Shown here one piece after another: positions 1 through 64,000 of a stretch of 64,000 nucleotides of DNA. The DNA is from Skermanella mucosa (lineage in GTDB: Bacteria; Pseudomonadota; Alphaproteobacteria; Azospirillales; Azospirillaceae), in the NCBI RefSeq assembly GCF_016765655.2, contig NZ_CP086106.1, positions 5,788,501 through 5,852,500 of the forward strand, read 5' to 3'. The notes beneath the pieces are model-generated. The model saw only the letters and a list, made by a program, of their open reading frames with translations. It was not told the DNA's origin and did no database searches. Made by a program: the position numbers and the translations under genes. Position 1 is the first letter of the stretch. Every line of letters starts with the position of its first letter.

Positions 1-35
1 ATGGGGTGGTGGGCGGATGACGCCCCCCCCCGGGG

Positions 36-196
36 GAATGTCATCAAACGTGGTCATGGCGGCTGGGAGGGCGGCGGAATGTTTACGTCCCTCCCCCCCC
101 CGGAATGTCAGCAGATGTCATCATTTTGCCGGGTCGGATCGCGGAGTGCTCATGCCCAGTCTCCGCAGGCAGAATGTCAGCAAACGTGATCATGGC
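36..196. repeat. Three iterated copies of a GAATGTCA(T/G)CA motif, possible IS21-type end
   Basis: Three related direct copies start at about 36, 103 and 172, so they are spaced 67-69 bp apart. Copies 1 and 3 read GAATGTCATCAAACGTGGTC and GAATGTCAGCAAACGTGATC; copy 2 is more diverged. Regularly spaced terminal repeats with TGTCA and GTGATCA-like elements resemble the multiple transposase-binding repeats at the ends of IS21-family elements. No transposase gene is visible, so this would be an element end running off the window or a relic. Confidence 0.4.
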
Positions 197-1082
197 CTGT
201 CATCCAGGCCAAGCTTTCGTATTCACGCTTACAAGATCCGGCACCGGGGCGCGGATCGAAGCATGGCATGGATGAATGAAGGAAGACTTTCCTGGATGGT
301 GTGTTGGGTATCCGGGCTTGCAGAGGTCCGGACATGCCAAAGGGGGCCGAAAGCCCCCTTTGATAGTTTGATCTCCGACGCAGTCCGCCTTGGCGGCACG
401 ACCCCATTAAGTGGCCTCGGCATCGAAGTGGCAAACAATTAGACCCATGCCGTGCCGGGGTCAAGGGCTTTTGCATTAATATGTCGCATGTACGTGATCG
501 TTCGAATATGGCCGGTGCTGGCCGGCATGAGCGCTTTGGCGACTGCCAACTTGAGTGGACCAGCATCTTGACTGTCACGCGGAAAGATACATGGGGAGTG
601 ACAGGTTCTTGCCACAGATGAGTGGTGATAAGTCACAGATTCGAAGCAACGGAATTGATGCCCTCCGAAGATCATCCCGATCTGTTCTCAGTATTCCGGC
701 CGGGACAGTTCCTAGTATTCTGTCCGGGACATTGATTCCATGCGTTGGGCCACGGCCCAACCTACGATCGACGACCCGCATCACCTCCGCCCTGCGTCAA
801 ACCGTAGGGTGGGCCGTGGCCCGACGCATCGCAGAAAACGCATCGCAGAACATGAAGTGGAGGGATCTTCCGTTCCGGCCGGAGCCCTAGCATGAACCCC
901 CCGGGATGAACACGGGTCGGAGGGAAGGGCCGTCAGTGGCGGAAAGCTCCGGGTTGTCGGACTGCCCTTTTCATGCATAATGCAAAATTACGAATTCGGC
1001 GCAACGCGCCGTCGTCAAGCCAAGGGCCCGGGACGGATCAAGCGTCCACGAGAGCCGGCATGCAGAAGGGGAGGGAAAATCC
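197..1082. other. No convincing gene; short repeats only
   Basis: About 890 bp with no open frame that looks like a protein family. It holds a short direct repeat of AGTATTC(C/T)G(G/T)CCGGGACA near 690-732, a partial match to the CCACAGATG repeat family near 611, and the inverted repeat annotated at 740-829. I see no tRNA or clear promoter. The content suggests decayed mobile-element DNA upstream of the TRAP operon. Confidence 0.5.
740..829. repeat. Imperfect inverted repeat, 27-bp arms
   Basis: The left arm (740-766) contains TGCGTTGGGCCACGGCCCAA and the right arm (803-829) contains GGGTGGGCCGTGGCCCGACG, its near-complement. The loop between them is about 36 bp. This could form a long hairpin or be a REP/MITE-like unit. 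The arms are themselves partly palindromic around GGGCCACGGCCC. Confidence 0.65.
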
Positions 1083-2081
1083 ATGAAGCGCATTGTCCTG
1101 AACGCATTGGGGCCGCTGGTCGGCGCGCTGCTGGCCGGAGGGGTGTTTTCGCTGCCGGCGGCGGCACAGACCGAGCTGAAGTTCGGTCATGTCGGGGCGC
1201 CGGGATCGCTGTTCGACCAGTCGGCCAACGAATTCGCCAAGCGGGCCAACGAGAAGCTGGGCGACAAGGCCAAGGTGGTCGTGTTCGGGTCCAGCCAGCT
1301 CGGCACCGACGAGCAGATGCTGCAGAAGCTGCGGCTGGGAACCATCGACTTCGCCCTGCCCTCCACCGTGATGTCGACGGTGTCGGACGTCTTCGGGCTG
1401 TTCGAGATGCCATACCTGGTCAAAGACCGGGAGCACATGAAGCGGATCGCCGACGACGTGTTCTGGCCGTCGCTGGCTCCGGCGGCCGAGAAGCAGGGCT
1501 ACAAGATCATCGGCCTGTGGGAGAACGGGTTCCGCCACGTCACCACCAACACCCGCCCGGTCGAGACGCCGGACGACCTGAAGGGCATCAAGCTGCGCGT
1601 GCCGGGCGGCAAGTGGCGGGTGCGGATGTTCCAGAGCTATGGCGCGAACCCCAGCCCGATGGCGTTCTCGGAACTGTTCGTGGCGTTGCAGACGGGCGTG
1701 ATGGATGGGCAGGAGAACCCGCTGACGCAGATCCACAGCTCCAAGCTCCAGGAAGTCCAGAAGTTCCTGTCCATGACCGGGCACGTCTATACCCCCGCCT
1801 ACGTGACCGTGGGCAGCCGCAAATGGGCCAGCCTGCCGGCCGACGTGCGGCAGGTCCTGGAGGAAACGGCGCGGGAAACGCAGGCCTTCGTCTATGAGAC
1901 GGCGGCGCGCATGGACGAGGAGTTGGAGACCAAGCTGCGCGACGAGGGCATGCAGGTGAACGAGGTGGACAAGGACGCCTTCGTCAAGGCCAGCGAGCCG
2001 ATCTACCGCGACTTCTCCGACGAGGTCCCGGCCGCCAAGACCATGGTGGAGAAGGCCGTCGAACTCGGCAAGTCTTCGTGA
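1083..2081 (+). CDS. dctP: TRAP transporter solute-binding protein (DctP family)
   Basis: This is the periplasmic substrate-capture subunit of a tripartite ATP-independent transporter, 332 residues. The N-terminus is a classical Sec signal ending in AAAQT near residue 28. The body has family hallmarks: an early FGHVG strand, the basic substrate-binding segment around LRVPGGKWRVR and the ALQTGVMDGQENP motif. A GGGGAGGG ribosome site precedes the ATG. It is first in a five-gene plus-strand operon with the two membrane subunits, a crotonase and a CoA-transferase, so the ligand is probably a carboxylate that is converted to a CoA thioester after uptake. The actual substrate cannot be read from the sequence. 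Confidence 0.93.
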   Translation: MKRIVLNALGPLVGALLAGGVFSLPAAAQTELKFGHVGAPGSLFDQSANEFAKRANEKLGDKAKVVVFGSSQLGTDEQMLQKLRLGTIDFALPSTVMSTVSDVFGLFEMPYLVKDREHMKRIADDVFWPSLAPAAEKQGYKIIGLWENGFRHVTTNTRPVETPDDLKGIKLRVPGGKWRVRMFQSYGANPSPMAFSELFVALQTGVMDGQENPLTQIHSSKLQEVQKFLSMTGHVYTPAYVTVGSRKWASLPADVRQVLEETARETQAFVYETAARMDEELETKLRDEGMQVNEVDKDAFVKASEPIYRDFSDEVPAAKTMVEKAVELGKSS

Positions 2082-2097
2082 ACGCCGGATCCCCGTA

Positions 2098-2670
2098 ATG
2101 GCGAACTCGACATCATCCCTGGCGCTGATGCGCACGGGTTTCGAACGTTTCCTCGCCGCCATCGTGATCATCCTGCTGGTCGGCATGACGGCGGTCGTGT
2201 TCGGGGCGGTGGTGTTCCGCAAGCTGGGCGCCTCGCTGGTCTGGTATGACGAGGTCGCCTCGATCCTGCTGGCTTGGCTGACCTATTACGGGTCGGCGCT
2301 GGCGGCGCTGAAGCGGTCCCATATCGGCTTTCCCGGCCTGATCGCCGCCATGCGGCCGGCGCTGCGGCTGCCGGTCGTCATCCTGGCCGAGGTCATCGTC
2401 ATCGGCTTCTTCGTGCTGCTGGCCTGGGTCGGCATCGAGGTGCTGGGCTATCTGGAAGGCTTGACGCTGGTCAGCCTGCCGTGGGTGCCGGTCTGGTTCA
2501 CCCAGTCGGTGATCCCGATCGGGGCCGTGCTGTTCATCATCGCCGAGCTGATGAACCTGCCGGAGATCCTGCGGGAGGCGCGCGGGCACGGGCCGATCCA
2601 CGATCCCGAGATCCCGCCCGAACTGTTGAATCCCGACCTGATGAAAGATGCCCGGGGGGCCGAGCGATGA
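2098..2670 (+). CDS. dctQ: TRAP transporter small permease (DctQ family)
   Basis: This is the small membrane subunit, 190 residues with four predicted transmembrane segments: roughly residues 15-37, 50-68, 88-112 and 128-150. The second is preceded by the family's VWYDEVA pattern, followed by an ALAALKRSHIGF stretch typical of DctQ. It starts 16 bp after the binding protein stop. It overlaps the next gene by an ATGA junction, implying translational coupling. The C-terminal tail is cytoplasmic and charged. In TRAP systems DctQ pairs with DctM to form the sodium-coupled transporter. Confidence 0.92.
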   Translation: MANSTSSLALMRTGFERFLAAIVIILLVGMTAVVFGAVVFRKLGASLVWYDEVASILLAWLTYYGSALAALKRSHIGFPGLIAAMRPALRLPVVILAEVIVIGFFVLLAWVGIEVLGYLEGLTLVSLPWVPVWFTQSVIPIGAVLFIIAELMNLPEILREARGHGPIHDPEIPPELLNPDLMKDARGAER

Positions 2671-3950
2671 CCCTGCTGTACATGGCGGCCGGGCTGTTCG
2701 GCCTGGTCCTGATCAACGTGCCGATCGCGGTGGCGCTGGGCGTCGTGTCGGTGGTCGCGATGCTGCTGTCGTCGGGAACGGCGACGCTGCCCAACATGGC
2801 GATGGTGCTGTATGACGGCGCCACCAGCTTCCCGCTGCTGGCGATCCCGCTGTTCATCTTCGCGGGCGCCATCATGAACTCGGCCGGCATCTCGCGCCGG
2901 CTGATCGCCTTCGCCTCGGCGCTGGTCGGGTTCGTGCGCGGCGGGCTCGCCATGGTCAACGTGGCGACTTCCCTGTTCTTCGCGGAAATCTCGGGCTCGG
3001 CGGTGGCCGACGTGGCGGCGATCGGGTCGATCCTGATCCCGGCCATGAAGAAGCGCGGCTATCCCGCCACCTTCGCCGCCGCCATCACCTCGTCGGCTGC
3101 GACGCTGGCGGTGATCATCCCGCCGTCGATCCCGATGATCCTCTATGCGGTGATGTCGGGCAGTTCGGTGGTGCAGCTGTTCGTGGCCGGCATCGTGCCG
3201 GGCCTGCTGGGGGCGGCCGGGCTGATGGGCCTCGCCTACTGGTTCGCTGTCCGCCGCAACTACCCGGTGGAGGAGATGTTCCGGGTCAGCCGGGTGAAGG
3301 AAACCTTCCGCGAGGCGGTCTGGGCCTTCACCATGCCGATCATCATCCTGGGCGGCATCTTCGGCGGCTGGTTCACCGCGACGGAGGGCGCGGCCCTGGC
3401 CGTGGTGGCGGCGCTGTTCCTGGGGACCGTGGTCTACCGGGAGCTGGACCTGGCGCACCTGTACGACGCGATCCTGGAAGGCGGCATCCAGACCGCCGTG
3501 GTGATGCTTCTGGTCGCGACCTCGGCCCTGATGGGGACATATCTGACCGAGCAGCAGGTGCCGCAGCAGCTGGCCCAGGCGGTGGCCGACTTCACCAATA
3601 ACCGCTACGTCGTGCTGGCGCTTCTGAACGTCATCTTCCTGCTGGCCGGCCTGTTCCTGCACTCGGCCGCGGCGATCATCCTGATCGTTCCGATCGTCAT
3701 GCCGCTGGTCAACCTGGTCGGCATCGACCCGGTGCATTTCGGGATCATCGTAACGCTGAACCTGGGCATCGGCCAGCAGACGCCGCCGGTCGCCAGCGTG
3801 CTGGTGACGGCCTGCTCGATCGCCAAGGCCGACATCTGGGCCGTCAGCAAGGTGAACATCTACTTCATCGGCGTGCTGATGGCGGTGCTGCTGCTGTCCA
3901 CATACGTGCCGATCGTGCCGATGGGTCTGGTCGAGCTGTTCTACCGATAA
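2667..3950 (+). CDS. dctM: TRAP transporter large permease (DctM family)
   Basis: This is the large subunit carrying the transport path, 427 residues and almost entirely hydrophobic. Family landmarks are present: NVPIAVALG near the start, a FAGAIMNSAGISRRLIAFA stretch, the SGSAVADVAAIGSILIPAM loop and IIPPSIPMILYAV. The start is the ATG of an ATGA overlap with dctQ; upstream in-frame codons belong to the shadow of dctQ. With the preceding two genes it makes a complete TRAP system. The stop is followed 28 bp later by the crotonase gene. Confidence 0.94.
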   Translation: MTLLYMAAGLFGLVLINVPIAVALGVVSVVAMLLSSGTATLPNMAMVLYDGATSFPLLAIPLFIFAGAIMNSAGISRRLIAFASALVGFVRGGLAMVNVATSLFFAEISGSAVADVAAIGSILIPAMKKRGYPATFAAAITSSAATLAVIIPPSIPMILYAVMSGSSVVQLFVAGIVPGLLGAAGLMGLAYWFAVRRNYPVEEMFRVSRVKETFREAVWAFTMPIIILGGIFGGWFTATEGAALAVVAALFLGTVVYRELDLAHLYDAILEGGIQTAVVMLLVATSALMGTYLTEQQVPQQLAQAVADFTNNRYVVLALLNVIFLLAGLFLHSAAAIILIVPIVMPLVNLVGIDPVHFGIIVTLNLGIGQQTPPVASVLVTACSIAKADIWAVSKVNIYFIGVLMAVLLLSTYVPIVPMGLVELFYR

Positions 3951-3978
3951 GCATACTAAGCACACAGGGGGGAAACCC

Positions 3979-4758
3979 GTGGAAAACCTGATCCTGACCG
4001 AGCACCACGGCCCGGTCGTCACCGTCACCCTGAACCGGCCGGACAAGCTGAACGCCTTCACCAAGTCCATGTGGCAGCGCCTGGGCGAGGTGATGCGGCG
4101 GCTGTCGGACGACGATTCCGTCCGGTGCATCGTCTTGCGGGGCGCCGGGGACCGGGCGTTCAGCCCCGGCAACGACATCTCGGAGTTCGAGAACGAACGC
4201 TCCAACTCCGAGCAGGCCAGCGCCTATGGCAAGATCATCGCCGGCACGCTGGACGCGATGCGGACCTGCCGACACCCGACGGTGGCGCTGATCAAGGGGA
4301 TCTGCGTCGGCGGCGGGCTGGAGATCGCAGGAAGCTGCGACATCCGCATCTGCGGCACGTCGAGCCGGTTCGGCGCGCCCATCAACAAGCTGGGGCTGGT
4401 GATGGGCTATGCCGAGCTGGACGCGCTGATCGCCTTGGCCGGCCGCTCCACCGCGCTGGAGATCCTGCTGGAAGGCCGGATCTTCGGGGCGGCCGAGGCG
4501 AAGGACAAGGGCCTGGTCACCCGCGTGGTGGACGACGCCGAGGTGGACAAGGAGGCCATGGCGACCGCCCGGCGGATTTCCGAAGGCGCGCCGCTAGTCG
4601 CCCGCTGGCACAAGAAGTTCGCCCGGCGGCTGGCCGAGGGCACGCCGCTGAGCGAGGCGGAGATGGACGAGGGGTACGCCTGCTACGACACGGAGGATTT
4701 CCGGATCGGATACCGTGCCTTCCTCGACAAGGTGAAGCCAGAGTTCAAGGGACGCTGA
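3979..4758 (+). CDS. Enoyl-CoA hydratase/isomerase (crotonase) family protein
   Basis: A 259-residue crotonase-fold enzyme acting on acyl-CoA. The two oxyanion-hole segments are visible: GAGDRAFSPGNDISEF (about 55-70) and ICVGGGLEIAGSCD (about 108-121), the latter keeping the first catalytic glutamate position. At the second glutamate position, where hydratases usually read PEI, the sequence reads APINKLG, so the chemistry may not be simple hydration. An AGGGGGGAAACC stretch precedes an uncommon GTG start. The CoA-transferase gene follows after 3 bp, so the two probably act in one pathway. It could be a hydratase, isomerase or hydrolase. Confidence 0.88.
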   Translation: MENLILTEHHGPVVTVTLNRPDKLNAFTKSMWQRLGEVMRRLSDDDSVRCIVLRGAGDRAFSPGNDISEFENERSNSEQASAYGKIIAGTLDAMRTCRHPTVALIKGICVGGGLEIAGSCDIRICGTSSRFGAPINKLGLVMGYAELDALIALAGRSTALEILLEGRIFGAAEAKDKGLVTRVVDDAEVDKEAMATARRISEGAPLVARWHKKFARRLAEGTPLSEAEMDEGYACYDTEDFRIGYRAFLDKVKPEFKGR

Positions 4759-4761
4759 TTT

Positions 4762-5970
4762 ATGCTTGCTGATCGGACGGGGCCGCTGAAGGGGCTCAAG
4801 GTCGTCGAACTCGCCCATATCATGGCCGGCCCGGTGTGCGGGCTGTTCCTGGCGGACCTGGGGGCCGACGTCATCAAGGTGGAGAAGATCCCCGGCGGCG
4901 ACGACAGCCGCCGGTTCCTGCCGCCGGACATCGAGGGCGAGTCCGCCGCCTTCATGATGATGAACCGCAACAAGCGCGGCATCGCCATCGACCTGAAGAC
5001 GGCGGATGGCAAGGCGGCGCTGGAGCGGCTGCTGATGGACGCCGACGTGGTGATCGAGAACTACCGGCAGGACACCATGGACCGGCTGGGGCTGGGATAC
5101 GAGACTTTGCGGGAGCGGAACCCCAGGCTGATCTACTGCGCGGTGTCGGGCTTCGGGCGGACGGGCCCCTATGCCGACCGGGGCGGCTTCGACCTGATCG
5201 CCCAGGGCATGAGCGGGATCATGAGCATCACCGGGGAGGCGCCGGGCCGGCCGCCGGTGAAGGTGGGCGCACCCCTGACGGACATCACGGCGGGGATCCT
5301 GGCGGCGCTGGGGGTGGCCAGCGCGGTCGTGGCGAGGGCTTCGACGGGCAGGGGGCAACTGGTCGATACCTCGCTGTTCGAGGCGGGGATCGTCCACACC
5401 TACTGGCAGTCGGCGATCTGCTTCGCGACCGGCGCGTCGCCGGGTCCGATGGGGTCGGCCCATCCGCTGAACGCGCCGTACCAGGCGTTCGAGACGGCGG
5501 ACGGCTGGATCAACGTGGGCGCCGCCAACCAGACCAACTGGCTGAAGCTGGTCGACGTGCTGGAGGCGCGGGAGCTGCTGGACGATCCGCGGTTCGCCGA
5601 CAACCGGCGGCGGATGAACAACCTGGAGGATCTGGTGGAGGCGCTGACCGTCCATTTCCGCCAGCGGACCACGGCGGAGTGGCTGGAGCGCCTGAACGCC
5701 GCCGGCGTGCCGGCCGGGCCGGTGCTGTCGATCGCCGAGATGCACGCCGACCCGCAGACGCTGGCGCGGGAAATGGTGGTCGAGGTGGACCACCCGGTCG
5801 CCGGGGCGGTCAAGGCGCTGGGGCTGCCGATCAAGCTGTCCGACACGCCGGGCGGGGTCTTCGGGCCGGCACCGCGGTTCGGGGAGCATACGGCGGAGGT
5901 GCTGGCGGAGCACGGGTTCGGCGAGGAGGAGATCCGGCGGATGACGGAGGCGGGGGCGGTCGGGGGTTGA
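4762..5970 (+). CDS. Class III CoA-transferase (CaiB/BaiF family)
   Basis: A 402-residue family III CoA-transferase, which moves CoA between carboxylic acids. The N-terminal pattern LKVVELAHIMAGPVCGLFLAD and LGADVIKVEKIPGGDDSR is diagnostic. The catalytic aspartate fits D174 in PLTDITAG, followed by the STGRGQLVDTSLFEA segment. The length is usual for the family. It ends the TRAP operon, and a copy of the dispersed CCACAGATG repeat lies 11 bp after the stop. In context it likely activates the imported acid so that the crotonase can act; carnitine/crotonobetaine, formyl/oxalyl and itaconate-type transferases share this fold, so the substrate is open. Confidence 0.92.
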   Translation: MLADRTGPLKGLKVVELAHIMAGPVCGLFLADLGADVIKVEKIPGGDDSRRFLPPDIEGESAAFMMMNRNKRGIAIDLKTADGKAALERLLMDADVVIENYRQDTMDRLGLGYETLRERNPRLIYCAVSGFGRTGPYADRGGFDLIAQGMSGIMSITGEAPGRPPVKVGAPLTDITAGILAALGVASAVVARASTGRGQLVDTSLFEAGIVHTYWQSAICFATGASPGPMGSAHPLNAPYQAFETADGWINVGAANQTNWLKLVDVLEARELLDDPRFADNRRRMNNLEDLVEALTVHFRQRTTAEWLERLNAAGVPAGPVLSIAEMHADPQTLAREMVVEVDHPVAGAVKALGLPIKLSDTPGGVFGPAPRFGEHTAEVLAEHGFGEEEIRRMTEAGAVGG

Positions 5971-5980
5971 AAGGGGGTTT

Positions 5981-6010
5981 GGCCACAGATGAACGCAGAT
6001 GGACACAGAT
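5981..6010 (+). repeat. CCACAGATG dispersed repeat, copy A
   Basis: GGCCACAGATGAACGCAGAT followed by GGACACAGAT, forward orientation. It lies between the convergent ends of the CoA-transferase and the GxxExxY gene. It faces copy B (6394-6422), so the GxxExxY gene is bracketed by inverted copies. Confidence 0.85.
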
Positions 6011-6015
6011 GGGCG

Positions 6016-6396
6016 CTACGCGCCCTGTAGAATGATGCGTTGATACTGGATACGGGGCTTGCCGAAATTAATGAGCAGGGCGATGGGTATTTTGCCTGCC
6101 TTCAGGTAATTGAGGGTCTGGGCGACATGGGCGGGCGACAGGGTTTCGGTACATTTCAGCTCGATGATCATCCTGTCTTCGACCATGATATCCGCGAAGT
6201 AGCGGCCTACCTCGTCTCCTTTATAGAATACTGGGAAAGGCACTTCCTCACGTGCATGAATCTCCCGGCGGGTCAGTTCCGCGACCAGTGCCCGCCGGTA
6301 GACTATTTCAAGAAACCCATGGCCAAGAATGTTCGAAACTTCAAAAGCCGCACCAAGAACCGCATGCGACAGACGATCCCGCTCATCGATACCCAT
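6016..6396 (-). CDS. GxxExxY family protein
   Basis: A 126-residue protein of the GxxExxY family, named for the motif seen here as GFLEIVY near residues 26-32. Further hallmarks are AVLGAAFEVSNILG, the VGRYFADIMVEDRMIIELK stretch and the C-terminal YLKAGKIPIALLINFG. The D..V...IIELK arrangement recalls PD-(D/E)XK nuclease folds, but no activity is established as far as I know. The start codon lies inside a copy of the dispersed CCACAGATG repeat, and another copy follows the stop. That suggests gene and repeats travelled together. Confidence 0.88.
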   Translation of the reverse strand: MGIDERDRLSHAVLGAAFEVSNILGHGFLEIVYRRALVAELTRREIHAREEVPFPVFYKGDEVGRYFADIMVEDRMIIELKCTETLSPAHVAQTLNYLKAGKIPIALLINFGKPRIQYQRIILQGA

Positions 6397-6422
6397 CTGA
6401 GCCCATCTGCGTGCATCTGTGG
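6394..6422 (-). repeat. CCACAGATG dispersed repeat, copy B, overlapping the GxxExxY start
   Basis: On the minus strand it reads CCACAGATGCACGCAGATG and then GGCTCAGATG. The last ATG is the start codon of the GxxExxY gene. It is inverted with respect to copy A on the other side of that gene. Confidence 0.85.
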
Positions 6423-6439
6423 ATAAATAATCCTGGAAC

Positions 6440-6922
6440 TTACGCAGGCAAGTGATGCAGCGGCAATGCGGTCTCGTAGCGCACCTGTTTCAACGCGAAG
6501 CTGGATTTGATGCTGGAGACGCCGGGTATTCGGGTCAGGTGGGTCTTGAGGAAGTGTTCGTAGGCCGCGAGGTCGGGGACGACTACGCGGAGCAGGTAAT
6601 CTGCTTCTCCCGTCATCAGGTAACATTCCAGCACCTCCGGCCGATGCATGATCGCGGCCTCGAAGGCGTCGAGGCGTTCTTCGATCTGCTTTTCCAGCGT
6701 GACGCTGACGAACACGTTTACAGGGAGGTCCACGGTCGAGGGATCGACCAGCGCCACGTAGGTGCGGATCACTCCGCTCTCCTCCAGCGCCTTGACCCGG
6801 CGGAGGCAGGGCGAGGGCGACAGGCCGATGGCGGAGGCAAGGTCGTTGTTGGCGATCCGGCCGTCCTTCTGGAGGCGGGCAAGGATCTTCCGGTCGATGG
6901 CGTCGAGGCTGGGTTTTGGCAT
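6440..6922 (-). CDS. Lrp/AsnC family transcriptional regulator
   Basis: A 160-residue feast/famine regulator. An N-terminal winged helix (LDAIDRKILARLQKDG, then DLASAIGLSPSPCLRRVKAL) is followed by the RAM ligand-binding domain, with VFVSVTLEK and ECYLMTGEADYLLRVVV as its landmarks. The start chosen gives the usual MPKxxLDxIDRKIL beginning; an in-frame start 25 codons upstream would add a non-conserved extension. It is divergent from the dehydrogenase gene at 7057, and two 31-bp-spaced repeats lie across its start and the shared region. It probably responds to an amino acid and controls both genes. Confidence 0.92.
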   Translation of the reverse strand: MPKPSLDAIDRKILARLQKDGRIANNDLASAIGLSPSPCLRRVKALEESGVIRTYVALVDPSTVDLPVNVFVSVTLEKQIEERLDAFEAAIMHRPEVLECYLMTGEADYLLRVVVPDLAAYEHFLKTHLTRIPGVSSIKSSFALKQVRYETALPLHHLPA

Positions 6923-6974
6923 TGGATGGCGCAAACTTATGCATTTTTGGCATGGGATGCCGTAAGCATGGCAT
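6918..6974. promoter_or_regulatory. Tandem 26-27 bp direct repeats, candidate Lrp-type operator
   Basis: Copy 1 (6918-6944) begins GGCATTGGATGGCGCAAAC and ends ATGCAT. Copy 2 (6949-6974) begins GGCATGGGATGCCGTAAGC and ends ATGGCAT. The period of 31 bp is close to three helical turns, suiting an oligomeric Lrp-type protein binding one face of the DNA. The first copy covers the regulator's start codon, which would give autoregulation. Confidence 0.55.
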
Positions 6975-7056
6975 CGGGCAGCGCAGTTCGCAACCATTTG
7001 CCCGGGCGCCGGTGTTATCGTGGTGGCCTGTCATCATCCTGGGAAGCGAAGCGGAA

Positions 7057-9483
7057 ATGGTTGACTCAACGACCATCGAACACGGTGCCGATACCGTCGA
7101 ATGCCTGCGCGAGCTGGAGCGCAAGATCCTTTGGCTGGCGTCCTGGACGATCCACAACGCCAACCATGTCCGGCCCAACCTGGACGGGCTGAAGGTAGGC
7201 GGGCACCAAGCTTCGTCGGCGTCGCTGGCGACGATCATGACGGCGCTGTATTTCGCGGCCCTGCGGCCGGAGGACCGGGTCGCGGTCAAGCCGCACGCCA
7301 GCCCGATCTTCCACGCTATCCAGTACCTGATGGGCAACCAGACGCGCGAAAAGCTGGAAAATTTCCGGGGCTACAAGGGTGCGCAGAGCTATCCGTCGCG
7401 GACCAAGGACGTGGACGACGTCGATTTCTCGACCGGGTCGGTGGGCATGGGCGTCGCCCAGACGCTGTTCGCCTCGCTGGTCCAGGATTACCTGAAGGCC
7501 AGGAACTGGGCTCCCTCGATCCCGGAGGGGCGCATGGTCGCCCTGATCGGCGATGCCGAGATGGATGAGGGCAATATCTTCGAGGCGCTGCTGGAAGGCT
7601 GGAAGCACGGCCTGCGCAACACCTGGTGGATCGTCGACTACAACAGGCAGAGCCTGGACGCTGTCATCCGGGAAGGTCTGTGGGAGCGGCTGGAAGGCAT
7701 CTTCCGCAACTTCGGCTGGGACGTCGTGATCCTGAAGCACGGCCGGCTGATGCGGGAGGCGTTCGCCGAGGAGGGCGGCGACCGGCTGCGGGAGTGGATC
7801 GACACCTGCCCGAACCAGCTCTATTCGGCCCTGACCTTCCAAGGCGGTGCGGCGTGGCGCCGGCGTCTGATGGACGACCTGGGCGACCAGGGACCCGTGT
7901 CCCGGCTGATCGAGCGGCGCTCCGACGGGGAGCTGGCTGACCTGATGGGCAACCTGGGCGGCCATGACCTGCCGTCCCTGCTGGAAGCCTTCGAGGCGGC
8001 GCGGCGGCATGACCGGCCGGTGTGCTTCATCGCCTATACGGTCAAGGGCTTCGGGCTGCCGCTGGCGGGGCACAAGGACAACCATGCGGGGCTTCTGACG
8101 CCCGCGCAGATGGAGGCGTTCCGCGACGGCCTGAAGATCCGGCCGGGGCACGAGTGGGACCGCTTCGAGGGGCTGGGGATCGGGGAGGACCGGCTGTCGG
8201 CGTTCCTGGGCACGGTGCCGTTCTTCGCCAAAGGGCCGCGGCGCTATTCGGCGCCGGTGGTTCCGGTTCCGGAGGCTTTGGAAGTTCCGAAGCAGAAGGC
8301 GCTGTCCACCCAGGCGGGCTTCGGGCTGATCATGAACGAGCTGGGGCGGACCAAGGAGGGGCTGGCGGAGCGGATCGTGACGACGGCGCCGGACGTGACG
8401 GTTTCGACCAACCTGGGGTCGTGGGTGAACCGGCGCGGGCTGTTCGCCAAGGAGGCCATGGCCGACCTGTTCAAGAAGGAACGCATTCCGTCCACATACA
8501 GCTGGGATTTCTCGCCCGACGGGCAGCATTTCGAGCTGGGCATCGCCGAGGCGAACCTGTTCACCATGCTGTCGGCGCTGGGGCTGTCCCATTCGGTGTT
8601 CGGGGAGCGGCTGCTGCCGATCGGAACGGTGTACGACCCCTTCATCTATCGCGGCGCCGACGCGATGAACTATGCCTGCTACCAGGATGCCCGGTTCATG
8701 CTGGTGGCGACGCCGGCCGGCGTCACGCTGGCGCCGGAAGGCGGCGCGCACCAGTCGATCGGGACGCCGCTGGTCGGCATGGCGCAGGATGGACTGGCCT
8801 ATTTCGAGCCGGCTTTCGTGGACGAGCTGGGCGTCATCATGCGCTGGGCCTTCGACTACATGCAGCGCAACGGCGAGGGCCAGCCGAACGAGCGGAACTG
8901 GCTGAGGGACGAGACCGGCGGCGCCGTCTATCTGCGCCTGTCGTCGCGCACGCTGGAGCAGCCGGGCCGGGACATGGCGCCGGAGCTTCGCCAGGACATC
9001 ATCGACGGCGCCTACTGGATGCGGCGGCCGGGGCCGAACTGCCAAGTGGTGGTGGCCTATACCGGCGCGGTGGCGCCCGAGGCGATCGAGGCGGTCGGGC
9101 TGATGGCCGAGGACCGGCGCGACGTGGGGCTGCTCGCCGTCACCTCGGCCGACCGGCTGCACGGCGGCTGGAGCGCCGCCCAACGGGCGCGGGAGCGCGG
9201 GCTGGTGCATGCCCGGTCGCATATCGAGCGGCTGCTGGACGGCGTGCCGTCCAACTGCGGCATGGTGACGGTGATCGACGGGCATCCCGCGACGCTGGGC
9301 TGGTTGGGATCGGTCCACGGCCACCGGACGCGGGCGCTGGGCGTCGAGCATTTCGGCCAGACCGGCACCATCGCCGACCTGTACCGGCATTTCGGCATCG
9401 ACGCCCAGGGCATCGTGCTGGCGGCCCAGGCTACCGCGGCCGGCCGGCCGATCCGGCATCTCCATACGATCGGGGAGCGCTGA
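7057..9483 (+). CDS. AceE-like 2-oxoacid dehydrogenase E1 / transketolase-like enzyme
   Basis: An 808-residue thiamine-diphosphate enzyme related to homodimeric pyruvate dehydrogenase E1 (AceE, about 887 residues). The ThDP/Mg site is GDAEMDEGN (about 167-175), with the matching asparagine in DYNRQSLD. The transketolase-like pyrimidine domain follows (AEANLFTMLSALGLS; APEGGAHQSIGTP), then a C-terminal domain with HGGWSAAQRARERG. The start has GGGAAGCGAAGCGGAA just upstream. No E2 or E3 gene is adjacent. The divergent Lrp regulator recalls the methionine-degradation mdeR-mdeAB arrangement, whose MdeB is an E1 homologue acting on 2-oxobutyrate, so that substrate is possible. The 3' end overlaps the convergent neighbour by 53 bp. 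Confidence 0.88.
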   Translation: MVDSTTIEHGADTVECLRELERKILWLASWTIHNANHVRPNLDGLKVGGHQASSASLATIMTALYFAALRPEDRVAVKPHASPIFHAIQYLMGNQTREKLENFRGYKGAQSYPSRTKDVDDVDFSTGSVGMGVAQTLFASLVQDYLKARNWAPSIPEGRMVALIGDAEMDEGNIFEALLEGWKHGLRNTWWIVDYNRQSLDAVIREGLWERLEGIFRNFGWDVVILKHGRLMREAFAEEGGDRLREWIDTCPNQLYSALTFQGGAAWRRRLMDDLGDQGPVSRLIERRSDGELADLMGNLGGHDLPSLLEAFEAARRHDRPVCFIAYTVKGFGLPLAGHKDNHAGLLTPAQMEAFRDGLKIRPGHEWDRFEGLGIGEDRLSAFLGTVPFFAKGPRRYSAPVVPVPEALEVPKQKALSTQAGFGLIMNELGRTKEGLAERIVTTAPDVTVSTNLGSWVNRRGLFAKEAMADLFKKERIPSTYSWDFSPDGQHFELGIAEANLFTMLSALGLSHSVFGERLLPIGTVYDPFIYRGADAMNYACYQDARFMLVATPAGVTLAPEGGAHQSIGTPLVGMAQDGLAYFEPAFVDELGVIMRWAFDYMQRNGEGQPNERNWLRDETGGAVYLRLSSRTLEQPGRDMAPELRQDIIDGAYWMRRPGPNCQVVVAYTGAVAPEAIEAVGLMAEDRRDVGLLAVTSADRLHGGWSAAQRARERGLVHARSHIERLLDGVPSNCGMVTVIDGHPATLGWLGSVHGHRTRALGVEHFGQTGTIADLYRHFGIDAQGIVLAAQATAAGRPIRHLHTIGER

Positions 9484-10468
9484 GGGGCGCTGCGGGGAAG
9501 AGGTCCGGGGTTTCGGCCAGCAGGCGGGCGAAACGCGCCGCGGCCGGCACCATGCCGAAGACCAGCGGCGGCGGAATGACCCCGGTCCTGCCCGCCGCGA
9601 CAGCGGGGAGATTGCGCCAGAGAGGGCTGGAGGCCAGGGTGGGCCGGGCGTCCGGCGGGACCGGATCGATCACCAGCAGGCTGGCGTCGGGATGCACGGA
9701 CAGGCGGTCGATGGGGACGGTGGCGAACCCCCAGGCGTTGGTCGGCCCCGTCCAGGCGCTGCGCAGGCCGCTGCTTTCCAGGACGGCTTCCGCCAAGCTG
9801 CCTTTGCCATAGACGCGGACATGCCTCGCGTCCATGAAGCTGACGGCCAGGACGGGAGGGGGGTTGGCTGCTTCCAAGGTTACCTGGGCGGCGGCGAAGG
9901 CGGCTTGGGCGCTGGCGATCAGCGCTTCGCCGGCAGCTTCGCGGTGCAGCAGGCGGGCGAGCCTTCGGGTAGCCTCGACCGCGTTCTCCCAGGGCCGGTG
10001 GTCGGAGGTGTAGGTGGGGAGCGACAGCGTCGGGGCGATCCGCTCCAGGTGGGGCCGCAGGCTTTCATGCTCGCCGACGATCAGGATCAAGTCGGGAGCG
10101 AGGGTGCTGAGCAGTTCCAGGTTCGGTTCCAGGCGGAGACCGAGATCCACGACGCCGGGGTCGAGGGGTGGACCGCCGACCCAGGTGTCGTAGACCTTGG
10201 CCTCGGGCACGGCGAGGGGCCGGACGCCCAGCGCGATCAGGGTGTCGGTGAGGCCCCAGTCCAGCGCGACGACGCGGCGAGGGGGCGGCGGCGTGTCGCC
10301 CGCCGCGGCGGGCGTGGCCGCGAGGATGGCCAGGACGACCAGGGGCGCCAGGAGGCTTCCGAGGATTCGGAGGCGGAGGGCCGGCGGAGGTGAAGGCGAC
10401 CTTACCTGTCCGTCGGCACCCTTCATCGATCGTTCCAAGCCGGCATCGAGCTTCTCCCTGCCTGTCAT
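9431..10468 (-). CDS. Siderophore/iron ABC transporter substrate-binding protein (FhuD/FecB type)
   Basis: A 345-residue periplasmic binding protein of the iron-siderophore type. A hydrophobic signal (LLAPLVVLAILAATPAAAG, about 40-58) precedes RRVVALDWGLTDTLIALGV, the usual opening strand. PDLILIVGEHESLRPHLERIAPT follows the family pattern. An alternative start 14 codons in would shorten the tail before the signal. No permease or ATPase is adjacent, so it must work with components elsewhere. A Fur-like box lies 40 bp upstream, fitting iron-repressed expression. Its end overlaps the convergent dehydrogenase gene. Confidence 0.85.
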   Translation of the reverse strand: MTGREKLDAGLERSMKGADGQVRSPSPPPALRLRILGSLLAPLVVLAILAATPAAAGDTPPPPRRVVALDWGLTDTLIALGVRPLAVPEAKVYDTWVGGPPLDPGVVDLGLRLEPNLELLSTLAPDLILIVGEHESLRPHLERIAPTLSLPTYTSDHRPWENAVEATRRLARLLHREAAGEALIASAQAAFAAAQVTLEAANPPPVLAVSFMDARHVRVYGKGSLAEAVLESSGLRSAWTGPTNAWGFATVPIDRLSVHPDASLLVIDPVPPDARPTLASSPLWRNLPAVAAGRTGVIPPPLVFGMVPAAARFARLLAETPDLFPAAPLSAPRSYGDAGSAGRPR

Positions 10469-10507
10469 TGTTGGCCGGGCGAACTCTTAAGGTCCGAACG
10501 ATGTCGA

Positions 10508-10528
10508 TGCAACTCATTATCATTTGCA
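10508..10528 (-). promoter_or_regulatory. Fur-type box
   Basis: On the minus strand the site reads TGCAAATGATAATGAGTTGC plus A. It is a near-palindrome centred on ATAAT with outer TGCAA/TTGCA arms, matching the NATGATAAT-type Fur consensus. It lies 40 bp upstream of the binding-protein start, where it could cover the promoter. Confidence 0.75.
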
Positions 10529-10559
10529 TTGCCGGGTTTATCCCGGAGGGATGCCCGCA

Positions 10560-10588
10560 CGCCGCGGGAGCCGGAGCTCGCCGCGGCG
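10560..10588 (-). terminator. Hairpin downstream of glucose dehydrogenase
   Basis: On the minus strand, CGCCGCG..GAGC and GCTC.CGCGGCG arms close on a TCCG loop, 16 bp after the gcd stop. There is no U-tract, so it may pause or protect the transcript rather than terminate by itself. Confidence 0.4.
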
Positions 10589-10604
10589 GGAGGTCAGGGC
10601 CGCG

Positions 10605-13079
10605 CTATTGCCTGGGTATCGCGTAGGCGATGACGCTGTCGCCGGCCTTGGTGCCCAGCGAGCCGTGGCCGCCGGCGGCGACCAGCAGGTATTGCCGGCC
10701 GTCCTCGCCCAGATAAGTCATGGGCGTCGCCTGCCCGCCGGCCGGCAGGCGGCTTTCCCAGAGCTGCTCGCCGGTGGTGACGTCGTAGCCGCGCACGTAA
10801 TAATCGATCGTGCCGGACAGGAAGGCGACGCCGCCGGCCGTCATCATCGGGCCGCCCAGGCTGGGCACGCCCATCCTGAAGGGCAGCGGCAGGGGCGAGG
10901 CGTCGCGGACGGTGCCGTTCTTGTGCATCCAGATGATCTCGCCGGTGGTCAGGTCGGCCGCCGAGACATAGCCCCAGGGGGGAGCCTGGCAGGGCAGCCC
11001 GAGGACGGAGACGAACGGGGCCAGCTTGACCGCGAAGGGGGCGCCGAAATTCTCGTTGAGAGCCGGCAGGCTGTATTCCGGCCGGTTCTCGCCCTGGACA
11101 TAGAGGGTGGTATCGTCCTCGCGCGGGATCAGCTGGGAGACGAAGGCGAGATAGGCCGGGGTCGTGAAGGCGATCTGGCGCCGGGGATCGACCGCGATGC
11201 TGCCCCAGTTGAACACGCCGAAATTGCCGGGGTAGATGAGGGAGCCTTCAGTGGAGGGCGGGGTGTAGCGGCCCTCGTAGCGCAGCCTGTGGAACTGGAT
11301 GCGGCAGGCGAGCTGATCGAACAGGGTGGCTCCCCACATGTCCCGGCCGCTCAGCGGAGGCGGGTCGTAGGACAGCGCCGAGACCGGCTGGGTCGGGGCG
11401 GTGTGGTCGCCCTCGGCGGCGCCTTGCGGCGCCGGCTTCTCGGTCACCGGAAGGATCGGCTCGCCGGTGCGGCGGTCGAGGACGAAGAGCTCGCCCTGCT
11501 TGGTCGGCTGGACCAGGGCCGGCACCGTCTGCCCGCCGACGGTCAGGTCGATCAGGCTGGGCTGCGACGGCACGTCGTAGTCCCACAGGTCGTGGTGGAC
11601 GGTCTGGAAGTTCCAGCGCACCTCTCCGGTCGCGAGGTCGAGGGCGACGACGGAGGACGAGAACCGCTCCACCGCCGGGCTGCGGTTGCCGCCCCACTGG
11701 TCGGGCGGCTGGTTGCCCAGGGGGATGTAGACCATGCCCAAATCCTCGTCCACGGCGGAGATCGACCAGGAATTGGGCGAGTTGGGCGTGTAGGTCTCGC
11801 CCGGAGGGGGCGGCGCCGTGTCGTCCGGATCGCCGGGGTCCCAGGCCCAGACGAGGTCACCGGTGTTCACGTCGAAGGCCCGGATCACGCCTGAGGCCTC
11901 GTTGACCGAGACATTGTCCAGGACGGTGCCGCCCACGATGATGAGGTCCCGGGTGACCACGACCGGGGAGGTCGAGTAGTAGGAGCCCGGCTTGACGTTG
12001 GGCATGTTGCGCCAGAGGTCGATCTGGCCGGTGCCGCCGCCGAACGCGGTGCAGATCGCGCCGTCCTCGGGGTTGAGGGCGATCAGCCTGCCGTCCGCGG
12101 TCGGCATGAACAGGCGGGCGGGGCAGTTGTCGGCGGTTTCCGGCGCGGTATTGGCCGCGACCGGCATGTCGGGGACCGGTGAGTCCGCCGGCTCCGCCGG
12201 GGCGGGCGAGGCGGGAGCCGGGGCGGCCGTTTCCTCGGAAGCCGGGTGGTAGGACAGGCCACGGCAGGTCAGGTGCTGGAGCGCCAGGTCGTCGCGGATC
12301 TCCGGATCGTAGCGCCAGATCTCCTCGCCGGTGGTGGCGTTCAGCGCGATGACGAACTGGTGCGGCGTGCAGAGATACAGGCGGTTGTCGATCTTCAGCG
12401 GCGTGACCTGGAAGGTGGTTTCCACCGGGTCGCCGGGCTGGCCGCGCAGGTCGCCGGTGTGGTAGGTCCAGGCCTCCTGGAGTTGGGAGACGTTGGCCGG
12501 GGTGATCTGGTCGAGCGGGGAATAGCGCTGGCCGTAGCCTGTGCGGCCGTAGGCATGCCATTCGCCGGGCGGGACGTCGGGCTTGCTGGTGGGTCCGTTC
12601 GCCGGGGCTTCGGCGCGCGGTCCCGGGGCGGTTCCCTCGATCCGGTGGGGGTCGGCGAACATGGAAGCTCCCGCCACCACGACGGCCAGGGCGAGTGCCG
12701 CCGCCAGCGGCAGGGAAGCGGCCCCGGAACGGCCGTCCAGCGGGCGGGTGACCCAGGGCAGCAGCAGGAGCAAGCCGACCACGACGAAGACCGCGCCGCG
12801 CGCCGCCAGCGGCCACCAGTCGAACCCGACCTCCCACAGGGACCAGGCCAGCGTGCCCAGGAGCAGCAGGGCATAGACCCAGAGCGCCGCGGGGTTCCTC
12901 CTGAACAGGAGATAGCCGGTGATCAGGAGGACCACTCCGGCGATGGCGTAGTACCAGGAGCCGCCCAGGCCGATCAGCCAGACGCCTCCGCCCGCCAGGG
13001 CGAGGCCCATGAGAATTAGAAGTATGGCCATCGCCACGGGGACGAACGGCCGCCCCCTGCCCTGCCTGTCGCGCTGCAT
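10605..13079 (-). CDS. gcd: Membrane-bound quinoprotein glucose dehydrogenase (PQQ-dependent)
   Basis: An 824-residue membrane enzyme oxidising glucose to gluconolactone in the periplasm and passing electrons to ubiquinone. The first about 140 residues hold five transmembrane segments (for example MAILLILMGLALAGGGVWLI and AVFVVVGLLLLLPWV). The catalytic PQQ beta-propeller follows, beginning near GEWHAYGRTGYGQRYSPLDQ. Repeated W-motif blades are visible (TGEEIWRYDPE, TGDLVWAWDPG, TGEVRWNFQTVHHDLWD, TGEQLWESRLP). The length is close to the known about 800-residue Gcd. PQQ synthesis genes are not in the window. A repetitive Ala/Pro/Ser-rich insertion sits between two blades (near residues 275-310). 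Confidence 0.95.
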   Translation of the reverse strand: MQRDRQGRGRPFVPVAMAILLILMGLALAGGGVWLIGLGGSWYYAIAGVVLLITGYLLFRRNPAALWVYALLLLGTLAWSLWEVGFDWWPLAARGAVFVVVGLLLLLPWVTRPLDGRSGAASLPLAAALALAVVVAGASMFADPHRIEGTAPGPRAEAPANGPTSKPDVPPGEWHAYGRTGYGQRYSPLDQITPANVSQLQEAWTYHTGDLRGQPGDPVETTFQVTPLKIDNRLYLCTPHQFVIALNATTGEEIWRYDPEIRDDLALQHLTCRGLSYHPASEETAAPAPASPAPAEPADSPVPDMPVAANTAPETADNCPARLFMPTADGRLIALNPEDGAICTAFGGGTGQIDLWRNMPNVKPGSYYSTSPVVVTRDLIIVGGTVLDNVSVNEASGVIRAFDVNTGDLVWAWDPGDPDDTAPPPPGETYTPNSPNSWSISAVDEDLGMVYIPLGNQPPDQWGGNRSPAVERFSSSVVALDLATGEVRWNFQTVHHDLWDYDVPSQPSLIDLTVGGQTVPALVQPTKQGELFVLDRRTGEPILPVTEKPAPQGAAEGDHTAPTQPVSALSYDPPPLSGRDMWGATLFDQLACRIQFHRLRYEGRYTPPSTEGSLIYPGNFGVFNWGSIAVDPRRQIAFTTPAYLAFVSQLIPREDDTTLYVQGENRPEYSLPALNENFGAPFAVKLAPFVSVLGLPCQAPPWGYVSAADLTTGEIIWMHKNGTVRDASPLPLPFRMGVPSLGGPMMTAGGVAFLSGTIDYYVRGYDVTTGEQLWESRLPAGGQATPMTYLGEDGRQYLLVAAGGHGSLGTKAGDSVIAYAIPRQ

Positions 13080-13170
13080 GAGGTCACCTCGGAACTGCGG
13101 TATCAGCCTGGGTAACCCGTCGTCGGCGCGTTCGTTTCTTCGGGGAATGGATGAGGCGGCGGCGAAATGG

Positions 13171-13200
13171 AAAAAGGCCGGCCCTCGCGGGCCGGCCCCT
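13171..13200 (-). terminator. Rho-independent terminator of the RTX adhesin gene
   Basis: On the minus strand a perfect 9-bp stem GGCCGGCCC/GGGCCGGCC with a 4-nt loop is followed by TTTTT. It lies about 90 bp after the adhesin stop. Confidence 0.85.
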
Positions 13201-13285
13201 TGCCGTCTGTGTTCTTCGTCTTCGGTGCGGGGCCGCCGAAGCAGCCCCGCGGTAGTTCCGGTTTCCGCCTTGTGGAGGGGCGGGG

Positions 13286-16200
13286 TTAGACGGGGGTGTG
13301 GAAGATGAAGTCGTTGGCCGACAGAGTGATGTTGCCGACGAGTTCGATCTCGTGGACCATCGGCGGTTCATCCTGCGACGTCTCGGTCCAGGCGATGATC
13401 GTCGTGTTGCTTCCGACCGAGATATCGAGTTCGCCGAACTCCGCTACCGAACGGACCGACTGGAGGTCGATCTTGTCCTGACCGATGGCGAAGTCGAAGA
13501 CCATGTCCCGGTTGCCGACGCCTGCACCAGTATCTTCGGAGCTGAACACGAAGGTGTCGCTGCCCGCTCCACCCGTGAGTTCATCGACGCCCGTACCGCC
13601 GGTGATGATGTCGTTTCCGGCACCAGCCTTGATGACATCGTTACCGGCACCACCCCTGATGACGTCCTGGCCGGCACCGCCGGTCAGAGTGTCACCGTTG
13701 TGGCCACCGTTAAGGATGCCCTTCTCCGTGGCGGTCCCGACGTAGGTCAGCGTTGCCGACACCTTGCCGAGGAAGCCGGTGGCATCGACCTCCTTGACGG
13801 TCGAAGTCAGGTTGTCCAGCGCGATGCTGCTCTCGCTGGCCGAAGTCGCGTCGTCCAGGGCCTTCTGGGCGTCCGCTTCCGTCGAGATCAGGAGGTTGCG
13901 GGCTTCCAGGGCGGACTGGGCGATCGCTTCCGTCGAGATCAGTTCATTGCGGTCGTCAAGGGCGGTTTGGGCAACGAGCTCCTCGGAGACGATCTCCGAA
14001 GTCGCCTTTGCGGCGACCGCGGTATCCAGGGCGGTCTGGGCGGTAAACTCCTCGGAGACGATCTCCGAAGTCGCCTTCAAGGCCTCGGCGGTATCCAGGG
14101 CGGTCTGGGCGGCAAACTCCTCGGAGACGATCTCCGAAGTCGCCTTCAAGGCCTCGGCGGCATTCAGGGCTTCTTCAGCTTCCTGCAGCCTGGCATCGGC
14201 CTGACTGTCCATTCCCGGGCCGCCGGCAGTCTCGACATCCCGCTCGGCGTCCTCTACCGCGGTGATCAGGAGGTTGCGGGCATTCAGGGCGGACTGGGCG
14301 TCCGCTTCCGTCGAGATCAGGAGGTTGCGGGCATCCAGGGCAGTCTGGGCGGCAGCTTCCGTCGAGATCAGGAGGTTGCGGACATCCAGGGCGGTCTGGG
14401 CGGCAGCTTCCTCGGCGATGACGTCGGCAGTCGGCTTCAGGATCACCGCGGCATCCAGAGCAGACTGGGCAGCAGCTTCCTCAGCGATGACGTCGGCGGT
14501 CGACTTCAGGATCACCGCGTCGTCGAGCGCGGTCTGGGCATCCGCCTCAGCTTCCTGGAAGGAGGCGAGATCCTCACCATCCATGCCGTCCGACAGGCTG
14601 ATGTTCGTCAGGCCCTGATCGGTGCCGGTGATCTTCGAACCGTCGAAGGTCACGGTCGAGGAACCCTCGACGGTCAGCGCGATGTTGCCGACGTTGGTCA
14701 GGGTCGCCGAGTAGGCCTGGCCGTCCTGCAGGGTCGCCGAAACGGACGTCATCGCCGTCGCGGAGCCGATGACCTTGTCGCCTTCGGACAGGTTCTTGCC
14801 GAAATCGACCGACAGCAGGCCCGAGTACGTGTTGGCCTCGAGGCCGGCTTCGGTCCAGCCTGCGACATTGCCCGTCCAGCCGGCGGCATTCACCTCGACA
14901 TCATCGGTACCGATGTTGACGATGCTCAGGCCGGACGGAGCGGAGATGTTCACCAGATCATCGCTATCGATCTGATCGAGGTCTGCGATCTCGTACACGA
15001 CCGGGCCGGAGATCTTGCCGGCGTCCAGAGTGGCGCTGTCATCGATGGCGAGACGGATCTTCTCGACACCGGTGATTTCCGGTCCGGAGACTTCCACATC
15101 CGGGAGATCGGTGATGCCCATCATGCCGGACAGTACCGCGGTGACCGTGTCGGCGTTGCCGGAGCCGGTGACCTTGGTATCGTTGAGCGTGCCGAAGTAG
15201 GTCGCGGTCAGCGAAGCTTCGCCGGTCAAGCCCGACGCGTCCAGGTCGGTGCCCGGCGCCAGGACGACATTGAGGCTGGCATCGCCGGAGACGTTGACCT
15301 TCGCATCTTCGAGACCGAACAGCACGATCCGGCTGTCTTCGCCCTTGGTGGTCAGATTGACGGTTTCGACGTTGGAGATATCCAGCAGACCCGTCGACTC
15401 TTCGGACAGCGAGGCCCAATCGATCGTCAACCCGTCGATCGTCGCGTTCAGGGTGTCCTCGCCGTCGCCGCCGTCCACCGTGTCGGACGCGTTCAGCGTA
15501 CCGCCGAAGCTCATGGTGTCGTCGCCCGCGCCGCCGGTGACCGAGACGGAACCGGAATTCTCGGAGAAGGACACGTTCAGCTTGCCGTCGACCGTCAGGG
15601 CGCTGACGATTCCATCGGCCGACGGACCGACGTTGAGCAGGGTTACTTCCTGATCGCCGGAGACGTTCAGCGTCACCGAACCCGCGTCGCTGGTGATGCC
15701 GGAGGCGTCGACCGTGGCAGCGGCCTCGGTAGCGGACAGGTTGACGGTTTCGACGTTGGCGATCTTCAGCGCACCGGTCTCGGCGGTCAGGCCGTCGATG
15801 TCGGCGGTGACCGTGTCGTTGCCCGCGCCGCCGTTGACCACGTCGGCATTGTTGAGGGTCGCACCGAAGCTGATGATGTCGCCGGCCGTACCGCCAGTGA
15901 CGGAGACGTCACCGGAAGTTTCGGCGAAGCTCGCCGTCAGCGCCGCGGTCATCTGTCCCGCGTTCACCGTGGCGACGCCGGCGCCGATGTTCGCCAGGGT
16001 GGTGGCGAAGGCGCCCCGAACCATGACGCTCTTGACGTCGGAGACGTCGGTGAAGTCGATCCCGCCGCCGGCAGCGCTGCCGGTCAGGTCGAACGCTTCG
16101 ACGTTGCTGATGGTCGGCGATACGACGGTGCCGCCCAGCGTGACTTCCAGGCGGTCCGAGGTGGAGGTGCCGCCGGAGAACTCGTCCCCGGAATTCAGCG

Positions 16201-18706
16201 TGCCGACGGTGCCCTGGAACACGTTGATGCCGGTCGGCGAAACGCCGGGCTCTTCAAAATTCTCGTTCGTATCGTCGTCGGTCGTCAGGGTCAGGAAGCC
16301 GCTGGCAACCGCCAGGTTCACCTCGGCCGTGGCGACGTTGCCAGGAGCCGCACCGGTCAGCGTGAAGGTGACCTTGCGGTCGCCGTCGCCGTTGGTGGCG
16401 TCGAAGGTGATGTTCTGGAGCAGCGTGTTGATCAGCCCATCGGTGGCGTCCTCGTTGAAGGTGATCACCAGGGGCGAGCCCTGGCCGCCGGTCATGGTGC
16501 CGATGTTGATCTCCGACTGGCCATCCGTGACCAGCACGAAGCCGCTGACGACGCGGGCGTCGGTGCCGGACAGGGCGAGGATGTCGGAGGCATCGACGGT
16601 GCCCGACAGCTCGACCTTCAGCGTGGAGCCCTCGACCGGGACACCCGAGACGACCAGATTGGCCGAGGCGTTGTCGCCGCCGATCGACGCCGGTTCATCC
16701 GCAACCAGCATGGAGCGGTCGTCGTCGCCGAGGCCGGACAGCTGCAGGGCGCTGGAAGCCGTCACCGCGATCTTCGAGGAAGCCAGCAGGCTCGTGGCTC
16801 CGTCCGCATCGGACGCGGTCACCGTCACGGTGCGCTCGGCGACCGTGTCGGCCGAGAGCTTGACGCTCTTGAGCAGGGTGGAGACCAGCTCGTCGGTGGC
16901 CTTGTCGTTCAGCGTGACGACCAGGGGCTTGTAGCCGGCCTCGATGCCCTTCGACGGATCGGCCGCCGTGTAGGTGCCGCCGGTGACGGAGCCGATCAGG
17001 GTCTGGTCGCTCGTCGTCGCGGCGTTGCCGTCGGCGTCGATGATGATCGACTTGTTGGCTGCGTTGCCCGTCAGGATGACGTTGCTGTCGCCGATCGTCA
17101 GCGCGTCCGAGTTGGTCGCGGCGGCGCCGGAGGCGATCGACACGGTCAGCTTGCCGCCCGCATAGTTCTGCTCGGCGTCGGAAATCGTGGCGCCGGCGAA
17201 GATCGCGGTGGCGGCATCCTGGACGATGGTGGTGTCGGCCACGCCGGCGAACACCGGCGCGTCGTTGACCGCGGTGAATTCCACGGACGCGGACGTCGCG
17301 ATCTGGTCCTCGCCGTCGGAAACGTTCACCACGAAGCTGACCGGGCCGTTGTAGTTGGCGATCGGCTTGAAGCTCCAGGTGGTTTCATCGATCCTGGTCA
17401 GATCGCCGAAGGCCGTGTCGACCTCGACGTCGGTGACGATCAGGTTATCGCCGTCGGCGTCCGTCATGTTGGCCAGCAGCTGCTCGGCGCTCATGACGAG
17501 CGTCGTGTCTTCCTGGATCGCGTCGAACGTGACCGGGCCGCTGGCCTCCGGCCAATCGTTGACCGATTCGACCTGGAGGGTCGCGTAAGCGACGGTCTGG
17601 TGCACACCATCGGAAACGGTCACCTCGAAGCTGACCGTGCCGTTGTAGTCGGCGGCCGGGGTGAAGCTCCAGGTGTCCTCATCGATCTTTTCCAGCGTGC
17701 CGGCGGCTTCATCATACGAAACCCCAACGATCGACAGGACGTCGTCTTCGGCATCCGTCACGTTGGCGAGGAGCTGGTCCTTCGAAAAGATGACCGCGGA
17801 GCCTCCTTCCTGGGTGCTGTCGAGCACCACCGGAGCACCGGCGACCGGACCTTCGTTGCCCGGGGTCATGCTGGTGTCGTTGACGGTGGCGGAGGCGGAA
17901 ACCTCCAGGCCGTCCAGGGTGATGGTAAGGGTCTCGGGGCCTTCGGTGATGAGGTCGGCGATCAACTCGACGTTGATGGAAGCCTTGCCGTCCTCGCCGA
18001 CGGTGAACTCGCCGGTCAGCTGGCCGCCCACGACGTCCTCGGCGCTGACGCCCGTGAGGGTATAGGCGATCTTGGTGCCGGGCTCGACCTTGGTGGTGTC
18101 GAGGATGAAGGTGACCCACTGGCCCTCGTCGGCCGAAGGCGCGGCGGCGTTGACGGCGTAGCTGGGAAGGTCTTCGGTGATCGCGGTGTCGACGGCCGAC
18201 TTGCCGCTCTCGACGGTGGCTGCGTCGTCGGTGACGCCGTCCAGGACCGCCTTGGCGGCCGCAAGGTCGTTGTCGCCCCAGTAATCAGGACCTTTAACCT
18301 TGTACTGCTCGGTGTAGTAGGCGGCGACCTGGGCCTTGTTCTCGACCATCACGGCGTCCGCGCCCTGCGCGCCGCTGATGATGTCGATGATGATCAGCCC
18401 GATCGGACGGCCCTCCGCGATCTTGCCCGTCCAGTAGTCCAGGCCATCTTGATCGATGCTGTCGCGGTTGAACAGGTTCTTGTAGACCGAACGCAGGAAC
18501 GGCTCCGGGTCGGCCGAGGGATCGGCCAGGAACGGATACTGCTCGGTGGCCTCCTGCTGCACGGAGAAGCTCTGCGCGATGTCGGCGAGCGACATCGGCG
18601 ACTCGTTCTCGCTGGACATCTGCTGCAACCAGTAGTCCAGGCCCTCCGGATCACCGGCGCGGCCGAAATACCCAATGTACAACTTGGAAATCAGGTTGAT
18701 TGACAT
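13286..18706 (-). CDS. Large RTX adhesin with DUF4214, cadherin-like repeats and coiled-coil repeat insert
   Basis: An 1806-residue, very acidic, cysteine-poor protein, probably secreted by a type I system and surface-attached. In order: two DUF4214-type segments (LYIGYFGRAGDPEGLDYW and YKNLFNRDSIDQDGLDYW, within residues 1-110); a Calx-beta-like stretch (about 190-275); two cadherin-like tandem units with DADGDNL-type calcium motifs (about 285-485); long beta-rich repeats with NVETVNLS and GGAGNDT signatures (about 830-1380); an alpha-helical repeat array (about 1390-1620); RTX nonapeptides of GGAGNDVI type (about 1666-1721); and a C-terminal secretion-type tail. There is no Sec signal. An AGTCTAGG stretch precedes the ATG. 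No type I exporter is in the window. Likely roles are attachment or biofilm. Confidence 0.9.
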   Translation of the reverse strand: MSINLISKLYIGYFGRAGDPEGLDYWLQQMSSENESPMSLADIAQSFSVQQEATEQYPFLADPSADPEPFLRSVYKNLFNRDSIDQDGLDYWTGKIAEGRPIGLIIIDIISGAQGADAVMVENKAQVAAYYTEQYKVKGPDYWGDNDLAAAKAVLDGVTDDAATVESGKSAVDTAITEDLPSYAVNAAAPSADEGQWVTFILDTTKVEPGTKIAYTLTGVSAEDVVGGQLTGEFTVGEDGKASINVELIADLITEGPETLTITLDGLEVSASATVNDTSMTPGNEGPVAGAPVVLDSTQEGGSAVIFSKDQLLANVTDAEDDVLSIVGVSYDEAAGTLEKIDEDTWSFTPAADYNGTVSFEVTVSDGVHQTVAYATLQVESVNDWPEASGPVTFDAIQEDTTLVMSAEQLLANMTDADGDNLIVTDVEVDTAFGDLTRIDETTWSFKPIANYNGPVSFVVNVSDGEDQIATSASVEFTAVNDAPVFAGVADTTIVQDAATAIFAGATISDAEQNYAGGKLTVSIASGAAATNSDALTIGDSNVILTGNAANKSIIIDADGNAATTSDQTLIGSVTGGTYTAADPSKGIEAGYKPLVVTLNDKATDELVSTLLKSVKLSADTVAERTVTVTASDADGATSLLASSKIAVTASSALQLSGLGDDDRSMLVADEPASIGGDNASANLVVSGVPVEGSTLKVELSGTVDASDILALSGTDARVVSGFVLVTDGQSEINIGTMTGGQGSPLVITFNEDATDGLINTLLQNITFDATNGDGDRKVTFTLTGAAPGNVATAEVNLAVASGFLTLTTDDDTNENFEEPGVSPTGINVFQGTVGTLNSGDEFSGGTSTSDRLEVTLGGTVVSPTISNVEAFDLTGSAAGGGIDFTDVSDVKSVMVRGAFATTLANIGAGVATVNAGQMTAALTASFAETSGDVSVTGGTAGDIISFGATLNNADVVNGGAGNDTVTADIDGLTAETGALKIANVETVNLSATEAAATVDASGITSDAGSVTLNVSGDQEVTLLNVGPSADGIVSALTVDGKLNVSFSENSGSVSVTGGAGDDTMSFGGTLNASDTVDGGDGEDTLNATIDGLTIDWASLSEESTGLLDISNVETVNLTTKGEDSRIVLFGLEDAKVNVSGDASLNVVLAPGTDLDASGLTGEASLTATYFGTLNDTKVTGSGNADTVTAVLSGMMGITDLPDVEVSGPEITGVEKIRLAIDDSATLDAGKISGPVVYEIADLDQIDSDDLVNISAPSGLSIVNIGTDDVEVNAAGWTGNVAGWTEAGLEANTYSGLLSVDFGKNLSEGDKVIGSATAMTSVSATLQDGQAYSATLTNVGNIALTVEGSSTVTFDGSKITGTDQGLTNISLSDGMDGEDLASFQEAEADAQTALDDAVILKSTADVIAEEAAAQSALDAAVILKPTADVIAEEAAAQTALDVRNLLISTEAAAQTALDARNLLISTEADAQSALNARNLLITAVEDAERDVETAGGPGMDSQADARLQEAEEALNAAEALKATSEIVSEEFAAQTALDTAEALKATSEIVSEEFTAQTALDTAVAAKATSEIVSEELVAQTALDDRNELISTEAIAQSALEARNLLISTEADAQKALDDATSASESSIALDNLTSTVKEVDATGFLGKVSATLTYVGTATEKGILNGGHNGDTLTGGAGQDVIRGGAGNDVIKAGAGNDIITGGTGVDELTGGAGSDTFVFSSEDTGAGVGNRDMVFDFAIGQDKIDLQSVRSVAEFGELDISVGSNTTIIAWTETSQDEPPMVHEIELVGNITLSANDFIFHTPV
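13849..14539 (-). repeat. In-frame tandem repeats encoding 17- and 23-residue helical units
   Basis: Repeats within the RTX adhesin, residues about 1390-1620. Every unit begins AQ(T/S)ALD. The 17-residue type continues ARNLLISTEAD and the 23-residue types continue AAVILKPTADVIAEEAA or TAEALKATSEIVSEEFA. Repeats of one type cluster together, and some DNA units are nearly identical (51 and 69 bp), pointing to recent duplication. A non-repeat break (AGGPGMDSQADARLQEAEE) divides the array. Confidence 0.9.
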
Positions 18707-19198
18707 CCTAGACTCTTTGTTGGAGCGAAACCCTGCGGGTTTCTGGTGTGACAGGTATCGTTGAACCGTTAGTCCTGCCGAACCGCGGAGCGAGGAAGCC
18801 TCGCATTGAACCGCCTATTACATGAGTTATAGGCCGTTTAGACATCCTAAGATTGCATGATATGGTTAATACCTGGTTAATCAGCAGATCTTTGAGAGTC
18901 GTTCGCAGTCAGCGGAAGATCGGGATAATTCAGGTTGTTTGCCGAGGCATCCTGGAGCGGATGCCCGTCATGAGGTTTGAAGCTCAATCAACGCCGTGAT
19001 CAGACTCCCTTGGACTGGCACCCGATACGCCTTCGACGCGGAAACCAGCGGCCCGGCCGGGGGACGGACGTTTCCGTGGTTTCCTGTTAAGCGCCTGGGC
19101 AGCAGATGCCGATATGCCCAGTGTTGCCTCTAAGGGTTAATTTTCTGCAACGGGAGGATGCCTCAGTACCCTAACTTTCAGCCTAGTGGCATACCGCA
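18707..19198. other. Upstream region of the adhesin gene, no gene
   Basis: This is the first 490 bp of a 625-bp gene-free gap. Apart from the CtrA-type box at 18864-18880 it contains a near-palindrome with CCTAT/ATAGG arms at 18814-18833, about 110 bp upstream of the adhesin start. It is AT-richer than its surroundings. I see no small gene or RNA that I can support. Confidence 0.5.
18864..18880 (-). promoter_or_regulatory. CtrA-type box upstream of the adhesin gene
   Basis: On the minus strand the sequence is TTAACCAGGTATTAACC, a perfect match to the alphaproteobacterial CtrA consensus TTAA-N7-TTAAC. It is 158 bp upstream of the adhesin start codon. CtrA controls cell-cycle, motility and surface genes in this class, so surface-adhesin control is plausible; binding is inferred. 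Confidence 0.6.
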
Positions 19199-19241
19199 AT
19201 AAAAAAGCCCGAACCCCGCCGACAGGGCGGAGTCCGGGCTA
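19199..19241 (-). terminator. Rho-independent terminator of the polysaccharide cluster
   Basis: On the minus strand, AGCCCGGACTCCGCCC and GGCGGGGTTCGGGCT form a long stem with a short loop, followed by TTTTTTATT. It lies about 90 bp after the triple glycosyltransferase stop and closes that transcription unit. Confidence 0.9.
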
Positions 19242-19331
19242 AAATGCTATTATTTTCGGTAGGTTAGCGGATGGGGATCAGGGGCGGCGAAGGAGTCCAC
19301 ATCCTACCGTTTTTGATTTTTCCATAAGGGG

Positions 19332-22300
19332 TTATGCTAATTGTGGCTCGCGCGCCACATAGGCTTTTATGCCAAGTGTTTCCTCTGACTTTTGGGGGCG
19401 CTGAGCGCGGATGATGTTCCAGAGCCGGGCGGAAACGCGCTCCCAGCCGCAGGAAACAAGCCAGTCCCGTTGCCGGGCCAGCAGGGCGTCGATCTCCGGC
19501 CCGCCTTCAAGCACCTGAGCCAACCCCCGCGCCATGTCCTCGGGCGAAGTCCCCGGCAACCGGATCGTCACCGGGGAAACGTCATCGAAGATCGCCAGGG
19601 GAGTCACCGCCACCGGGCGCCCGCTGGCCAGCCCCATGCGCACGGCGGCGCTCGCCGATTCCTGGGTGTGCTGGTACGGGTAGACCACGACGTCGGCCAG
19701 GGTCAGCAGGCCGATGGCGACCTCCTCGTCCAGATAGTCGGTCAGCAGGGTGACGGAATCGCCGAGACCCAGTTCCTCGATGGCCCGACGCAACGCCGCG
19801 CATTCGTCCGCCGACTCCTGCGCCGGATAGAGCGCGTTGGCCATCAGCAGATGGAGCTTCGGGTCGGCCCCGCGCATCAGGGCGAAGGCCTGGAGCAGTT
19901 CCCGCAGGCCCTTGTGGGGCAGCAGGAAGCCGAAGCTGGCGATCACCCGCCGGTCCGCCAGACCATGGTCGCGCCGCAGCCGGACGCTGTCGAGATCCGG
20001 CGTGCCCTGCTGTCCCATGGGGAACAGCGCGACATTGTCCACCAGCCCGAACCCCTTGAGGCAGTTGAGGTCGTGGACGCCGTGGACGAACAGCCGGCGG
20101 GCCCGGCGCAGCGACTCGACGGCGGTGGAGAGCGAGATGAACAGGTCGGGCTTCCGCACGTCGGCCGTCGCGTGCAGGAAGACATGGACCTGCCGCCCCT
20201 GGTCGACCAGCCGGTCGATCAGGCGCGCGAAGGCCGCCAGCTGGAACAGGCCGAAATTGAACTGAAGCACGACCGAGTCGGCGCCGTCGGCGATGATCCG
20301 GTCGTGCAGTTCGTCGAGCGGGTCGCTCCACCCCGCGTCCCAGCAGCGGACGACTTCGGAGCCGTCCGGATCGATGCATTGGGCGTTTCGATTGGCCAGC
20401 ACGGTCAGGCGGCCCGGCGGCACGCCGGCGGCCAGCGCCATGGAATAGCTGGCGATGCCGCACCGGGCGTTCCAGGTGGAAACCCAGGCGACCCGCGGCA
20501 TGGGCGCCGGCACCGGCTGGTGGGCGAGCGAGTCGACGGCATGCCGCACGCGCGCCGCCACGGCTTCGGCGCCGTAGGTCCGGCGGATCAGGGCCTCGGC
20601 CGCCCCGGTGCGGCGGCGGCGCTCCTCCGGCGAGGCCGAGCGGACCGCGCGCATCGCCCGGGCGAGATCGTCCACGCAGGGTTCGGCCCAGACGGAATGG
20701 GGCAGGTTGAAATGGGTCCGGGCATAGGCGAAGCGGTAATCGACCAGCCAGGCCGTCTCGTCGGTGCAGAAGTCGGCCTGCCCGCCATAGGCGGTAACGA
20801 CCACCGGCATGCCGTACAGCATGGCCTCCGCCATGGGCATGCCGAAGCCCTCGCCCCGAGTGGGCGAGACGAAGGCGTCGCACAGCCGGTAGAGCGTCGC
20901 CAGCGTCCCGGCCGGCAGGTCCCGGTTGATCAGGAAGACCGGGGCATGGTCGGGGTGGCGCGCCTTGAGGTCGGCGAGTTGCCGCTCGATCTCGTTATGG
21001 GGATTCGGAAAGGTCTTCACCACGAGATAGACCGGGTCGCGGCGGTCGAACGCCCTGCCCCATGCCTCCAGCAGCACGTCGGCGCCCTTGCGGGGGAAAC
21101 ACGACGAGATGTGCAGGAAACCGAAGCCGGAAGCCCCGTCCAGCTCGGGGATGCGCTCGTCGGACGGCGGGACCGAAAGGACGTGGTCAATGCCGGTGCC
21201 GGCGACATGGACAGGGGCGACGACTCCGTTATCCTCCAGCACCTTGCCGGTATAGCTGCTGAGCACGGTGACCACGTCGAGGGTTCGGTTGAAGCCGTCC
21301 ACCCATTCGGCGGGGAAGCCGGATTCCTCCCAGCCATAGCACAGCAGGCCCCGGACGACCCCCTTCATGTCGTCCACCCTGGGCGGGTAGATGTTGCGCA
21401 TCACCACGTCGGCCGGCCCTTCCTCGAGGCCGCGCTCCCACATCGCGGCGGCCTCGGGGTTGGCGGCCAGGAAAGCCCGGTCGGCGGGGTATCGGCCGGG
21501 GCCGTCCATGGCGCACAGGGCGACATCCCCGCCTCCGGACCCGGGGGCGCCGCGCCGCAGGCCCAGGGCGACCTCCCGGTTCACGATGGCGAGGCTGTAG
21601 GAGCTGTCGAACGGGCCCTCGATCCGCCAGGAGACCGGCTCGCGGAACACCGCCGGCTCCGGCACGGTTTCGGGAACGGCGAAGCCAATCCCGTTCAGGA
21701 AGGAGATGAAGGACGCGATCAGCCTCTCCGGCTGGTAGCGCGCGAGGGCGGCGCGCTGGCCCTGGAGCACCCGGCGGCGGAGCGGCGGCTCCTCCAGCAG
21801 CAGGCGGGCGGCGGCGGCGATCCGGTCCGGGGACTTCTCGTCGAACAGGATCCCGCCGGAGCCCAGCGTCTCGGCGATGCAGGACCCGGCATAGGCCAGG
21901 ACCGGCACGTCGAAGGCGGTCGCCTCGACCAGGGGCATGCCGAACCCCTCGTGCTCGCTCAGGCACAGGAACAGGTCGGCCGCCCGGTAATGGGCGTAGA
22001 GCTGGTCCTCCGGGATCTTGCCGGTCAGCACGACCGACCCGTCCAGGCCCCGTTCGGCGATCAGGCGGCGGAGATGGGCGCTGTAGCCGGCCGAGGATTC
22101 GCCGCCGACCAGCAGCAGCCGCACCGGCCGGGACAGGCGGCCGGCCAGCTCGGCGACGACCTCGACCAGCTCGTGCTGGCACTTGTTCTCGCAGACCCGG
22201 CCGACGAACAGGATATTGGCCGGCCCGGCCAGCCGCTCGGCCGTGCCGCGGTCCCAGGGGGCTTGGCGCAGCCGGTCCAGGTCCACCAGCAGCGGAATCG

Positions 22301-22748
22301 TGGCGACGGGATCGTAGCCGAGCGCCACCAGCTCGTCCGCGCTGTAGGTGGACATCGCGATCGCCCCGGCGAACTGCCCGGCCGCCCAGTCCGCGATCTG
22401 CCGTCGGCCCAGGTTCGAATAGTGGTGGAACGGGTTGTCCGGGGAGAAGAACCCGGCCGGGGTGATGTTCTGGTACGCCAGGATCTTCGGGCTGGAGACC
22501 TGCTCGACCCAGCGGTGGTGATCGTGGCCCATGGAGTACTGGACGATGAGCAGCTGGTCCGGACCGTCCCGGTATTCGTCGATCGAGCGGATCTCGCCCG
22601 CGAGTTCGGGTGCCACGTGGACGACGTAGATCTCGGACTCGAGGCCGAGGGAACGCAGCAGCCGGCGGGTGAAAAGCATGCCGTTGGTTACCCCGTCCCC
22701 GTAGGCCGAACCGCCATGGAACTGGTGGATCGCGCGCAGATGCTTCAT
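19332..22748 (-). CDS. Triple-domain glycosyltransferase (three GT4-type modules)
   Basis: 1138 residues containing three GT-B glycosyltransferase units in one chain. Module 1 has NILFVGRVCENKCQHELVEV and EHEGFGMPLVEA (about residue 264). Module 2 has FLHISSCFPRKGADVLLEAW and TRGEGFGMPMAEAM (about 628). Module 3 has IASFGFLLPHKGLRELLQAF (about 940), but its donor-site end is looser (ESASAAVRMGLASGRP), lacking the usual E-x7-E. The start MKHLRAIHQFHGG is preceded by GAAGGAAA. It lies 92 bp after the coiled-coil methyltransferase, downstream of the Wzm/Wzt exporter. It likely assembles several linkages of an exported polysaccharide; the sugars are unknown. Confidence 0.9.
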   Translation of the reverse strand: MKHLRAIHQFHGGSAYGDGVTNGMLFTRRLLRSLGLESEIYVVHVAPELAGEIRSIDEYRDGPDQLLIVQYSMGHDHHRWVEQVSSPKILAYQNITPAGFFSPDNPFHHYSNLGRRQIADWAAGQFAGAIAMSTYSADELVALGYDPVATIPLLVDLDRLRQAPWDRGTAERLAGPANILFVGRVCENKCQHELVEVVAELAGRLSRPVRLLLVGGESSAGYSAHLRRLIAERGLDGSVVLTGKIPEDQLYAHYRAADLFLCLSEHEGFGMPLVEATAFDVPVLAYAGSCIAETLGSGGILFDEKSPDRIAAAARLLLEEPPLRRRVLQGQRAALARYQPERLIASFISFLNGIGFAVPETVPEPAVFREPVSWRIEGPFDSSYSLAIVNREVALGLRRGAPGSGGGDVALCAMDGPGRYPADRAFLAANPEAAAMWERGLEEGPADVVMRNIYPPRVDDMKGVVRGLLCYGWEESGFPAEWVDGFNRTLDVVTVLSSYTGKVLEDNGVVAPVHVAGTGIDHVLSVPPSDERIPELDGASGFGFLHISSCFPRKGADVLLEAWGRAFDRRDPVYLVVKTFPNPHNEIERQLADLKARHPDHAPVFLINRDLPAGTLATLYRLCDAFVSPTRGEGFGMPMAEAMLYGMPVVVTAYGGQADFCTDETAWLVDYRFAYARTHFNLPHSVWAEPCVDDLARAMRAVRSASPEERRRRTGAAEALIRRTYGAEAVAARVRHAVDSLAHQPVPAPMPRVAWVSTWNARCGIASYSMALAAGVPPGRLTVLANRNAQCIDPDGSEVVRCWDAGWSDPLDELHDRIIADGADSVVLQFNFGLFQLAAFARLIDRLVDQGRQVHVFLHATADVRKPDLFISLSTAVESLRRARRLFVHGVHDLNCLKGFGLVDNVALFPMGQQGTPDLDSVRLRRDHGLADRRVIASFGFLLPHKGLRELLQAFALMRGADPKLHLLMANALYPAQESADECAALRRAIEELGLGDSVTLLTDYLDEEVAIGLLTLADVVVYPYQHTQESASAAVRMGLASGRPVAVTPLAIFDDVSPVTIRLPGTSPEDMARGLAQVLEGGPEIDALLARQRDWLVSCGWERVSARLWNIIRAQRPQKSEETLGIKAYVAREPQLA

Positions 22749-22840
22749 CGCGGCAATTTCCTTCAATCTATTGGTCCTGGGCTTCAGGCCTGGGCTGCTC
22801 TTGCCCTGGAAGCGCGCCGAACGTTCCGGTTCGGGAGAGG

Positions 22841-24496
22841 TCAGACCTTGCGCGCCACGACCGCGTAGTCCTGCGGGCCGTAGAGAAGGTGGTTGAGGCG
22901 CTGCCCGATCACGTCGTCCTGCGGCAGCAGATGGTCGTCGGGGAACGGATGCAGGCGGACGATCTCCGCATCCACGAAGCCCCGCTGCCGGACCAGGAAC
23001 AGGAGCACGGCGGGCGGCAGCGGATTGCGGTGGGTCGGGTCGTTGTAGAAGGTCATGCCGCCGACCAGCAGGTTCTCGGGATTGGGCGTCTCGAGCAGCA
23101 GCACGCCGCCCGGCTCCAGCACCCGCAGGGTCTCGTCCAGCAGATCCGCCAGCACGTCGAGCGGCAGGTGCTCCGCCACGTGGAAGGCGGTCACGCCGCC
23201 GATGCTGCCGTCCGCCAGCGACCGAAGATGGCCGAGGGCTTCGGCCCGCCGGGCATCCAGTCCACGGGCGCGGCACGCGGAGACCGTGACGTCGTTGGTG
23301 TCGATGCCGTAGGCCGCGAGGCCATGCTCCCTGAGGACCTCCAGCCACTCGCCCCGGCCGCAGCCGATGTCCAGGACGGGCCGCTCCGGCGTGCCGGCGC
23401 CGGCCAGGACGATGCGGTCAGCATGGACCGATACCCGCGCCTTGATGTCCTCCCGGCTTCCCCGGAAAGCATCCTCGAACTGGGCGTAGAAGGCGTTGAG
23501 CCGGTCGTCCACCGCCCCTTCCCTGGGCGGCGCGGACGGCCCGGCGCCGGGGTCCTGGTGGCTGGAGGCGGCGCCCCGGACCTCCAGGCTGGCGGACAGG
23601 CGGCGCTGCTGGAACAGGATCTCCTGGCGGAGCGCCGCCAGCCGGTGGCGGGTCTCCTGCTCGGCGGATTGCCGCGCCGCCGCCTCGCCGGACAATGCCG
23701 CCAGGAACTGCGCTTCCAGCGCCCGCCGGTGCTCGGCCGAGGCCCTTTCGGCGGCTTTCCCATGGTCGGCCAAGGCGGCTTCGACGGACTTCCGGTGATC
23801 GGCCAAGGCGGCTTCGATGGACTCCCGGTGATCGCCCAGGGTGGTGTCGGTGGATTCCCGATGATCCCAAAGCGCGGCCCGAAGCTGCTCCAGCTCGGCC
23901 TGGAGGCGCTGTTCCGCCTGCCGGTGTTCGGCGAGGGAGGCCCTGACCTGCTCGATCTCCGACCGGAGGGCCGCGATCTCCTGGAAGGGACCGCGCATCT
24001 CCACCCGCATCACGGCGACGTCGCGCTCGGAATCGGTTCGGAGCTGCTGGATTTCCGCACGGACGCCCTGGATCTGGCCGAGGCATCCCTGGAGCCCGGC
24101 ATCGACCTGCCCGCGGAACTGCGCTTCCCGGGCCCTCACCCAGGGCTCCTGCGCGGCGGCGAAGTTCCAGGCGTCGCTGGCGCGGGTCAGCGCGGTATGG
24201 GCCGCGGAGCGCGTGTCAGCCAGCCGGGCCAGTCCCCATGCCCAGGACAGCAGCGAACCGACCAGGGGAACGTCGCGCAGCCGGTGCCGGAACGGCTGGC
24301 CTTCCGACGGGGAAGGTGCCGGAGGAGGAGCGACCGTCGCGGCGACCGCGTCGGGGAACGTCGACAGCACGGGGGCTTGGGCCGGTACGGCGGGCGCCGG
24401 AGCGGGAGCGCTGGCCCTTCGGGGGACCTGGAGTTCCGCCTGGATACGGGAAGTCAACTGCGCAGTATCTACGCGGAAGTTATTCGTCTGCAGCAT
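22841..24496 (-). CDS. SAM-dependent methyltransferase with long N-terminal coiled coil
   Basis: 551 residues. A Pro/Ala-rich head (to about 70) is followed by a hydrophobic short stretch (PLVGSLLSWAWGLARLA), a long coiled coil (about 120-300) with near-repeats of the type ALADHRKSVEA, and a class I methyltransferase domain. The SAM motif is VLDIGCGRGEW at about 371-381, with DVTVSACRARGLDARRAEAL and TAFHVAEHLPLDVLADLL following. Coiled coil plus methyltransferase recalls WbdD, which caps O-antigen and sets chain length. With Wzm/Wzt next door a chain-terminating role is a reasonable inference. No kinase domain is present, unlike WbdD. Confidence 0.85.
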   Translation of the reverse strand: MLQTNNFRVDTAQLTSRIQAELQVPRRASAPAPAPAVPAQAPVLSTFPDAVAATVAPPPAPSPSEGQPFRHRLRDVPLVGSLLSWAWGLARLADTRSAAHTALTRASDAWNFAAAQEPWVRAREAQFRGQVDAGLQGCLGQIQGVRAEIQQLRTDSERDVAVMRVEMRGPFQEIAALRSEIEQVRASLAEHRQAEQRLQAELEQLRAALWDHRESTDTTLGDHRESIEAALADHRKSVEAALADHGKAAERASAEHRRALEAQFLAALSGEAAARQSAEQETRHRLAALRQEILFQQRRLSASLEVRGAASSHQDPGAGPSAPPREGAVDDRLNAFYAQFEDAFRGSREDIKARVSVHADRIVLAGAGTPERPVLDIGCGRGEWLEVLREHGLAAYGIDTNDVTVSACRARGLDARRAEALGHLRSLADGSIGGVTAFHVAEHLPLDVLADLLDETLRVLEPGGVLLLETPNPENLLVGGMTFYNDPTHRNPLPPAVLLFLVRQRGFVDAEIVRLHPFPDDHLLPQDDVIGQRLNHLLYGPQDYAVVARKV

Positions 24497-24717
24497 GAAC
24501 GCTCACCGTGGGACAACTCAAGCTCTGATGCGCATGCATCTTGCGGATTCGTAAGCACTGCCCGCTCTTTCGGTCAGAACGACATCAGCATCGCCGCTGT
24601 CATCAGGCGCTCTTTTTGGCATTTCATCGGAGCCGCGTCTCCACTGTTTCGACGCGCTAACCCCAAAGAGGAAGTTGTCCTGTAAAATGCTGCCTTCATT
24701 GGATCCTGTGCCGGAAG

Positions 24718-25911
24718 TCAGTGTACGTGCAGGTCCGGCTGGAGGCGGCACATCCCGGCGAAGACGGGGCCGCGGATACCGGCGACCTCGAAGGTCGTGA
24801 TGCGGTCGTGCCAGTGGAAGCATTGATCCACATGGGACTCACGGGTATGGAGCGCCGCGGTGATGGTGTATTTGCCGGGGCTGATATCCATCGGCATGGT
24901 GAAATCGACCTGCCGGTACTCGCCCTCTTCTATGGAGAGAGGCTGGTCGAGCAGGTAGGTGTTGATCCCGAAGATGTCCTGGCCGAACCGGTCGCGGATC
25001 ATGATGCCGACCGTGAAATCCTCCACGCTCCGGTTGGCGCGGAAGCTGACGGAAATGTTCGTCGTCTCGCCCGAGCTGACCACCTCGGCCTTGGAGCCTT
25101 CCCCGGCCACGGTCACCGAGAGGATCTCCAGCTCGCGGCTGCCATAGGAGGTTTCCGCGCCTTTGGAGAGTTCGGGCCGCTCGACCTGGATGGCGGTCCG
25201 GGCGAGCTGGAAGTTATAGGCGTTGACGACCCGCTCGGGATCCCCGTCCTCGACGACGCGCCCCTGTTCCAGCAGGATGGCGCGGTCGCACAGCACCTTG
25301 ACCGAATTCATGTCGTGCGAGACGAAGATGATCGAGCCGCCGCCGGCGCGGAACTCGCGGATGCGTTTCATGCATTTCTGCTGGAAATGCGCGTCGCCCA
25401 CGGACAGTGCCTCGTCCACCACGAAGCAGCGGGGATCGGCATGGATGGCGACGCTGAAGGCCAGCCGCATCAGCATGCCGGACGAATAGGTCTTCAGCGC
25501 CTGGTCGAGGAACTTGCCCAGTTCGCTGAACTCGGCGATCGCTTGGCGTTTCTCCTGGATTTCCTCGCCGGACATGCCGAGCATCAGGCCGTTGGAGCGG
25601 ATATTGGCCCAGCCCGACAGCTCATGGTTGAAGCCGGTGCCCAATTCCAGCAGGCCGGTGATCTTGCCGCTCGTCTCCACGATGCCGTTGTCGGGAAGCA
25701 GGATGCCGGTCAGGAGCTTGAGCAGGGTGGACTTGCCGGCCCCATTGCGGCCGACGATGCCGACCGTTTCCCCGTCCGCCACCGTGAAGGTCACGTCCCG
25801 GAGGGCCGAATGGACCGTGTGGTAGGTGCGGCCGGTCAGGATCTCCTTCAGCCGGTCCGACGGCTTGCGGTAGAGATGGAAGGTCTTCTGGAGGTTTTCG
25901 ACGCGGATCAT
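24718..25911 (-). CDS. wzt: Polysaccharide ABC exporter ATP-binding protein with carbohydrate-binding tail (Wzt)
   Basis: 397 residues. The nucleotide-binding domain (1 to about 245) has Walker A GRNGAGKST, the signature region YSSGMLMRLAFSVAI (the C loop lacks the full LSGGQ, as is usual in this subfamily) and Walker B CFVVDEALSVGD. The C-terminal about 140 residues form a beta-rich domain resembling the Wzt C-terminal module that recognises the cap of the exported chain. The start codon overlaps the wzm stop by one base (TGATG). It energises export of the undecaprenyl-linked polymer with Wzm. Confidence 0.93.
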   Translation of the reverse strand: MIRVENLQKTFHLYRKPSDRLKEILTGRTYHTVHSALRDVTFTVADGETVGIVGRNGAGKSTLLKLLTGILLPDNGIVETSGKITGLLELGTGFNHELSGWANIRSNGLMLGMSGEEIQEKRQAIAEFSELGKFLDQALKTYSSGMLMRLAFSVAIHADPRCFVVDEALSVGDAHFQQKCMKRIREFRAGGGSIIFVSHDMNSVKVLCDRAILLEQGRVVEDGDPERVVNAYNFQLARTAIQVERPELSKGAETSYGSRELEILSVTVAGEGSKAEVVSSGETTNISVSFRANRSVEDFTVGIMIRDRFGQDIFGINTYLLDQPLSIEEGEYRQVDFTMPMDISPGKYTITAALHTRESHVDQCFHWHDRITTFEVAGIRGPVFAGMCRLQPDLHVH

Positions 25912-26726
25912 CAGAGGAAATCCCGGATATCGCGCTCCAGCTTGCGGAGCATCAGCAACGAGACGGCGAGCAGGACGCCGCCTGTCACCGCGAGCGTGAC
26001 CATGTCGTCCAGCACCGGCAAGCCGCCGTGGACGAAGATCGCATGGTAGCTTTCGATGAACAGCATCGACGGGTTCAGCTCCAGCCAGCCCCGGATGCTC
26101 TCCGGCACGATGTCCGCCACATAGACGATCGGGGTGAACCAGAACCAGAGCTGGAGCACGATGCCGACGATCTCCTTGACGTCGCGGATGAAGACGATCA
26201 AGCAGGCGCAGATCAGGCCGAGCGCGAAGGCGAACACCTGCTGCAGGACGAAGATCAGGGGCACGAACAGGAGCCCGGTCCCGAGATCGTGGCCGAAGGC
26301 GACCAGATACATCAGGAAGACCGCCATGGTCACCGCGAAGGTCACCGCTTCCGACAGGACGATGTAGCTGGCCAGCAGCGGCATCGACACGCGGACCTTG
26401 GACAGGATGTGTTTCTTGTCCAGGAATACGGTGGTCACGCGCGAGACCGTATTGGCGAAGGCGGTCCAGGGCACCACGCCCGCAACCAGATAGACGCTGT
26501 AGGCGTAGGTATCGGAATTTCCGGGCAGCCGGGCGCCCATGATCTGGGAGAAGATCAGGGTGAAGATCGTCACCTGGACCAAGGGCCAGATGAGGACCCA
26601 GGCGAGTCCCAAGACAGATCCCGAGTACCGGTCGACGAAATCTTGTCTAGTCCAGTTGACGACCATACCAAGGTTGAAATTCGAATGGTCAGAACGTCGG
26701 CGCCGCGAAAGCATCGGCAATGTCAT
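25911..26726 (-). CDS. wzm: Polysaccharide ABC exporter permease (Wzm)
   Basis: 271 residues of the ABC-2 type. After a short cytoplasmic N-terminus (NWTRQDFVDRYSGSVLGLAW) there are six membrane helices. VVPWTAFANTVSRV and the C-terminal half with LWFWFTPIVYVADIVPESIRGW are typical of Wzm. The start at MTLPMLSRR was chosen because codons upstream show no family similarity. It is the first gene of the minus-strand polysaccharide transcription unit, coupled to wzt by a one-base overlap. Confidence 0.92.
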   Translation of the reverse strand: MTLPMLSRRRRSDHSNFNLGMVVNWTRQDFVDRYSGSVLGLAWVLIWPLVQVTIFTLIFSQIMGARLPGNSDTYAYSVYLVAGVVPWTAFANTVSRVTTVFLDKKHILSKVRVSMPLLASYIVLSEAVTFAVTMAVFLMYLVAFGHDLGTGLLFVPLIFVLQQVFAFALGLICACLIVFIRDVKEIVGIVLQLWFWFTPIVYVADIVPESIRGWLELNPSMLFIESYHAIFVHGGLPVLDDMVTLAVTGGVLLAVSLLMLRKLERDIRDFL

Positions 26727-26919
26727 CTTGGTCCCTGTATTGAAGTATCCCGCCTCGGGGCCGGCGCCAAGTCTCTGCCAGCCGCGGCCGGCGGGACTTT
26801 TGCACAAGAGACCATGATCGTCACTGACTAAACCGGCTGGGCGGGCGCAAGGCCCGTATGCTTTTCCGCGCTTTCCGGTGCGTAAGGCGGCGCAGGACGC
26901 CTGCGCGGCACGGGGCAGC

Positions 26920-27480
26920 TCAGCGCAGCCAGCCGCGTTTCTCGATCATTTCCTCGGTGCGCCGGGCCACCGTCTGCATGTCGGCGCCTTCCGCCCGCCA
27001 ATCGGCGCGGGCGCGGGCCAGCTCGTCCAGATGGTCTTCCCAGTCCGGCTGGAACAGGTCTTCCAGGTAGCGGCGCAGGCGCTGCGCAAGGCCCGGGCTC
27101 TTGCCGCCGGTCGAGATGGAGAGCAGCAGGTCGCCGCGGCGAACCTGGGACGGGGTGTGGAAGTCGCACAGGTGCTTGACGTCCTCGACATTGACCAGGC
27201 GGCCGAGCGCCCGGCAGCGCGCGGCCAGGTCGGCCGCGACGCCGGGATCGAGATCAACGATATAGATCACCTGGAAGGCGGCGAGGTCGCCGTCGGTCGG
27301 CAGGCGGCGGATCAGCCGCTCGCCGGCGAGCGCCGCCAGACCTGCGTCGGGCGCTTCGGAGAAGACGGTCAGCCGCCGCGCCCCGGCCTGGTCCAGCTGC
27401 TTCAGCCGCTTGGCCGCCAGTTGCCCGGCTCCGACCAGGGCGACCGAGACGTGATCCAGGTCCAGGACGATCGGAAACAT
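26920..27480 (-). CDS. Siroheme synthase N-terminal domain (precorrin-2 dehydrogenase / sirohydrochlorin ferrochelatase)
   Basis: 186 residues corresponding to the CysG N-terminal/Met8 module. It oxidises precorrin-2 and inserts iron to finish siroheme. The NAD-binding motif is VALVGAGQLAAKRLKQL near the start, followed by NVEDVKHLCDFHTPSQVRRGDLLLSIST with the usual substrate-binding aspartate region and STGGKSPGLAQRLR. There is no methyltransferase (CobA) domain, so that activity must be encoded elsewhere. It overlaps the cysI stop by one base (TGATG), linking cofactor supply to the siroheme enzyme. Confidence 0.92.
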   Translation of the reverse strand: MFPIVLDLDHVSVALVGAGQLAAKRLKQLDQAGARRLTVFSEAPDAGLAALAGERLIRRLPTDGDLAAFQVIYIVDLDPGVAADLAARCRALGRLVNVEDVKHLCDFHTPSQVRRGDLLLSISTGGKSPGLAQRLRRYLEDLFQPDWEDHLDELARARADWRAEGADMQTVARRTEEMIEKRGWLR

Positions 27481-29261
27481 CAGTCGGCCTCCACCAGGTC
27501 GCCCGCCTTGCCCTCGGCGCCGGCGCCGTCGGGCTTGACCAGGGCGGTGGCCCGCTCCAGGCCGAGGCGGTTCAGGAAATCGCCGAAGCCCTCGCCCTGG
27601 TCGCGCTGGGCCGCGAACTCGGCGAACAGCGGGGCCAGGGTCTCCGGCACGTCGTCCTCGGGAACGCGGTCGAGCAGCTTCCAGTTCAACCGGGTGCACT
27701 CGAAATCACCGCCGACATAGAGCGAGAAGTGGCCGGGCATGCGGCCGACCAGCCCGATGTCGCCGGCATAGGGCCGGGCGCAGCCGTTGGGGCAGCCGGT
27801 GATGCGGATGCTCAGCCGCTCCTGGGCGAGGCCGTAGCGGGCCATGACCTCGGCGATCCGGTCGATCATCGGGGTGCGGATCCGCTCCGCCTCGGTCAGG
27901 GCGAGGCCGCAGGTCGGCAGCGCCGGGCAGGCCAGCGACCAGCGGTGCACCGGCAGCAGCTCCTCGGCGAACTGGACGCCGTGGGCGCGCAGCGTCTGCT
28001 CGATCCCGGCACGGTCCTCGTCCCGGATGTCGGCCAGGATCAGGTCCTGGGTCGGCATCAGCACCAGCGCCGGCTGGAACCGGCTCGCGACCTCGCGCAG
28101 CGCCGTGCGCAGCTTGACCGGGTCGGTGTCCTGGATGCGCCCGCTGGGGATCGCGAGGCCCAGGTACCACAGCCCGTCGCCCTGCTCGTGCCAGCCGAGA
28201 TGGTCGGCGACCTGGAACGGCGGCATCGGGCGCGGGTCTTCCAGGGTGCGGCCCAGGACGCGCTCCATCTCCGACTTGAACCAGGGCAGGCCGCGCTCGT
28301 CGATGGTGTATTTAAGGCGGGCGTGGCGGCGGTTGGTCCGGTCGCCATGGTCGCGCTGGACGATGACCACGGCCTCGACCGCCTTGATCAGGTCGTCGGG
28401 CTCGACGAAGGCGACGAAGCTGGCGAGCCTCGGATAGGTCTTCGGCTTGTTGTGGGTCATGCCCAGGCCGCCGCCGACCGCGAAATTGTACCCGACCAGG
28501 GTGTCGCCCTCGTACAATGCCACGATGCCGAGGTCGTTGGTCAGCACGTCGACCGAATTGTCCTCCGGCACGCCGAGGCCGATCTTGAACTTCCGGGGCA
28601 GGTATGTCGTGCCGTAGATCGGCTCGATCTCGGGCTCGCCCAGCACCTGCTCGCCGTCCAGCCAGATCTCGTGATAGGCCCGGGTATGCGGCAGCAGATG
28701 GTCGGATATGCGCTTGGCGTCGGCCGCCAGACGCTCGGTGACCGGGCTGCGCACGGGAGCGGGCATGGCAGTCACGTTGCGGACCACGTCGCCGCAGGCG
28801 CCCAGCGTGGTGATCATGGTGGCGTTGATGTCGGCGATCGTGCCCTTGAGGTCGGACTTGACGACGCCGTGGAACTGGATCGCCTGCCGGGTCGTGATCC
28901 GGATCGTATGATTGGCGCGGCGATCGGCAAGGGCGTCCAGGTCCAGATACTGCCGCGACGTCAGGCGCCCGGCCGGGATGCGGGCGCGGACCATGAACTC
29001 CCACTTCTTCTCCGCCTTCTGCTGCTTCAGCTCGGTCGCGGAGTCGCGGTCGTATCCCTGGTAGGTCCCGTGGAATTTCAGCAGGTTGTATTCGTCCTCG
29101 GTGAATTTCACCAGGTCGCTGTTCAACGTCTCAGCGATGCTGCCGCGCAGCAGCGCGCTCGCCTGCTTGACGCCTTCGACCTGCGAAAGCTTCGGGGTCG
29201 GGGCGGGCTTCTTCGCGGGGAGGTCTTGGGACTGTGACATGGCGACTGACGCTTTATCCAT
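27480..29261 (-). CDS. cysI: Sulfite reductase hemoprotein (siroheme [4Fe-4S])
   Basis: About 593 residues, reducing sulfite to sulfide. Two ferredoxin-like/siroheme repeats are visible. The cluster cysteines are in CPALPTCGLAL (about 443-453) and TGCPNGCARPY (about 487-497). NHTIRITTRQAIQFHGV and GDVVRNVTAMPAP are siroheme-site segments. The start is uncertain: MDKASVAMSQSQ is chosen, with a second ATG seven codons in; neither has a strong ribosome site. It is divergent from the cysH-cysD-cysNC operon, so both halves of sulfate assimilation share the 190-bp region between them. Ferredoxin-dependent and nitrite-reducing relatives exist, but the context favours sulfite. Confidence 0.92.
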   Translation of the reverse strand: MDKASVAMSQSQDLPAKKPAPTPKLSQVEGVKQASALLRGSIAETLNSDLVKFTEDEYNLLKFHGTYQGYDRDSATELKQQKAEKKWEFMVRARIPAGRLTSRQYLDLDALADRRANHTIRITTRQAIQFHGVVKSDLKGTIADINATMITTLGACGDVVRNVTAMPAPVRSPVTERLAADAKRISDHLLPHTRAYHEIWLDGEQVLGEPEIEPIYGTTYLPRKFKIGLGVPEDNSVDVLTNDLGIVALYEGDTLVGYNFAVGGGLGMTHNKPKTYPRLASFVAFVEPDDLIKAVEAVVIVQRDHGDRTNRRHARLKYTIDERGLPWFKSEMERVLGRTLEDPRPMPPFQVADHLGWHEQGDGLWYLGLAIPSGRIQDTDPVKLRTALREVASRFQPALVLMPTQDLILADIRDEDRAGIEQTLRAHGVQFAEELLPVHRWSLACPALPTCGLALTEAERIRTPMIDRIAEVMARYGLAQERLSIRITGCPNGCARPYAGDIGLVGRMPGHFSLYVGGDFECTRLNWKLLDRVPEDDVPETLAPLFAEFAAQRDQGEGFGDFLNRLGLERATALVKPDGAGAEGKAGDLVEAD

Positions 29262-29303
29262 GCATGAGGGGCGGTATCGGGGCCGTGCGAGCATATAAGG
29301 TGC

Positions 29304-29415
29304 TTGAATTTCCCAATTCAACACAGAATTTTCGTGTAGATATGCTGAATGACTCAATGCCGCATGTTAAAAGCGTTGCGGGCTTTCTCCAGACTCGCTA
29401 ACGTGCAATAGCGAG
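29304..29415. promoter_or_regulatory. Two inverted repeats in the cysI-cysH divergent promoter region
   Basis: At 29304-29321 TTGAATT and AATTCAA flank TCCC, a T-N11-A type palindrome like LysR-family (CysB/Cbl) sites. At 29394-29415 CTCGCTA and TAGCGAG flank eight bases, about 40 bp upstream of the cysH start. Either could be the operator that couples the divergent sulfate genes; the second could also be a leader hairpin. Confidence 0.4.
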
Positions 29416-29453
29416 AGCAAATACATCAACGTTTTGTGGATTGTGTTTCGGAC

Positions 29454-30188
29454 ATGGACGGACTGGCGAGAACACACTTGGCGGACGGGCTCGAAGCGCT
29501 CCAGCGGCGCTATGGCGGCCTGTCCGGGACCGAGCTGCTTCGGCCGCTCGTGCGGGACGAATTCCGCGGGCGGATCGCCCTGGTCTCCTCCTTCGGGACG
29601 GAAGCCGCCGTGCTGCTGGCCCTGGCGGCCGAGGTTGACCCGGGCATCCCGGTGATCTTCCTGGACACCGGCAAGCTGTTCGGCGAGACCCTGCGCTACC
29701 GCGACACGCTGATCAAGCGGCTCGGCCTGACCGACGTCCGCACGATGGAGCCCGACCCGGCCGAGCTGAAGGCGGCGGACCCGGAAGGGCTGCTGTGGCA
29801 GTCTTCGCCCGACGCCTGCTGCCATGTCCGCAAGACGATCCCGCTGGACCGCGCGCTGCGCGGCTTCGACGCCTGGATCACCGGCCGCAAGCGCTTCCAG
29901 GCGACCACCCGCGCGGCCCTGGACCCGGTCGAGCGGGACGATGACGGCCGCTTCAAGGTGAACCCGCTGGCAACCTGGTCGCGCGACAGAATCCAGGCGG
30001 AGTTCGACCGCCGCGACCTGCCGCGCCACCCGCTGGAGGCCGACGGCTTCCTGTCGATCGGCTGCATGCCCTGCACCGACCGGGTCGCTCCCGGCCAGGA
30101 CCCCCGCTCCGGCCGCTGGGCCGGGCAGGACAAGACGGAATGCGGCATCCACCTGGGCGCGGTGCCGCGCGCCGTATCCTTCATCTGA
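29454..30188 (+). CDS. cysH: Adenylyl-sulfate / phosphoadenylyl-sulfate reductase
   Basis: 244 residues, reducing APS or PAPS to sulfite with thioredoxin. The PP-loop region reads [14 protein letters not shown]. Two cysteine pairs are present, DACCHVRK and GCMPCT, which marks the [4Fe-4S] type that favours APS. The catalytic TECGIH motif is near the C-terminus. An in-frame GTG six codons earlier is an alternative start. It leads the plus-strand cysH-cysD-cysNC operon. Since a CysC domain is also encoded, both APS and PAPS would be available in the cell. Confidence 0.93.
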
Positions 30189-30238
30189 CACCGCCCGTTA
30201 CCCAGCGGGCCAATTTGATTGTGGTGGAACTTCGGACG

Positions 30239-31033
30239 ATGACCGACCTCGACCAACTGGAAAGCCAGAGCGTCTATATCCTGCGCGAGGCGTTCAACCG
30301 GATCGACCGACTCGCCGCGCTGTGGTCGATCGGCAAGGACAGCAACGTGCTGCTGTGGCTGGCGCGCAAGGCCTTCTTCGGCAAGGTGCCGTTCCCCGTG
30401 GTGCAGCTCGACACCGGCATGGAATTGCCGGAGGTCTACGAGTTCCGCGACATGGTGACCCGCGACTGGGGCCTGGACCTGGTGATCGAGCAGTGCCCGC
30501 CGGAAAGCGAGATGGACCCGACGCTGCCGCCGGCCACCCGCGCCGCCGCCCGCAAGACCGAGGGGCTGAAGAACCTGCTCCGCCGCGAGCAGTACCAGGG
30601 CATCATGGTGGGCATCCGCCGCGACGAGCAGGCGACCCGCGCCAAGGAGCGGGTGTTCAGCCCGCGCGCGCTGGACGGCGCCTGGGACTTCAAGGACCAG
30701 CCGGCGGAGTTCTGGGACCACTACAAGACCCGGTTCGCCGAGGGCACCCACGTGCGCATCCACCCGCTGCTGCACTGGACCGAGCTGGACATCTGGCGCT
30801 ATTCCAAGCGCGAGGAAATCCCCATCGTGCCGCTGTACTTCGCCCGCGAGGGCAAGCGGTACCGGTCGCTGGGCGAGAAGAACATCACCTTCCCGGTGGA
30901 CAGCAGCGCCGCGAGCATCGACGAGATCATCTCCGAGCTGGAGGTGACCCGCACGCCCGAGCGGGCCGGCCGGTCGATGGACAACGAAACCGAGGACGCC
31001 TTCGAGCGCCTGCGCAGCTCCGGTTACATGTGA
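30239..31033 (+). CDS. cysD: Sulfate adenylyltransferase subunit 2
   Basis: 264 residues; the adenylyl-transferring subunit that makes APS from ATP and sulfate. The PP-loop is [20 protein letters not shown], followed by [18 protein letters not shown] and the [20 protein letters not shown] segment. The C-terminus [20 protein letters not shown] is the family norm. The start is the ATG giving [19 protein letters not shown]; codons before it are not conserved. The next gene starts one base after the stop. Confidence 0.95.
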
Positions 31034-31034
31034 G

Positions 31035-32924
31035 ATGAGCCCCTTGCTTCCCGCATCCCAGCGCCGCCAAGCGCGCATCGTCATCGTCGGCCACGTCGAC
31101 CATGGCAAGTCCACCCTGATCGGCCGCCTGCTGAACGACACCGGCAGCCTGCCCGACGGCAAGGTCGAGGCGGTCCGCGAGATGAGCCGCCGGCGCGGCA
31201 TGCCGTTCGAATGGTCGTTCGTGATGGACGCGCTCCAGGCCGAGCGCGACCAAGGCATCACCATCGACACGACGCAGATCCACTTCAAGACGGAACGCCG
31301 TCCCTACGTGATCATCGACGCGCCGGGCCATACCGAGTTCCTGAAGAACATGGTGACCGGCGCGTCCAACGCCGACGCGGCCCTGCTGGTGATCGACGCC
31401 GGCGAGGGCGCCCTGGAGCAGTCGCGCCGCCACGCCTACCTGCTGCACCTGCTGGGGGTGAAACAGGTCGCCGTGATCGTCAACAAGATGGACATGGTGG
31501 ACTTCTCGCAGGCGCGGTTCGACCATGTCGCGGCCGAGATCCGGGCCTACCTGAACGGGATCGGCGTGGCGCCGGGCGTGATCCTGCCGATCTCCGCCCG
31601 CCACGGCGACAACATCGCGTCGCGCAGCGAAAACCTGTCCTGGTATGACGGGCCGACCGTGATCGAGGCGCTGGACGGCTTCCTGCCGGCGGCGCCGGAG
31701 GACGAGTTGCCGCTGCGCCTGCCGATCCAGGACGTCTACAAGCCGGACGAGCGCCGCATCCTGGCGGGCCGGATCGAGACCGGCCGGCTGCGGGTCGGCG
31801 ATACGCTTCATTTCGCGCCGAACAACCGCACCGCCAAGGTCGTCAGCATCGAGGCGTGGAACGCGGCGTCCGCGATCAGCGCCGCGGCCGGCCAGTCCGT
31901 CGGCATCACGCTGGACCAGCGCATCTTCGTGGAGCGCGGCCACATCGCCAGCCTTCCGGCGGAGCGGCCGATCGAGGCCCATCGGCTGACCGTGCGGCTG
32001 TTCTGGCTGGCCTCCAAGCCGCTGGAGACCGGCCGGGCCTATACCCTGAAGCTGGCGACCGCCGAGCACCGCGTGACGGTGGAGAAGATCGTCGAGGTGG
32101 TCGACATCGACGACCTGGGCGTGTCGGCGGCCGACCGGGTCGGCCGCAACGAGATCGCCAACGTGGTGCTGCACAGCCGCAGCCTCGTGGCGGTGGACCT
32201 GGCGATCGACCTGCCCCGCACCGGGCGCGGCGTGCTGCTCGACGGCCACGACGTGGTCGGCGGCTTCATCGTGACCGGGGCCGACGCGGTCGCCGAGCGG
32301 AACCTGCAGCGGGTCGAGCATGCGGTGAGCCCCGACGAGCGGGCGCTGTCCAACGGGCACCGCGGCGCCGTGCTGTGGCTGACCGGCCTGTCCGGGGCCG
32401 GCAAGTCCACCCTGGCCATGGGGCTGGAGCGGACGCTGTTCGAGCGCGGCCGGCAGGTCTATGTCCTGGACGGCGACGGCGTGCGGCAGGGGCTGAACGG
32501 CGACCTGGGCTTTTCCCCCGCCGACCGGTCGGAGAATATCCGCCGCGTCGCCGAGGCCGCCCGCCTGTTCGCCGAGGCCGGCATGATCGTGGTGACGGCG
32601 CTGATCTCGCCGACCCGCCAGGACCGGGCGAAGGCCCGTGCCATCGGCGGCGACCTGTTCCATGAGATCCACGTCAAGGCCGAGTTGGATGTCTGCGAGC
32701 AGCGCGATCCCAAGGGGCTGTACCGCCGGGCGCGCGCCGGGGAGATTCCCGAATTCACCGGCGTCTCCGCCCCTTACGAGGAGCCGCAGGCCGCCGAGCT
32801 GGTGGTCGAGACCGGCAGGCTGGGGATCGAGGAAGCGGTCGGCGAGCTGGTCGGCTATGCCGAGCGGGTCACCGGGCTGAAATATCCCAGCGACGCGGTC
32901 CAGGGGCGGGGCGAGGGGATCTAG
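31035..32924 (+). CDS. cysNC: Fused sulfate adenylyltransferase subunit 1 / adenylylsulfate kinase (CysN-CysC, NodQ-like)
   Basis: 629 residues. The first about 430 form the CysN GTPase: G1 GHVDHGKS, G3 DAPGHTEF, G4 NKMD, then two EF-Tu-like beta barrels. GTP hydrolysis drives the CysD reaction. The last about 190 are APS kinase: P-loop [25 protein letters not shown], and [19 protein letters not shown], making PAPS. The fusion matches rhizobial NodQ in length, but the setting with cysH and cysI says assimilation rather than nodulation. It converges on the phosphonate permease, with an inverted repeat pair between the two. Confidence 0.95.
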
Positions 32925-32952
32925 GGCGGAACGCGCTTGCGCTGCTCTTTTT

Positions 32953-33027
32953 GGCCACAGATGCACGCAGATGAACTCAGATAAGAAAGATTCCATTATC
33001 TTTGTTCATCGCCGTTCATCTGTGGCC
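32953..33027. repeat. CCACAGATG dispersed repeat, inverted pair C
   Basis: The forward copy GGCCACAGATGCACGCAGATG (in part; 32953-32985) faces an inverted copy ending CGTTCATCTGTGGCC (33005-33027). The pair could form a long hairpin between the convergent ends of cysNC and the phosphonate permease and may serve as a two-way terminator. Confidence 0.85.
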
Positions 33028-33034
33028 GAGAACC

Positions 33035-34755
33035 CTACCTTGCCCGCCAGCGCTGGGTGAGGCGGAGGAGGCGGCCGGTGGCCAGGGCGTGGAAGAGCTT
33101 CACGGCGGCGGAGGTATAGACGATCATCATCGCCATGGCGGCGGCCGGGGCGATGTCGCCGGCATCGTCCATGTTGAGCACGGCGATCGAGGCCAGCGTC
33201 GTGTCGGGCGAATAGAGGAAGACCACGCCCGAGACCGTCGTCATGGCGTTGACGAACAGGTAGATGCTGATGCCCAGGATCGCCGGCAGGCAGACCGGTA
33301 CGGTCACCCGGCGGAAGGTGGTGTAGCTGGGCACCTTGAGGGAGGCGGAGACGCTCTCGAACTCGGGATCGATCTGCTTCAGCGCGGTCACGGCGGTCAG
33401 GTGGCCGACCGTGTAGAAATGGGCGATGCTGTTCATCACCAGGATCGCCAGCGTGCCGTACAGGAAGTTGAGCGGGTTGCCGGCCGGATTGAAGAAGAAG
33501 ATGTAGGCGAGGCCCAGCACCAGCCCCGGCACCGCCATGGGCAGCATGGCGAGCAGGTGGCAGGCGGCGCGCAGCGGGCCGGCGCCGCGGCCCTTCTCGA
33601 TTGCCCAGGCCCCGGTGAAGATCACGGCGGTGCCGACCACTGCGGTCAGGCCCGCCATCTTCAGGCTGTTCCAGTAGGACGCCCAGCCGCCGCCGTCCAT
33701 CAGGTCGAAGCTGTAGTGGCGAAGGGTCGGTTCGAGGTTGTAGGGCCAGAAGGTGACCAGGGAGGCGAAAGCCGCCATCCCGAGGATCGCGAGCAGGCCG
33801 AAGGCGACCAGAGCGCAGGCGGCGAACAGGCTCCAGTCGCGGAAAGGCTCGGCGCGGGGCTGGAAACTGACCGCCCGGCCGCTCAGCTGGGCCACCTGGC
33901 GGCGCTGGACCATGCGGTCCACCGCGAAGGCGAGGATCGCCGGGACCAGCAGGACGGCGCTGACCACGGCGCCCATCTGGAAATTCTGCTGGCCGACCAC
34001 CTGCTTGTAGACGTCGGTCGCCAGCACGTCGAAGGAGCCGCCGATCACCTTGGGCACGCCGAAATCGGTGATCACCAGGGTGAAGACGACGAAGCCAGCG
34101 CTGACCAGCCCGTAGCGGGCGCCCGGCAGGGTCACGGTCATGAAGCGGCGGAACCGGGTGGCGCCCAGGCAGTCGGCCGCCTCGTACAAGCGCTGGTCGG
34201 CGACCGCCAGCGCGGTGGTCAGGATCAGCAGCGCGTGGGGGAAGGTGTAGAACACCTCGCCCATGACGATGCCGATCGGGCCGTAGATCGACCAGCCCAT
34301 CAGCCAGTCCCGGACCAGCCCCTGGTTGCCGAACAGGTAGATCAGCGAGATCGCCGGCAGCAGCGACGGCGCCAGCAGCGGGATCATGGCGACCGCGCGG
34401 AACAGGCCGCGTCCGGGCATCCGGCTGCGGGTCAGGCCGTAGGCGTAGACGAAGGCCAGCGCCAGGGTGATCGCGGTGGTCAGCCCCGCGACGGTCAGGC
34501 TGTTCAGGACCGACCGGACCAGCGCCGGGTTGGAGGCATAGGCGGCGTAGTTGGCGAGCCCGACGAAGTCGCCGGCGCGGTCCTGGAAGCTCTTTGACAG
34601 CAGGGTCCAGAGAGGCAGAACGATGCTGACGGCGAGATACAGGGCCAGGACGACGAGGCCGGCGCGCACCACCCAGTCGTCGCGGCCGGCGCGCTGGCGG
34701 ACGATGGCGACGGCGGGGGATGGTGCGGGCGAGACCCGGTCCAGGGTCCTGCCGG

Positions 34756-34759
<4 letters not shown>
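33035..34759 (-). CDS. 2-aminoethylphosphonate-type ABC transporter, fused permease
   Basis: 574 residues made of two binding-protein-dependent permease halves of about six helices each, the FbpB/ThiP layout. EAADCLGATRFRRFMTVTLPGAR in the first half and SVSASLKVPSYTTFRRVTVPVCLPA in the second are the EAA-type coupling loops. The start overlaps the ATPase stop by four bases (ATGA). The iron/thiamine/phosphonate group shares this form; the neighbouring phnX and PhnZ-like genes argue for 2-aminoethylphosphonate. Confidence 0.88.
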
Positions 34760-35844
<1,085 letters not shown>

Positions 35845-35860
35845 GGCGGCGGTCCCCGCC

Positions 35861-36910
35861 TCAGCTCTTCGGCTCGGTCTTGCCGTCGAAGCGCTTCTGC
35901 CATTCCGCCAGCAGGCGCTCGCGGTTGGCCGCGACCCAGCTGAAGTCGTTCTTGATCATGGACTGGATCAGGCCGTCGGGATAGCCCGGGATCGGCTTGG
36001 CGACGCCGGGCAGCGCCACGACCGAATAGGCCTTGGCGTACATCTCGTTCGCTTCCCGGCTGACCGACCAGTCGGCCAGCGCCTTGGCGGCGTCCGGGGC
36101 GTCGGTGCCCTTGACGATGCCGAAGCTCTCCAGGTCCCAGCCGGAACCCTCGCTCATCACCAGGACATCGACCGGGGCGCCGTCGGCCTTGACCTTGGCG
36201 CCGCGATAGTCGAACGAGATGCCGACCGCGTATTCGCCGGCGCCGGCCTGGCGGCACGGCTTGGAGCCGGAATGGGTGTAGGTCGCGACGTTGTCGTGCA
36301 GCCGGGTCATGTAGTCCCAGGCCTTCTCCTCGCCCATGGTCTGGACCCAGGCCGAGACCGACAGGAAGCCGGTGCCGGACGAGTTGGGGTTGGGCATCGC
36401 GATCTGGCCCTTGTAGACCGGGTCGGCGAGGTCGGCCCAGCTCTTCGGGGCCGGCAGGTTGCGCTTCTTCGCCTCGACCGTGTTGAAGCAGACCGCCGAG
36501 ATCCAGACCCGCTGCCCGACCCAGGCCGGCGGCTCCGCCGGGTCGCGCAGGTCCTTGGCGATCTGGTCCAGGCCCTTGGGCGCGTAGGCCATCAGCATGC
36601 CGTCGTCGGCCAGCAGCTTGAGGCTGGTGGCGGCCAGGCCCCAGACGATGTCGGCCTGGGGATTGGCCTTTTCCGCCAGCAGCTTGGCGGTGATGATGCC
36701 GGTCGAGTCCCGGACCCAGCGGATCTCGATGTCGGGGTTCTTCGCCTCGAACGCCTGCTTGAAGGCGGCCAGTTCGTCAGCCTCCACCGCGGTATAGACG
36801 GTGAGCTGGGTCTTGGCGTCGGCCGGGGCGGCGGCGAGTGCCGCTCCCAGGAAAGCGGCGCCGGCGGTCGCGGCACGGAAAAGGCTGTTCATGGCTTGAA
36901 GATGGCCCAT
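35861..36910 (-). CDS. 2-aminoethylphosphonate-type ABC transporter, substrate-binding protein
   Basis: 349 residues of the iron/AEP extracellular binding family. The signal peptide (FRAATAGAAFLGAALAAAPADA) is followed by QLTVYTAVEADELAAFKQAF, the usual first strand and helix. The WVRDSTGIITAKLLAEKANP and SGTGFLSVSAW segments fit the ligand cleft; no tyrosine pair for ferric iron stands out. GGGAG lies 7-11 bp ahead of the chosen ATG; a second ATG is six codons in. It leads the importer operon and is divergent from phnX. Confidence 0.88.
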   Translation of the reverse strand: MGHLQAMNSLFRAATAGAAFLGAALAAAPADAKTQLTVYTAVEADELAAFKQAFEAKNPDIEIRWVRDSTGIITAKLLAEKANPQADIVWGLAATSLKLLADDGMLMAYAPKGLDQIAKDLRDPAEPPAWVGQRVWISAVCFNTVEAKKRNLPAPKSWADLADPVYKGQIAMPNPNSSGTGFLSVSAWVQTMGEEKAWDYMTRLHDNVATYTHSGSKPCRQAGAGEYAVGISFDYRGAKVKADGAPVDVLVMSEGSGWDLESFGIVKGTDAPDAAKALADWSVSREANEMYAKAYSVVALPGVAKPIPGYPDGLIQSMIKNDFSWVAANRERLLAEWQKRFDGKTEPKS

Positions 36911-36966
36911 GGTCCGGAACTCCCTGGCTGAAAGGCCATGTTCAAATGCTTGTGGCCGTTGGAGCC

Positions 36967-37032
36967 AAACCTAACGGCTTTGCGTTACGGTTTCGTGATG
37001 CGGGACGAAATCTTGACCTTGGTTTCGCATCA
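36967..37032. promoter_or_regulatory. Inverted repeats in the divergent phosphonate promoter region
   Basis: The 229-bp gap between the importer and phnX contains two inverted repeats. One is AACCTAACG facing CGTTACGGTT (36967-36993). The other is TGATGCG...GAAA facing TTTCGCATCA (36996-37032). They are candidate operators for a regulator that controls both directions; no regulator gene is adjacent. Confidence 0.35.
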
Positions 37033-37139
37033 ATTTAGCCGCTTTTCTTTCGCCAGCCCCTGGCGCAAAGTGCGGCGTCCAAGAGGCCCGGCGCTTCGGC
37101 CAAGGTGGGGCCGGGGCCGGGCCAAGGAGATACGACGGC

Positions 37140-37997
37140 ATGACGACCAAACCCCCTGCCAATCCCTCTGCCAACCCCTTCGCCAGATCCTATGACGGGC
37201 CGGTCCGGGCGGTCATCCTGGACTGGGCCGGCACCGTGGTGGATTTCGGCAGCCGGGCGCCGATGGGCGTGTTCGTGGCGGCCTTCGGCACGGTCGGCGT
37301 CACGATCTCGGTCGCGGAGGCGCGCGTGCCCATGGGGCTGCCCAAGTGGGACCACATCAAGGCGGTCGGCGCGCTGCCCGAGGTGGCGAAGCGCTGGCGC
37401 GACGTGCATGGCCGGCCCATGTCCGACGGCGACGTGGACGATCTCTACGCCCGCTTCCTGCCCATGAACGTCGAGGTGGTCGCCGACCACGCGGCGCTGG
37501 TGCCGGGCGCCCGCACCACCATCGCCGACCTGCGCGCCCGCGGCGTGAAGATCGGCTCGACCACCGGCTATTCCCGGCCGATCATGGACGTGCTGATCCC
37601 GGCGGCCGCCGCCAACGGATACGAGCCGGACTGCGTGGTCTGCGCCGGCGACCTGGCCGCCGGGCGGCCGACCCCGCTGATGTGCTACCAGAACATGATC
37701 GAGCTGAACGTCTGGCCGGCCGCCGCCTGCGTCAAGGTGGACGATACCCTGCCCGGCATCGAGGAAGGGCTGAACGCCGGCATGTGGACCGTCGCGGTGG
37801 CCCTGACCGGCAACGAGATGGGGCTGGCGGTCGAGGAATTGACGGCGCTGTCGGAAGACGAGTTGAAGGTCAGGCGGACCGCCGCGTATGATCGGTTGCG
37901 CGCGGGCGGCGCCCATTATGTGATCGACGGGATCGGACAGCTGATACCCGTGATCGAGGACATCGAGCGCCGCCTCGCCCTGGGGGCTGTTCCGTGA
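37140..37997 (+). CDS. phnX: Phosphonoacetaldehyde hydrolase
   Basis: 285 residues; cleaves the C-P bond of phosphonoacetaldehyde to acetaldehyde and phosphate. It is a HAD-family enzyme with an unusual Schiff-base lysine. The nucleophile motif is ILDWAGTVVDFGS, and the lysine lies in ARVPMGLPKWDHI. GSTTGYSRPIMD and the acidic VKVDDTLPGIEEGLNAGMW complete the HAD core. AAGGAG precedes the ATG by ten bases. It overlaps the HD-domain gene by GTGA. The partner transaminase PhnW, which makes its substrate from 2-aminoethylphosphonate, is not in this window. Confidence 0.96.
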   Translation: MTTKPPANPSANPFARSYDGPVRAVILDWAGTVVDFGSRAPMGVFVAAFGTVGVTISVAEARVPMGLPKWDHIKAVGALPEVAKRWRDVHGRPMSDGDVDDLYARFLPMNVEVVADHAALVPGARTTIADLRARGVKIGSTTGYSRPIMDVLIPAAAANGYEPDCVVCAGDLAAGRPTPLMCYQNMIELNVWPAAACVKVDDTLPGIEEGLNAGMWTVAVALTGNEMGLAVEELTALSEDELKVRRTAAYDRLRAGGAHYVIDGIGQLIPVIEDIERRLALGAVP

Positions 37998-38560
37998 TCG
38001 AGGCCATGACCGACACCGTATCCGAAATCTTCGAGCTTTTCCGAGCCTCCGGCGACCAGGCCTATTTCGGCGAGGCGGTCAGCCAGACCGAGCACGCGCT
38101 CCAGACCGCGGCGCTGGCCGAGCAGTTCGGCGCCCCGCCCCATCTGGTCGTCGCCTCGCTGCTGCACGACGTCGGCCATCTGCTCCACGGGCTGGGCGAA
38201 GGCGTCGCCGACGAGGAGTTGGACGCCCGGCACGAGGCGATCGGCGCGCGATGGCTGGCGGATCGATTCCCCGAGGACGTCTGCGCGCCGGTGCGGCTGC
38301 ACGTCGCGGCCAAGCGCTACCTGTGCGCGGTCGAGCCGGCCTACGCCGCCGCCCTGTCGCCCGCCTCGAAGCAGAGCCTGAGGCTCCAGGGGGGACCCCT
38401 GAGCGAGGACCAGGCCGCCCGCTTCATCCTGGGCCGCTTCGGTCCCGACGCGGTGCTGGTGCGCCGCTGGGACGACAAGGCCAAGGTCCCGGGTCTGCCG
38501 ACGCCTGGGCTGGACCATTTCAGGCCGTATCTGGCGGTCTGCGCGATGCGGTCGGACTGA
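37994..38560 (+). CDS. PhnZ-type phosphonate-degrading HD-domain oxygenase
   Basis: 188 residues of the HD superfamily group associated with phosphonate breakdown. The metal-binding motif is LLHDVGHLLHGLG, preceded by QTEHALQTAALAEQFG and followed by HEAIGARWL and VRLHVAAKRYLC. PhnZ is a di-iron oxygenase that cleaves 2-amino-1-hydroxyethylphosphonate to glycine and phosphate after PhnY hydroxylation. PhnY is not seen here. The GTG start is supported by the four-base overlap with phnX; an ATG four codons later is possible. Confidence 0.88.
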   Translation: MIEAMTDTVSEIFELFRASGDQAYFGEAVSQTEHALQTAALAEQFGAPPHLVVASLLHDVGHLLHGLGEGVADEELDARHEAIGARWLADRFPEDVCAPVRLHVAAKRYLCAVEPAYAAALSPASKQSLRLQGGPLSEDQAARFILGRFGPDAVLVRRWDDKAKVPGLPTPGLDHFRPYLAVCAMRSD

Positions 38561-38573
38561 TTTCTCTTATTTA

Positions 38574-38646
38574 GCCACAGATGAACGCAGATGGACGCAG
38601 ATAGGTCCAAAAAACCATCTGTGTCCATCTGCGTTCATCTGTGGCC
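38574..38646. repeat. CCACAGATG dispersed repeat, inverted pair D
   Basis: The forward copy GCCACAGATGAACGCAGATG (in part; 38574-38604) faces an inverted copy ending GCGTTCATCTGTGGCC (38616-38646). It is the best-preserved pair, with a loop of only about 11 bases, at the convergent ends of the HD-domain gene and the SAM hydrolase. Confidence 0.9.
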
Positions 38647-38664
38647 AAGTCTTTAAGGCTTGGT

Positions 38665-39393
38665 TCAGCTGGAAAGCCCGACAGGATCGCCGACACCCAA
38701 TCCTAAAACCGTGTCCGCCCGGCCCCGGTTGACCGCGATCTCGGCGAGGCCGTTGGAGTTCCCGTACCAGAAGGCTTCGCCGGGCGGCACCGCGCCGAAC
38801 GTCCGGGCGGGCAAGACGGGCCGGCCGGCGACCGTCAGCACGGCGTCGGCGGGGAGCGTCGAGGCGCGCAGGCCGGTCATGGCGTTGCCGTAGACGTCGA
38901 TATAGACGATCTGCGCCAGGTCGTCGGGCCAGTCGGGGCGGCGGACCCGCTCCGCCGGGACCGGCGTTCCGGGGACCGGCCCGCCCAGCGCCAGGCCGGC
39001 GGCCACCGGGGCGAACAGGTCGCGGCCGTGGAAGCTGGCCGACAGGCGCTCCGGCCGCCAGTCGATCGCCCAGGCCTCCACCGAGGCGGCGCGGCGCATC
39101 ACCAGCTCGAACAGGCCGTTGTCCGGCCCGACATACCAGCGGTCGTCGGCGCGCACGGCCAGCGGCAGGCGATCGGTCCCGACGCCGGGATCGACGACCC
39201 CGAGCAGCACGCCGCCCTGCGGCACGGCGACGCAATAGGCGGCGAGCAGGTAGGCGCAGGGATAGGGTTGGAAGGCGGGCGCGTCCGCGAACAGGTCGAT
39301 CACCGGCACCCCCGGCGCCCGGCCTGCCAGCACCGCCTTCACCTGTCCGGTATAGGGTCCGGACAACCCGAAATCGGTAAACAAAACAATCAT
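38665..39393 (-). CDS. SAM hydrolase (SAM hydroxide adenosyltransferase, DUF62 family)
   Basis: 242 residues of the family that includes fluorinase/chlorinase and the commoner hydroxide-using enzymes, which split S-adenosylmethionine into adenosine and methionine. The N-terminal IVLFTDFGLSGPYTGQVKA holds the conserved aspartate; GVVDPGVGT and YVGPDNGLFELVM follow, then the C-terminal VYIDVYGNAMTGL. The start MIVLFTDFG has GAGGGAA upstream. It is divergent from the metal importer. No halide-specific features can be judged here. Confidence 0.9.
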   Translation of the reverse strand: MIVLFTDFGLSGPYTGQVKAVLAGRAPGVPVIDLFADAPAFQPYPCAYLLAAYCVAVPQGGVLLGVVDPGVGTDRLPLAVRADDRWYVGPDNGLFELVMRRAASVEAWAIDWRPERLSASFHGRDLFAPVAAGLALGGPVPGTPVPAERVRRPDWPDDLAQIVYIDVYGNAMTGLRASTLPADAVLTVAGRPVLPARTFGAVPPGEAFWYGNSNGLAEIAVNRGRADTVLGLGVGDPVGLSS

Positions 39394-39505
39394 CACGCTG
39401 GTTCCCTCATTAAGAAAGTTCAGAGGTATACTTGCAAATCCGAGAAACCAGGGCATATTCCCTTTCAAGCACTTCACAAGAACAAATAAATCACGGGACC
39501 TGTCA

Positions 39506-39526
39506 ATATGAACACCTGTTCAATAT
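39506..39526. promoter_or_regulatory. Palindrome upstream of the metal importer, candidate operator
   Basis: GAACA and TGTTC flank CC inside an AT-rich near-palindrome (ATAT...AATAT). It lies 26 bp before the binding-protein start codon. Its form suits a metalloregulator of the MntR/DtxR or Fur group. Confidence 0.4.
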
Positions 39527-39551
39527 CGAAATACGGTGGAGGCATACAGTG

Positions 39552-40526
39552 ATGGCCCTGGTTTCCAGACGGTTGTTCGTGCTGGCGATTCTGTGCCTCG
39601 CCCTCTATCCGATCACTTCGCCCAGAGCCGCCGGCCAGCCCTTCGCCGCCGTCGCCACCACGTCGCAGGTGGCCGACCTGGTGCGCGAGGTCGCGGGCGG
39701 GCGGGCCGAGGTTTCCAGCCTGATGGGCGAAGGGGTCGATCCGCACACCTACAAGCTGACCCGGTCCGACGTGGCGCGGATCGCCGGGGCCGACATCCTG
39801 TTTTACAGCGGCCTGCACCTGGAGGGGAAGATCATCGACGCGCTGACCCGCGTCGCCGGGTCCGGCAAGCCGGTCCACGCCGTCGCCGAGGCGGTTCCGG
39901 CCGACCGGCTGCTGACGCCCGAAGGGTTCGACGGCAACCCGGACCCGCATGTCTGGATGGACGTGGCCCTGTGGACCCATGCGCTCAACTCGGTGCGCGA
40001 CGCGCTGGCGGCGTTCGATCCCCAGGGCGCGGACATCTACCGTGCCAACGCGGCGGACCTGGCCCGGCGGTTCGAGCGGCTGGACGCCTATGCCCGGTCG
40101 GTGCTGGGGGGCATCCCGGAGCAGGCCCGCGTCCTGGTCACCGCCCACGACGCCTTCAACTACCTGGGCCGCGCCTACGGGCTGGAGGTGCGCGGCATCC
40201 AGGGCATCAGCACGGAGTCGGAGGCCGGGCTGCGCGAGATCGAGGACCTGGTCGACCTGCTGGTCACCCGCCGGATCGCCGCCGTCTTCGTCGAGACCAG
40301 CGTGTCCGAGCGCAACATCCGGGCGCTGATCGACGGCGCCGCCGCGCGCGGCCACGAGGTCGTGATCGGCGGCGCGCTGTATTCGGACGCGATGGGCGCG
40401 CCCGGCACCTATGAAGGGACCTATGTCGGCATGATCGACCACAACGTGACGACCATCGCCCGCGCGCTGGGCGGAGCCCCGCCGGCCGGCGGGTTCGAGG
40501 GCCGTCTCGCGGCGCTGGAGAGGTGA
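39552..40526 (+). CDS. Metal ABC transporter substrate-binding protein (TroA/SitA type)
   Basis: 324 residues of the cluster A-I metal-binding proteins. The signal peptide ([22 protein letters not shown]) ends near residue 27. The four expected ligands are placed as H in [11 protein letters not shown] in [10 protein letters not shown] in [10 protein letters not shown] and D in LYSDAMG. The His-His-Glu-Asp set and the lack of a His-rich loop favour manganese or iron over zinc. GGTGGAGG lies ten bases before the ATG. It heads a four-gene importer operon. Confidence 0.9.
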
Positions 40527-40531
40527 GAGCC

Positions 40532-41359
40532 ATGCTGTTCCCGTTCCGAGCCGCCAAGGGCGACGGGCCGTTCGCCGCCTCCCCGCTGGAGGTGCGCGGC
40601 CTGACCGTCGCCTACAACAGGAAGCCCGTGCTGTGGTCGGCCGACTATACCGCCCCGTCCCGCGGCCTGATCGCCATCGTCGGCCCCAACGGCGCCGGCA
40701 AGTCCACCTTCATCAAGGCCTGCCTGGGGCTGGTCCCGGCGGTGTCGGGCACCGTGCGGGTCCATGGCGGGCCGGTCGGGCGGCGCCGCGCGCTGATCGG
40801 CTACGTACCCCAGCGCGAAAGCGTGGACTGGGACTTCCCGGCCTCCGCCCTGGACGTCGTCGCGATGGGCCGCTACGGCATGATCGGCTGGTGCCGGCCG
40901 GTCGGGCGCGCCCACCGGGAGGCGGCGCGGGCCTGCCTGGACCGGGTCGGCATGGCCGACTTCGCCGACCGCCAGATCGGCCAGCTCTCGGGCGGCCAGC
41001 AGCAGCGGGTATTCCTGGCCCGCGCGCTGGCCCAGGAGGCGAAGGTCTATTTCATGGACGAGCCGTTCGCGGGCGTCGATGCCGCGACCGAGCGGGCGGT
41101 GATCCAGGTGCTGCGCGACCTCGACGCCGCCGGGCGCACGGTGATCTGCGTCCACCACGACCTGCAGACCGTCGCCGATTATTTCGACCATGTCCTGCTG
41201 CTGAACACCCGCGTGATCGGGGCCGGGCCGGTGGCGACGACCCTGACCGCGGAGATGCTGCGCCAGACCTATGGCGGGCGGCTCGGGCCGGCCGACGTCC
41301 CCGCGGGCCGGGCAGGCATCGCCGGCGCGGCCCTGCCGGTGCGGGCGGAGACGGCGTGA
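40532..41359 (+). CDS. Metal ABC transporter ATP-binding protein (TroB/SitB type)
   Basis: 275 residues. Walker [10 protein letters not shown], signature [17 protein letters not shown], Walker [17 protein letters not shown] and the H-loop VHHDLQTV are intact. [20 protein letters not shown] is typical of Mn/Zn importers. The ATG has GGAGAGGTGAG just upstream; a GTG three codons earlier overlaps the preceding stop and is an alternative start. The first permease follows after one base. Confidence 0.93.
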
Positions 41360-41360
41360 C

Positions 41361-42563
41361 ATGAACCCCGCCGACGTGATCGCGACGCTGACCCTCCAGG
41401 CCGGCTTCAACTCGGCCGTGGTGGTGGTCGGCACCGCCTGCCTGGGGGTGGCGGCCGGCGTCATCGGAAGCTTCATGCTGCTGCGCAAGCGCGCCCTGGT
41501 CAGCGACGCGCTGAGCCACGCGACCCTGCCGGGGATAGCCCTGGCCTTCCTGGCCGCGACCTGGCTCGGTCTGGAAGGGCGCAGCCTGCCGGTGCTGCTG
41601 GCCGGCGCGCTGTTCAGCGGGGCGCTGGGCGTGCTGGCGATCCAGGCGATCTCCCGCCACACGAGGCTGCCGGAGGACGCCGCCATCGGCGCCGTGCTGA
41701 GCGTGTTCTTCGGCGTCGGCGTCGTTCTGCTGAGCCATATCCAGACCCTGCCGACCGGCAACCAGGCGGGGCTGAAGACCTTCATCCTGGGCCAGACCGC
41801 CGCCATGAACCGGACCGAGGCGGCGGCGATCGCGGCACTGGCGCTGGCGGCGGTGGCGGCCTCCGCCCTGCTGTTCAAGGAGTTCAGGCTGCTCTGCTTC
41901 GATCCCGACTTCGCGGCCGGCCAGGGCTGGCCGACCCGCCGGATCGACCTGGCCCTGATGGGACTGACCACGCTGGTCACGGTGATCGGCCTCCAGACCG
42001 TCGGGCTGATCCTGATCATCGCCCTGCTGATCGTGCCGCCGGCGGCGGCCCGTTTCTGGACCGAGCGGCTGGGGGTCATGGTGGTCGTCGCCGCCGTGCT
42101 GGGGGGTGCCAGCGGCTGGATCGGCGCCAGCCTGTCGGCGCTGGTGCCGCGCCTGCCGGCGGGCGCCGTGATCGTGCTGGTGGCCGGCGCGCTGTTCACG
42201 GCGAGCTTCCTGTTCGCCCCGGCCCGCGGCGTGGTGGCGACGGCGTGGCGGCAGGCCCGCCTGCGCCTCGCCTATGCGGAGCAGGCGGCGCTGGCAGCAC
42301 GGCTGGCCGGCGACCCGCCCTCGCCGGCGATGCGGCCGTGGCTGCGGCTGCGCGGCTGGCTGCGCGGCGAAGACCTGACCGAGCGGGGGATTGCGGCGGC
42401 GAGGGCGGCCGAGCGGAACCGGCGGCTGTGGGAGCGTTTCCTGATGCGCTACCCGACCCTTATCCCGGGACAGGCCAACTGGGGCATCGACCCGATCGAC
42501 CGGGTGCTGCCCCGCGACCTGGTGCGGGAGCTGGAGGGGCTTCCGGGGGAGACGGCGCGATGA
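41361..42563 (+). CDS. Metal ABC transporter permease with C-terminal DtxR-like tail (TroC type)
   Basis: 400 residues. The first about 290 hold the eight or so helices of an ABC-3 permease (FMLLRKRALVSDALSHATLPG; GLQTVGLILIIALLIVPPAAA). The last about 110 are cytoplasmic and charged, with RNRRLWERFLMRYPTL and IDRVLPRDLVRELEGL. These resemble the HRLWE...LGPELVAELE part of DtxR-type regulators, a tail known in some TroC proteins. The next gene overlaps by ATGA. Confidence 0.88.
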   Translation: MNPADVIATLTLQAGFNSAVVVVGTACLGVAAGVIGSFMLLRKRALVSDALSHATLPGIALAFLAATWLGLEGRSLPVLLAGALFSGALGVLAIQAISRHTRLPEDAAIGAVLSVFFGVGVVLLSHIQTLPTGNQAGLKTFILGQTAAMNRTEAAAIAALALAAVAASALLFKEFRLLCFDPDFAAGQGWPTRRIDLALMGLTTLVTVIGLQTVGLILIIALLIVPPAAARFWTERLGVMVVVAAVLGGASGWIGASLSALVPRLPAGAVIVLVAGALFTASFLFAPARGVVATAWRQARLRLAYAEQAALAARLAGDPPSPAMRPWLRLRGWLRGEDLTERGIAAARAAERNRRLWERFLMRYPTLIPGQANWGIDPIDRVLPRDLVRELEGLPGETAR

Positions 42564-43537
42564 TCACCACGCAGGAATTCCTCCAGATCGACCTGCCGGC
42601 CATGACCGCGGCGGTGCTCGCCTGCATCAGCTGCGCGCTGGTCGGAAATTTCCTGGTGCTTCGGCGGCAGAGCCTGCTGGGCGACGCGATCAGCCACGCC
42701 ATCCTGCCCGGCATCGTCGGCGGCTTCCTGCTGACCGGCTCCCGCTTCGGCCCGGGGGTGATCGGCGGGGCGCTGGCGGCGGCGGTCGTCGCGGGCGTGC
42801 TGATCGAATCGGTGCGCAGGCTGGGCCGGCTGGACGGGGGTGCTGCCATGGGCGTCGTGTTCACCGTGATGTTCGCGGGCGGCGTGGTGCTGATCGAGCA
42901 GGGCGCCGCCCGCGCCGTCGACCTGGACGCCGACTGCGTGCTCTACGGCCAGCTGGAAGCGATCCTGTGGCTGGCGCCGCAGGGCTGGGCCGACCTGGCG
43001 GACCCGGCGGTGTGGGCCGACCTGCCGCGCCAGGTGGTGACGCTGGCCCTGGTGACGGCGCTGTGCATCGCCTGCGTCGTCGCTTTCCGGAAGGAACTGG
43101 CGCTGACCTCGTTCGACCCGGCGCTGGCGACGACGCTGGGCATTCCCGCCGGATTGTTCCATTACGGGATCGTCGTGCTGGTCGCGGTCGCCGCGATCGC
43201 CTCGTTCGAGGCGGTCGGCTCGATCCTGGTGGTCGCGATGCTGATCTGCCCGGCGGCGACGGCGCGCCTGCTGACCGACCGGCTGTCGGTCCAGCTGTGG
43301 CTGAGCGTCGCGATCGGCGCCCTGACCGGGGCCGGCGGCTATCTGCTGGGCGCCTTCGGCCCGTCACTGCTGGCCGGCGGCCCGGCCGACGCGCTGAACG
43401 CCGCCGGGATGATCGCGACCCTGGCCGGCGTCCTGCTGGCGGCCGCCATCCTGTTCGCGCCACGCCACGGCGTGCTGGCCCGCAACCGGATGTCCGGGCG
43501 GGCAGTGGGGCGAGGGGCGGGCCGAGCGGCGGGGTAG
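42560..43537 (+). CDS. Metal ABC transporter second permease (TroD type)
   Basis: 325 residues, an ABC-3 permease without the regulatory tail. Hallmarks are NFLVLRRQSLLGDAISHAILP and ASFEAVGSILVVAMLICPAATA. It overlaps the first permease by ATGA, so a heterodimeric pore is expected, as in TroCD. The C-terminal tail is short and arginine-rich. It ends the importer operon; the hybrid kinase starts 84 bp downstream on the same strand. Confidence 0.91.
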   Translation: MITTQEFLQIDLPAMTAAVLACISCALVGNFLVLRRQSLLGDAISHAILPGIVGGFLLTGSRFGPGVIGGALAAAVVAGVLIESVRRLGRLDGGAAMGVVFTVMFAGGVVLIEQGAARAVDLDADCVLYGQLEAILWLAPQGWADLADPAVWADLPRQVVTLALVTALCIACVVAFRKELALTSFDPALATTLGIPAGLFHYGIVVLVAVAAIASFEAVGSILVVAMLICPAATARLLTDRLSVQLWLSVAIGALTGAGGYLLGAFGPSLLAGGPADALNAAGMIATLAGVLLAAAILFAPRHGVLARNRMSGRAVGRGAGRAAG

Positions 43538-43621
43538 GCAAGGCAACGGGATTGTTCCGGATGCGGTGACCCGTTAGGGTGAGGAAACCGGCAATCCGGT
43601 GGCAACTCGATCCAACGGTTC

Positions 43622-46600
43622 ATGACCAGACCTGCCGAGCAAGACCCGCGCTTCCGGCCGACCAAGCGGTCCATGGCCCGGTTCATCGCCGTCGTGACCC
43701 TGGCCGCGGGCGGCACATTGCTGCCGTCGGACGGCGGCGCCGGCATGATCGTGCTGAAGGCGGCCTGCGCCGCCGCCCTGATCGGGCTGGTCCTGGCCGG
43801 GATGGCCGCCGGCGAGCGCAGGGTGCGCGTGGCCCGGGCGGCCGAGCGGCGGACCGACCATGCCCGCCAGGTGCTGGCCGACGCCATCGAGTCGCTGCCC
43901 GACGGCATCGCGATCTTCGACCGGGCCGAGCGGCTGGTGATGTCCAACCAGCGATTCCGCGAGCTGAACTCGCCGCCGCCGAGAACGGCCGCCGCCGACC
44001 CGGTCCCCGGGGAATCTCTGGCCGAGGCCCCGGTCGGGAGCCCGGAGGAGGACGGTCGCCCGATGCCGGACGGGCGGTGGCTGCGGGTCGACGGAAGGCG
44101 GATCGACGGCGGTTACCGCGTGGCCGTCAGCACCGACGTGACGGAGGGACGACGCCGGCAGACCGAGCTGGCCCGGCGCACCCGGCTGCTCGACGGCGTC
44201 CTGAACGCCCTGCCCGAGGCGGTCTGCCTGTGGAGCCCCGAGTCGCGGCTGGTCGGATGTAACGTGAAGCTGGTCGAGCTTCTGGACCTGCCGCCGGACC
44301 TGCCGACGGCGGGCCGTCCCCTGACGGAGTTCACCGCCTTCCTCGATGCACGGGGCGAGGCGGCGCTGTCCGGCATTCCTCCCGGCGCGGTCGGCATGGC
44401 GGGCGTCCGCGAGACGCTGAGCTGGGACCATGTCCGCCCGGACGGCCATGTGCTGGAGGTGACGTCCGCGCCGATGTCCGACGGCGGGCGGCTGGTCCGC
44501 TATGCCGACATGACCGCGGCGCGGCGCGCCGGACGGGATCTCGCCGACCGGGAGGAGCGGTTCCGGCGCCTCTCCGCCGCCGCGACGGAAGGGGTGCTGA
44601 TCCACGACGGCGCCACCGTGATCGACGCCAACGAGGCGGCGGCGGCGCTGTTCGGGATGACCGTGGGTGAGCTGATCGGCTGCCCGGCCGACCGGCTGGC
44701 GGCACCCGAGGACTGGGCCGGGCTGCGCGACGCCCTGGCGCTGGAAGGACCGGAGGGTCCGGTATCCGGCGGCGGGTTCCGGCTCCTGCGCCGGGACGGC
44801 GGCCGATTCCTGTGCGAGGCGTCGCGACGCCGGGTTGCCTGGCAGGACCGGCCCGCCGCCGCCCTGACGCTGCGCGACGTCACCGAGCGGCAGGACGCGG
44901 AGGACCGTCTGCGCGCCGCCCTGGCGAAGGCCGAGCGGGAGGGCCGCGCCCGGTCGGACTATCTGGCCGCGATCGGCCGCGAGGTGCGGCCGGCGCTGAG
45001 CGGCGCGCTCGGCACGATCGGCGCGCTGGCGGAAAGCCGGCTGACCGAGCCCCAGCGCGCCCAGGCCGTCGCGGTCCGGGAACTGGTCGAGAACCAGATG
45101 GCTACCCTGACCGACATCATCGACCTGGCCCGGCTGGAGGACGGCAGGCTCCGCATCCAGGAGGAGGACTTCGACCTGGTCGACCTGGTGGAGGGGCTGG
45201 TCGATACGCTGGCCGGGCAGGCCGCCGCCAAGGGCATCGACCTCGTCGCCGGAGTCCCGGCCGGCGTGCCGTCGGCCCTGCGGGGCGATCCGAAGCGGCT
45301 GCGGCAGGTGCTCGCGACCCTGGCCGGAAACGCCGTCAAGTTCACCGAACAAGGGGGCGTCTCGCTGACCGTGACGGCGCCGGCGAGCACCGCCGGTTCC
45401 GTGACGTTGCGCTTCGAGGTCGCGGACACCGGAGTCGGCATCCCCGCCGCGGCGCAGCCCCAGGTTTTCGACGGTTTCGGGCTGGGCGGCACGGGAGCGC
45501 CGCGCCGGCACGGCGGCAGCGGGCTTCATCTCGCCATCGCCAAGCGGCTGGTCGGCCTGATGGGCGGCGGGATCGGGTTCGACAGCGCCGCCGGCGTCGG
45601 CAGCCATTTCTGGTTCACCGTGTCCCTGGCGCGCTCCCCGGACGGCTTTAGGCCGGCCGAGGCCGCATCGTCGCTGGCCGGGAAACGCATCCTGCTGGTC
45701 GAGGGGAACGGCGTCAGCCGCGAGGTCCTGACCCGGCAGCTCGCCGACTGGGGCGTCGCGGTCCACGGGGTCGCCAGCGGACGCGCCGCCCTGGAGGCGG
45801 TCGCGTCGTCCGGAAGCGGGCGGTCCCAGGGCCGGCCCGCGTTCGACGCCGCCCTGGTCGACGACACCGCCGCGGACCTGCCGGTCGCGACATTGGCGCG
45901 CCGTCTCCGCGATGCCGGCGTCGGTCGCCTTGTCCTGCTGTCCGGCATCGGCCGGACGTCGCAGGGTTCGGCCGCTGCCTGGCCGCAGCTGGAATCGGCG
46001 GGCTTCTCGGCCGCGGTCCGCAAGCCGGCGCGCCAGGCGGCGCTTCTCGCGGCGTTGCGCGGCGAACCGGTGATGGAGCTGGATCATCCGGGCCTCTCCG
46101 CCGCGCCGGAGCGGCCGGCCGGCGACGGGACCGCGTTCGGAAGCGACACCCTGCCGGCGGACGCCCCCCGGCTGCTCCTGGTGGAGGACAGCGTCACCAA
46201 CCAGCTGGTCGCCGGCACCCTGCTGAAGGTCGCCGGATACCGGGTCGATGTCGCGGCCAATGGGCTGGAAGCGGTCGCCGCGGTCCGCCGGGCGCCCTAT
46301 CTGCTCGTCCTGATGGACATCGCCATGCCGGAGATGGACGGCATCGCGGCGACGCGCGCGATCCGCGCCCTGCCCGCCCCGGTCGGCGACATCCCGATCA
46401 TCGCGATGACGGCCAACGCCATGGTCGGCGACCGGGAACGGTTCCTCGATGCCGGGATGAACGATTACGTGCCGAAGCCGATCGAGCGCGTCCATCTGCT
46501 CGACACGATCGCCCGCTGGCTGCCCACGACCGTCCCGGCGACGCCGGCCGGCATCGCGGAGGCCGGAAACCCGGGCACGGCGGCCGAGCCCGCGGAAGGC

Positions 46601-46948
46601 GAGCTGCTCGACACCGGCGTGCTCGACCAGCTCAAGCAAGATCTCGACGAGACGATCCTGCCGGACCTGATCGACGCATTCCTGTCGGAAGCCCGGGGAC
46701 GGGTGCAGCGCATCGTCGACGGCTCCGCCGCCGGAGTGCTGGAAACGGTGGCACGGGAAGCCCACACGCTGAAGAGCTCCGCCGGCACCTTCGGCGCCGT
46801 CCGGCTCGCCGACGCGGTCCGCGCGATCGAGCGCGCCTGCCAAGCTGGCGACGCGTCGACGGTGCAGCGGATCGGCGCCGGGATTCCCGCCCTGCTCGAG
46901 GCGACGGCACGCGCCTATGACGGCCTGGGCGCGGTCGCGCGCGCCTGA
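43622..46948 (+). CDS. Hybrid sensor kinase with PAS domains, two receivers and Hpt; H-box histidine missing
   Basis: 1108 residues. Two membrane helices (about 20-62) are followed by three PAS-like domains (about 80-170, 190-290, 305-420). The HisKA-like helix pair (about 440-510) reads YLAAIGREVRPALSG where SHEIRTPL is expected, so the phospho-acceptor is Arg453. The ATPase domain keeps N-box GNAVKFTEQGG, G1 DTGVGIP and G2 GGSGLHLAIAKR. Receiver 1 (about 690-800) is worn: LVEGN replaces the acidic pair. Receiver 2 (about 850-965) is intact (LLLVEDS, VLMDIAMPEMDG, VPKP). The Hpt domain has AREAHTLKSSAGTFGA. It may relay phosphate through receiver 2 and Hpt without autophosphorylating. Confidence 0.9.
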   Translation: MTRPAEQDPRFRPTKRSMARFIAVVTLAAGGTLLPSDGGAGMIVLKAACAAALIGLVLAGMAAGERRVRVARAAERRTDHARQVLADAIESLPDGIAIFDRAERLVMSNQRFRELNSPPPRTAAADPVPGESLAEAPVGSPEEDGRPMPDGRWLRVDGRRIDGGYRVAVSTDVTEGRRRQTELARRTRLLDGVLNALPEAVCLWSPESRLVGCNVKLVELLDLPPDLPTAGRPLTEFTAFLDARGEAALSGIPPGAVGMAGVRETLSWDHVRPDGHVLEVTSAPMSDGGRLVRYADMTAARRAGRDLADREERFRRLSAAATEGVLIHDGATVIDANEAAAALFGMTVGELIGCPADRLAAPEDWAGLRDALALEGPEGPVSGGGFRLLRRDGGRFLCEASRRRVAWQDRPAAALTLRDVTERQDAEDRLRAALAKAEREGRARSDYLAAIGREVRPALSGALGTIGALAESRLTEPQRAQAVAVRELVENQMATLTDIIDLARLEDGRLRIQEEDFDLVDLVEGLVDTLAGQAAAKGIDLVAGVPAGVPSALRGDPKRLRQVLATLAGNAVKFTEQGGVSLTVTAPASTAGSVTLRFEVADTGVGIPAAAQPQVFDGFGLGGTGAPRRHGGSGLHLAIAKRLVGLMGGGIGFDSAAGVGSHFWFTVSLARSPDGFRPAEAASSLAGKRILLVEGNGVSREVLTRQLADWGVAVHGVASGRAALEAVASSGSGRSQGRPAFDAALVDDTAADLPVATLARRLRDAGVGRLVLLSGIGRTSQGSAAAWPQLESAGFSAAVRKPARQAALLAALRGEPVMELDHPGLSAAPERPAGDGTAFGSDTLPADAPRLLLVEDSVTNQLVAGTLLKVAGYRVDVAANGLEAVAAVRRAPYLLVLMDIAMPEMDGIAATRAIRALPAPVGDIPIIAMTANAMVGDRERFLDAGMNDYVPKPIERVHLLDTIARWLPTTVPATPAGIAEAGNPGTAAEPAEGELLDTGVLDQLKQDLDETILPDLIDAFLSEARGRVQRIVDGSAAGVLETVAREAHTLKSSAGTFGAVRLADAVRAIERACQAGDASTVQRIGAGIPALLEATARAYDGLGAVARA

Positions 46949-47184
46949 GGGGCGCAGGCGGTCCACCCACCGGGCGTCCCGACGGCCATCCCGCCGATCG
47001 TAATATCACTTTTATTTAAAATATCGCGTAAAGGCCTACCGGCTCTGGCCCTTTGCACAAGAGGGCATTTGATTTCCTGACGCTATGATCCGGTCCGCGA
47101 AGACATTCCTTGCCTATTCTGAAGGAAAGACTCGCAACCCATCAAGGGAATGCCGGAACAATTACTTTAGAAAAAGTAAATAGC

Positions 47185-48306
47185 ATGAAACTCTGTCCTG
47201 AAATGCTGCTTCGAGCGCTTGATGTCAGCGAGCTTGCCCATACCGTCAGCTCCCTCAAGGGCGACATGCCCCTGCTCTATGCCAACCAGGCCTTCCTGGA
47301 TATGACGGGATATGGCCGGGACGAGGTGGTCGGCCGGAACTGCAGGTTCCTCCAGGGACCGCTGACCGAAGTTTCCGCGCTTTCCCGGATCCGCGACGGC
47401 ATCGCGGCCCGAGAGACCGTCCAGGTGAACCTGGTCAACTACCGCAAGGACGGAAGCACCTTCGTCAATCATCTCTACCTGGCCCCGGTGCCGGACGCCT
47501 CGGGCACGCCCATCGCCTACATGGGCATCCAGTCGAACGTCACCCCGCTGCACCAGCGGCTTCGGCTGGACCATGAGCGGGAGAAGCTGGCGGCGCTGGG
47601 CCGCCTGACCGCCGGGATCAGCCACGAGATCAAGAACGCCCTCCAGCCGATCCGGCTGATGGCGGAGATCCTGGAGGATTGGGAGAGCCTGCGCCCGGAC
47701 GACATCCGCCGGTCCCTGGCCACGCTTCGGACCAACCTGGACATCGCCCTCCAACTGACCACCGACGTCCTGGGCGTGGCCCGGAATCCGTCCCATCGGG
47801 GCGCGGACGCCGTCGCCGCGACGGTGCTGGCCGCCGAGACAAGGCGGTTTGTGGAGGGGATCGTGCCCGACACGGTCCGGCTCCGGATCGTTGACATCCC
47901 GTCCGGCGGCACACCGGGCTCGGTGACGATAACGGTCCGGCATTTCCTCCAGGTGATCGGGAACCTGGTCACCAACGCCGTCGACGCCATGCAGGGGCGT
48001 GGCGACCTGACGATCCGCTGGGGCCGCCGTGGCCTGTTACCCGGCGAGGCGGAGGGCCTGGGCCTCCTTCCCGGCGACTATCTGCGGATCGACATCCTGG
48101 ATACCGGATGCGGCGTCGAGGAACGGCACCTGGGCGAACTGTTCGAGACCTTCTTCACGACCAAGCCGCGCGACGAGGGGACCGGACTGGGACTGGCGGT
48201 CAGCCAGTCGATCGTGCGCGAGGCCGGCGGAACCATCACCGCCAGCAGCCAGGCTCCCGGCGGCAGCACTTTCTCGATCCACCTTCCAACGATCCACGAG
48301 GCATAG
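47185..48306 (+). CDS. LOV-domain blue-light sensor histidine kinase
   Basis: 373 residues and soluble. The LOV domain (about 10-125) has the photoactive cysteine motif GRNCRFLQG with Cys53, and the flavin-contacting residues in NYRKDG (Asn85), FVNHL (Asn95) and GIQSN (Gln116). The histidine kinase follows: ISHEIKNALQPIRL with His147, N-box NLVTNAVDAM, DTGCGVEE, GTGLGLAVSQ. All positions needed for flavin adduct formation and for phosphorylation are present. The ATG chosen has a poor ribosome site; a TTG 75 bp upstream is an alternative. The receiver gene follows after 9 bp and the chemoreceptor after that. Confidence 0.93.
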   Translation: MKLCPEMLLRALDVSELAHTVSSLKGDMPLLYANQAFLDMTGYGRDEVVGRNCRFLQGPLTEVSALSRIRDGIAARETVQVNLVNYRKDGSTFVNHLYLAPVPDASGTPIAYMGIQSNVTPLHQRLRLDHEREKLAALGRLTAGISHEIKNALQPIRLMAEILEDWESLRPDDIRRSLATLRTNLDIALQLTTDVLGVARNPSHRGADAVAATVLAAETRRFVEGIVPDTVRLRIVDIPSGGTPGSVTITVRHFLQVIGNLVTNAVDAMQGRGDLTIRWGRRGLLPGEAEGLGLLPGDYLRIDILDTGCGVEERHLGELFETFFTTKPRDEGTGLGLAVSQSIVREAGGTITASSQAPGGSTFSIHLPTIHEA

Positions 48307-48315
48307 GAACATTCC

Positions 48316-48690
48316 ATGGCACACATACTGCTGATCGAGGACATGCCGGGGGTGCGGGACGCGCTCGGCGTAGTCCTGACCATCGCCGGCCACCGGATCG
48401 ACACGGCGGGCGACGGCGAGGAGGGCTTGGCCAAGATCAGGGCCAATACCTACGACATGGTCGTCTGCGACATCGTCATGCCCAGGAAGGACGGCACCTC
48501 GGTGATCATCGAGGCCAAGGCAGCCAGGCCGGCCCTGCCGATCCTGGCGGTGTCCGGGGGAGCCGGCGGCGTGACCGCCCGGCAGGCGCTGCTGGTGGCC
48601 TCCGCCAGGGCGGACCGCACCCTGGAAAAACCCTTCTCCCGCGAGGATCTGCTGACCGCGGTCCGCGAAATCCTTTCCTCTCCCGCCTGA
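48316..48690 (+). CDS. Single-domain response regulator
   Basis: 124 residues, a receiver domain alone. The acidic pair is in LLIEDMP (Glu8, Asp9), the phospho-acceptor is Asp52 in VVCDIVMP, and the conserved lysine is in TLEKPFS. No output domain is present, so it acts by protein contact, like CheY or as a phosphate shuttle. AGGAAC precedes the ATG. Its place between a LOV kinase and a chemoreceptor, with gaps of 9 and 12 bp, makes it the likely target of the kinase. Confidence 0.93.
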   Translation: MAHILLIEDMPGVRDALGVVLTIAGHRIDTAGDGEEGLAKIRANTYDMVVCDIVMPRKDGTSVIIEAKAARPALPILAVSGGAGGVTARQALLVASARADRTLEKPFSREDLLTAVREILSSPA

Positions 48691-48702
48691 ACGAGCGCCA
48701 TC

Positions 48703-50778
48703 ATGCCCAACTTCTTCCGCAGCCTGAAGATCGGTTCCCGAATCTACGTCCTGACCGCCATGTCGCTGGCCTTCCTGTGCCTGGTCGCGGCGATCAGCTT
48801 CACCAGCATGGTCCGGATCGGCCATGAGCTGACCCAGGTCGCCGACCGCAGCATGCCGATCAGCGCCCTGCTGCGCCAGATCACCACCCACCAGCTGGAA
48901 CAGGCGGTCCTGTTCGAACGGATGCTGCGGGAGGGCGAGATCAGCGTCGCGGAGAACCGGCTGGACCAGGTCGCCGCCGAGTTCAGCCGGCTGTCGCACC
49001 AGATGGACGAGGAGATCGTCCGGCTCGAACGGATGATCGGGGAAGCGCGGGCGGCCTCCGACGGGGCCGACATGAGGAGTTTCGAGGAGCAGGTCAGGCA
49101 GATCGAGGAACGCCATGCCCGGTACGAGAAGGGCGCCGAGGCGATCCTGCAGCGCATCCGGGAGTCCGGCACCCGCACCGTGCCGACGACCGTCACCGCG
49201 CTGATGACGCTCGCGGAGGACCTGGAAAAGGAACAGGAGGCGCTCGACCATGCCATCATCGACCTGATGGAGAATGTCTCCGCATCGACCGAAATGGCGG
49301 TCCGGCGCGCCCGGGACGACGAGGCGCGGGCGACGATGCTGATCGCGAGCCTGTCGGGCATCATCCTGATCCTGGCCGGCGCCCTGTCGATCCTGATCGC
49401 GCGCAGCATCACCAAGCCGGTGAGCAAGCTGACGAACGCCATGAAGGACCTCGCCGGCGGCAACCTGGAGACCGAGATCGTCACGCCCTATTTCCGCGAC
49501 GAGGTCCACGAGATGTCGGCGACCATGAAGGTGTTCCGCGCCGACATGGCCAAGGCACGCGAACTGGAAACCCTGCAGCGGCGGGAGCGCGCCAAGCGGC
49601 AGCGCCAGGGCGAGGAACTGAGCCAGCTCGTCGGCATCTTCGGCGCCAGCATCGGCGCCGTGTTCAACCGGATCGGCTCGTCATCCAAGGCGATGGTCGA
49701 TGAGGCGACGACCATGACGCGCCAGAGCGGCGACACCCTGAGCATGGCCGACCAGGTCGCCGGCGAGGCGAGCCACTCCTCGGAAAGCGCCGGCACGCTC
49801 GCCAGCGCGTCGGAGGAGATGCTGGTCAGCGCGCAGGAGATCGGCCGGCAGATCGCCAGGTCGGCCGACGTGGTGAACAGGGCCGTCGCGGCCGCCGACG
49901 CCGCCCGCGACGAGGTCGGCCGGCTTCAGGAGACGGCCGTGCAGATCGAGCAGGTCGTCGAGCTGATCCGGAACATCTCGAAACAGACCAACCTGCTGGC
50001 GCTCAACGCCACGATCGAGGCGAGCCGCGCCGGCGACGCCGGGAAGGGGTTCGCGGTGGTCGCGGCGGAGGTGAAGCAGCTGGCGACCCAGACCACGCGG
50101 GCCACCGAGGAGATCGGCGCCAGGATCGGCGGCGTCCGGCAGGTCTCGACCTCCTCCGCGGGCGCGATCACGGAGATCGCCGAGCTGATCGGGGAGGTCA
50201 ACAGCTACATCTCCGGCATCGTGTCGGCCGTGCAGGAGCAGGATGCGACCCTGAACGAGATGGTCCGCAACATCGACTTCGTCGCGCGGAGTTCCGGCAC
50301 GGTCACCGACAGCGTGGGACGGATCAAGGGACAGGCGGTGACGGTGGGCTCCAGCGCCGCGGGCGTCAGCCGCTTCGCCACCGAGCTGAGGGACGAGTCT
50401 TCCAGCCTGAGCCAGGAAATGGAAACCTTCCTGAAGGCCATGCGCAACACCAACGCCGACGACGACACCTTCACGACCTACCGGATCGATCGGGCCGCGG
50501 AGGCTGCCCTCGGCACCGGCACGTGGCGTGGACGGGTGGAGGAGATCTCGAGCGCCCACGCCGTCCTATCCCCGGCGCTGCCGGGTCCCACCGGAGAGCT
50601 GATCAGGATCGGCATCGACGGGATAGCCGGCGACCTGCGGGCTCGGGTGGCCGTGACCGAAGGCTGCCGGACCACCATCCAGTTCCCGCTCGACCTGGAG
50701 CATCTCCAGCGGATGCGGACGCATGTCGCGGCGCTGGGGCTGGGCGGGGAGCCGGGAAGCGGAAGCCGGGCGGCATGA
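48703..50778 (+). CDS. Methyl-accepting chemotaxis protein with C-terminal PilZ-like domain
   Basis: 691 residues. TM1 (about 14-34), a helical sensor region (about 35-205), TM2 (about 207-230), a HAMP domain ([18 protein letters not shown]), the methyl-accepting signalling domain with hairpin-type [23 protein letters not shown], and a C-terminal beta-rich domain (about 590-680). That last domain resembles PilZ, as in Azospirillum Tlp1. However, the c-di-GMP motifs RxxxR and (D/N)xSxxG read RIDRAAE and EISSAHA here, so ligand binding is doubtful. It is the last gene of the LOV kinase-receiver operon. Confidence 0.91.
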
Positions 50779-50834
50779 CGAACGGCCGGAAACCGGTTTC
50801 CGGCACCGGTCGCGACAGCGGAGGCAAAGAAGAA

Positions 50835-50860
50835 GGGAGGAAGACCGCCGTCTTCCTCCC
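50835..50860. terminator. Bidirectional hairpin terminator
   Basis: A perfect 11-bp stem GGGAGGAAGAC/GTCTTCCTCCC with a CGCC loop lies between the convergent chemoreceptor and cold-shock genes. On the minus strand it runs into TTCTTCTTTG, so it fits best as the cold-shock gene terminator. Confidence 0.75.
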
Positions 50861-50938
50861 GCGTTTCGAAGTCTGGAGATCGATCTCTCGTTGTCTCAAG
50901 GGGACGATCGGTACCGCTTCGTCGCCTCGGAGGGATGA

Positions 50939-51148
50939 TCAATCCAGGAGGCTGATGTTGACCGCCGCTTCCTTGCCGTTATTTCCGCGCGCCAGTTCAT
51001 AGCTGACCTTCTGGCCTTCGTTGAGGCCCCGGATACCCGAGCGTTCGAGGGCGGAGATGTGGACGAAGACATCCTTCACGCCATTCTCGGGTGCGATGAA
51101 TCCGTAACCTTTGGTAGCATTGAACCACTTAACCGTGCCAGTCGCCAT
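50939..51148 (-). CDS. Cold-shock protein (CspA family)
   Basis: 69 residues, a single cold-shock domain that binds single-stranded nucleic acid. RNP1 reads KGYGFIAP and RNP2 reads VFVHIS; it begins GTVKWFNATKGYGF, the family norm. AGGGAG lies nine bases before the ATG. The gap upstream is long enough for the structured leader common in this family. A bidirectional hairpin lies downstream. Whether it responds to cold cannot be told from sequence. Confidence 0.95.
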   Translation of the reverse strand: MATGTVKWFNATKGYGFIAPENGVKDVFVHISALERSGIRGLNEGQKVSYELARGNNGKEAAVNISLLD

Positions 51149-51556
51149 GACTGTAACTCCCTGGTCGTCTTAGGCTAGTGCAGCCGGCATTCCCTGGTGA
51201 TGCAGGCTGTATCGTCGGGCCGGAACCCAACTTCGTGATCGATGGTGGAGCAGTCCGCCCTTGATATTTATTGCGGCGCAGCGAAAACCCGAACCATGGA
51301 TGACTTGAAAATTACGCTACCGACTTGAGTTGAGTGGCACAAGCATAGAGTCCGCGAATATGTCTTTTTGCTCGCTCAGCTATGGTCCAAAGTGATTTTC
51401 CCTATGTCCAAAGAGCACGACTTGGGACTCGCCGCCGATTAGTGGTCTTGCACGGACTGGTGGTCCTGCAAGGTGGTCCTGACAGGGGAATCTCGAAATA
51501 AAATGGCACCGATGGTCGACAGGAGCCGACCTGGGGTCGTACCGGCGATGTAGCGG
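51149..51556. other. Gene-free region upstream of the cold-shock gene
   Basis: About 400 bp holding the leader and promoter of the cold-shock gene and the 3' flank of the sigma-54 activator. An AT-rich stretch at about 51260-51400 is the likely promoter zone. Three short GTGGTC(C/T)TG repeats lie near 51442-51480. I see no gene. Confidence 0.5.
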
Positions 51557-53086
<1,530 letters not shown>

Positions 53087-53104
53087 CCTACCCGATTTCG
53101 TCGA

Positions 53105-53123
53105 ACCGGAGCAACGTTCCGGT
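53105..53123. promoter_or_regulatory. Inverted repeat upstream of the sigma-54 activator
   Basis: ACCGGA and TCCGGT flank seven bases, about 20 bp before the predicted GTG start on the minus strand. A second small inverted repeat, GATTGC/GCAATC, follows at 53138-53156. These may be operators for the divergent activator and SDR genes. Confidence 0.3.
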
Positions 53124-53242
53124 GGTACGGCAGACAGATTGCACGAAGGGGCAATCCCTGCCAACGTTAGGCGGCCGCGGCGCGGGAGATCGCGCCGGGC
53201 AGAGTGACGGCTTTGAACCAAAAGAGAAAAATTGGAGGAATG

Positions 53243-54001
53243 ATGCGCCTGGCCAACAAAATCGCCATCGTCACCGGGGCCGGATCGGGATTCGGCGAAG
53301 GCATCGCCCGGACCTTCGCGCGCGAGGGGGCCAGCGTCGTGGTCAACGACCTGGACGAGGACCGGGGCCGCCGGGTCGCCGACTCGATCTCGTCGGGGCG
53401 GGAGGGCGCCGCGATGTTCTTCAAGGCCGACGTCACCGACGACGGCGCTGTCAAGGCCATGGTCGAGGCCGCCTGCGAGCGGTTCGGCGGGCTGGACATC
53501 ATGGTCAACAATGCCGGCTACACCCACCGCAACAAGCCGATGCTGGAGGTGACCGAGGCGGAATTCGACCGGATCTACGCGGTCAACGTCAAGGCCCTGT
53601 TCCTGGCGGCCCGGCACGTGGTGCCCGTGCTGGAGCGGCGCGGCGGCGGCGTGATCCTGACCACCGCGTCGACCGCCGGCCTCCGGCCGCGCCCGGGGCT
53701 GACCTGGTACAACAGTTCCAAGGGAGCGGCGATCGTCGCCACCAAGTCCATGGCGGTGGAACTGGCGCCGCTGAAGATCCGGGTCAACGCGCTGTGCCCG
53801 GTGATCGGGGACACCGGCATGATCCAGGACTTCATGGGCGAGGACACGCCGGAGCGGCGGCGCCAGTTCACCGCGACCATCCCGCTCGGCCGCATGAGCC
53901 GGCCCGACGACATCGCCAACGCGGCGCTCTACCTGGCGTCGGACGAGGCCGAGTTCATCACCGGAGTGGCGCTGGAAGTGGACGGGGGCCGCTGCATATA
54001 A
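53243..54001 (+). CDS. SDR family oxidoreductase
   Basis: 252 residues, a classical short-chain dehydrogenase. The cofactor motif is TGAGSGFGEGIA, NNAG is in IMVNNAGYTHR, and the active site has YNSSK with the serine in TTASTAG. Asp in VVVNDLDEDRG suggests NAD preference. The C-terminus EFITGVALEVDGGRCI is the usual one. GGAGG sits before two consecutive ATGs; the second, four bases away, is chosen. Substrate unknown. The HWE kinase starts 80 bp downstream. Confidence 0.9.
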   Translation: MRLANKIAIVTGAGSGFGEGIARTFAREGASVVVNDLDEDRGRRVADSISSGREGAAMFFKADVTDDGAVKAMVEAACERFGGLDIMVNNAGYTHRNKPMLEVTEAEFDRIYAVNVKALFLAARHVVPVLERRGGGVILTTASTAGLRPRPGLTWYNSSKGAAIVATKSMAVELAPLKIRVNALCPVIGDTGMIQDFMGEDTPERRRQFTATIPLGRMSRPDDIANAALYLASDEAEFITGVALEVDGGRCI

Positions 54002-54081
54002 GTTTGGTTGCAATGGACACGGTAGCGGCTACAAGGGTCGGCGTACCGGCATCCCGCCAGGAGATTTGCCAGGAGATCTGA

Positions 54082-55980
54082 GTGCCGACTTTCGAGATTC
54101 CTCCCGAAGTTCCAGCCCCGGACGCCGCCGCCCGACGGATCGCGGAACTGGAGGAGCGTCTGCGGGCGGAAACCGCGGCGCGCCTGCGGGCCGAGGAGGC
54201 GGCCGACGACTGGCGGAGGCGGTACGAGGCGACGGTGATGGCCGCCGGCCACGTCTTCTACGACTGGGACGCGCGGACCGACGGCATGTCCTGGGGCGGC
54301 GGCTGCGAGGAGGTGCTGGGCTGGACCGCGGAGGAGCTGGCCGAAGGCGGCCTGGCCCATACCATCGAGTTGATCCACCCCGACGACCGCGCCGCCTTCG
54401 AGCGGGAGATCGCCCATGTCCGCGCCACCCGGACGCCGTTCCACCTGGAATACCGGTTCCGTCACAAGGACGGGCGCTGGATGACCATGCAGGACGACGG
54501 GCGCTTCTTCTTCGATGCCGAGGGCGAGCCCATGCGCATGCTGGGCTTCCTGATCGACATGACCGGACGCAAGGCGATCGAGGCGGAACTGCTGCGCCAG
54601 GCCGCCGAGCTGGACGCGGTGATCGAGAGCATCCCCGACGCGGTCTATGTCGGGACCTCGGCCGGCATCGCGCGCTGCAATCGCCGCGCCCTGGACATGC
54701 TGGGCCTGGACAGCCTGGAGGAGCTGAACCACCCGGTGCCGGAGCTGGCGGAGCTGATCCAGGTCCGCGACGCCCGCAACGGGGTGCCGCTGCGCACCGA
54801 CGAGCAGGCCTTCATGCGGGCCTTGGCGGGGGAACGGACCGTTCGGGACGTGCTGGTCCGCAACGTCAGGACCGGCCGCGACTTGGTGCTCCGGTCGGCG
54901 GCGGCGCCGATCCGGCTGGGCGATTCGATCCTGGGGGCGGTCGCGATCAATACCGACGTGACCCAGGCCAGCGACGACGGCCGCCGGCTGCTGGAAAGCG
55001 AGCTTCGGCTGAGGCTCGCGGTGGAAGCCGCCGACCTGGGCACCTGGGTGATCGACCCGCGGAGCGGCACGGTGGAGGCCTCCGAGCGCTGCAAGACCAT
55101 GCTGGGCCTGGATCCCGACGCGGTCATCAGCATCGACACCCGGCTGGAGCTGATCGATCCCGAATACCGCAGGGCGGTCAGGGAGGCCCTTCGGCGGGCC
55201 TGCGATCCCGGGGGCGACGGGCGGTTCGACCTGGAGTTCCGGGTCCGCCGGCCGGACGGATCGGTCCGCTGGATCGCGTCGCGCGGCCGCAGCCAGTTCG
55301 CCGAGGCCGGCGGCGTCCGGAAGGCGGTCCGGATCGACGGCACCGTGCGCGACGTGACCCGGCGCCGCCGCGCCGACGAGCACCAGAAGACCCTGCTGGC
55401 GGAGCTGAGCCACAGGGTCAAGAACACGCTGGCGATCGTCCAGGCGATCGCCTCGCAGACCCTGCGGCGGAGTTCGAGCCGGGAGGACTTCGTCCAGTCC
55501 TTCTCCGGCCGGCTCGGCGCGCTGTCCCGGGCCCACAGCCTGCTGACCGACCAGAACTGGGAAGCGGCCTATCTGCCCGACCTGGTCGCCCAGACATTGG
55601 AACCCTATCGGGCCAACGGCACCGCGATCCGGCTGGAGCTTCAGCCGGTCGCGCTGAACCCGGCGGGCGCCGTGGCGCTCGCCATGGTGTTCCACGAACT
55701 GACCACCAACGCGGCCAAGTACGGCGCGCTGTCCGATCCCGGCGGGGGGCTGGCGGTCGACGGCGTGCTGGAGATCGCGCCGGCGGGCCGCCGACTGACG
55801 GTCCGCTGGATCGAGACGACCCGGCGGCCGGGCGGCACGGCGACCGGGCGCGGATTCGGCATGAACCTGATCGAGCGGACCGTCGCCGGCCAGCTCGACG
55901 GGGAGGTGGAGTTCGACTGGCGCGCCGACGGGCTGCTCTGCCGCATGGCGCTGCCGTGGGAGTCGGTCGCGGGACCGTGA
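54082..55980 (+). CDS. PAS-domain sensor histidine kinase of the HWE family
   Basis: 632 residues, no membrane segments. An N-terminal short coiled coil is followed by PAS 1 (about 55-165, with FYDWDARTDGMSWGGG), PAS 2 (about 175-295) and PAS 3 (about 305-430, AADLGTWVIDPRSGTVEAS). The kinase has AELSHRVKNTLAIVQAIA with the phospho-acceptor histidine, FHELTTNAAKYGALS and the RWIET and GFGMNLIER motifs that define the HWE family. The GTG start has CAGGAG seven bases upstream. The general stress and light responses of alphaproteobacteria often use such kinases, but no PhyR is in the window. Confidence 0.92.
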   Translation: MPTFEIPPEVPAPDAAARRIAELEERLRAETAARLRAEEAADDWRRRYEATVMAAGHVFYDWDARTDGMSWGGGCEEVLGWTAEELAEGGLAHTIELIHPDDRAAFEREIAHVRATRTPFHLEYRFRHKDGRWMTMQDDGRFFFDAEGEPMRMLGFLIDMTGRKAIEAELLRQAAELDAVIESIPDAVYVGTSAGIARCNRRALDMLGLDSLEELNHPVPELAELIQVRDARNGVPLRTDEQAFMRALAGERTVRDVLVRNVRTGRDLVLRSAAAPIRLGDSILGAVAINTDVTQASDDGRRLLESELRLRLAVEAADLGTWVIDPRSGTVEASERCKTMLGLDPDAVISIDTRLELIDPEYRRAVREALRRACDPGGDGRFDLEFRVRRPDGSVRWIASRGRSQFAEAGGVRKAVRIDGTVRDVTRRRRADEHQKTLLAELSHRVKNTLAIVQAIASQTLRRSSSREDFVQSFSGRLGALSRAHSLLTDQNWEAAYLPDLVAQTLEPYRANGTAIRLELQPVALNPAGAVALAMVFHELTTNAAKYGALSDPGGGLAVDGVLEIAPAGRRLTVRWIETTRRPGGTATGRGFGMNLIERTVAGQLDGEVEFDWRADGLLCRMALPWESVAGP

Positions 55981-56023
55981 GGACGGCCCCGAGACGGGGT
56001 CCGGAGGCCCCTTCCGGATGCCG

Positions 56024-57013
56024 CTACAGCCAGCCCTTGCGGCGGAAATAGACCAGCGGCAGGATCGCCGAGACGACCATCAGCAGGAGCGCCAGGGGAT
56101 AGCCCCAGGACTCGTCCAGTTCGGGCATGAACTGGAAATTCATGCCGTAGATGCTGGCGATCAGGGTCGGCGGCAGGAACACCACGGCGACGACCGAGAA
56201 GATCTTGATGATGCCGTTCTGCTCGATGTTGATGACGCCGAGCGTCGCGTCGAGCAGGAAGTTGGTCTGGTGGCTGAGATAGCCCGCATGCTCGCCCAAG
56301 GACCGCAGGTCGCGGTTGAGGCTCTTCAGCAGCGCCTTCTGCTCCTTGTCGAGCCGGCCGGCGCTGACCGTCGCCAGATAGGCCACCAGCCGGTCGAGCC
56401 CGGCCAGGCTGTCGCGCACCTTGTTGGTGACGTCGCCGATCCGTCCGATGTCGCGCATGACCTCGCGCAGGGAGTCGGGCTTGCGCGCCCGATCGCGCGA
56501 TTTCGCCGGCAGGGGGTCGTCGAACACGCGGCGGCTGATCCCGTCGACCCTGCCGCCGATCAGTTCCAGCACGTCCGCCGCGCGGTCGACGACGGCGTCC
56601 AGCATGCCGAGCAGCGCGCTCTCCGGCCCGGCGATCAGCTCGGGCTGGCGCTGGAGCCGGACCGCGAAGGTGTCGACGCTCTTGGGCTCCACGTAGCGGA
56701 CCGTGACCAGATGGCCCGGCGTCAGGATGAAGGTCAGGACGCCCAGCCCCGGATGCTCGGTGTCGGCGCGGGTGATCACCGGGGTGGTCATGTAGGCGCT
56801 GCCGTTCTCGACATAGAGGCGGCTGGAGACCTCGATCTCCATCATCTCCTCGTGGGTCGGCAGGTCGATGCCGAGAAGCCGGGCGATGACGCCCCGCTCC
56901 TCCTCGGTCGGGTGGAGCAGGTCGATCCAGACGGCGCCGTCCGGCAGCGCGGCGCCGGTCTCCAGCGGCTCCTTGAAGACGCCCGCTTCCGTGTGGCCGT
57001 AGGCGGTGATCAT
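56024..57013 (-). CDS. corA: Magnesium/cobalt transporter CorA
   Basis: 329 residues of the CorA family of Mg2+ channels. The soluble funnel domain begins [15 protein letters not shown]. The signature YGMNF is at the end of TM1, with the loop [12 protein letters not shown] and a second membrane helix ending FRRKGWL, so the topology is right. The start ATG overlaps the folD stop (ATGA), making it the last gene of a coupled chain. The length is usual. Confidence 0.95.
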
Positions 57014-57945
57014 GGCGCCGCGGGGGAGGCGCCAGGGGAGGAGGCGGGAATCGCCACGCCTTTCTGCCGGCAGGTGGCGGTCAGCGTGTTGAGCAGCAGG
57101 CAGGCGATGGTCATGGGGCCGACGCCACCCGGCACCGGCGTGATGGCGCCGGCCACGCGGGCCGCCTCGTCGAAGGCGACGTCGCCGACCAGCCGCGTCC
57201 TGCCCTCGGAGGCCGCGACCGGATCGAGCGAGGGGACCCGGTTGATGCCGACGTCGATCACGGTGGCGCCCGGCTTGATCCAGTCGCCGCGCACCATCTC
57301 CGGCCGGCCGACCGCGGCCACCAGGATGTCGGCGCGCCGGCATTCCTCGGCCAGGTCGCGGGTGCGCGAATGGGCGGTGGTGACGGTGCAGGACGCCGCC
57401 AGCAGCAGGCTGGCCATCGGCTTGCCGACGATCGAGGAGCGGCCGAGCACCAGCGCCCGCCGGCCGGAGAGGTCATCGCCCAGCACGTCGTTCAGCAGCA
57501 TCATGCAGCCCAGCGGCGTGCAGGGCACCATGCCGGGCAGCCCGAGCGCCAGCCGGCCCGCGTTCTCCACGTGGAAGCCGTCCACGTCCTTGTCCGGGTC
57601 GATCGCGGCGATCACCGCCGCCGGGTCGATCTGCGGCGGCAGCGGCAGCTGCACCAGGATGCCGTTGACGGCGGGGTCGCGGTTCAGCCGCTCGACCAGG
57701 CCGATCAGCGTCGCCTGGTCGGTGGAGTCGGGAAGCCTGTGCTCGAACGAGCGCATGCCGGCGGCTACCGTCGCCTGTCCCTTGTTGCGGACATAGACCT
57801 GGCTGGCCGGGTTCTCCCCGACCAGGACGACGGCGAGGCCGGGTTGCAGCCCATGGGCCTCGCCGAGGGCGGCGACCTGGAGGGACAGGCGGTCGCGCAG
57901 GCGCTGGGCGAAGGCCTTGCCGTCGATGATGCGTGCCTGGCTCAT
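57010..57945 (-). CDS. folD: Bifunctional methylenetetrahydrofolate dehydrogenase/cyclohydrolase
   Basis: 311 residues, making 10-formyl-THF from methylene-THF with [18 protein letters not shown] carries the catalytic lysine. [24 protein letters not shown] and [16 protein letters not shown] (cofactor site) are all present, and [15 protein letters not shown] closes the protein. The start overlaps the DUF167 stop by ATGA. The stop overlaps corA the same way. Confidence 0.97.
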
Positions 57946-58316
57946 GGCTTGGAACTTCCGGACGGATCGGTTGGAACGGACAGGGTGGTCAAACGGGTCA
58001 TGAGGTCGGCGGGATCGCCGGCGACATGCAGGATCTTGTTGCGGTCGGTGGCGCCCGCAACCAGCGTGATGGCGGACCTGGGCACTTTCCACTCCTTCGC
58101 CAGCAGCCGGACCAAGGCCTCGTTGGCGCGGCCGGATTCGGGCACGGCGGTCACCATCACCTTGAGCACGGCCTGCTCCCGCCCCGACTGCCCCCGCTCC
58201 GCGTGCCCGGCTCCGGAGGACGATCCGGCACCGATCCCGGCCACGGCGTTGCGCGACGCCCTGGGCGTCAGCCGGACGGCGACCGTCACCCCGTCCGCGA
58301 CCGGCTTGAACGGCAT
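57942..58316 (-). CDS. DUF167 family protein (YggU-like)
   Basis: 124 residues. The family core is here: [14 protein letters not shown], then [24 protein letters not shown] and [19 protein letters not shown] short Gly/Ser/Ala-rich insertion lies near residue 35-50. Function is not known to me. It commonly sits next to yggT, as here, and overlaps yggT by one base and folD by four, so the chain is translationally coupled. Confidence 0.9.
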
Positions 58317-58600
58317 CACACCAGGAACGCGTACTCGCGCAGCAGGTTGCGGATGAAGAAGATCAGCAGGATCACGACGATCGGCGAGAGGTCCAATCCG
58401 CCCAGGTTGGGCAGGATGCGCCGGATCGGTCCCAGCACCGGTTCGGTCACGCGATAGAGGAAGTCGCCGATCACATAGACCGCTCGGTTGCGGGTATTGA
58501 CCACGTTGAAGGCGACAAGCCAGCTCAGGATCGCCGAGGCGATCAGGATCCAGACATAGAGCCCCAGAATGGTATCGATCAGCAGGAAAAGAGATTGCAT
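58316..58600 (-). CDS. YggT family membrane protein
   Basis: 94 residues with two membrane spans ([22 protein letters not shown] and [19 protein letters not shown]) flanking [20 protein letters not shown], the signature of the family. Its role is unclear; relatives are linked to membrane processes near cell division or osmotic response. It is the first gene of the coupled yggT-DUF167-folD-corA chain. Confidence 0.93.
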
Positions 58601-58709
58601 GGTCTACCGGGCCGCAGGACAAAAAAATGCGCTGCACCCTACCCTCCCCACCTGCCTCAGGCAAGCACCGCAGCCTGCGGAGCCGAAAGCATATTTCGAC
58701 GCAGGACGC

Positions 58710-58738
58710 TTGACAGACCCCGTTCCGCCCACCATTAT
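58710..58738 (+). promoter_or_regulatory. Sigma-70 promoter of the tRNA-Ala gene
   Basis: TTGACA, 17 bases, CATTAT. The -10 element ends 47 bp before the tRNA, so the leader is about 40 bases. Confidence 0.8.
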
Positions 58739-58785
58739 CCGGCCCACTCCACCGCGACGGTTTCGGCGGTGTGAGGTTCAGGTGT

Positions 58786-58861
58786 GGGGCCGTAGCTCAG
58801 CTGGGAGAGCGACGCGTTCGCAATGCGTAGGTCGGGAGTTCGATCCTCCTCGGCTCCACCA
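58786..58861 (+). tRNA. tRNA-Ala (anticodon CGC)
   Basis: 76 bases including an encoded CCA. The acceptor arms GGGGCCG and CGGCTCC pair with the G3-U70 wobble that marks alanine tRNAs. The anticodon stem ACGCG/TGCGT holds the loop TTCGCAA, giving CGC for GCG codons. The T arm is GGGAG-TTCGATC-CTCCT. Confidence 0.95.
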
Positions 58862-59106
58862 ATCCTCCTTAAAATTCAATATTACTGGTTACAGGCAAGA
58901 CGGCTCCGTAGGCAGGTCCTGCGAACCTGTAGGCGATTCCCCACAAAAGCTCCTGCCTCCAAGCTTCCGATAGTTTCGAAGCCTGCTGGCAAGCCGGGAT
59001 GCCGTTGCGGAACCTGTTCGACGGCGGGAGTGGGCCAAGCCGGGAGCAGCATCCTCCACACCGGCGGCGTTGCGCCCTCACCGGTTGCCTGTAAATTCGG
59101 TTTTGA

Positions 59107-59571
59107 AGGCAACTGCCGGAGCGGAGGGGCGTATGCGGCTTTCCCCGCCACCGGAAGCTTTTCGAAGAAGGAACGTCTGTCCGGGTACCAGCGCCCGAGC
59201 GTTACGCAGTCCATAAGCTGATCGTCGCGGCACGGCGACGCGCCGACCCGGGCGGACGGCTGAAAGCGGACAAGGATGTCGCCCAGGCCGGCATCCTGAT
59301 CGAGGCCATGGCTCCCAGGCGTCACCATGATCTCGCCGACGCCTGGACCGAGGCATGGTCGAGGGGACCGAGATGGCGAAGCGCCCTGGTCGAAGGCCTG
59401 TCCCGGCTACCGGACGAGCAATCGGAAATGCTGGCCGCCGCCATCCGGCGGGCCGGCGGGAGCTGGGGGTTCAAGGCGGAGGACGTGGGCTTCCTGAAAG
59501 ACGGACCTGTCGGCGCGGGAACGGCGGGTGATGGCTCTCAGCCACCGTCCAAACCGGGTTCTTCGCCCTAG
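59107..59571 (+). pseudogene. C-terminal remnant of a GSU2403-type nucleotidyltransferase-fold protein
   Basis: An open frame of about 155 codons bounded upstream by a stop and lacking a plausible start at its 5' end. It contains VRVPAPERYAVHKLIVAARR, then LKADKDVAQAGILIEAM and LADAWTEAWSRGPRWRSALV, which match the end of the GSU2403-type nucleotidyltransferase-fold family as I know it. The N-terminal catalytic part is missing, so it is called a decayed gene. It lies 245 bp after tRNA-Ala, a common integration target. It overlaps the convergent phosphatase gene by four bases. Confidence 0.6.
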
Positions 59572-60827
59572 CTCCGTCGCCGGCTCGTCGGTTCCACGAC
59601 CAGATTCGGCGGAGCGGCGTTCGGGTCAGCGCCCTCGGCGGTGACGGTCCGGCGCAGGTCGCGGCGGGATACGCTCCGCATCGGTTCCGGGGCGGCCCCG
59701 CCGGCGGTCTCCGTGTCGATCTCCGCGCGCACCTTTGCCGCGGCCCCGGGGGCCATCAGTCCCAGGCCGGCGGCGTGCTCGGCCATCGCGAGGCTGTCCG
59801 AGGCCAGCACCATGCTGCTTCCGGCCGCCGTGACCGCCTTCGCCAGTTCCTCGATCTCGGCGATCCTGTCCGCGTCGCGGGACACGTTGCGGATATAGAC
59901 GGCCAGCACCCGGCCGGGGTGCTCGTCCACGATCCGGCGGTAGACTTCGGGATCGTGCTGGCCGCTGTCGCCGACCAGGACGAACGGCAGGTCCTGGTAG
60001 AGCCGCAGCATGTTGCCGATCAGCTCGCGTTTGTGGTCCTCGGCTTTGCGTGGCAGCGGGCTCTTCCAGGTGATGCCCCATTCCCGCAGGAACAGCACCG
60101 GCCCCACGGGAATGCCGTGCATCCGGAAGAACTCGTCCAGCACGTCGTAGATTCCCCAGGGAGCGCGCGATACGTAGAGCATCGGGTTCCGCTCGTCGCC
60201 GCCGGCCCCGTCGTGGAGCGCGCGGTACAGGGCCGCCGCTCCCGGGAAGGCCACCCGGTTCTCGGCGTCCTGGACGAACAGCCGCCACAGCATCTTCAGC
60301 TTGCCGGCCACGCCGGTGAACATCACGGTGTCGTCGATGTCGCTGATCACCACGTATCGGCAGCGCTCCGGCGGAACGAAGATGTCGGCCCGGGCGTGGA
60401 CCGGCTCGGGCTGGTCCAGCGTCAGGTCCATGGACCGCCATTCGTCCCCGGACGGCGGCAGCGGCTGGTGCCGCAGATGCACCCTGAAATAGCCGTCCTT
60501 GTCGGTCTCGACCCGCTGCTCGGCCCCGCCGAAGCGGGCGGTGACCGTGGCCCCGGCGACCGACCGGCGCGCGATCCGGCGGCCGATGTCCCGCAGGTGG
60601 TCGGCGATGTCCTCCTCGCCGCCGCCGTGCTGGGTGCGCGACTGCTTGAAGACCCTGCCGATCAGGAAGACTTCTTCCCGCGAGCCGTAGCCCCGGTAGG
60701 GCTGGAGCACCACGCCGCGCTTGCCGTGGGCGGTGCGCACCGGGCGCGCGGCCAGATCCAGGATCCGCGACGCCGCCCGCTTCCATTTCCTCGTCCTGCC
60801 GCCCTTAGCTCCGTCGCCCGTCGTCAT
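59568..60827 (-). CDS. App1-type phosphatase domain protein (DUF2183)
   Basis: 419 residues. A beta-rich N-terminal part (about 40-145) precedes a HAD-like domain with SDIDDTVMFTG (the DxDxT nucleophile motif), MLYVSRAPWGIYDVLDEFF and FVLVGDSGQHDPEVY. These are the marks of the family that includes yeast phosphatidate phosphatase App1. The substrate in bacteria is unknown. The start with GGAG ten bases upstream is chosen over an ATG eleven codons earlier. The C-terminal about 60 residues are low-complexity. Confidence 0.88.
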   Translation of the reverse strand: MTTGDGAKGGRTRKWKRAASRILDLAARPVRTAHGKRGVVLQPYRGYGSREEVFLIGRVFKQSRTQHGGGEEDIADHLRDIGRRIARRSVAGATVTARFGGAEQRVETDKDGYFRVHLRHQPLPPSGDEWRSMDLTLDQPEPVHARADIFVPPERCRYVVISDIDDTVMFTGVAGKLKMLWRLFVQDAENRVAFPGAAALYRALHDGAGGDERNPMLYVSRAPWGIYDVLDEFFRMHGIPVGPVLFLREWGITWKSPLPRKAEDHKRELIGNMLRLYQDLPFVLVGDSGQHDPEVYRRIVDEHPGRVLAVYIRNVSRDADRIAEIEELAKAVTAAGSSMVLASDSLAMAEHAAGLGLMAPGAAAKVRAEIDTETAGGAAPEPMRSVSRRDLRRTVTAEGADPNAAPPNLVVEPTSRRRS

Positions 60828-60963
60828 GGTCCGTCTCCGCCGATCCGCCGTTATCATCAATGGCCGGATAGACGAAACATTCCCGGAATGATCCTGTTTC
60901 CGGCGCCTCTGTAAATCGGCGGGCGGGCTTCGTACCTATGGTTAAACCTTAGAGGAACCAGAA

Positions 60964-61275
60964 ATGCGAAAGCCCGTGGTCGTGACGATCCCCCACCAGC
61001 TCGGACGCGAGGAGGCCAAGCGGCGCCTTCAGGACGGCATGGGGCAGGTGCGCTCCCAGCTCGCCGGCGTGGGTGCCTCGGTGGAGGACCACTGGTCGGA
61101 GAACCAGATGCGCTTCGAGGTCGCCGCCCTGGCCCAGACCATCGGCGGCCGGATCGACGTGCAGGACGACCTGGTCCGGCTCGAAGTGGACCTGCCCTGG
61201 GTGCTCGCCATGCTGGCCGAGAAGATCACCGGCCGGATCGCCAAGCAGGGAACCCTGATGCTCACCAAGGGCTGA
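60964..61275 (+). CDS. Polyhydroxyalkanoic acid system family protein
   Basis: 103 residues matching the small family often found with polyhydroxyalkanoate granule genes: VTIPHQLGREEAKRRL, then WSENQMRFEVAALAQTIGGRIDV and LEVDLPWVLAMLAEKI. Its role is not established. AGAGGAACC lies before the ATG. No other PHA gene is nearby. It ends 6 bp from the convergent SYLF gene. Confidence 0.85.
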   Translation: MRKPVVVTIPHQLGREEAKRRLQDGMGQVRSQLAGVGASVEDHWSENQMRFEVAALAQTIGGRIDVQDDLVRLEVDLPWVLAMLAEKITGRIAKQGTLMLTKG

Positions 61276-61281
61276 GCCGCC

Positions 61282-61977
61282 TCAGGCCCGGCCGGCCGCC
61301 AGGTCGCGCAGCGGCTCCGCCTGCGGATTGGAGACGTTGCGGCTGACCAGGATGTCCACCGGACGCACGGAACGGCCGTAGTAGGCGGCGTTCCAGGCGT
61401 CGCGCGTCGTGATCACCGAGCCGTCCAGGGTGATCCCGCCATAGAGCCCCCGGGAGCGCGAGAAGGACAGGATGTCCGACGTCGCGACCCGGGCGCCGGC
61501 TCCGACCGGTCCGGCCGCCACGCCGACGTCGGCGCCCAGCTTGAGGCTGTTGCCAAGCATCGCGTCGCGGCCGCGCACGCTGCGGATCATCAGGATCACC
61601 TCGGCGACCTCGGCCCCGGCCTGAAGCCCCACGCTGCCCGCCGCCACCGTGTAGAAGGCGGGATAGCTCCAGCTTCCGCCGGCGCTGTCGCGCGTGATCA
61701 GCACCCCGTTGCCGCCGGCGCCCCCGAAGATGAAGCCCGCGCGCAGGAAGGTCGGCACGATCAGCAGGCCCTGGGCCGCCGGAAGGTTGTCGCGGAACCA
61801 TGTCATGTTCGGATCGCGCGTGAAGTTGGACAGGGTCGTCGTCGCGGCGGTGACCAGATCGGCGGGAGCCTCCTCGGTCCGCGGCGCCGTCGACGAGCAG
61901 CCCGCGACGACCAGGGAGACCGCGGCTCCCTGTGTTCCCAGCACCAGAAAACGACGACGTGACAGAGTGGCATCCAT
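61282..61977 (-). CDS. SYLF/YSC84-domain lipoprotein
   Basis: 231 residues. The N-terminus has a twin-arginine-like SRRRFLVLG followed by a lipobox VVAGC, so it is probably a lipoprotein anchored in the cell envelope. The SYLF-type body has PAAQGLLIVPTFLRAGFIFGG, GNGVLITRD, SWSYPAFYTVAAGSVGLQAGAE and the C-terminal SRSRGLYGGITLDGSVI. Lipid binding is known for eukaryotic relatives; the bacterial role is unclear. It starts 53 bp after the ModE-type gene on the same strand. Confidence 0.9.
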   Translation of the reverse strand: MDATLSRRRFLVLGTQGAAVSLVVAGCSSTAPRTEEAPADLVTAATTTLSNFTRDPNMTWFRDNLPAAQGLLIVPTFLRAGFIFGGAGGNGVLITRDSAGGSWSYPAFYTVAAGSVGLQAGAEVAEVILMIRSVRGRDAMLGNSLKLGADVGVAAGPVGAGARVATSDILSFSRSRGLYGGITLDGSVITTRDAWNAAYYGRSVRPVDILVSRNVSNPQAEPLRDLAAGRA

Positions 61978-62030
61978 AGTGGCTTCTCCTCCCGCTTGAA
62001 TGTCCGATGACGGCGATTGCGCCGGGACCG

Positions 62031-62522
62031 TCAGTTCGGACGGCCCGCCGGTTGCTTCGACAGGCTGCGTTGCATCGCCTTGCGGCCGTCGCAGTCGCGC
62101 TCCTGCTCACCTCTTTCCGATCCGTTCTCGGGAACCGGGCACTCCCGGGGGGCCACGGCCGCAGGGGCCGCGACCGCATCGCCGCCGGCCAGGACCTCGT
62201 CCTGAAGGGCCTTCAGATGGCGGGCCAGCGCCTCGTGCGCCTCCGCCTCCATCTCGCGGTAATGCCGGATGACGCTGTCGCCGAACGCGGTCAGGCCGGC
62301 GCCGCCGCCTTTGCGGCCGCCGACCATGGCGTTCACCACCGGCTGGCGGAAGGTCTGGTTGAGATCGTCCACCAGCAGCCAGGCGCGCCGGTAGGACATG
62401 TCCAGCTCGCGCGCGGCGCTGGAGATCGACCCGCAGCGCCGGATCGCCTCCAGCAGCGCCACCTTCCCCGGCCCCAGCGAACCTTCCGGCTCGAAATCGA
62501 TGCGCAGCCTCAGCTTCGCCAT
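62031..62522 (-). CDS. ModE-type winged-helix regulator without molybdate-binding domain
   Basis: 163 residues. Residues 1-105 match the ModE N-terminal DNA-binding domain: LGPGKVALLEAIRRCGSISSAARELDMSYRRAW, shown here only as GSISSAARELDMSYRRAWLL, and MVGGRKGGGAGLTAFG. The Mop/TOBE molybdate-binding half of full ModE (about 260 residues) is absent; the tail is low-complexity and charged. It lies 62 bp downstream of modC, suggesting a molybdate-related role, but how it would sense the metal is not apparent. Confidence 0.88.
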   Translation of the reverse strand: MAKLRLRIDFEPEGSLGPGKVALLEAIRRCGSISSAARELDMSYRRAWLLVDDLNQTFRQPVVNAMVGGRKGGGAGLTAFGDSVIRHYREMEAEAHEALARHLKALQDEVLAGGDAVAAPAAVAPRECPVPENGSERGEQERDCDGRKAMQRSLSKQPAGRPN

Positions 62523-62584
62523 GGCGGTTGATTCCTCAACTCTGTTCTTGGTCCTTCTACCCCGACTTCACCCTGCACGGCACC

Positions 62585-63694
62585 CTACAAGGCGACGCTT
62601 CGTCCCGCCGGACCGGGAAAGACCCGGTCGAAGGCGACGCTCTTGACCAGCGCGAAGACCGGCGTGCCGACCCCCAGGCCCAGCCGATCGACCGAATGGC
62701 GGGTGACCCGCGCCAGCAGGAACGATCCGCCGAGGTCGATCCTGACGTCGCGCGACGGTCCGGCCGCCTCGCCCAGCTCGACGATACGCCCTTCCAGCAT
62801 ATTGTGCACGCTGATCCGCGAGGGCGGCTCCAGCGCCAGGATCACGTCGCGCGCCTGGATGCGCACCCGGAGCGGCTGGCCGACGGCGAGGTCGAGCAAG
62901 GGCACCGTCAAGGTTCCGCCGGGAAACCGCAGTTCGGTCAGCCCGGTGGCCGGGTCGTGGCCGGCGACGGCGGTGTCCAGCACGGCCCCGGCCTCCAGCC
63001 CGCCGATCACGGCGCCCACGTCCAGCCGCACCGACAGTTCCGCCACGGTGCCCGCCGCCCGCACCCGTCCGTCGGCCACCAGCACCAGGGTGGTGGCGAG
63101 CCGCACCACCTCGTCCACCGAATGGCTGACGAATACGATCGGGATGTTCAGCTCGTCCCGCAGGCGCTCGATATAGGGCAGGATCTCCGCCTTGCGCTCG
63201 GCGTCGAGCGAGGCCAGCGGCTCGTCCATCAGCAGGATGCGCGGCTGGGCCAGCAGCGCGCGGCCGACCGCGACCCGCTGCTTCTCGCCGCCCGACAGGC
63301 TGTAGGGCCGGCGCTTCAGCAGCCCGCCGATGCCCAGCAGGTCCACCACCGGCTCCAGCGCGATGCGCCGCTCCTCCTTCGGCACCCGGCGCATGCCGTA
63401 GAGCAGATTGTCCTGAACCGACATGTGCGGGAACAGGCGCGAGTCCTGGAACACGTACCCGGTCCGCCGCCGCTCGGCCGGCACGTCGATCCGCCGCGCG
63501 CTGTCGAACAGCGCGGCGCCGTCCAGCAGGATATGCCCGGCGTCCGGCCTCGCGAGGCCGGCGATGGCGTTGATGACGGAGCTCTTGCCCGACCCGCTCC
63601 GCCCGAACAGGGCGGTGACGCCCCGGCTCGGCGCCTGGAACCTGATGTCCAGGTCGAAGGCCCCTTGCCGCCGCCGGATCGCCACGTCGAGCAT
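62585..63694 (-). CDS. modC: Molybdate ABC transporter ATP-binding protein
   Basis: 369 residues. Walker A GRSGSGKSS, signature LSGGEKQRVAVGRALL, Walker B ILLMDEPLASLD and the H-loop VFVSHSVDEV are intact. The C-terminal about 120 residues carry the Mop/TOBE molybdate-binding domain (ISVHNMLEGRIVELGE; FLLARVTRHSVDRLGLG). AGGGAAC precedes the ATG. modA and modB, usually just upstream, are missing: a dispersed repeat and a group II intron lie there instead. Confidence 0.93.
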   Translation of the reverse strand: MLDVAIRRRQGAFDLDIRFQAPSRGVTALFGRSGSGKSSVINAIAGLARPDAGHILLDGAALFDSARRIDVPAERRRTGYVFQDSRLFPHMSVQDNLLYGMRRVPKEERRIALEPVVDLLGIGGLLKRRPYSLSGGEKQRVAVGRALLAQPRILLMDEPLASLDAERKAEILPYIERLRDELNIPIVFVSHSVDEVVRLATTLVLVADGRVRAAGTVAELSVRLDVGAVIGGLEAGAVLDTAVAGHDPATGLTELRFPGGTLTVPLLDLAVGQPLRVRIQARDVILALEPPSRISVHNMLEGRIVELGEAAGPSRDVRIDLGGSFLLARVTRHSVDRLGLGVGTPVFALVKSVAFDRVFPGPAGRSVAL

Positions 63695-63741
63695 GCTTCT
63701 GCGTTCCCTGGAGAGTTGAGTAATGGTTGAGTGCTTTGTTG

Positions 63742-63862
63742 GGCCACAGATGGACGCAGATAAACACAGATAAGAATACAAACGATCAATGTATTCGATA
63801 TACTGGCAGGAATTGAATTAATGTTAGAAATATTGTATTTTTTTATCTGCGTTTAATCGCGG
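63742..63862. repeat. CCACAGATG dispersed repeat, pair E, second arm interrupted by intron
   Basis: The forward copy GGCCACAGATGGACGCAGAT (63742-63774) faces an inverted partial copy TTATCTGCGTTTAATCGCGG (63842-63862), which is cut short at the group II intron boundary. The AT-rich loop between is about 65 bp. Confidence 0.65.
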
Positions 63863-64000
63863 TAGGGACGCCCGTTACCGGGCGCCCCCCGCACAGAACC
63901 GGACGTGCCCGATTAAGGCATCCGGCTCCCACCTTGGGTGTTTGACGCGGAAGCGGTTTCCGGGCCAGGGATGGATGATGCGCGGCCGTGGTAGCCAGCA
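63862..64000 (-). mobile_element. Group II intron, 3' end (domains V and VI)
   Basis: On the minus strand, 63928-63896 begins GAGCCGGATGCC and ends CACGTCCGGTTC, the conserved domain V hairpin. It is followed by a domain VI stem, GGGCGCCCGGTAACGGGCG, and the terminal CCCTAC, placing the 3' splice site at about 63862. The rest of the intron lies beyond the window. Confidence 0.8.
63875..64000 (-). CDS. Group II intron reverse transcriptase/maturase, C-terminal fragment
   Basis: Forty-one codons and a stop, open to the window edge. They include LPRPRIIHPWPGNRFRVKHP, which resembles the C-terminal end of intron-encoded proteins, and the frame runs on into domain V. The catalytic parts are outside the window, so activity cannot be judged. 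Confidence 0.65.
   Translation of the reverse strand, partial: CWLPRPRIIHPWPGNRFRVKHPRWEPDALIGHVRFCAGGAR

Follow-up and report, generated by a model that had tools for sequence, protein, structure and literature searches.

A predicted LOV histidine kinase, a single-domain receiver and a chemoreceptor encoded side by side in Skermanella: a candidate module for feeding light into receptor signalling

To our knowledge, the downstream target has been established for few bacterial LOV kinases, and few routes from blue light to behaviour are described in soil bacteria. LovK and LovR of Caulobacter and its relatives form a gene pair of a LOV kinase and a single-domain receiver, in which the kinase is of the HWE/HisKA2 type and for which we know of no chemoreceptor partner. 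Systems of this kind are the subject of PMC4438053 and PMC5964349, and LOV kinases are reported to affect motility (reviewed in PMC4844311), all three sources being cited for their accessible portions. Neighbouring genes for a kinase, a regulator and a chemoreceptor are already known elsewhere: Pseudomonas aeruginosa PA2571, PA2572 and PA2573 encode a kinase, a protein with a receiver (REC) domain and a chemoreceptor (MCP), and two-hybrid tests show binding between the PA2572 REC domain and the MCP next to it, PA2573 (PMC3411652, accessible portion). A LOV kinase beside a chemoreceptor is known as well. The R. centenum genome paper, in its accessible part, gives a LOV kinase, RC1_0351, and elsewhere a potential operon, RC1_0352-0355, for a small protein, a CheY-like protein, an MCP and a FixJ homologue, and does not connect the two there (PMC2890560); at locus L126 of our comparison an RC1_0351-type LOV kinase and the RC1_0352-0355 cluster lie side by side, if genome G006 is indeed R. 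centenum. A literature search, with most subscription papers outside its reach, returned no paper on an operon of LOV kinase, receiver and chemoreceptor. The remark of a preliminary description of this DNA, that it knew of no such three-gene layout as a described system, is partly right, the neighbouring genes of PA2571-PA2573 and RC1_0351-0355 preceding it.

Gene layout and predicted proteins

The triad lies on the forward strand of the window, a 64,000-nucleotide stretch of Skermanella mucosa contig NZ_CP086106.1. Its first gene (47185..48306; this and all features below on the + strand) encodes a soluble LOV histidine kinase of 373 aa with Pfam matches to PAS_9 (27-120), HisKA (138-200) and HATPase_c (252-369), and its start at 47185 matches that of the G002 orthologue. 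After a gap of 9 bp (48307-48315) the second gene (48316..48690) encodes a single-domain response regulator of 124 aa (Response_reg, 73.5 bits), and after a further 12 bp (48691-48702) the third (48703..50778) encodes a transmembrane chemoreceptor of 691 aa. Judged from this spacing, the triad is a candidate operon that may be read as a single transcript. No sigma-70-like promoter was found, with 0.5 expected by chance, a result that says little for this bacterial group; a promoter or operator common to the triads was rejected, the region upstream of the kinase not being conserved among them. The open frames, coordinates, strand and gaps all agree with the preliminary description, as do the positions of the residues it named (Cys53, Asn85, Asn95, Gln116 and His147) and its account of a lone receiver and a chemoreceptor, Pfam finding Response_reg alone in the former and HAMP with MCPsignal in the latter.

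The LOV domain (aa 1-125; 47185..47559) carries GRNCRFLQG with Cys53 (codon 47341-47343), an adduct-cysteine motif of the GXNCRFLQ type, together with the flavin-contacting N85, N95 and Q116 that mark LOV photoreceptors. All four residues are invariant in 5/5 triad kinases, at identities down to 40%. The top match of the domain among solved structures is 4gcz, a chimera of a blue-light photoreceptor and FixL, and from its residues the domain would be expected to bind flavin and undergo LOV photochemistry. The HisKA dimerisation/phosphoacceptor and ATPase domains (47596..48291) include the phosphoacceptor His147 (codon 47623-47625) in an HEIKN box, whose Glu and Asn we take to be an ExxN-type phosphatase motif. 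HisKA (PF00512) scores 42.1 bits with no HWE match listed by Pfam, and the kinase has neither a transmembrane sensor (by eye and Pfam) nor a CheW-like domain (Pfam).

The receiver retains E8, D9, D52 (codon 48469-48471), S80 and K105, the last four of which are invariant in all five triads; a search for solved-structure relatives at E<=1e-12 returned none. At the position of CheY Tyr106, presumably the aromatic switch site of motor-binding CheY, it has T102 and therefore no aromatic residue, which makes it unlike motor-binding CheY; a receiver of the motor type was rejected for this reason. Kinase R157 and receiver D15 co-occur in 5/5 triads, and T157 with Leu or Phe at 15 replaces them in 6/6 comparable Azospirillum-type pairs (a seventh, in G072, is not comparable), both positions having been chosen after inspection of the alignments. 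Such covariation fits a cognate kinase-receiver pair, and the two proteins are probably partners.

The chemoreceptor contains HAMP (49393..49539; 37.6 bits against a cut-off of 25) and a signalling hairpin region (49903..50328; MCPsignal, residues 401-542, 94.9 bits against 34.6). Its membrane helices and periplasmic sensor (48703..49392) are predicted to form a helical bundle: 4HB_MCP_1 falls below its cut-off, the best of five AlphaFold models (mean pLDDT 76.6, the values of the five ranging down to 47.5) shows four long helices, and Foldseek matches the region to the Vc1313 and PcaY sensor domains and to designed bundles, none at E<=0.001. Missing from the preliminary description is an extra C-terminal domain (residues ~583-691; 50449..50775) with a predicted PilZ fold. 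Its AlphaFold model has six strands and a helix (mean pLDDT 77.9), and its 22 PDB matches at E<=0.001 are mostly PilZ proteins or PilZ-containing complexes, 5y4r being first and 5xly (CheR1-MapZ) fourth; by sequence, Pfam found no PilZ match in the chemoreceptor. PilZ domains bind c-di-GMP through RxxxR and [DN]xSxxG. Both motifs are lost here, EISSAHAV replacing the latter, and a c-di-GMP-binding tail is ruled out on these grounds; the chemoreceptor of G263 retains them as REYAR and DLSAGG. The tail is also the fastest-changing part of the protein (dN 0.166 vs 0.030 for the HAMP-signalling part, against G002) and is in this respect unlike a tight interface, its signature EISxAHxVxSP nonetheless being largely common to G402, a distant genome considered below.

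Conservation and relocation of the triad

The three genes are adjacent in four of five Skermanella genomes (the labels of this genus and of g11 as Azospirillum being inferred for the compared genomes), at two different sites and with gaps of 9/12, 9/12, 8/31 and 6/11 bp; the chemoreceptor orthologues within the genus are 92, 77 and 68% identical. In G003 the triad stands amid other genes and nothing of it occupies its usual site; the three genes have therefore changed place together. In the fifth genome a 56-bp remnant of the kinase gene is left, and the triad has been lost from the close relative G001, so it is dispensable. Where present it is under purifying selection, with dN/dS against G002 of 0.14, 0.17 and 0.24 for the three genes. 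Plasmid records with a match to the kinase number 14, every one below 60% identity.

Beyond the genus, G402, an alphaproteobacterium of another family, has one orthologue per triad gene (40%, 41% and 39-40%; 40% identity for the chemoreceptor). The receiver-chemoreceptor order is retained there, 6 bp apart, and the kinase is convergent, outside their transcription unit. With G402 included, the kinases of the triads fall into a single clade (SH-aLRT 99; tree of 63 rows), as do the triad chemoreceptors (support 100; 44 rows). The G402 rows carry a flag for odd composition in each of the two trees, and one for a long branch in that of the kinases. The G402 triad sits on a single 11.9-kb contig of a 1.6-Mb draft genome, which makes misbinning possible. 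Adjacency in four of five genomes, at two sites, and the reunion of all three genes in G402 amount to more than chance proximity. The search of genomes for this gene order that the preliminary description proposed thus finds it in four of the five Skermanella genomes, with the orthologues together in G402, and the prospect that it is confined to one strain is contradicted by these same genomes.

A possible mechanism and its competitors

The conserved triad suggests that light may be fed into the steering or sensing system of the cell. The model we favour, as possible rather than probable, is one signalling unit in which blue light acts on the kinase, the kinase phosphorylates the receiver and the receiver acts on the co-encoded chemoreceptor. 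The flavin-binding LOV domain would sense blue light, and possibly redox state too, setting the kinase/phosphatase balance of the HisKA kinase, which would in turn phosphorylate the adjacent receiver. The phospho-receiver would then act on the chemoreceptor from the cytoplasm, most likely at its signalling domain or PilZ-fold tail, and change its message to CheA, such that the chemoreceptor would integrate its periplasmic stimulus and a light input arriving in trans. Sequence features support the action of light on the kinase and the phosphorylation of the receiver; the step from receiver to chemoreceptor is proposed by analogy with PA2572 and PA2573. Counting against the favoured model are the observation that PA2571, the kinase of that precedent, showed no contact with PA2572, the rapid change of the PilZ-fold tail, the convergent kinase and the contig and tree flags of G402, and the loss of the triad in G001. 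Of the dedicated path bypassing the main CheA that had been proposed earlier, there survives a unit of three genes that connects receptor signalling with a kinase predicted to respond to blue light. The bypass itself is unsupported, because the MCP signalling domain is canonical and the genome has three CheA-type genes (H-kinase_dim matches); the receiver, moreover, lacks the CheY-type aromatic.

The targets of single-domain receivers can be encoded elsewhere in the genome. It is conceivable, if doubtful, that the triad is a co-regulated module whose phospho-receiver has its target elsewhere (CheA, as a phosphate sink; the motor; or a further regulator), with the chemoreceptor contributing a separate stimulus to one and the same behaviour. 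MrrA exemplifies a single-domain receiver serving as a hub (PMC5964349), and the non-CheA kinase CheS3 of R. centenum che3 phosphorylates CheY3 in a Che-like cascade (PMC3868531), according to the accessible parts of both papers; the Azospirillum-type LOV-kinase/receiver pair also adjoins a different chemoreceptor with its own CheY. Action elsewhere would, however, leave unexplained the 6-31 bp between receiver and chemoreceptor in Skermanella and G402, and the receiver is without the aromatic of CheY-type switches. There is little likelihood that information runs in reverse, a ligand-sensing chemoreceptor tuning the kinase/receiver pair and the receiver providing a non-taxis output: PA2573 (PMC3411652) and the control of cysts by che3 (PMC3868531) offer non-taxis outputs of chemoreceptors and Che-like cascades, again from accessible portions, and the kinase is without a transmembrane sensor of its own, but it does carry a sensor domain, and Pfam finds no CheW-like domain in it.

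We also consider it improbable that the main role of the LOV domain is flavin-based sensing of redox or oxygen and not of light. LovK integrates light and redox according to a title cited in PMC6798134. In G019 and G023, which belong to another lineage, the adduct Cys has been lost from the kinase that adjoins a PilZ-tailed chemoreceptor and the two Asn and the Gln are retained, so that the pairing exists without photochemistry; Cys53 is nevertheless kept in every triad kinase. Least credible, and already disfavoured, is a chance encounter of genes with no common function. The genome has 51 MCP matches, and MCPs will therefore sometimes adjoin signalling genes; moreover, of 41 LOV loci inspected, 26 lack an MCP within 1 kb. 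Twenty of 25 places with the LOV motif in the family were examined (all but G072 C55, G003 C44 and C222, G002 C1 at 3.58 Mb and G004 C11), together with the 17 class-level places outside it, some on short contigs; the exact LOV pattern overlooks variants such as NCRMLQG, NCRFLHG and NCRVLQG, and MCPs were located by profile searches, a strict regular expression overlooking those of G402 and G180. Among the matches listed by one profile search, seven extend to model position 650 at least, the surroundings of all but one (G021 C30) having been examined. Against chance stand the joint change of site, the presence in a second family and the matching clades in two trees.

A more inclusive version of the favoured model, unlikely in so complete a form, would make the light-controlled phospho-receiver an intracellular ligand of the co-encoded MCP, acting via a PilZ-fold tail that no longer binds c-di-GMP. 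In modules of this sort one sensor could stand in for another in the kinase, depending on the lineage (LOV in Skermanella, G402 and G180; Cys-less LOV in G019 and G023; a membrane kinase in G263), and the LOV triad would be the form that reads light within a broader class of plug-ins for chemoreceptor arrays. The three-gene unit itself would show how ordinary two-component kinases can pass signals to chemoreceptor arrays, and it offers a naturally occurring component for controlling taxis by light in laboratory strains. As sensor, phosphate carrier and receptor are packed into three neighbouring genes, a handful of deletions would suffice to test the whole path.

Relation to described systems

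The triad kinase has the same LOV, HisKA and HATPase_c domains as the LOV histidine kinases of Pseudomonas and Xanthomonas (PRK13557; 4gcz), and PRK13557 matches it with 214.6 bits over 348 residues, below the curated cut-off of 631 bits (NCBIfam). It differs from that type in being short, in having a separate receiver and in forming its own clade; all matches in the class and phylum profile searches, except its own gene and that of G402, lie in open frames of at least 525 aa. Like LovK/LovR, the triad comprises a LOV kinase and a single-domain receiver, here adjacent and putatively cognate, but the triad kinase, unlike LovK, is of the HisKA type (PF00512). That assignment and the low score of the blue-light kinase model NF052306 (residues 24-153 only, 121 of 450 bits) rule out a LovK-type kinase.

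Adjacent kinase, REC and MCP genes are shared with PA2571-PA2573, whereas PA2572 carries a YN-GYP domain, PA2571 showed no contact with this regulator, and prediction places the genes in separate units (PMC3411652, accessible portion). The R. centenum RC1_0351-0355 and Azospirillum-type clusters hold a related LOV-kinase/receiver pair (receiver 41-46%) beside an MCP and a CheY, but there the MCP is a different, short one and lies with the CheY upstream. The Azospirillum-type locus L127 also has RsbR, RsbS, RsbT, SpoIIE-type, CheX and hybrid-kinase genes, flanking genes that lack a Pfam call having been named by eye. A C-terminal PilZ fold is found, as here, in the MCPs Tlp1 and Aer of Azospirillum and Cbp1 of Azorhizobium (PMC6406031 and PMC6454048, in part), in comparison with which the triad chemoreceptor has lost the c-di-GMP motifs and has a LOV kinase and a receiver as companions. 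Lastly, action of a photoreceptor on a chemoreceptor distinct from it has been proposed or demonstrated for the Leptospira PYP encoded beside chemoreceptors (PMC9664959, in part) and for sensory rhodopsin-Htr (PMC5812497, in part); these are direct pairs, whereas in the triad a kinase and a receiver would come between light and chemoreceptor.

The three-gene unit

The unit occupies 47185-50778 of the forward strand and comprises a soluble 373-aa kinase with PAS/LOV, HisKA and HATPase_c domains by Pfam (47185-48306), a 124-aa receiver with E8, D9, D52, S80 and K105 present and no further domain (48316-48690), and a 691-aa chemoreceptor (48703-50778) in which HAMP and MCP signalling domains follow a periplasmic part predicted to be a helical bundle. 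The preliminary description was right about the tight spacing (gaps of 9 and 12 bp), about C53, N85, N95, Q116 and H147 of the kinase, each found at that position, and about a receiver devoid of an output domain. All three genes are under purifying selection, with dN/dS values of 0.14, 0.17 and 0.24 against a second Skermanella genome (G002). Close upstream of the kinase start lies an inverted repeat, TTACTTT-AGAA-AAAGTAA (47162-47179), with no conservation in the other triads compared. Between the chemoreceptor and a gene that looks cold-shock-like by eye, a possible terminator (50835-50860) consists of a GC-rich inverted repeat that, read on the minus strand, has a T-rich tail; this stretch is preserved in G001, another Skermanella genome. 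Elsewhere in the S. mucosa genome there is a second LOV kinase (G000:C1:3856490-3857551; 597-aa open frame) with an adjoining receiver gene.

Inheritance within and beyond the genus

The layout is not confined to one strain, the point on which the preliminary description had sought a synteny check: the triad occurs in the same gene order in four of the five Skermanella genomes examined, and the gene set recurs in a distant alphaproteobacterium (G402). Identities to kinase, receiver and chemoreceptor are 95%, 95% and 93% in G002, 70%, 85% and 77% in G004 (probably S. stibiiresistens SB22), and 56%, 80% and 68% in G003. The S. mucosa, G002 and G004 triads share their flanking genes, a hybrid kinase on one side and an NtrC-type regulator on the other; G003 has an empty site here (L191) and its triad elsewhere (L125), adjoining genes that by eye resemble ABC transporters. 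G001 has no triad, though the closest hybrid kinase is present (91%): at the site (L190, 4542-5665) lie an RTX-repeat ORF of 340 aa and a 56-bp scrap of the kinase gene (47/56 identical, E 6e-11), which we read as a probable deletion scar. Given this relocation and this loss, the three genes therefore moved together and were lost together.

With the S. mucosa kinase alone as query, 56 of 145 relatives match at E<=1e-30, with at most 42% identity outside the genus among the matches listed. A profile of four triad kinases matches 11 of 385 genomes of the class at E<=1e-45; outside the genus the only match in a short frame is that of G402 (378 aa), and all others except the S. mucosa gene are in frames of at least 526 aa. 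Across the phylum, 17 of 398 genomes match at E<=1e-60, none, again excepting the S. mucosa gene, in a frame below 525 aa, and among the four genomes of G402's order the kinase match is in G402 itself only. This 1.6-Mb genome belongs to a different family and carries on one 11.9-kb contig a receiver, a full-length chemoreceptor 6 bp behind it and the kinase convergent with the chemoreceptor, at 40% (kinase), 41% (receiver) and about 40% (chemoreceptor) identity. Triad kinases form one clade (63 rows, SH-aLRT 99), as do triad chemoreceptors (44 rows, SH-aLRT 100). G402 is flagged as compositionally odd in each of the two trees, and as a long branch among the kinases.

The chemoreceptor tail and related layouts

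Beyond its signalling domain the S. mucosa chemoreceptor carries an extra C-terminal stretch, overlooked in the preliminary description and with no significant Pfam match. Modelled from a nine-row alignment, residues 583-691 form six strands and one helix (mean pLDDT 77.9), and of the 22 PDB matches that Foldseek gave at E<=0.001 most are PilZ proteins or complexes with a PilZ member; 5y4r ranks first and 5xly (CheR1 with MapZ) fourth. Of two homologous receptor tails, that of G019 passes the Pfam PilZ cut-off (23.7 vs 22.5 bits) and that of G023 has no Pfam PilZ match. The c-di-GMP motifs are intact in G263 (REYAR, DLSAGG) and worn in G019 and G023; Skermanella and G402 have lost them and largely share EISxAHxVxSP in their place.

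Tailed chemoreceptors keep varied company. In G180 a longer LOV kinase precedes one by about 370 bp; in G019 (L131) and G023 (L128) a same-family kinase, its adduct Cys replaced, lies directly ahead, by 11 bp, of a chemoreceptor whose tail is PilZ-like, and the kinase appears to be a light sensor that has lost its photochemistry. These three chemoreceptors group together with support of 99. G263 carries on one strand (L254, 2942-6638) its chemoreceptor, a kinase with membrane segments by eye and no LOV motif, and a receiver, on sequence a non-LOV version of the module. A receptor search centred on G402 gave, among the matches listed, seven reaching model position 650 or beyond; three of the six examined have a clear kinase match adjoining (G402, G180 and G263), two of them already known from the kinase search. 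The G187 and G021 (C31) receptors have no adjoining kinase match and that of G290 only a weak one on the opposite strand (61.9 bits), and this outcome counts against a wider kinase-chemoreceptor pattern.

A probable path from light to CheA, and known systems

Each of the five Skermanella genomes examined has two matches to PF00124, the photosynthetic reaction-centre family, and light is therefore plausibly relevant to the genus. In three species such genes have been reported, yet no photosynthesis-based growth (PMC11767975).

The residues of the LOV domain strongly predict that blue light, perhaps with redox, would alter it. The HisKA kinase would then likely phosphorylate the adjoining receiver: kinase residue R157 and receiver residue D15, which we take to be docking-surface positions, co-occur in all five triads, as against T157 with L or F15 in all six comparable Azospirillum-type pairs, these positions having been selected after the alignments had been inspected. 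The receiver may in turn act on the chemoreceptor encoded beside it, a step against which the fast change of the chemoreceptor tail speaks. Output would likely run via CheA, because the signalling domain is canonical and the genome has three CheA-family matches; the bypass of the main CheA proposed earlier finds no support.

LOV genes adjoin chemoreceptors elsewhere. Across 41 LOV loci, a non-random sample including four chosen for likeness to the S. mucosa kinase, an MCP lies within 1 kb in 15 (12 on the same strand) and none does in 26. Two pattern searches taken alone gave 8 of 20 examined places in the family (25 found) and 3 of 17 in the class outside it; about 1% is expected by arithmetic from the MCP density of the S. 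mucosa genome (51 matches in 7.84 Mb). In G096 (L195, 1559-9310) a PAS-chemoreceptor lies upstream of a LOV-PAS kinase, adjoining an ORF that by eye resembles a KaiC-type ATPase.

In Azospirillum-type genomes and R. centenum a related LOV-kinase/receiver pair adjoins a different chemoreceptor with its own CheY, and stressosome-like genes follow in six of seven such loci, by Pfam for L127 and by size and sequence start for the others. In L127 (G056, 995-11324), stressosome and chemosensory parts surround the LOV kinase: LuxR-type regulator, MCP, CheY, small ORF, LOV kinase, receiver, RsbR, RsbS, RsbT, SpoIIE/HATPase protein, receiver, CheX and PAS hybrid kinase. The small ORF (8583-8948), between CheY and the LOV kinase, encodes a 121-aa protein with no Pfam match, and other Azospirillum-type clusters have ORFs alike in start and length at the corresponding position. 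Similar clusters occur in L126 (G006, probably R. centenum), L129 and L130, Pfam having been run for L127.

In R. centenum Che1 controls both chemotaxis and phototaxis, and the LOV kinase RC1_0351 was undisrupted at the time of the genome description (PMC2890560). As to the layout being undescribed, our literature search, with most subscription papers outside its reach, found no description of a LOV-kinase/receiver/chemoreceptor triad; kinase/regulator/MCP neighbours as such are already in print, and published locus tags imply that the R. centenum LOV kinase adjoins an MCP operon.
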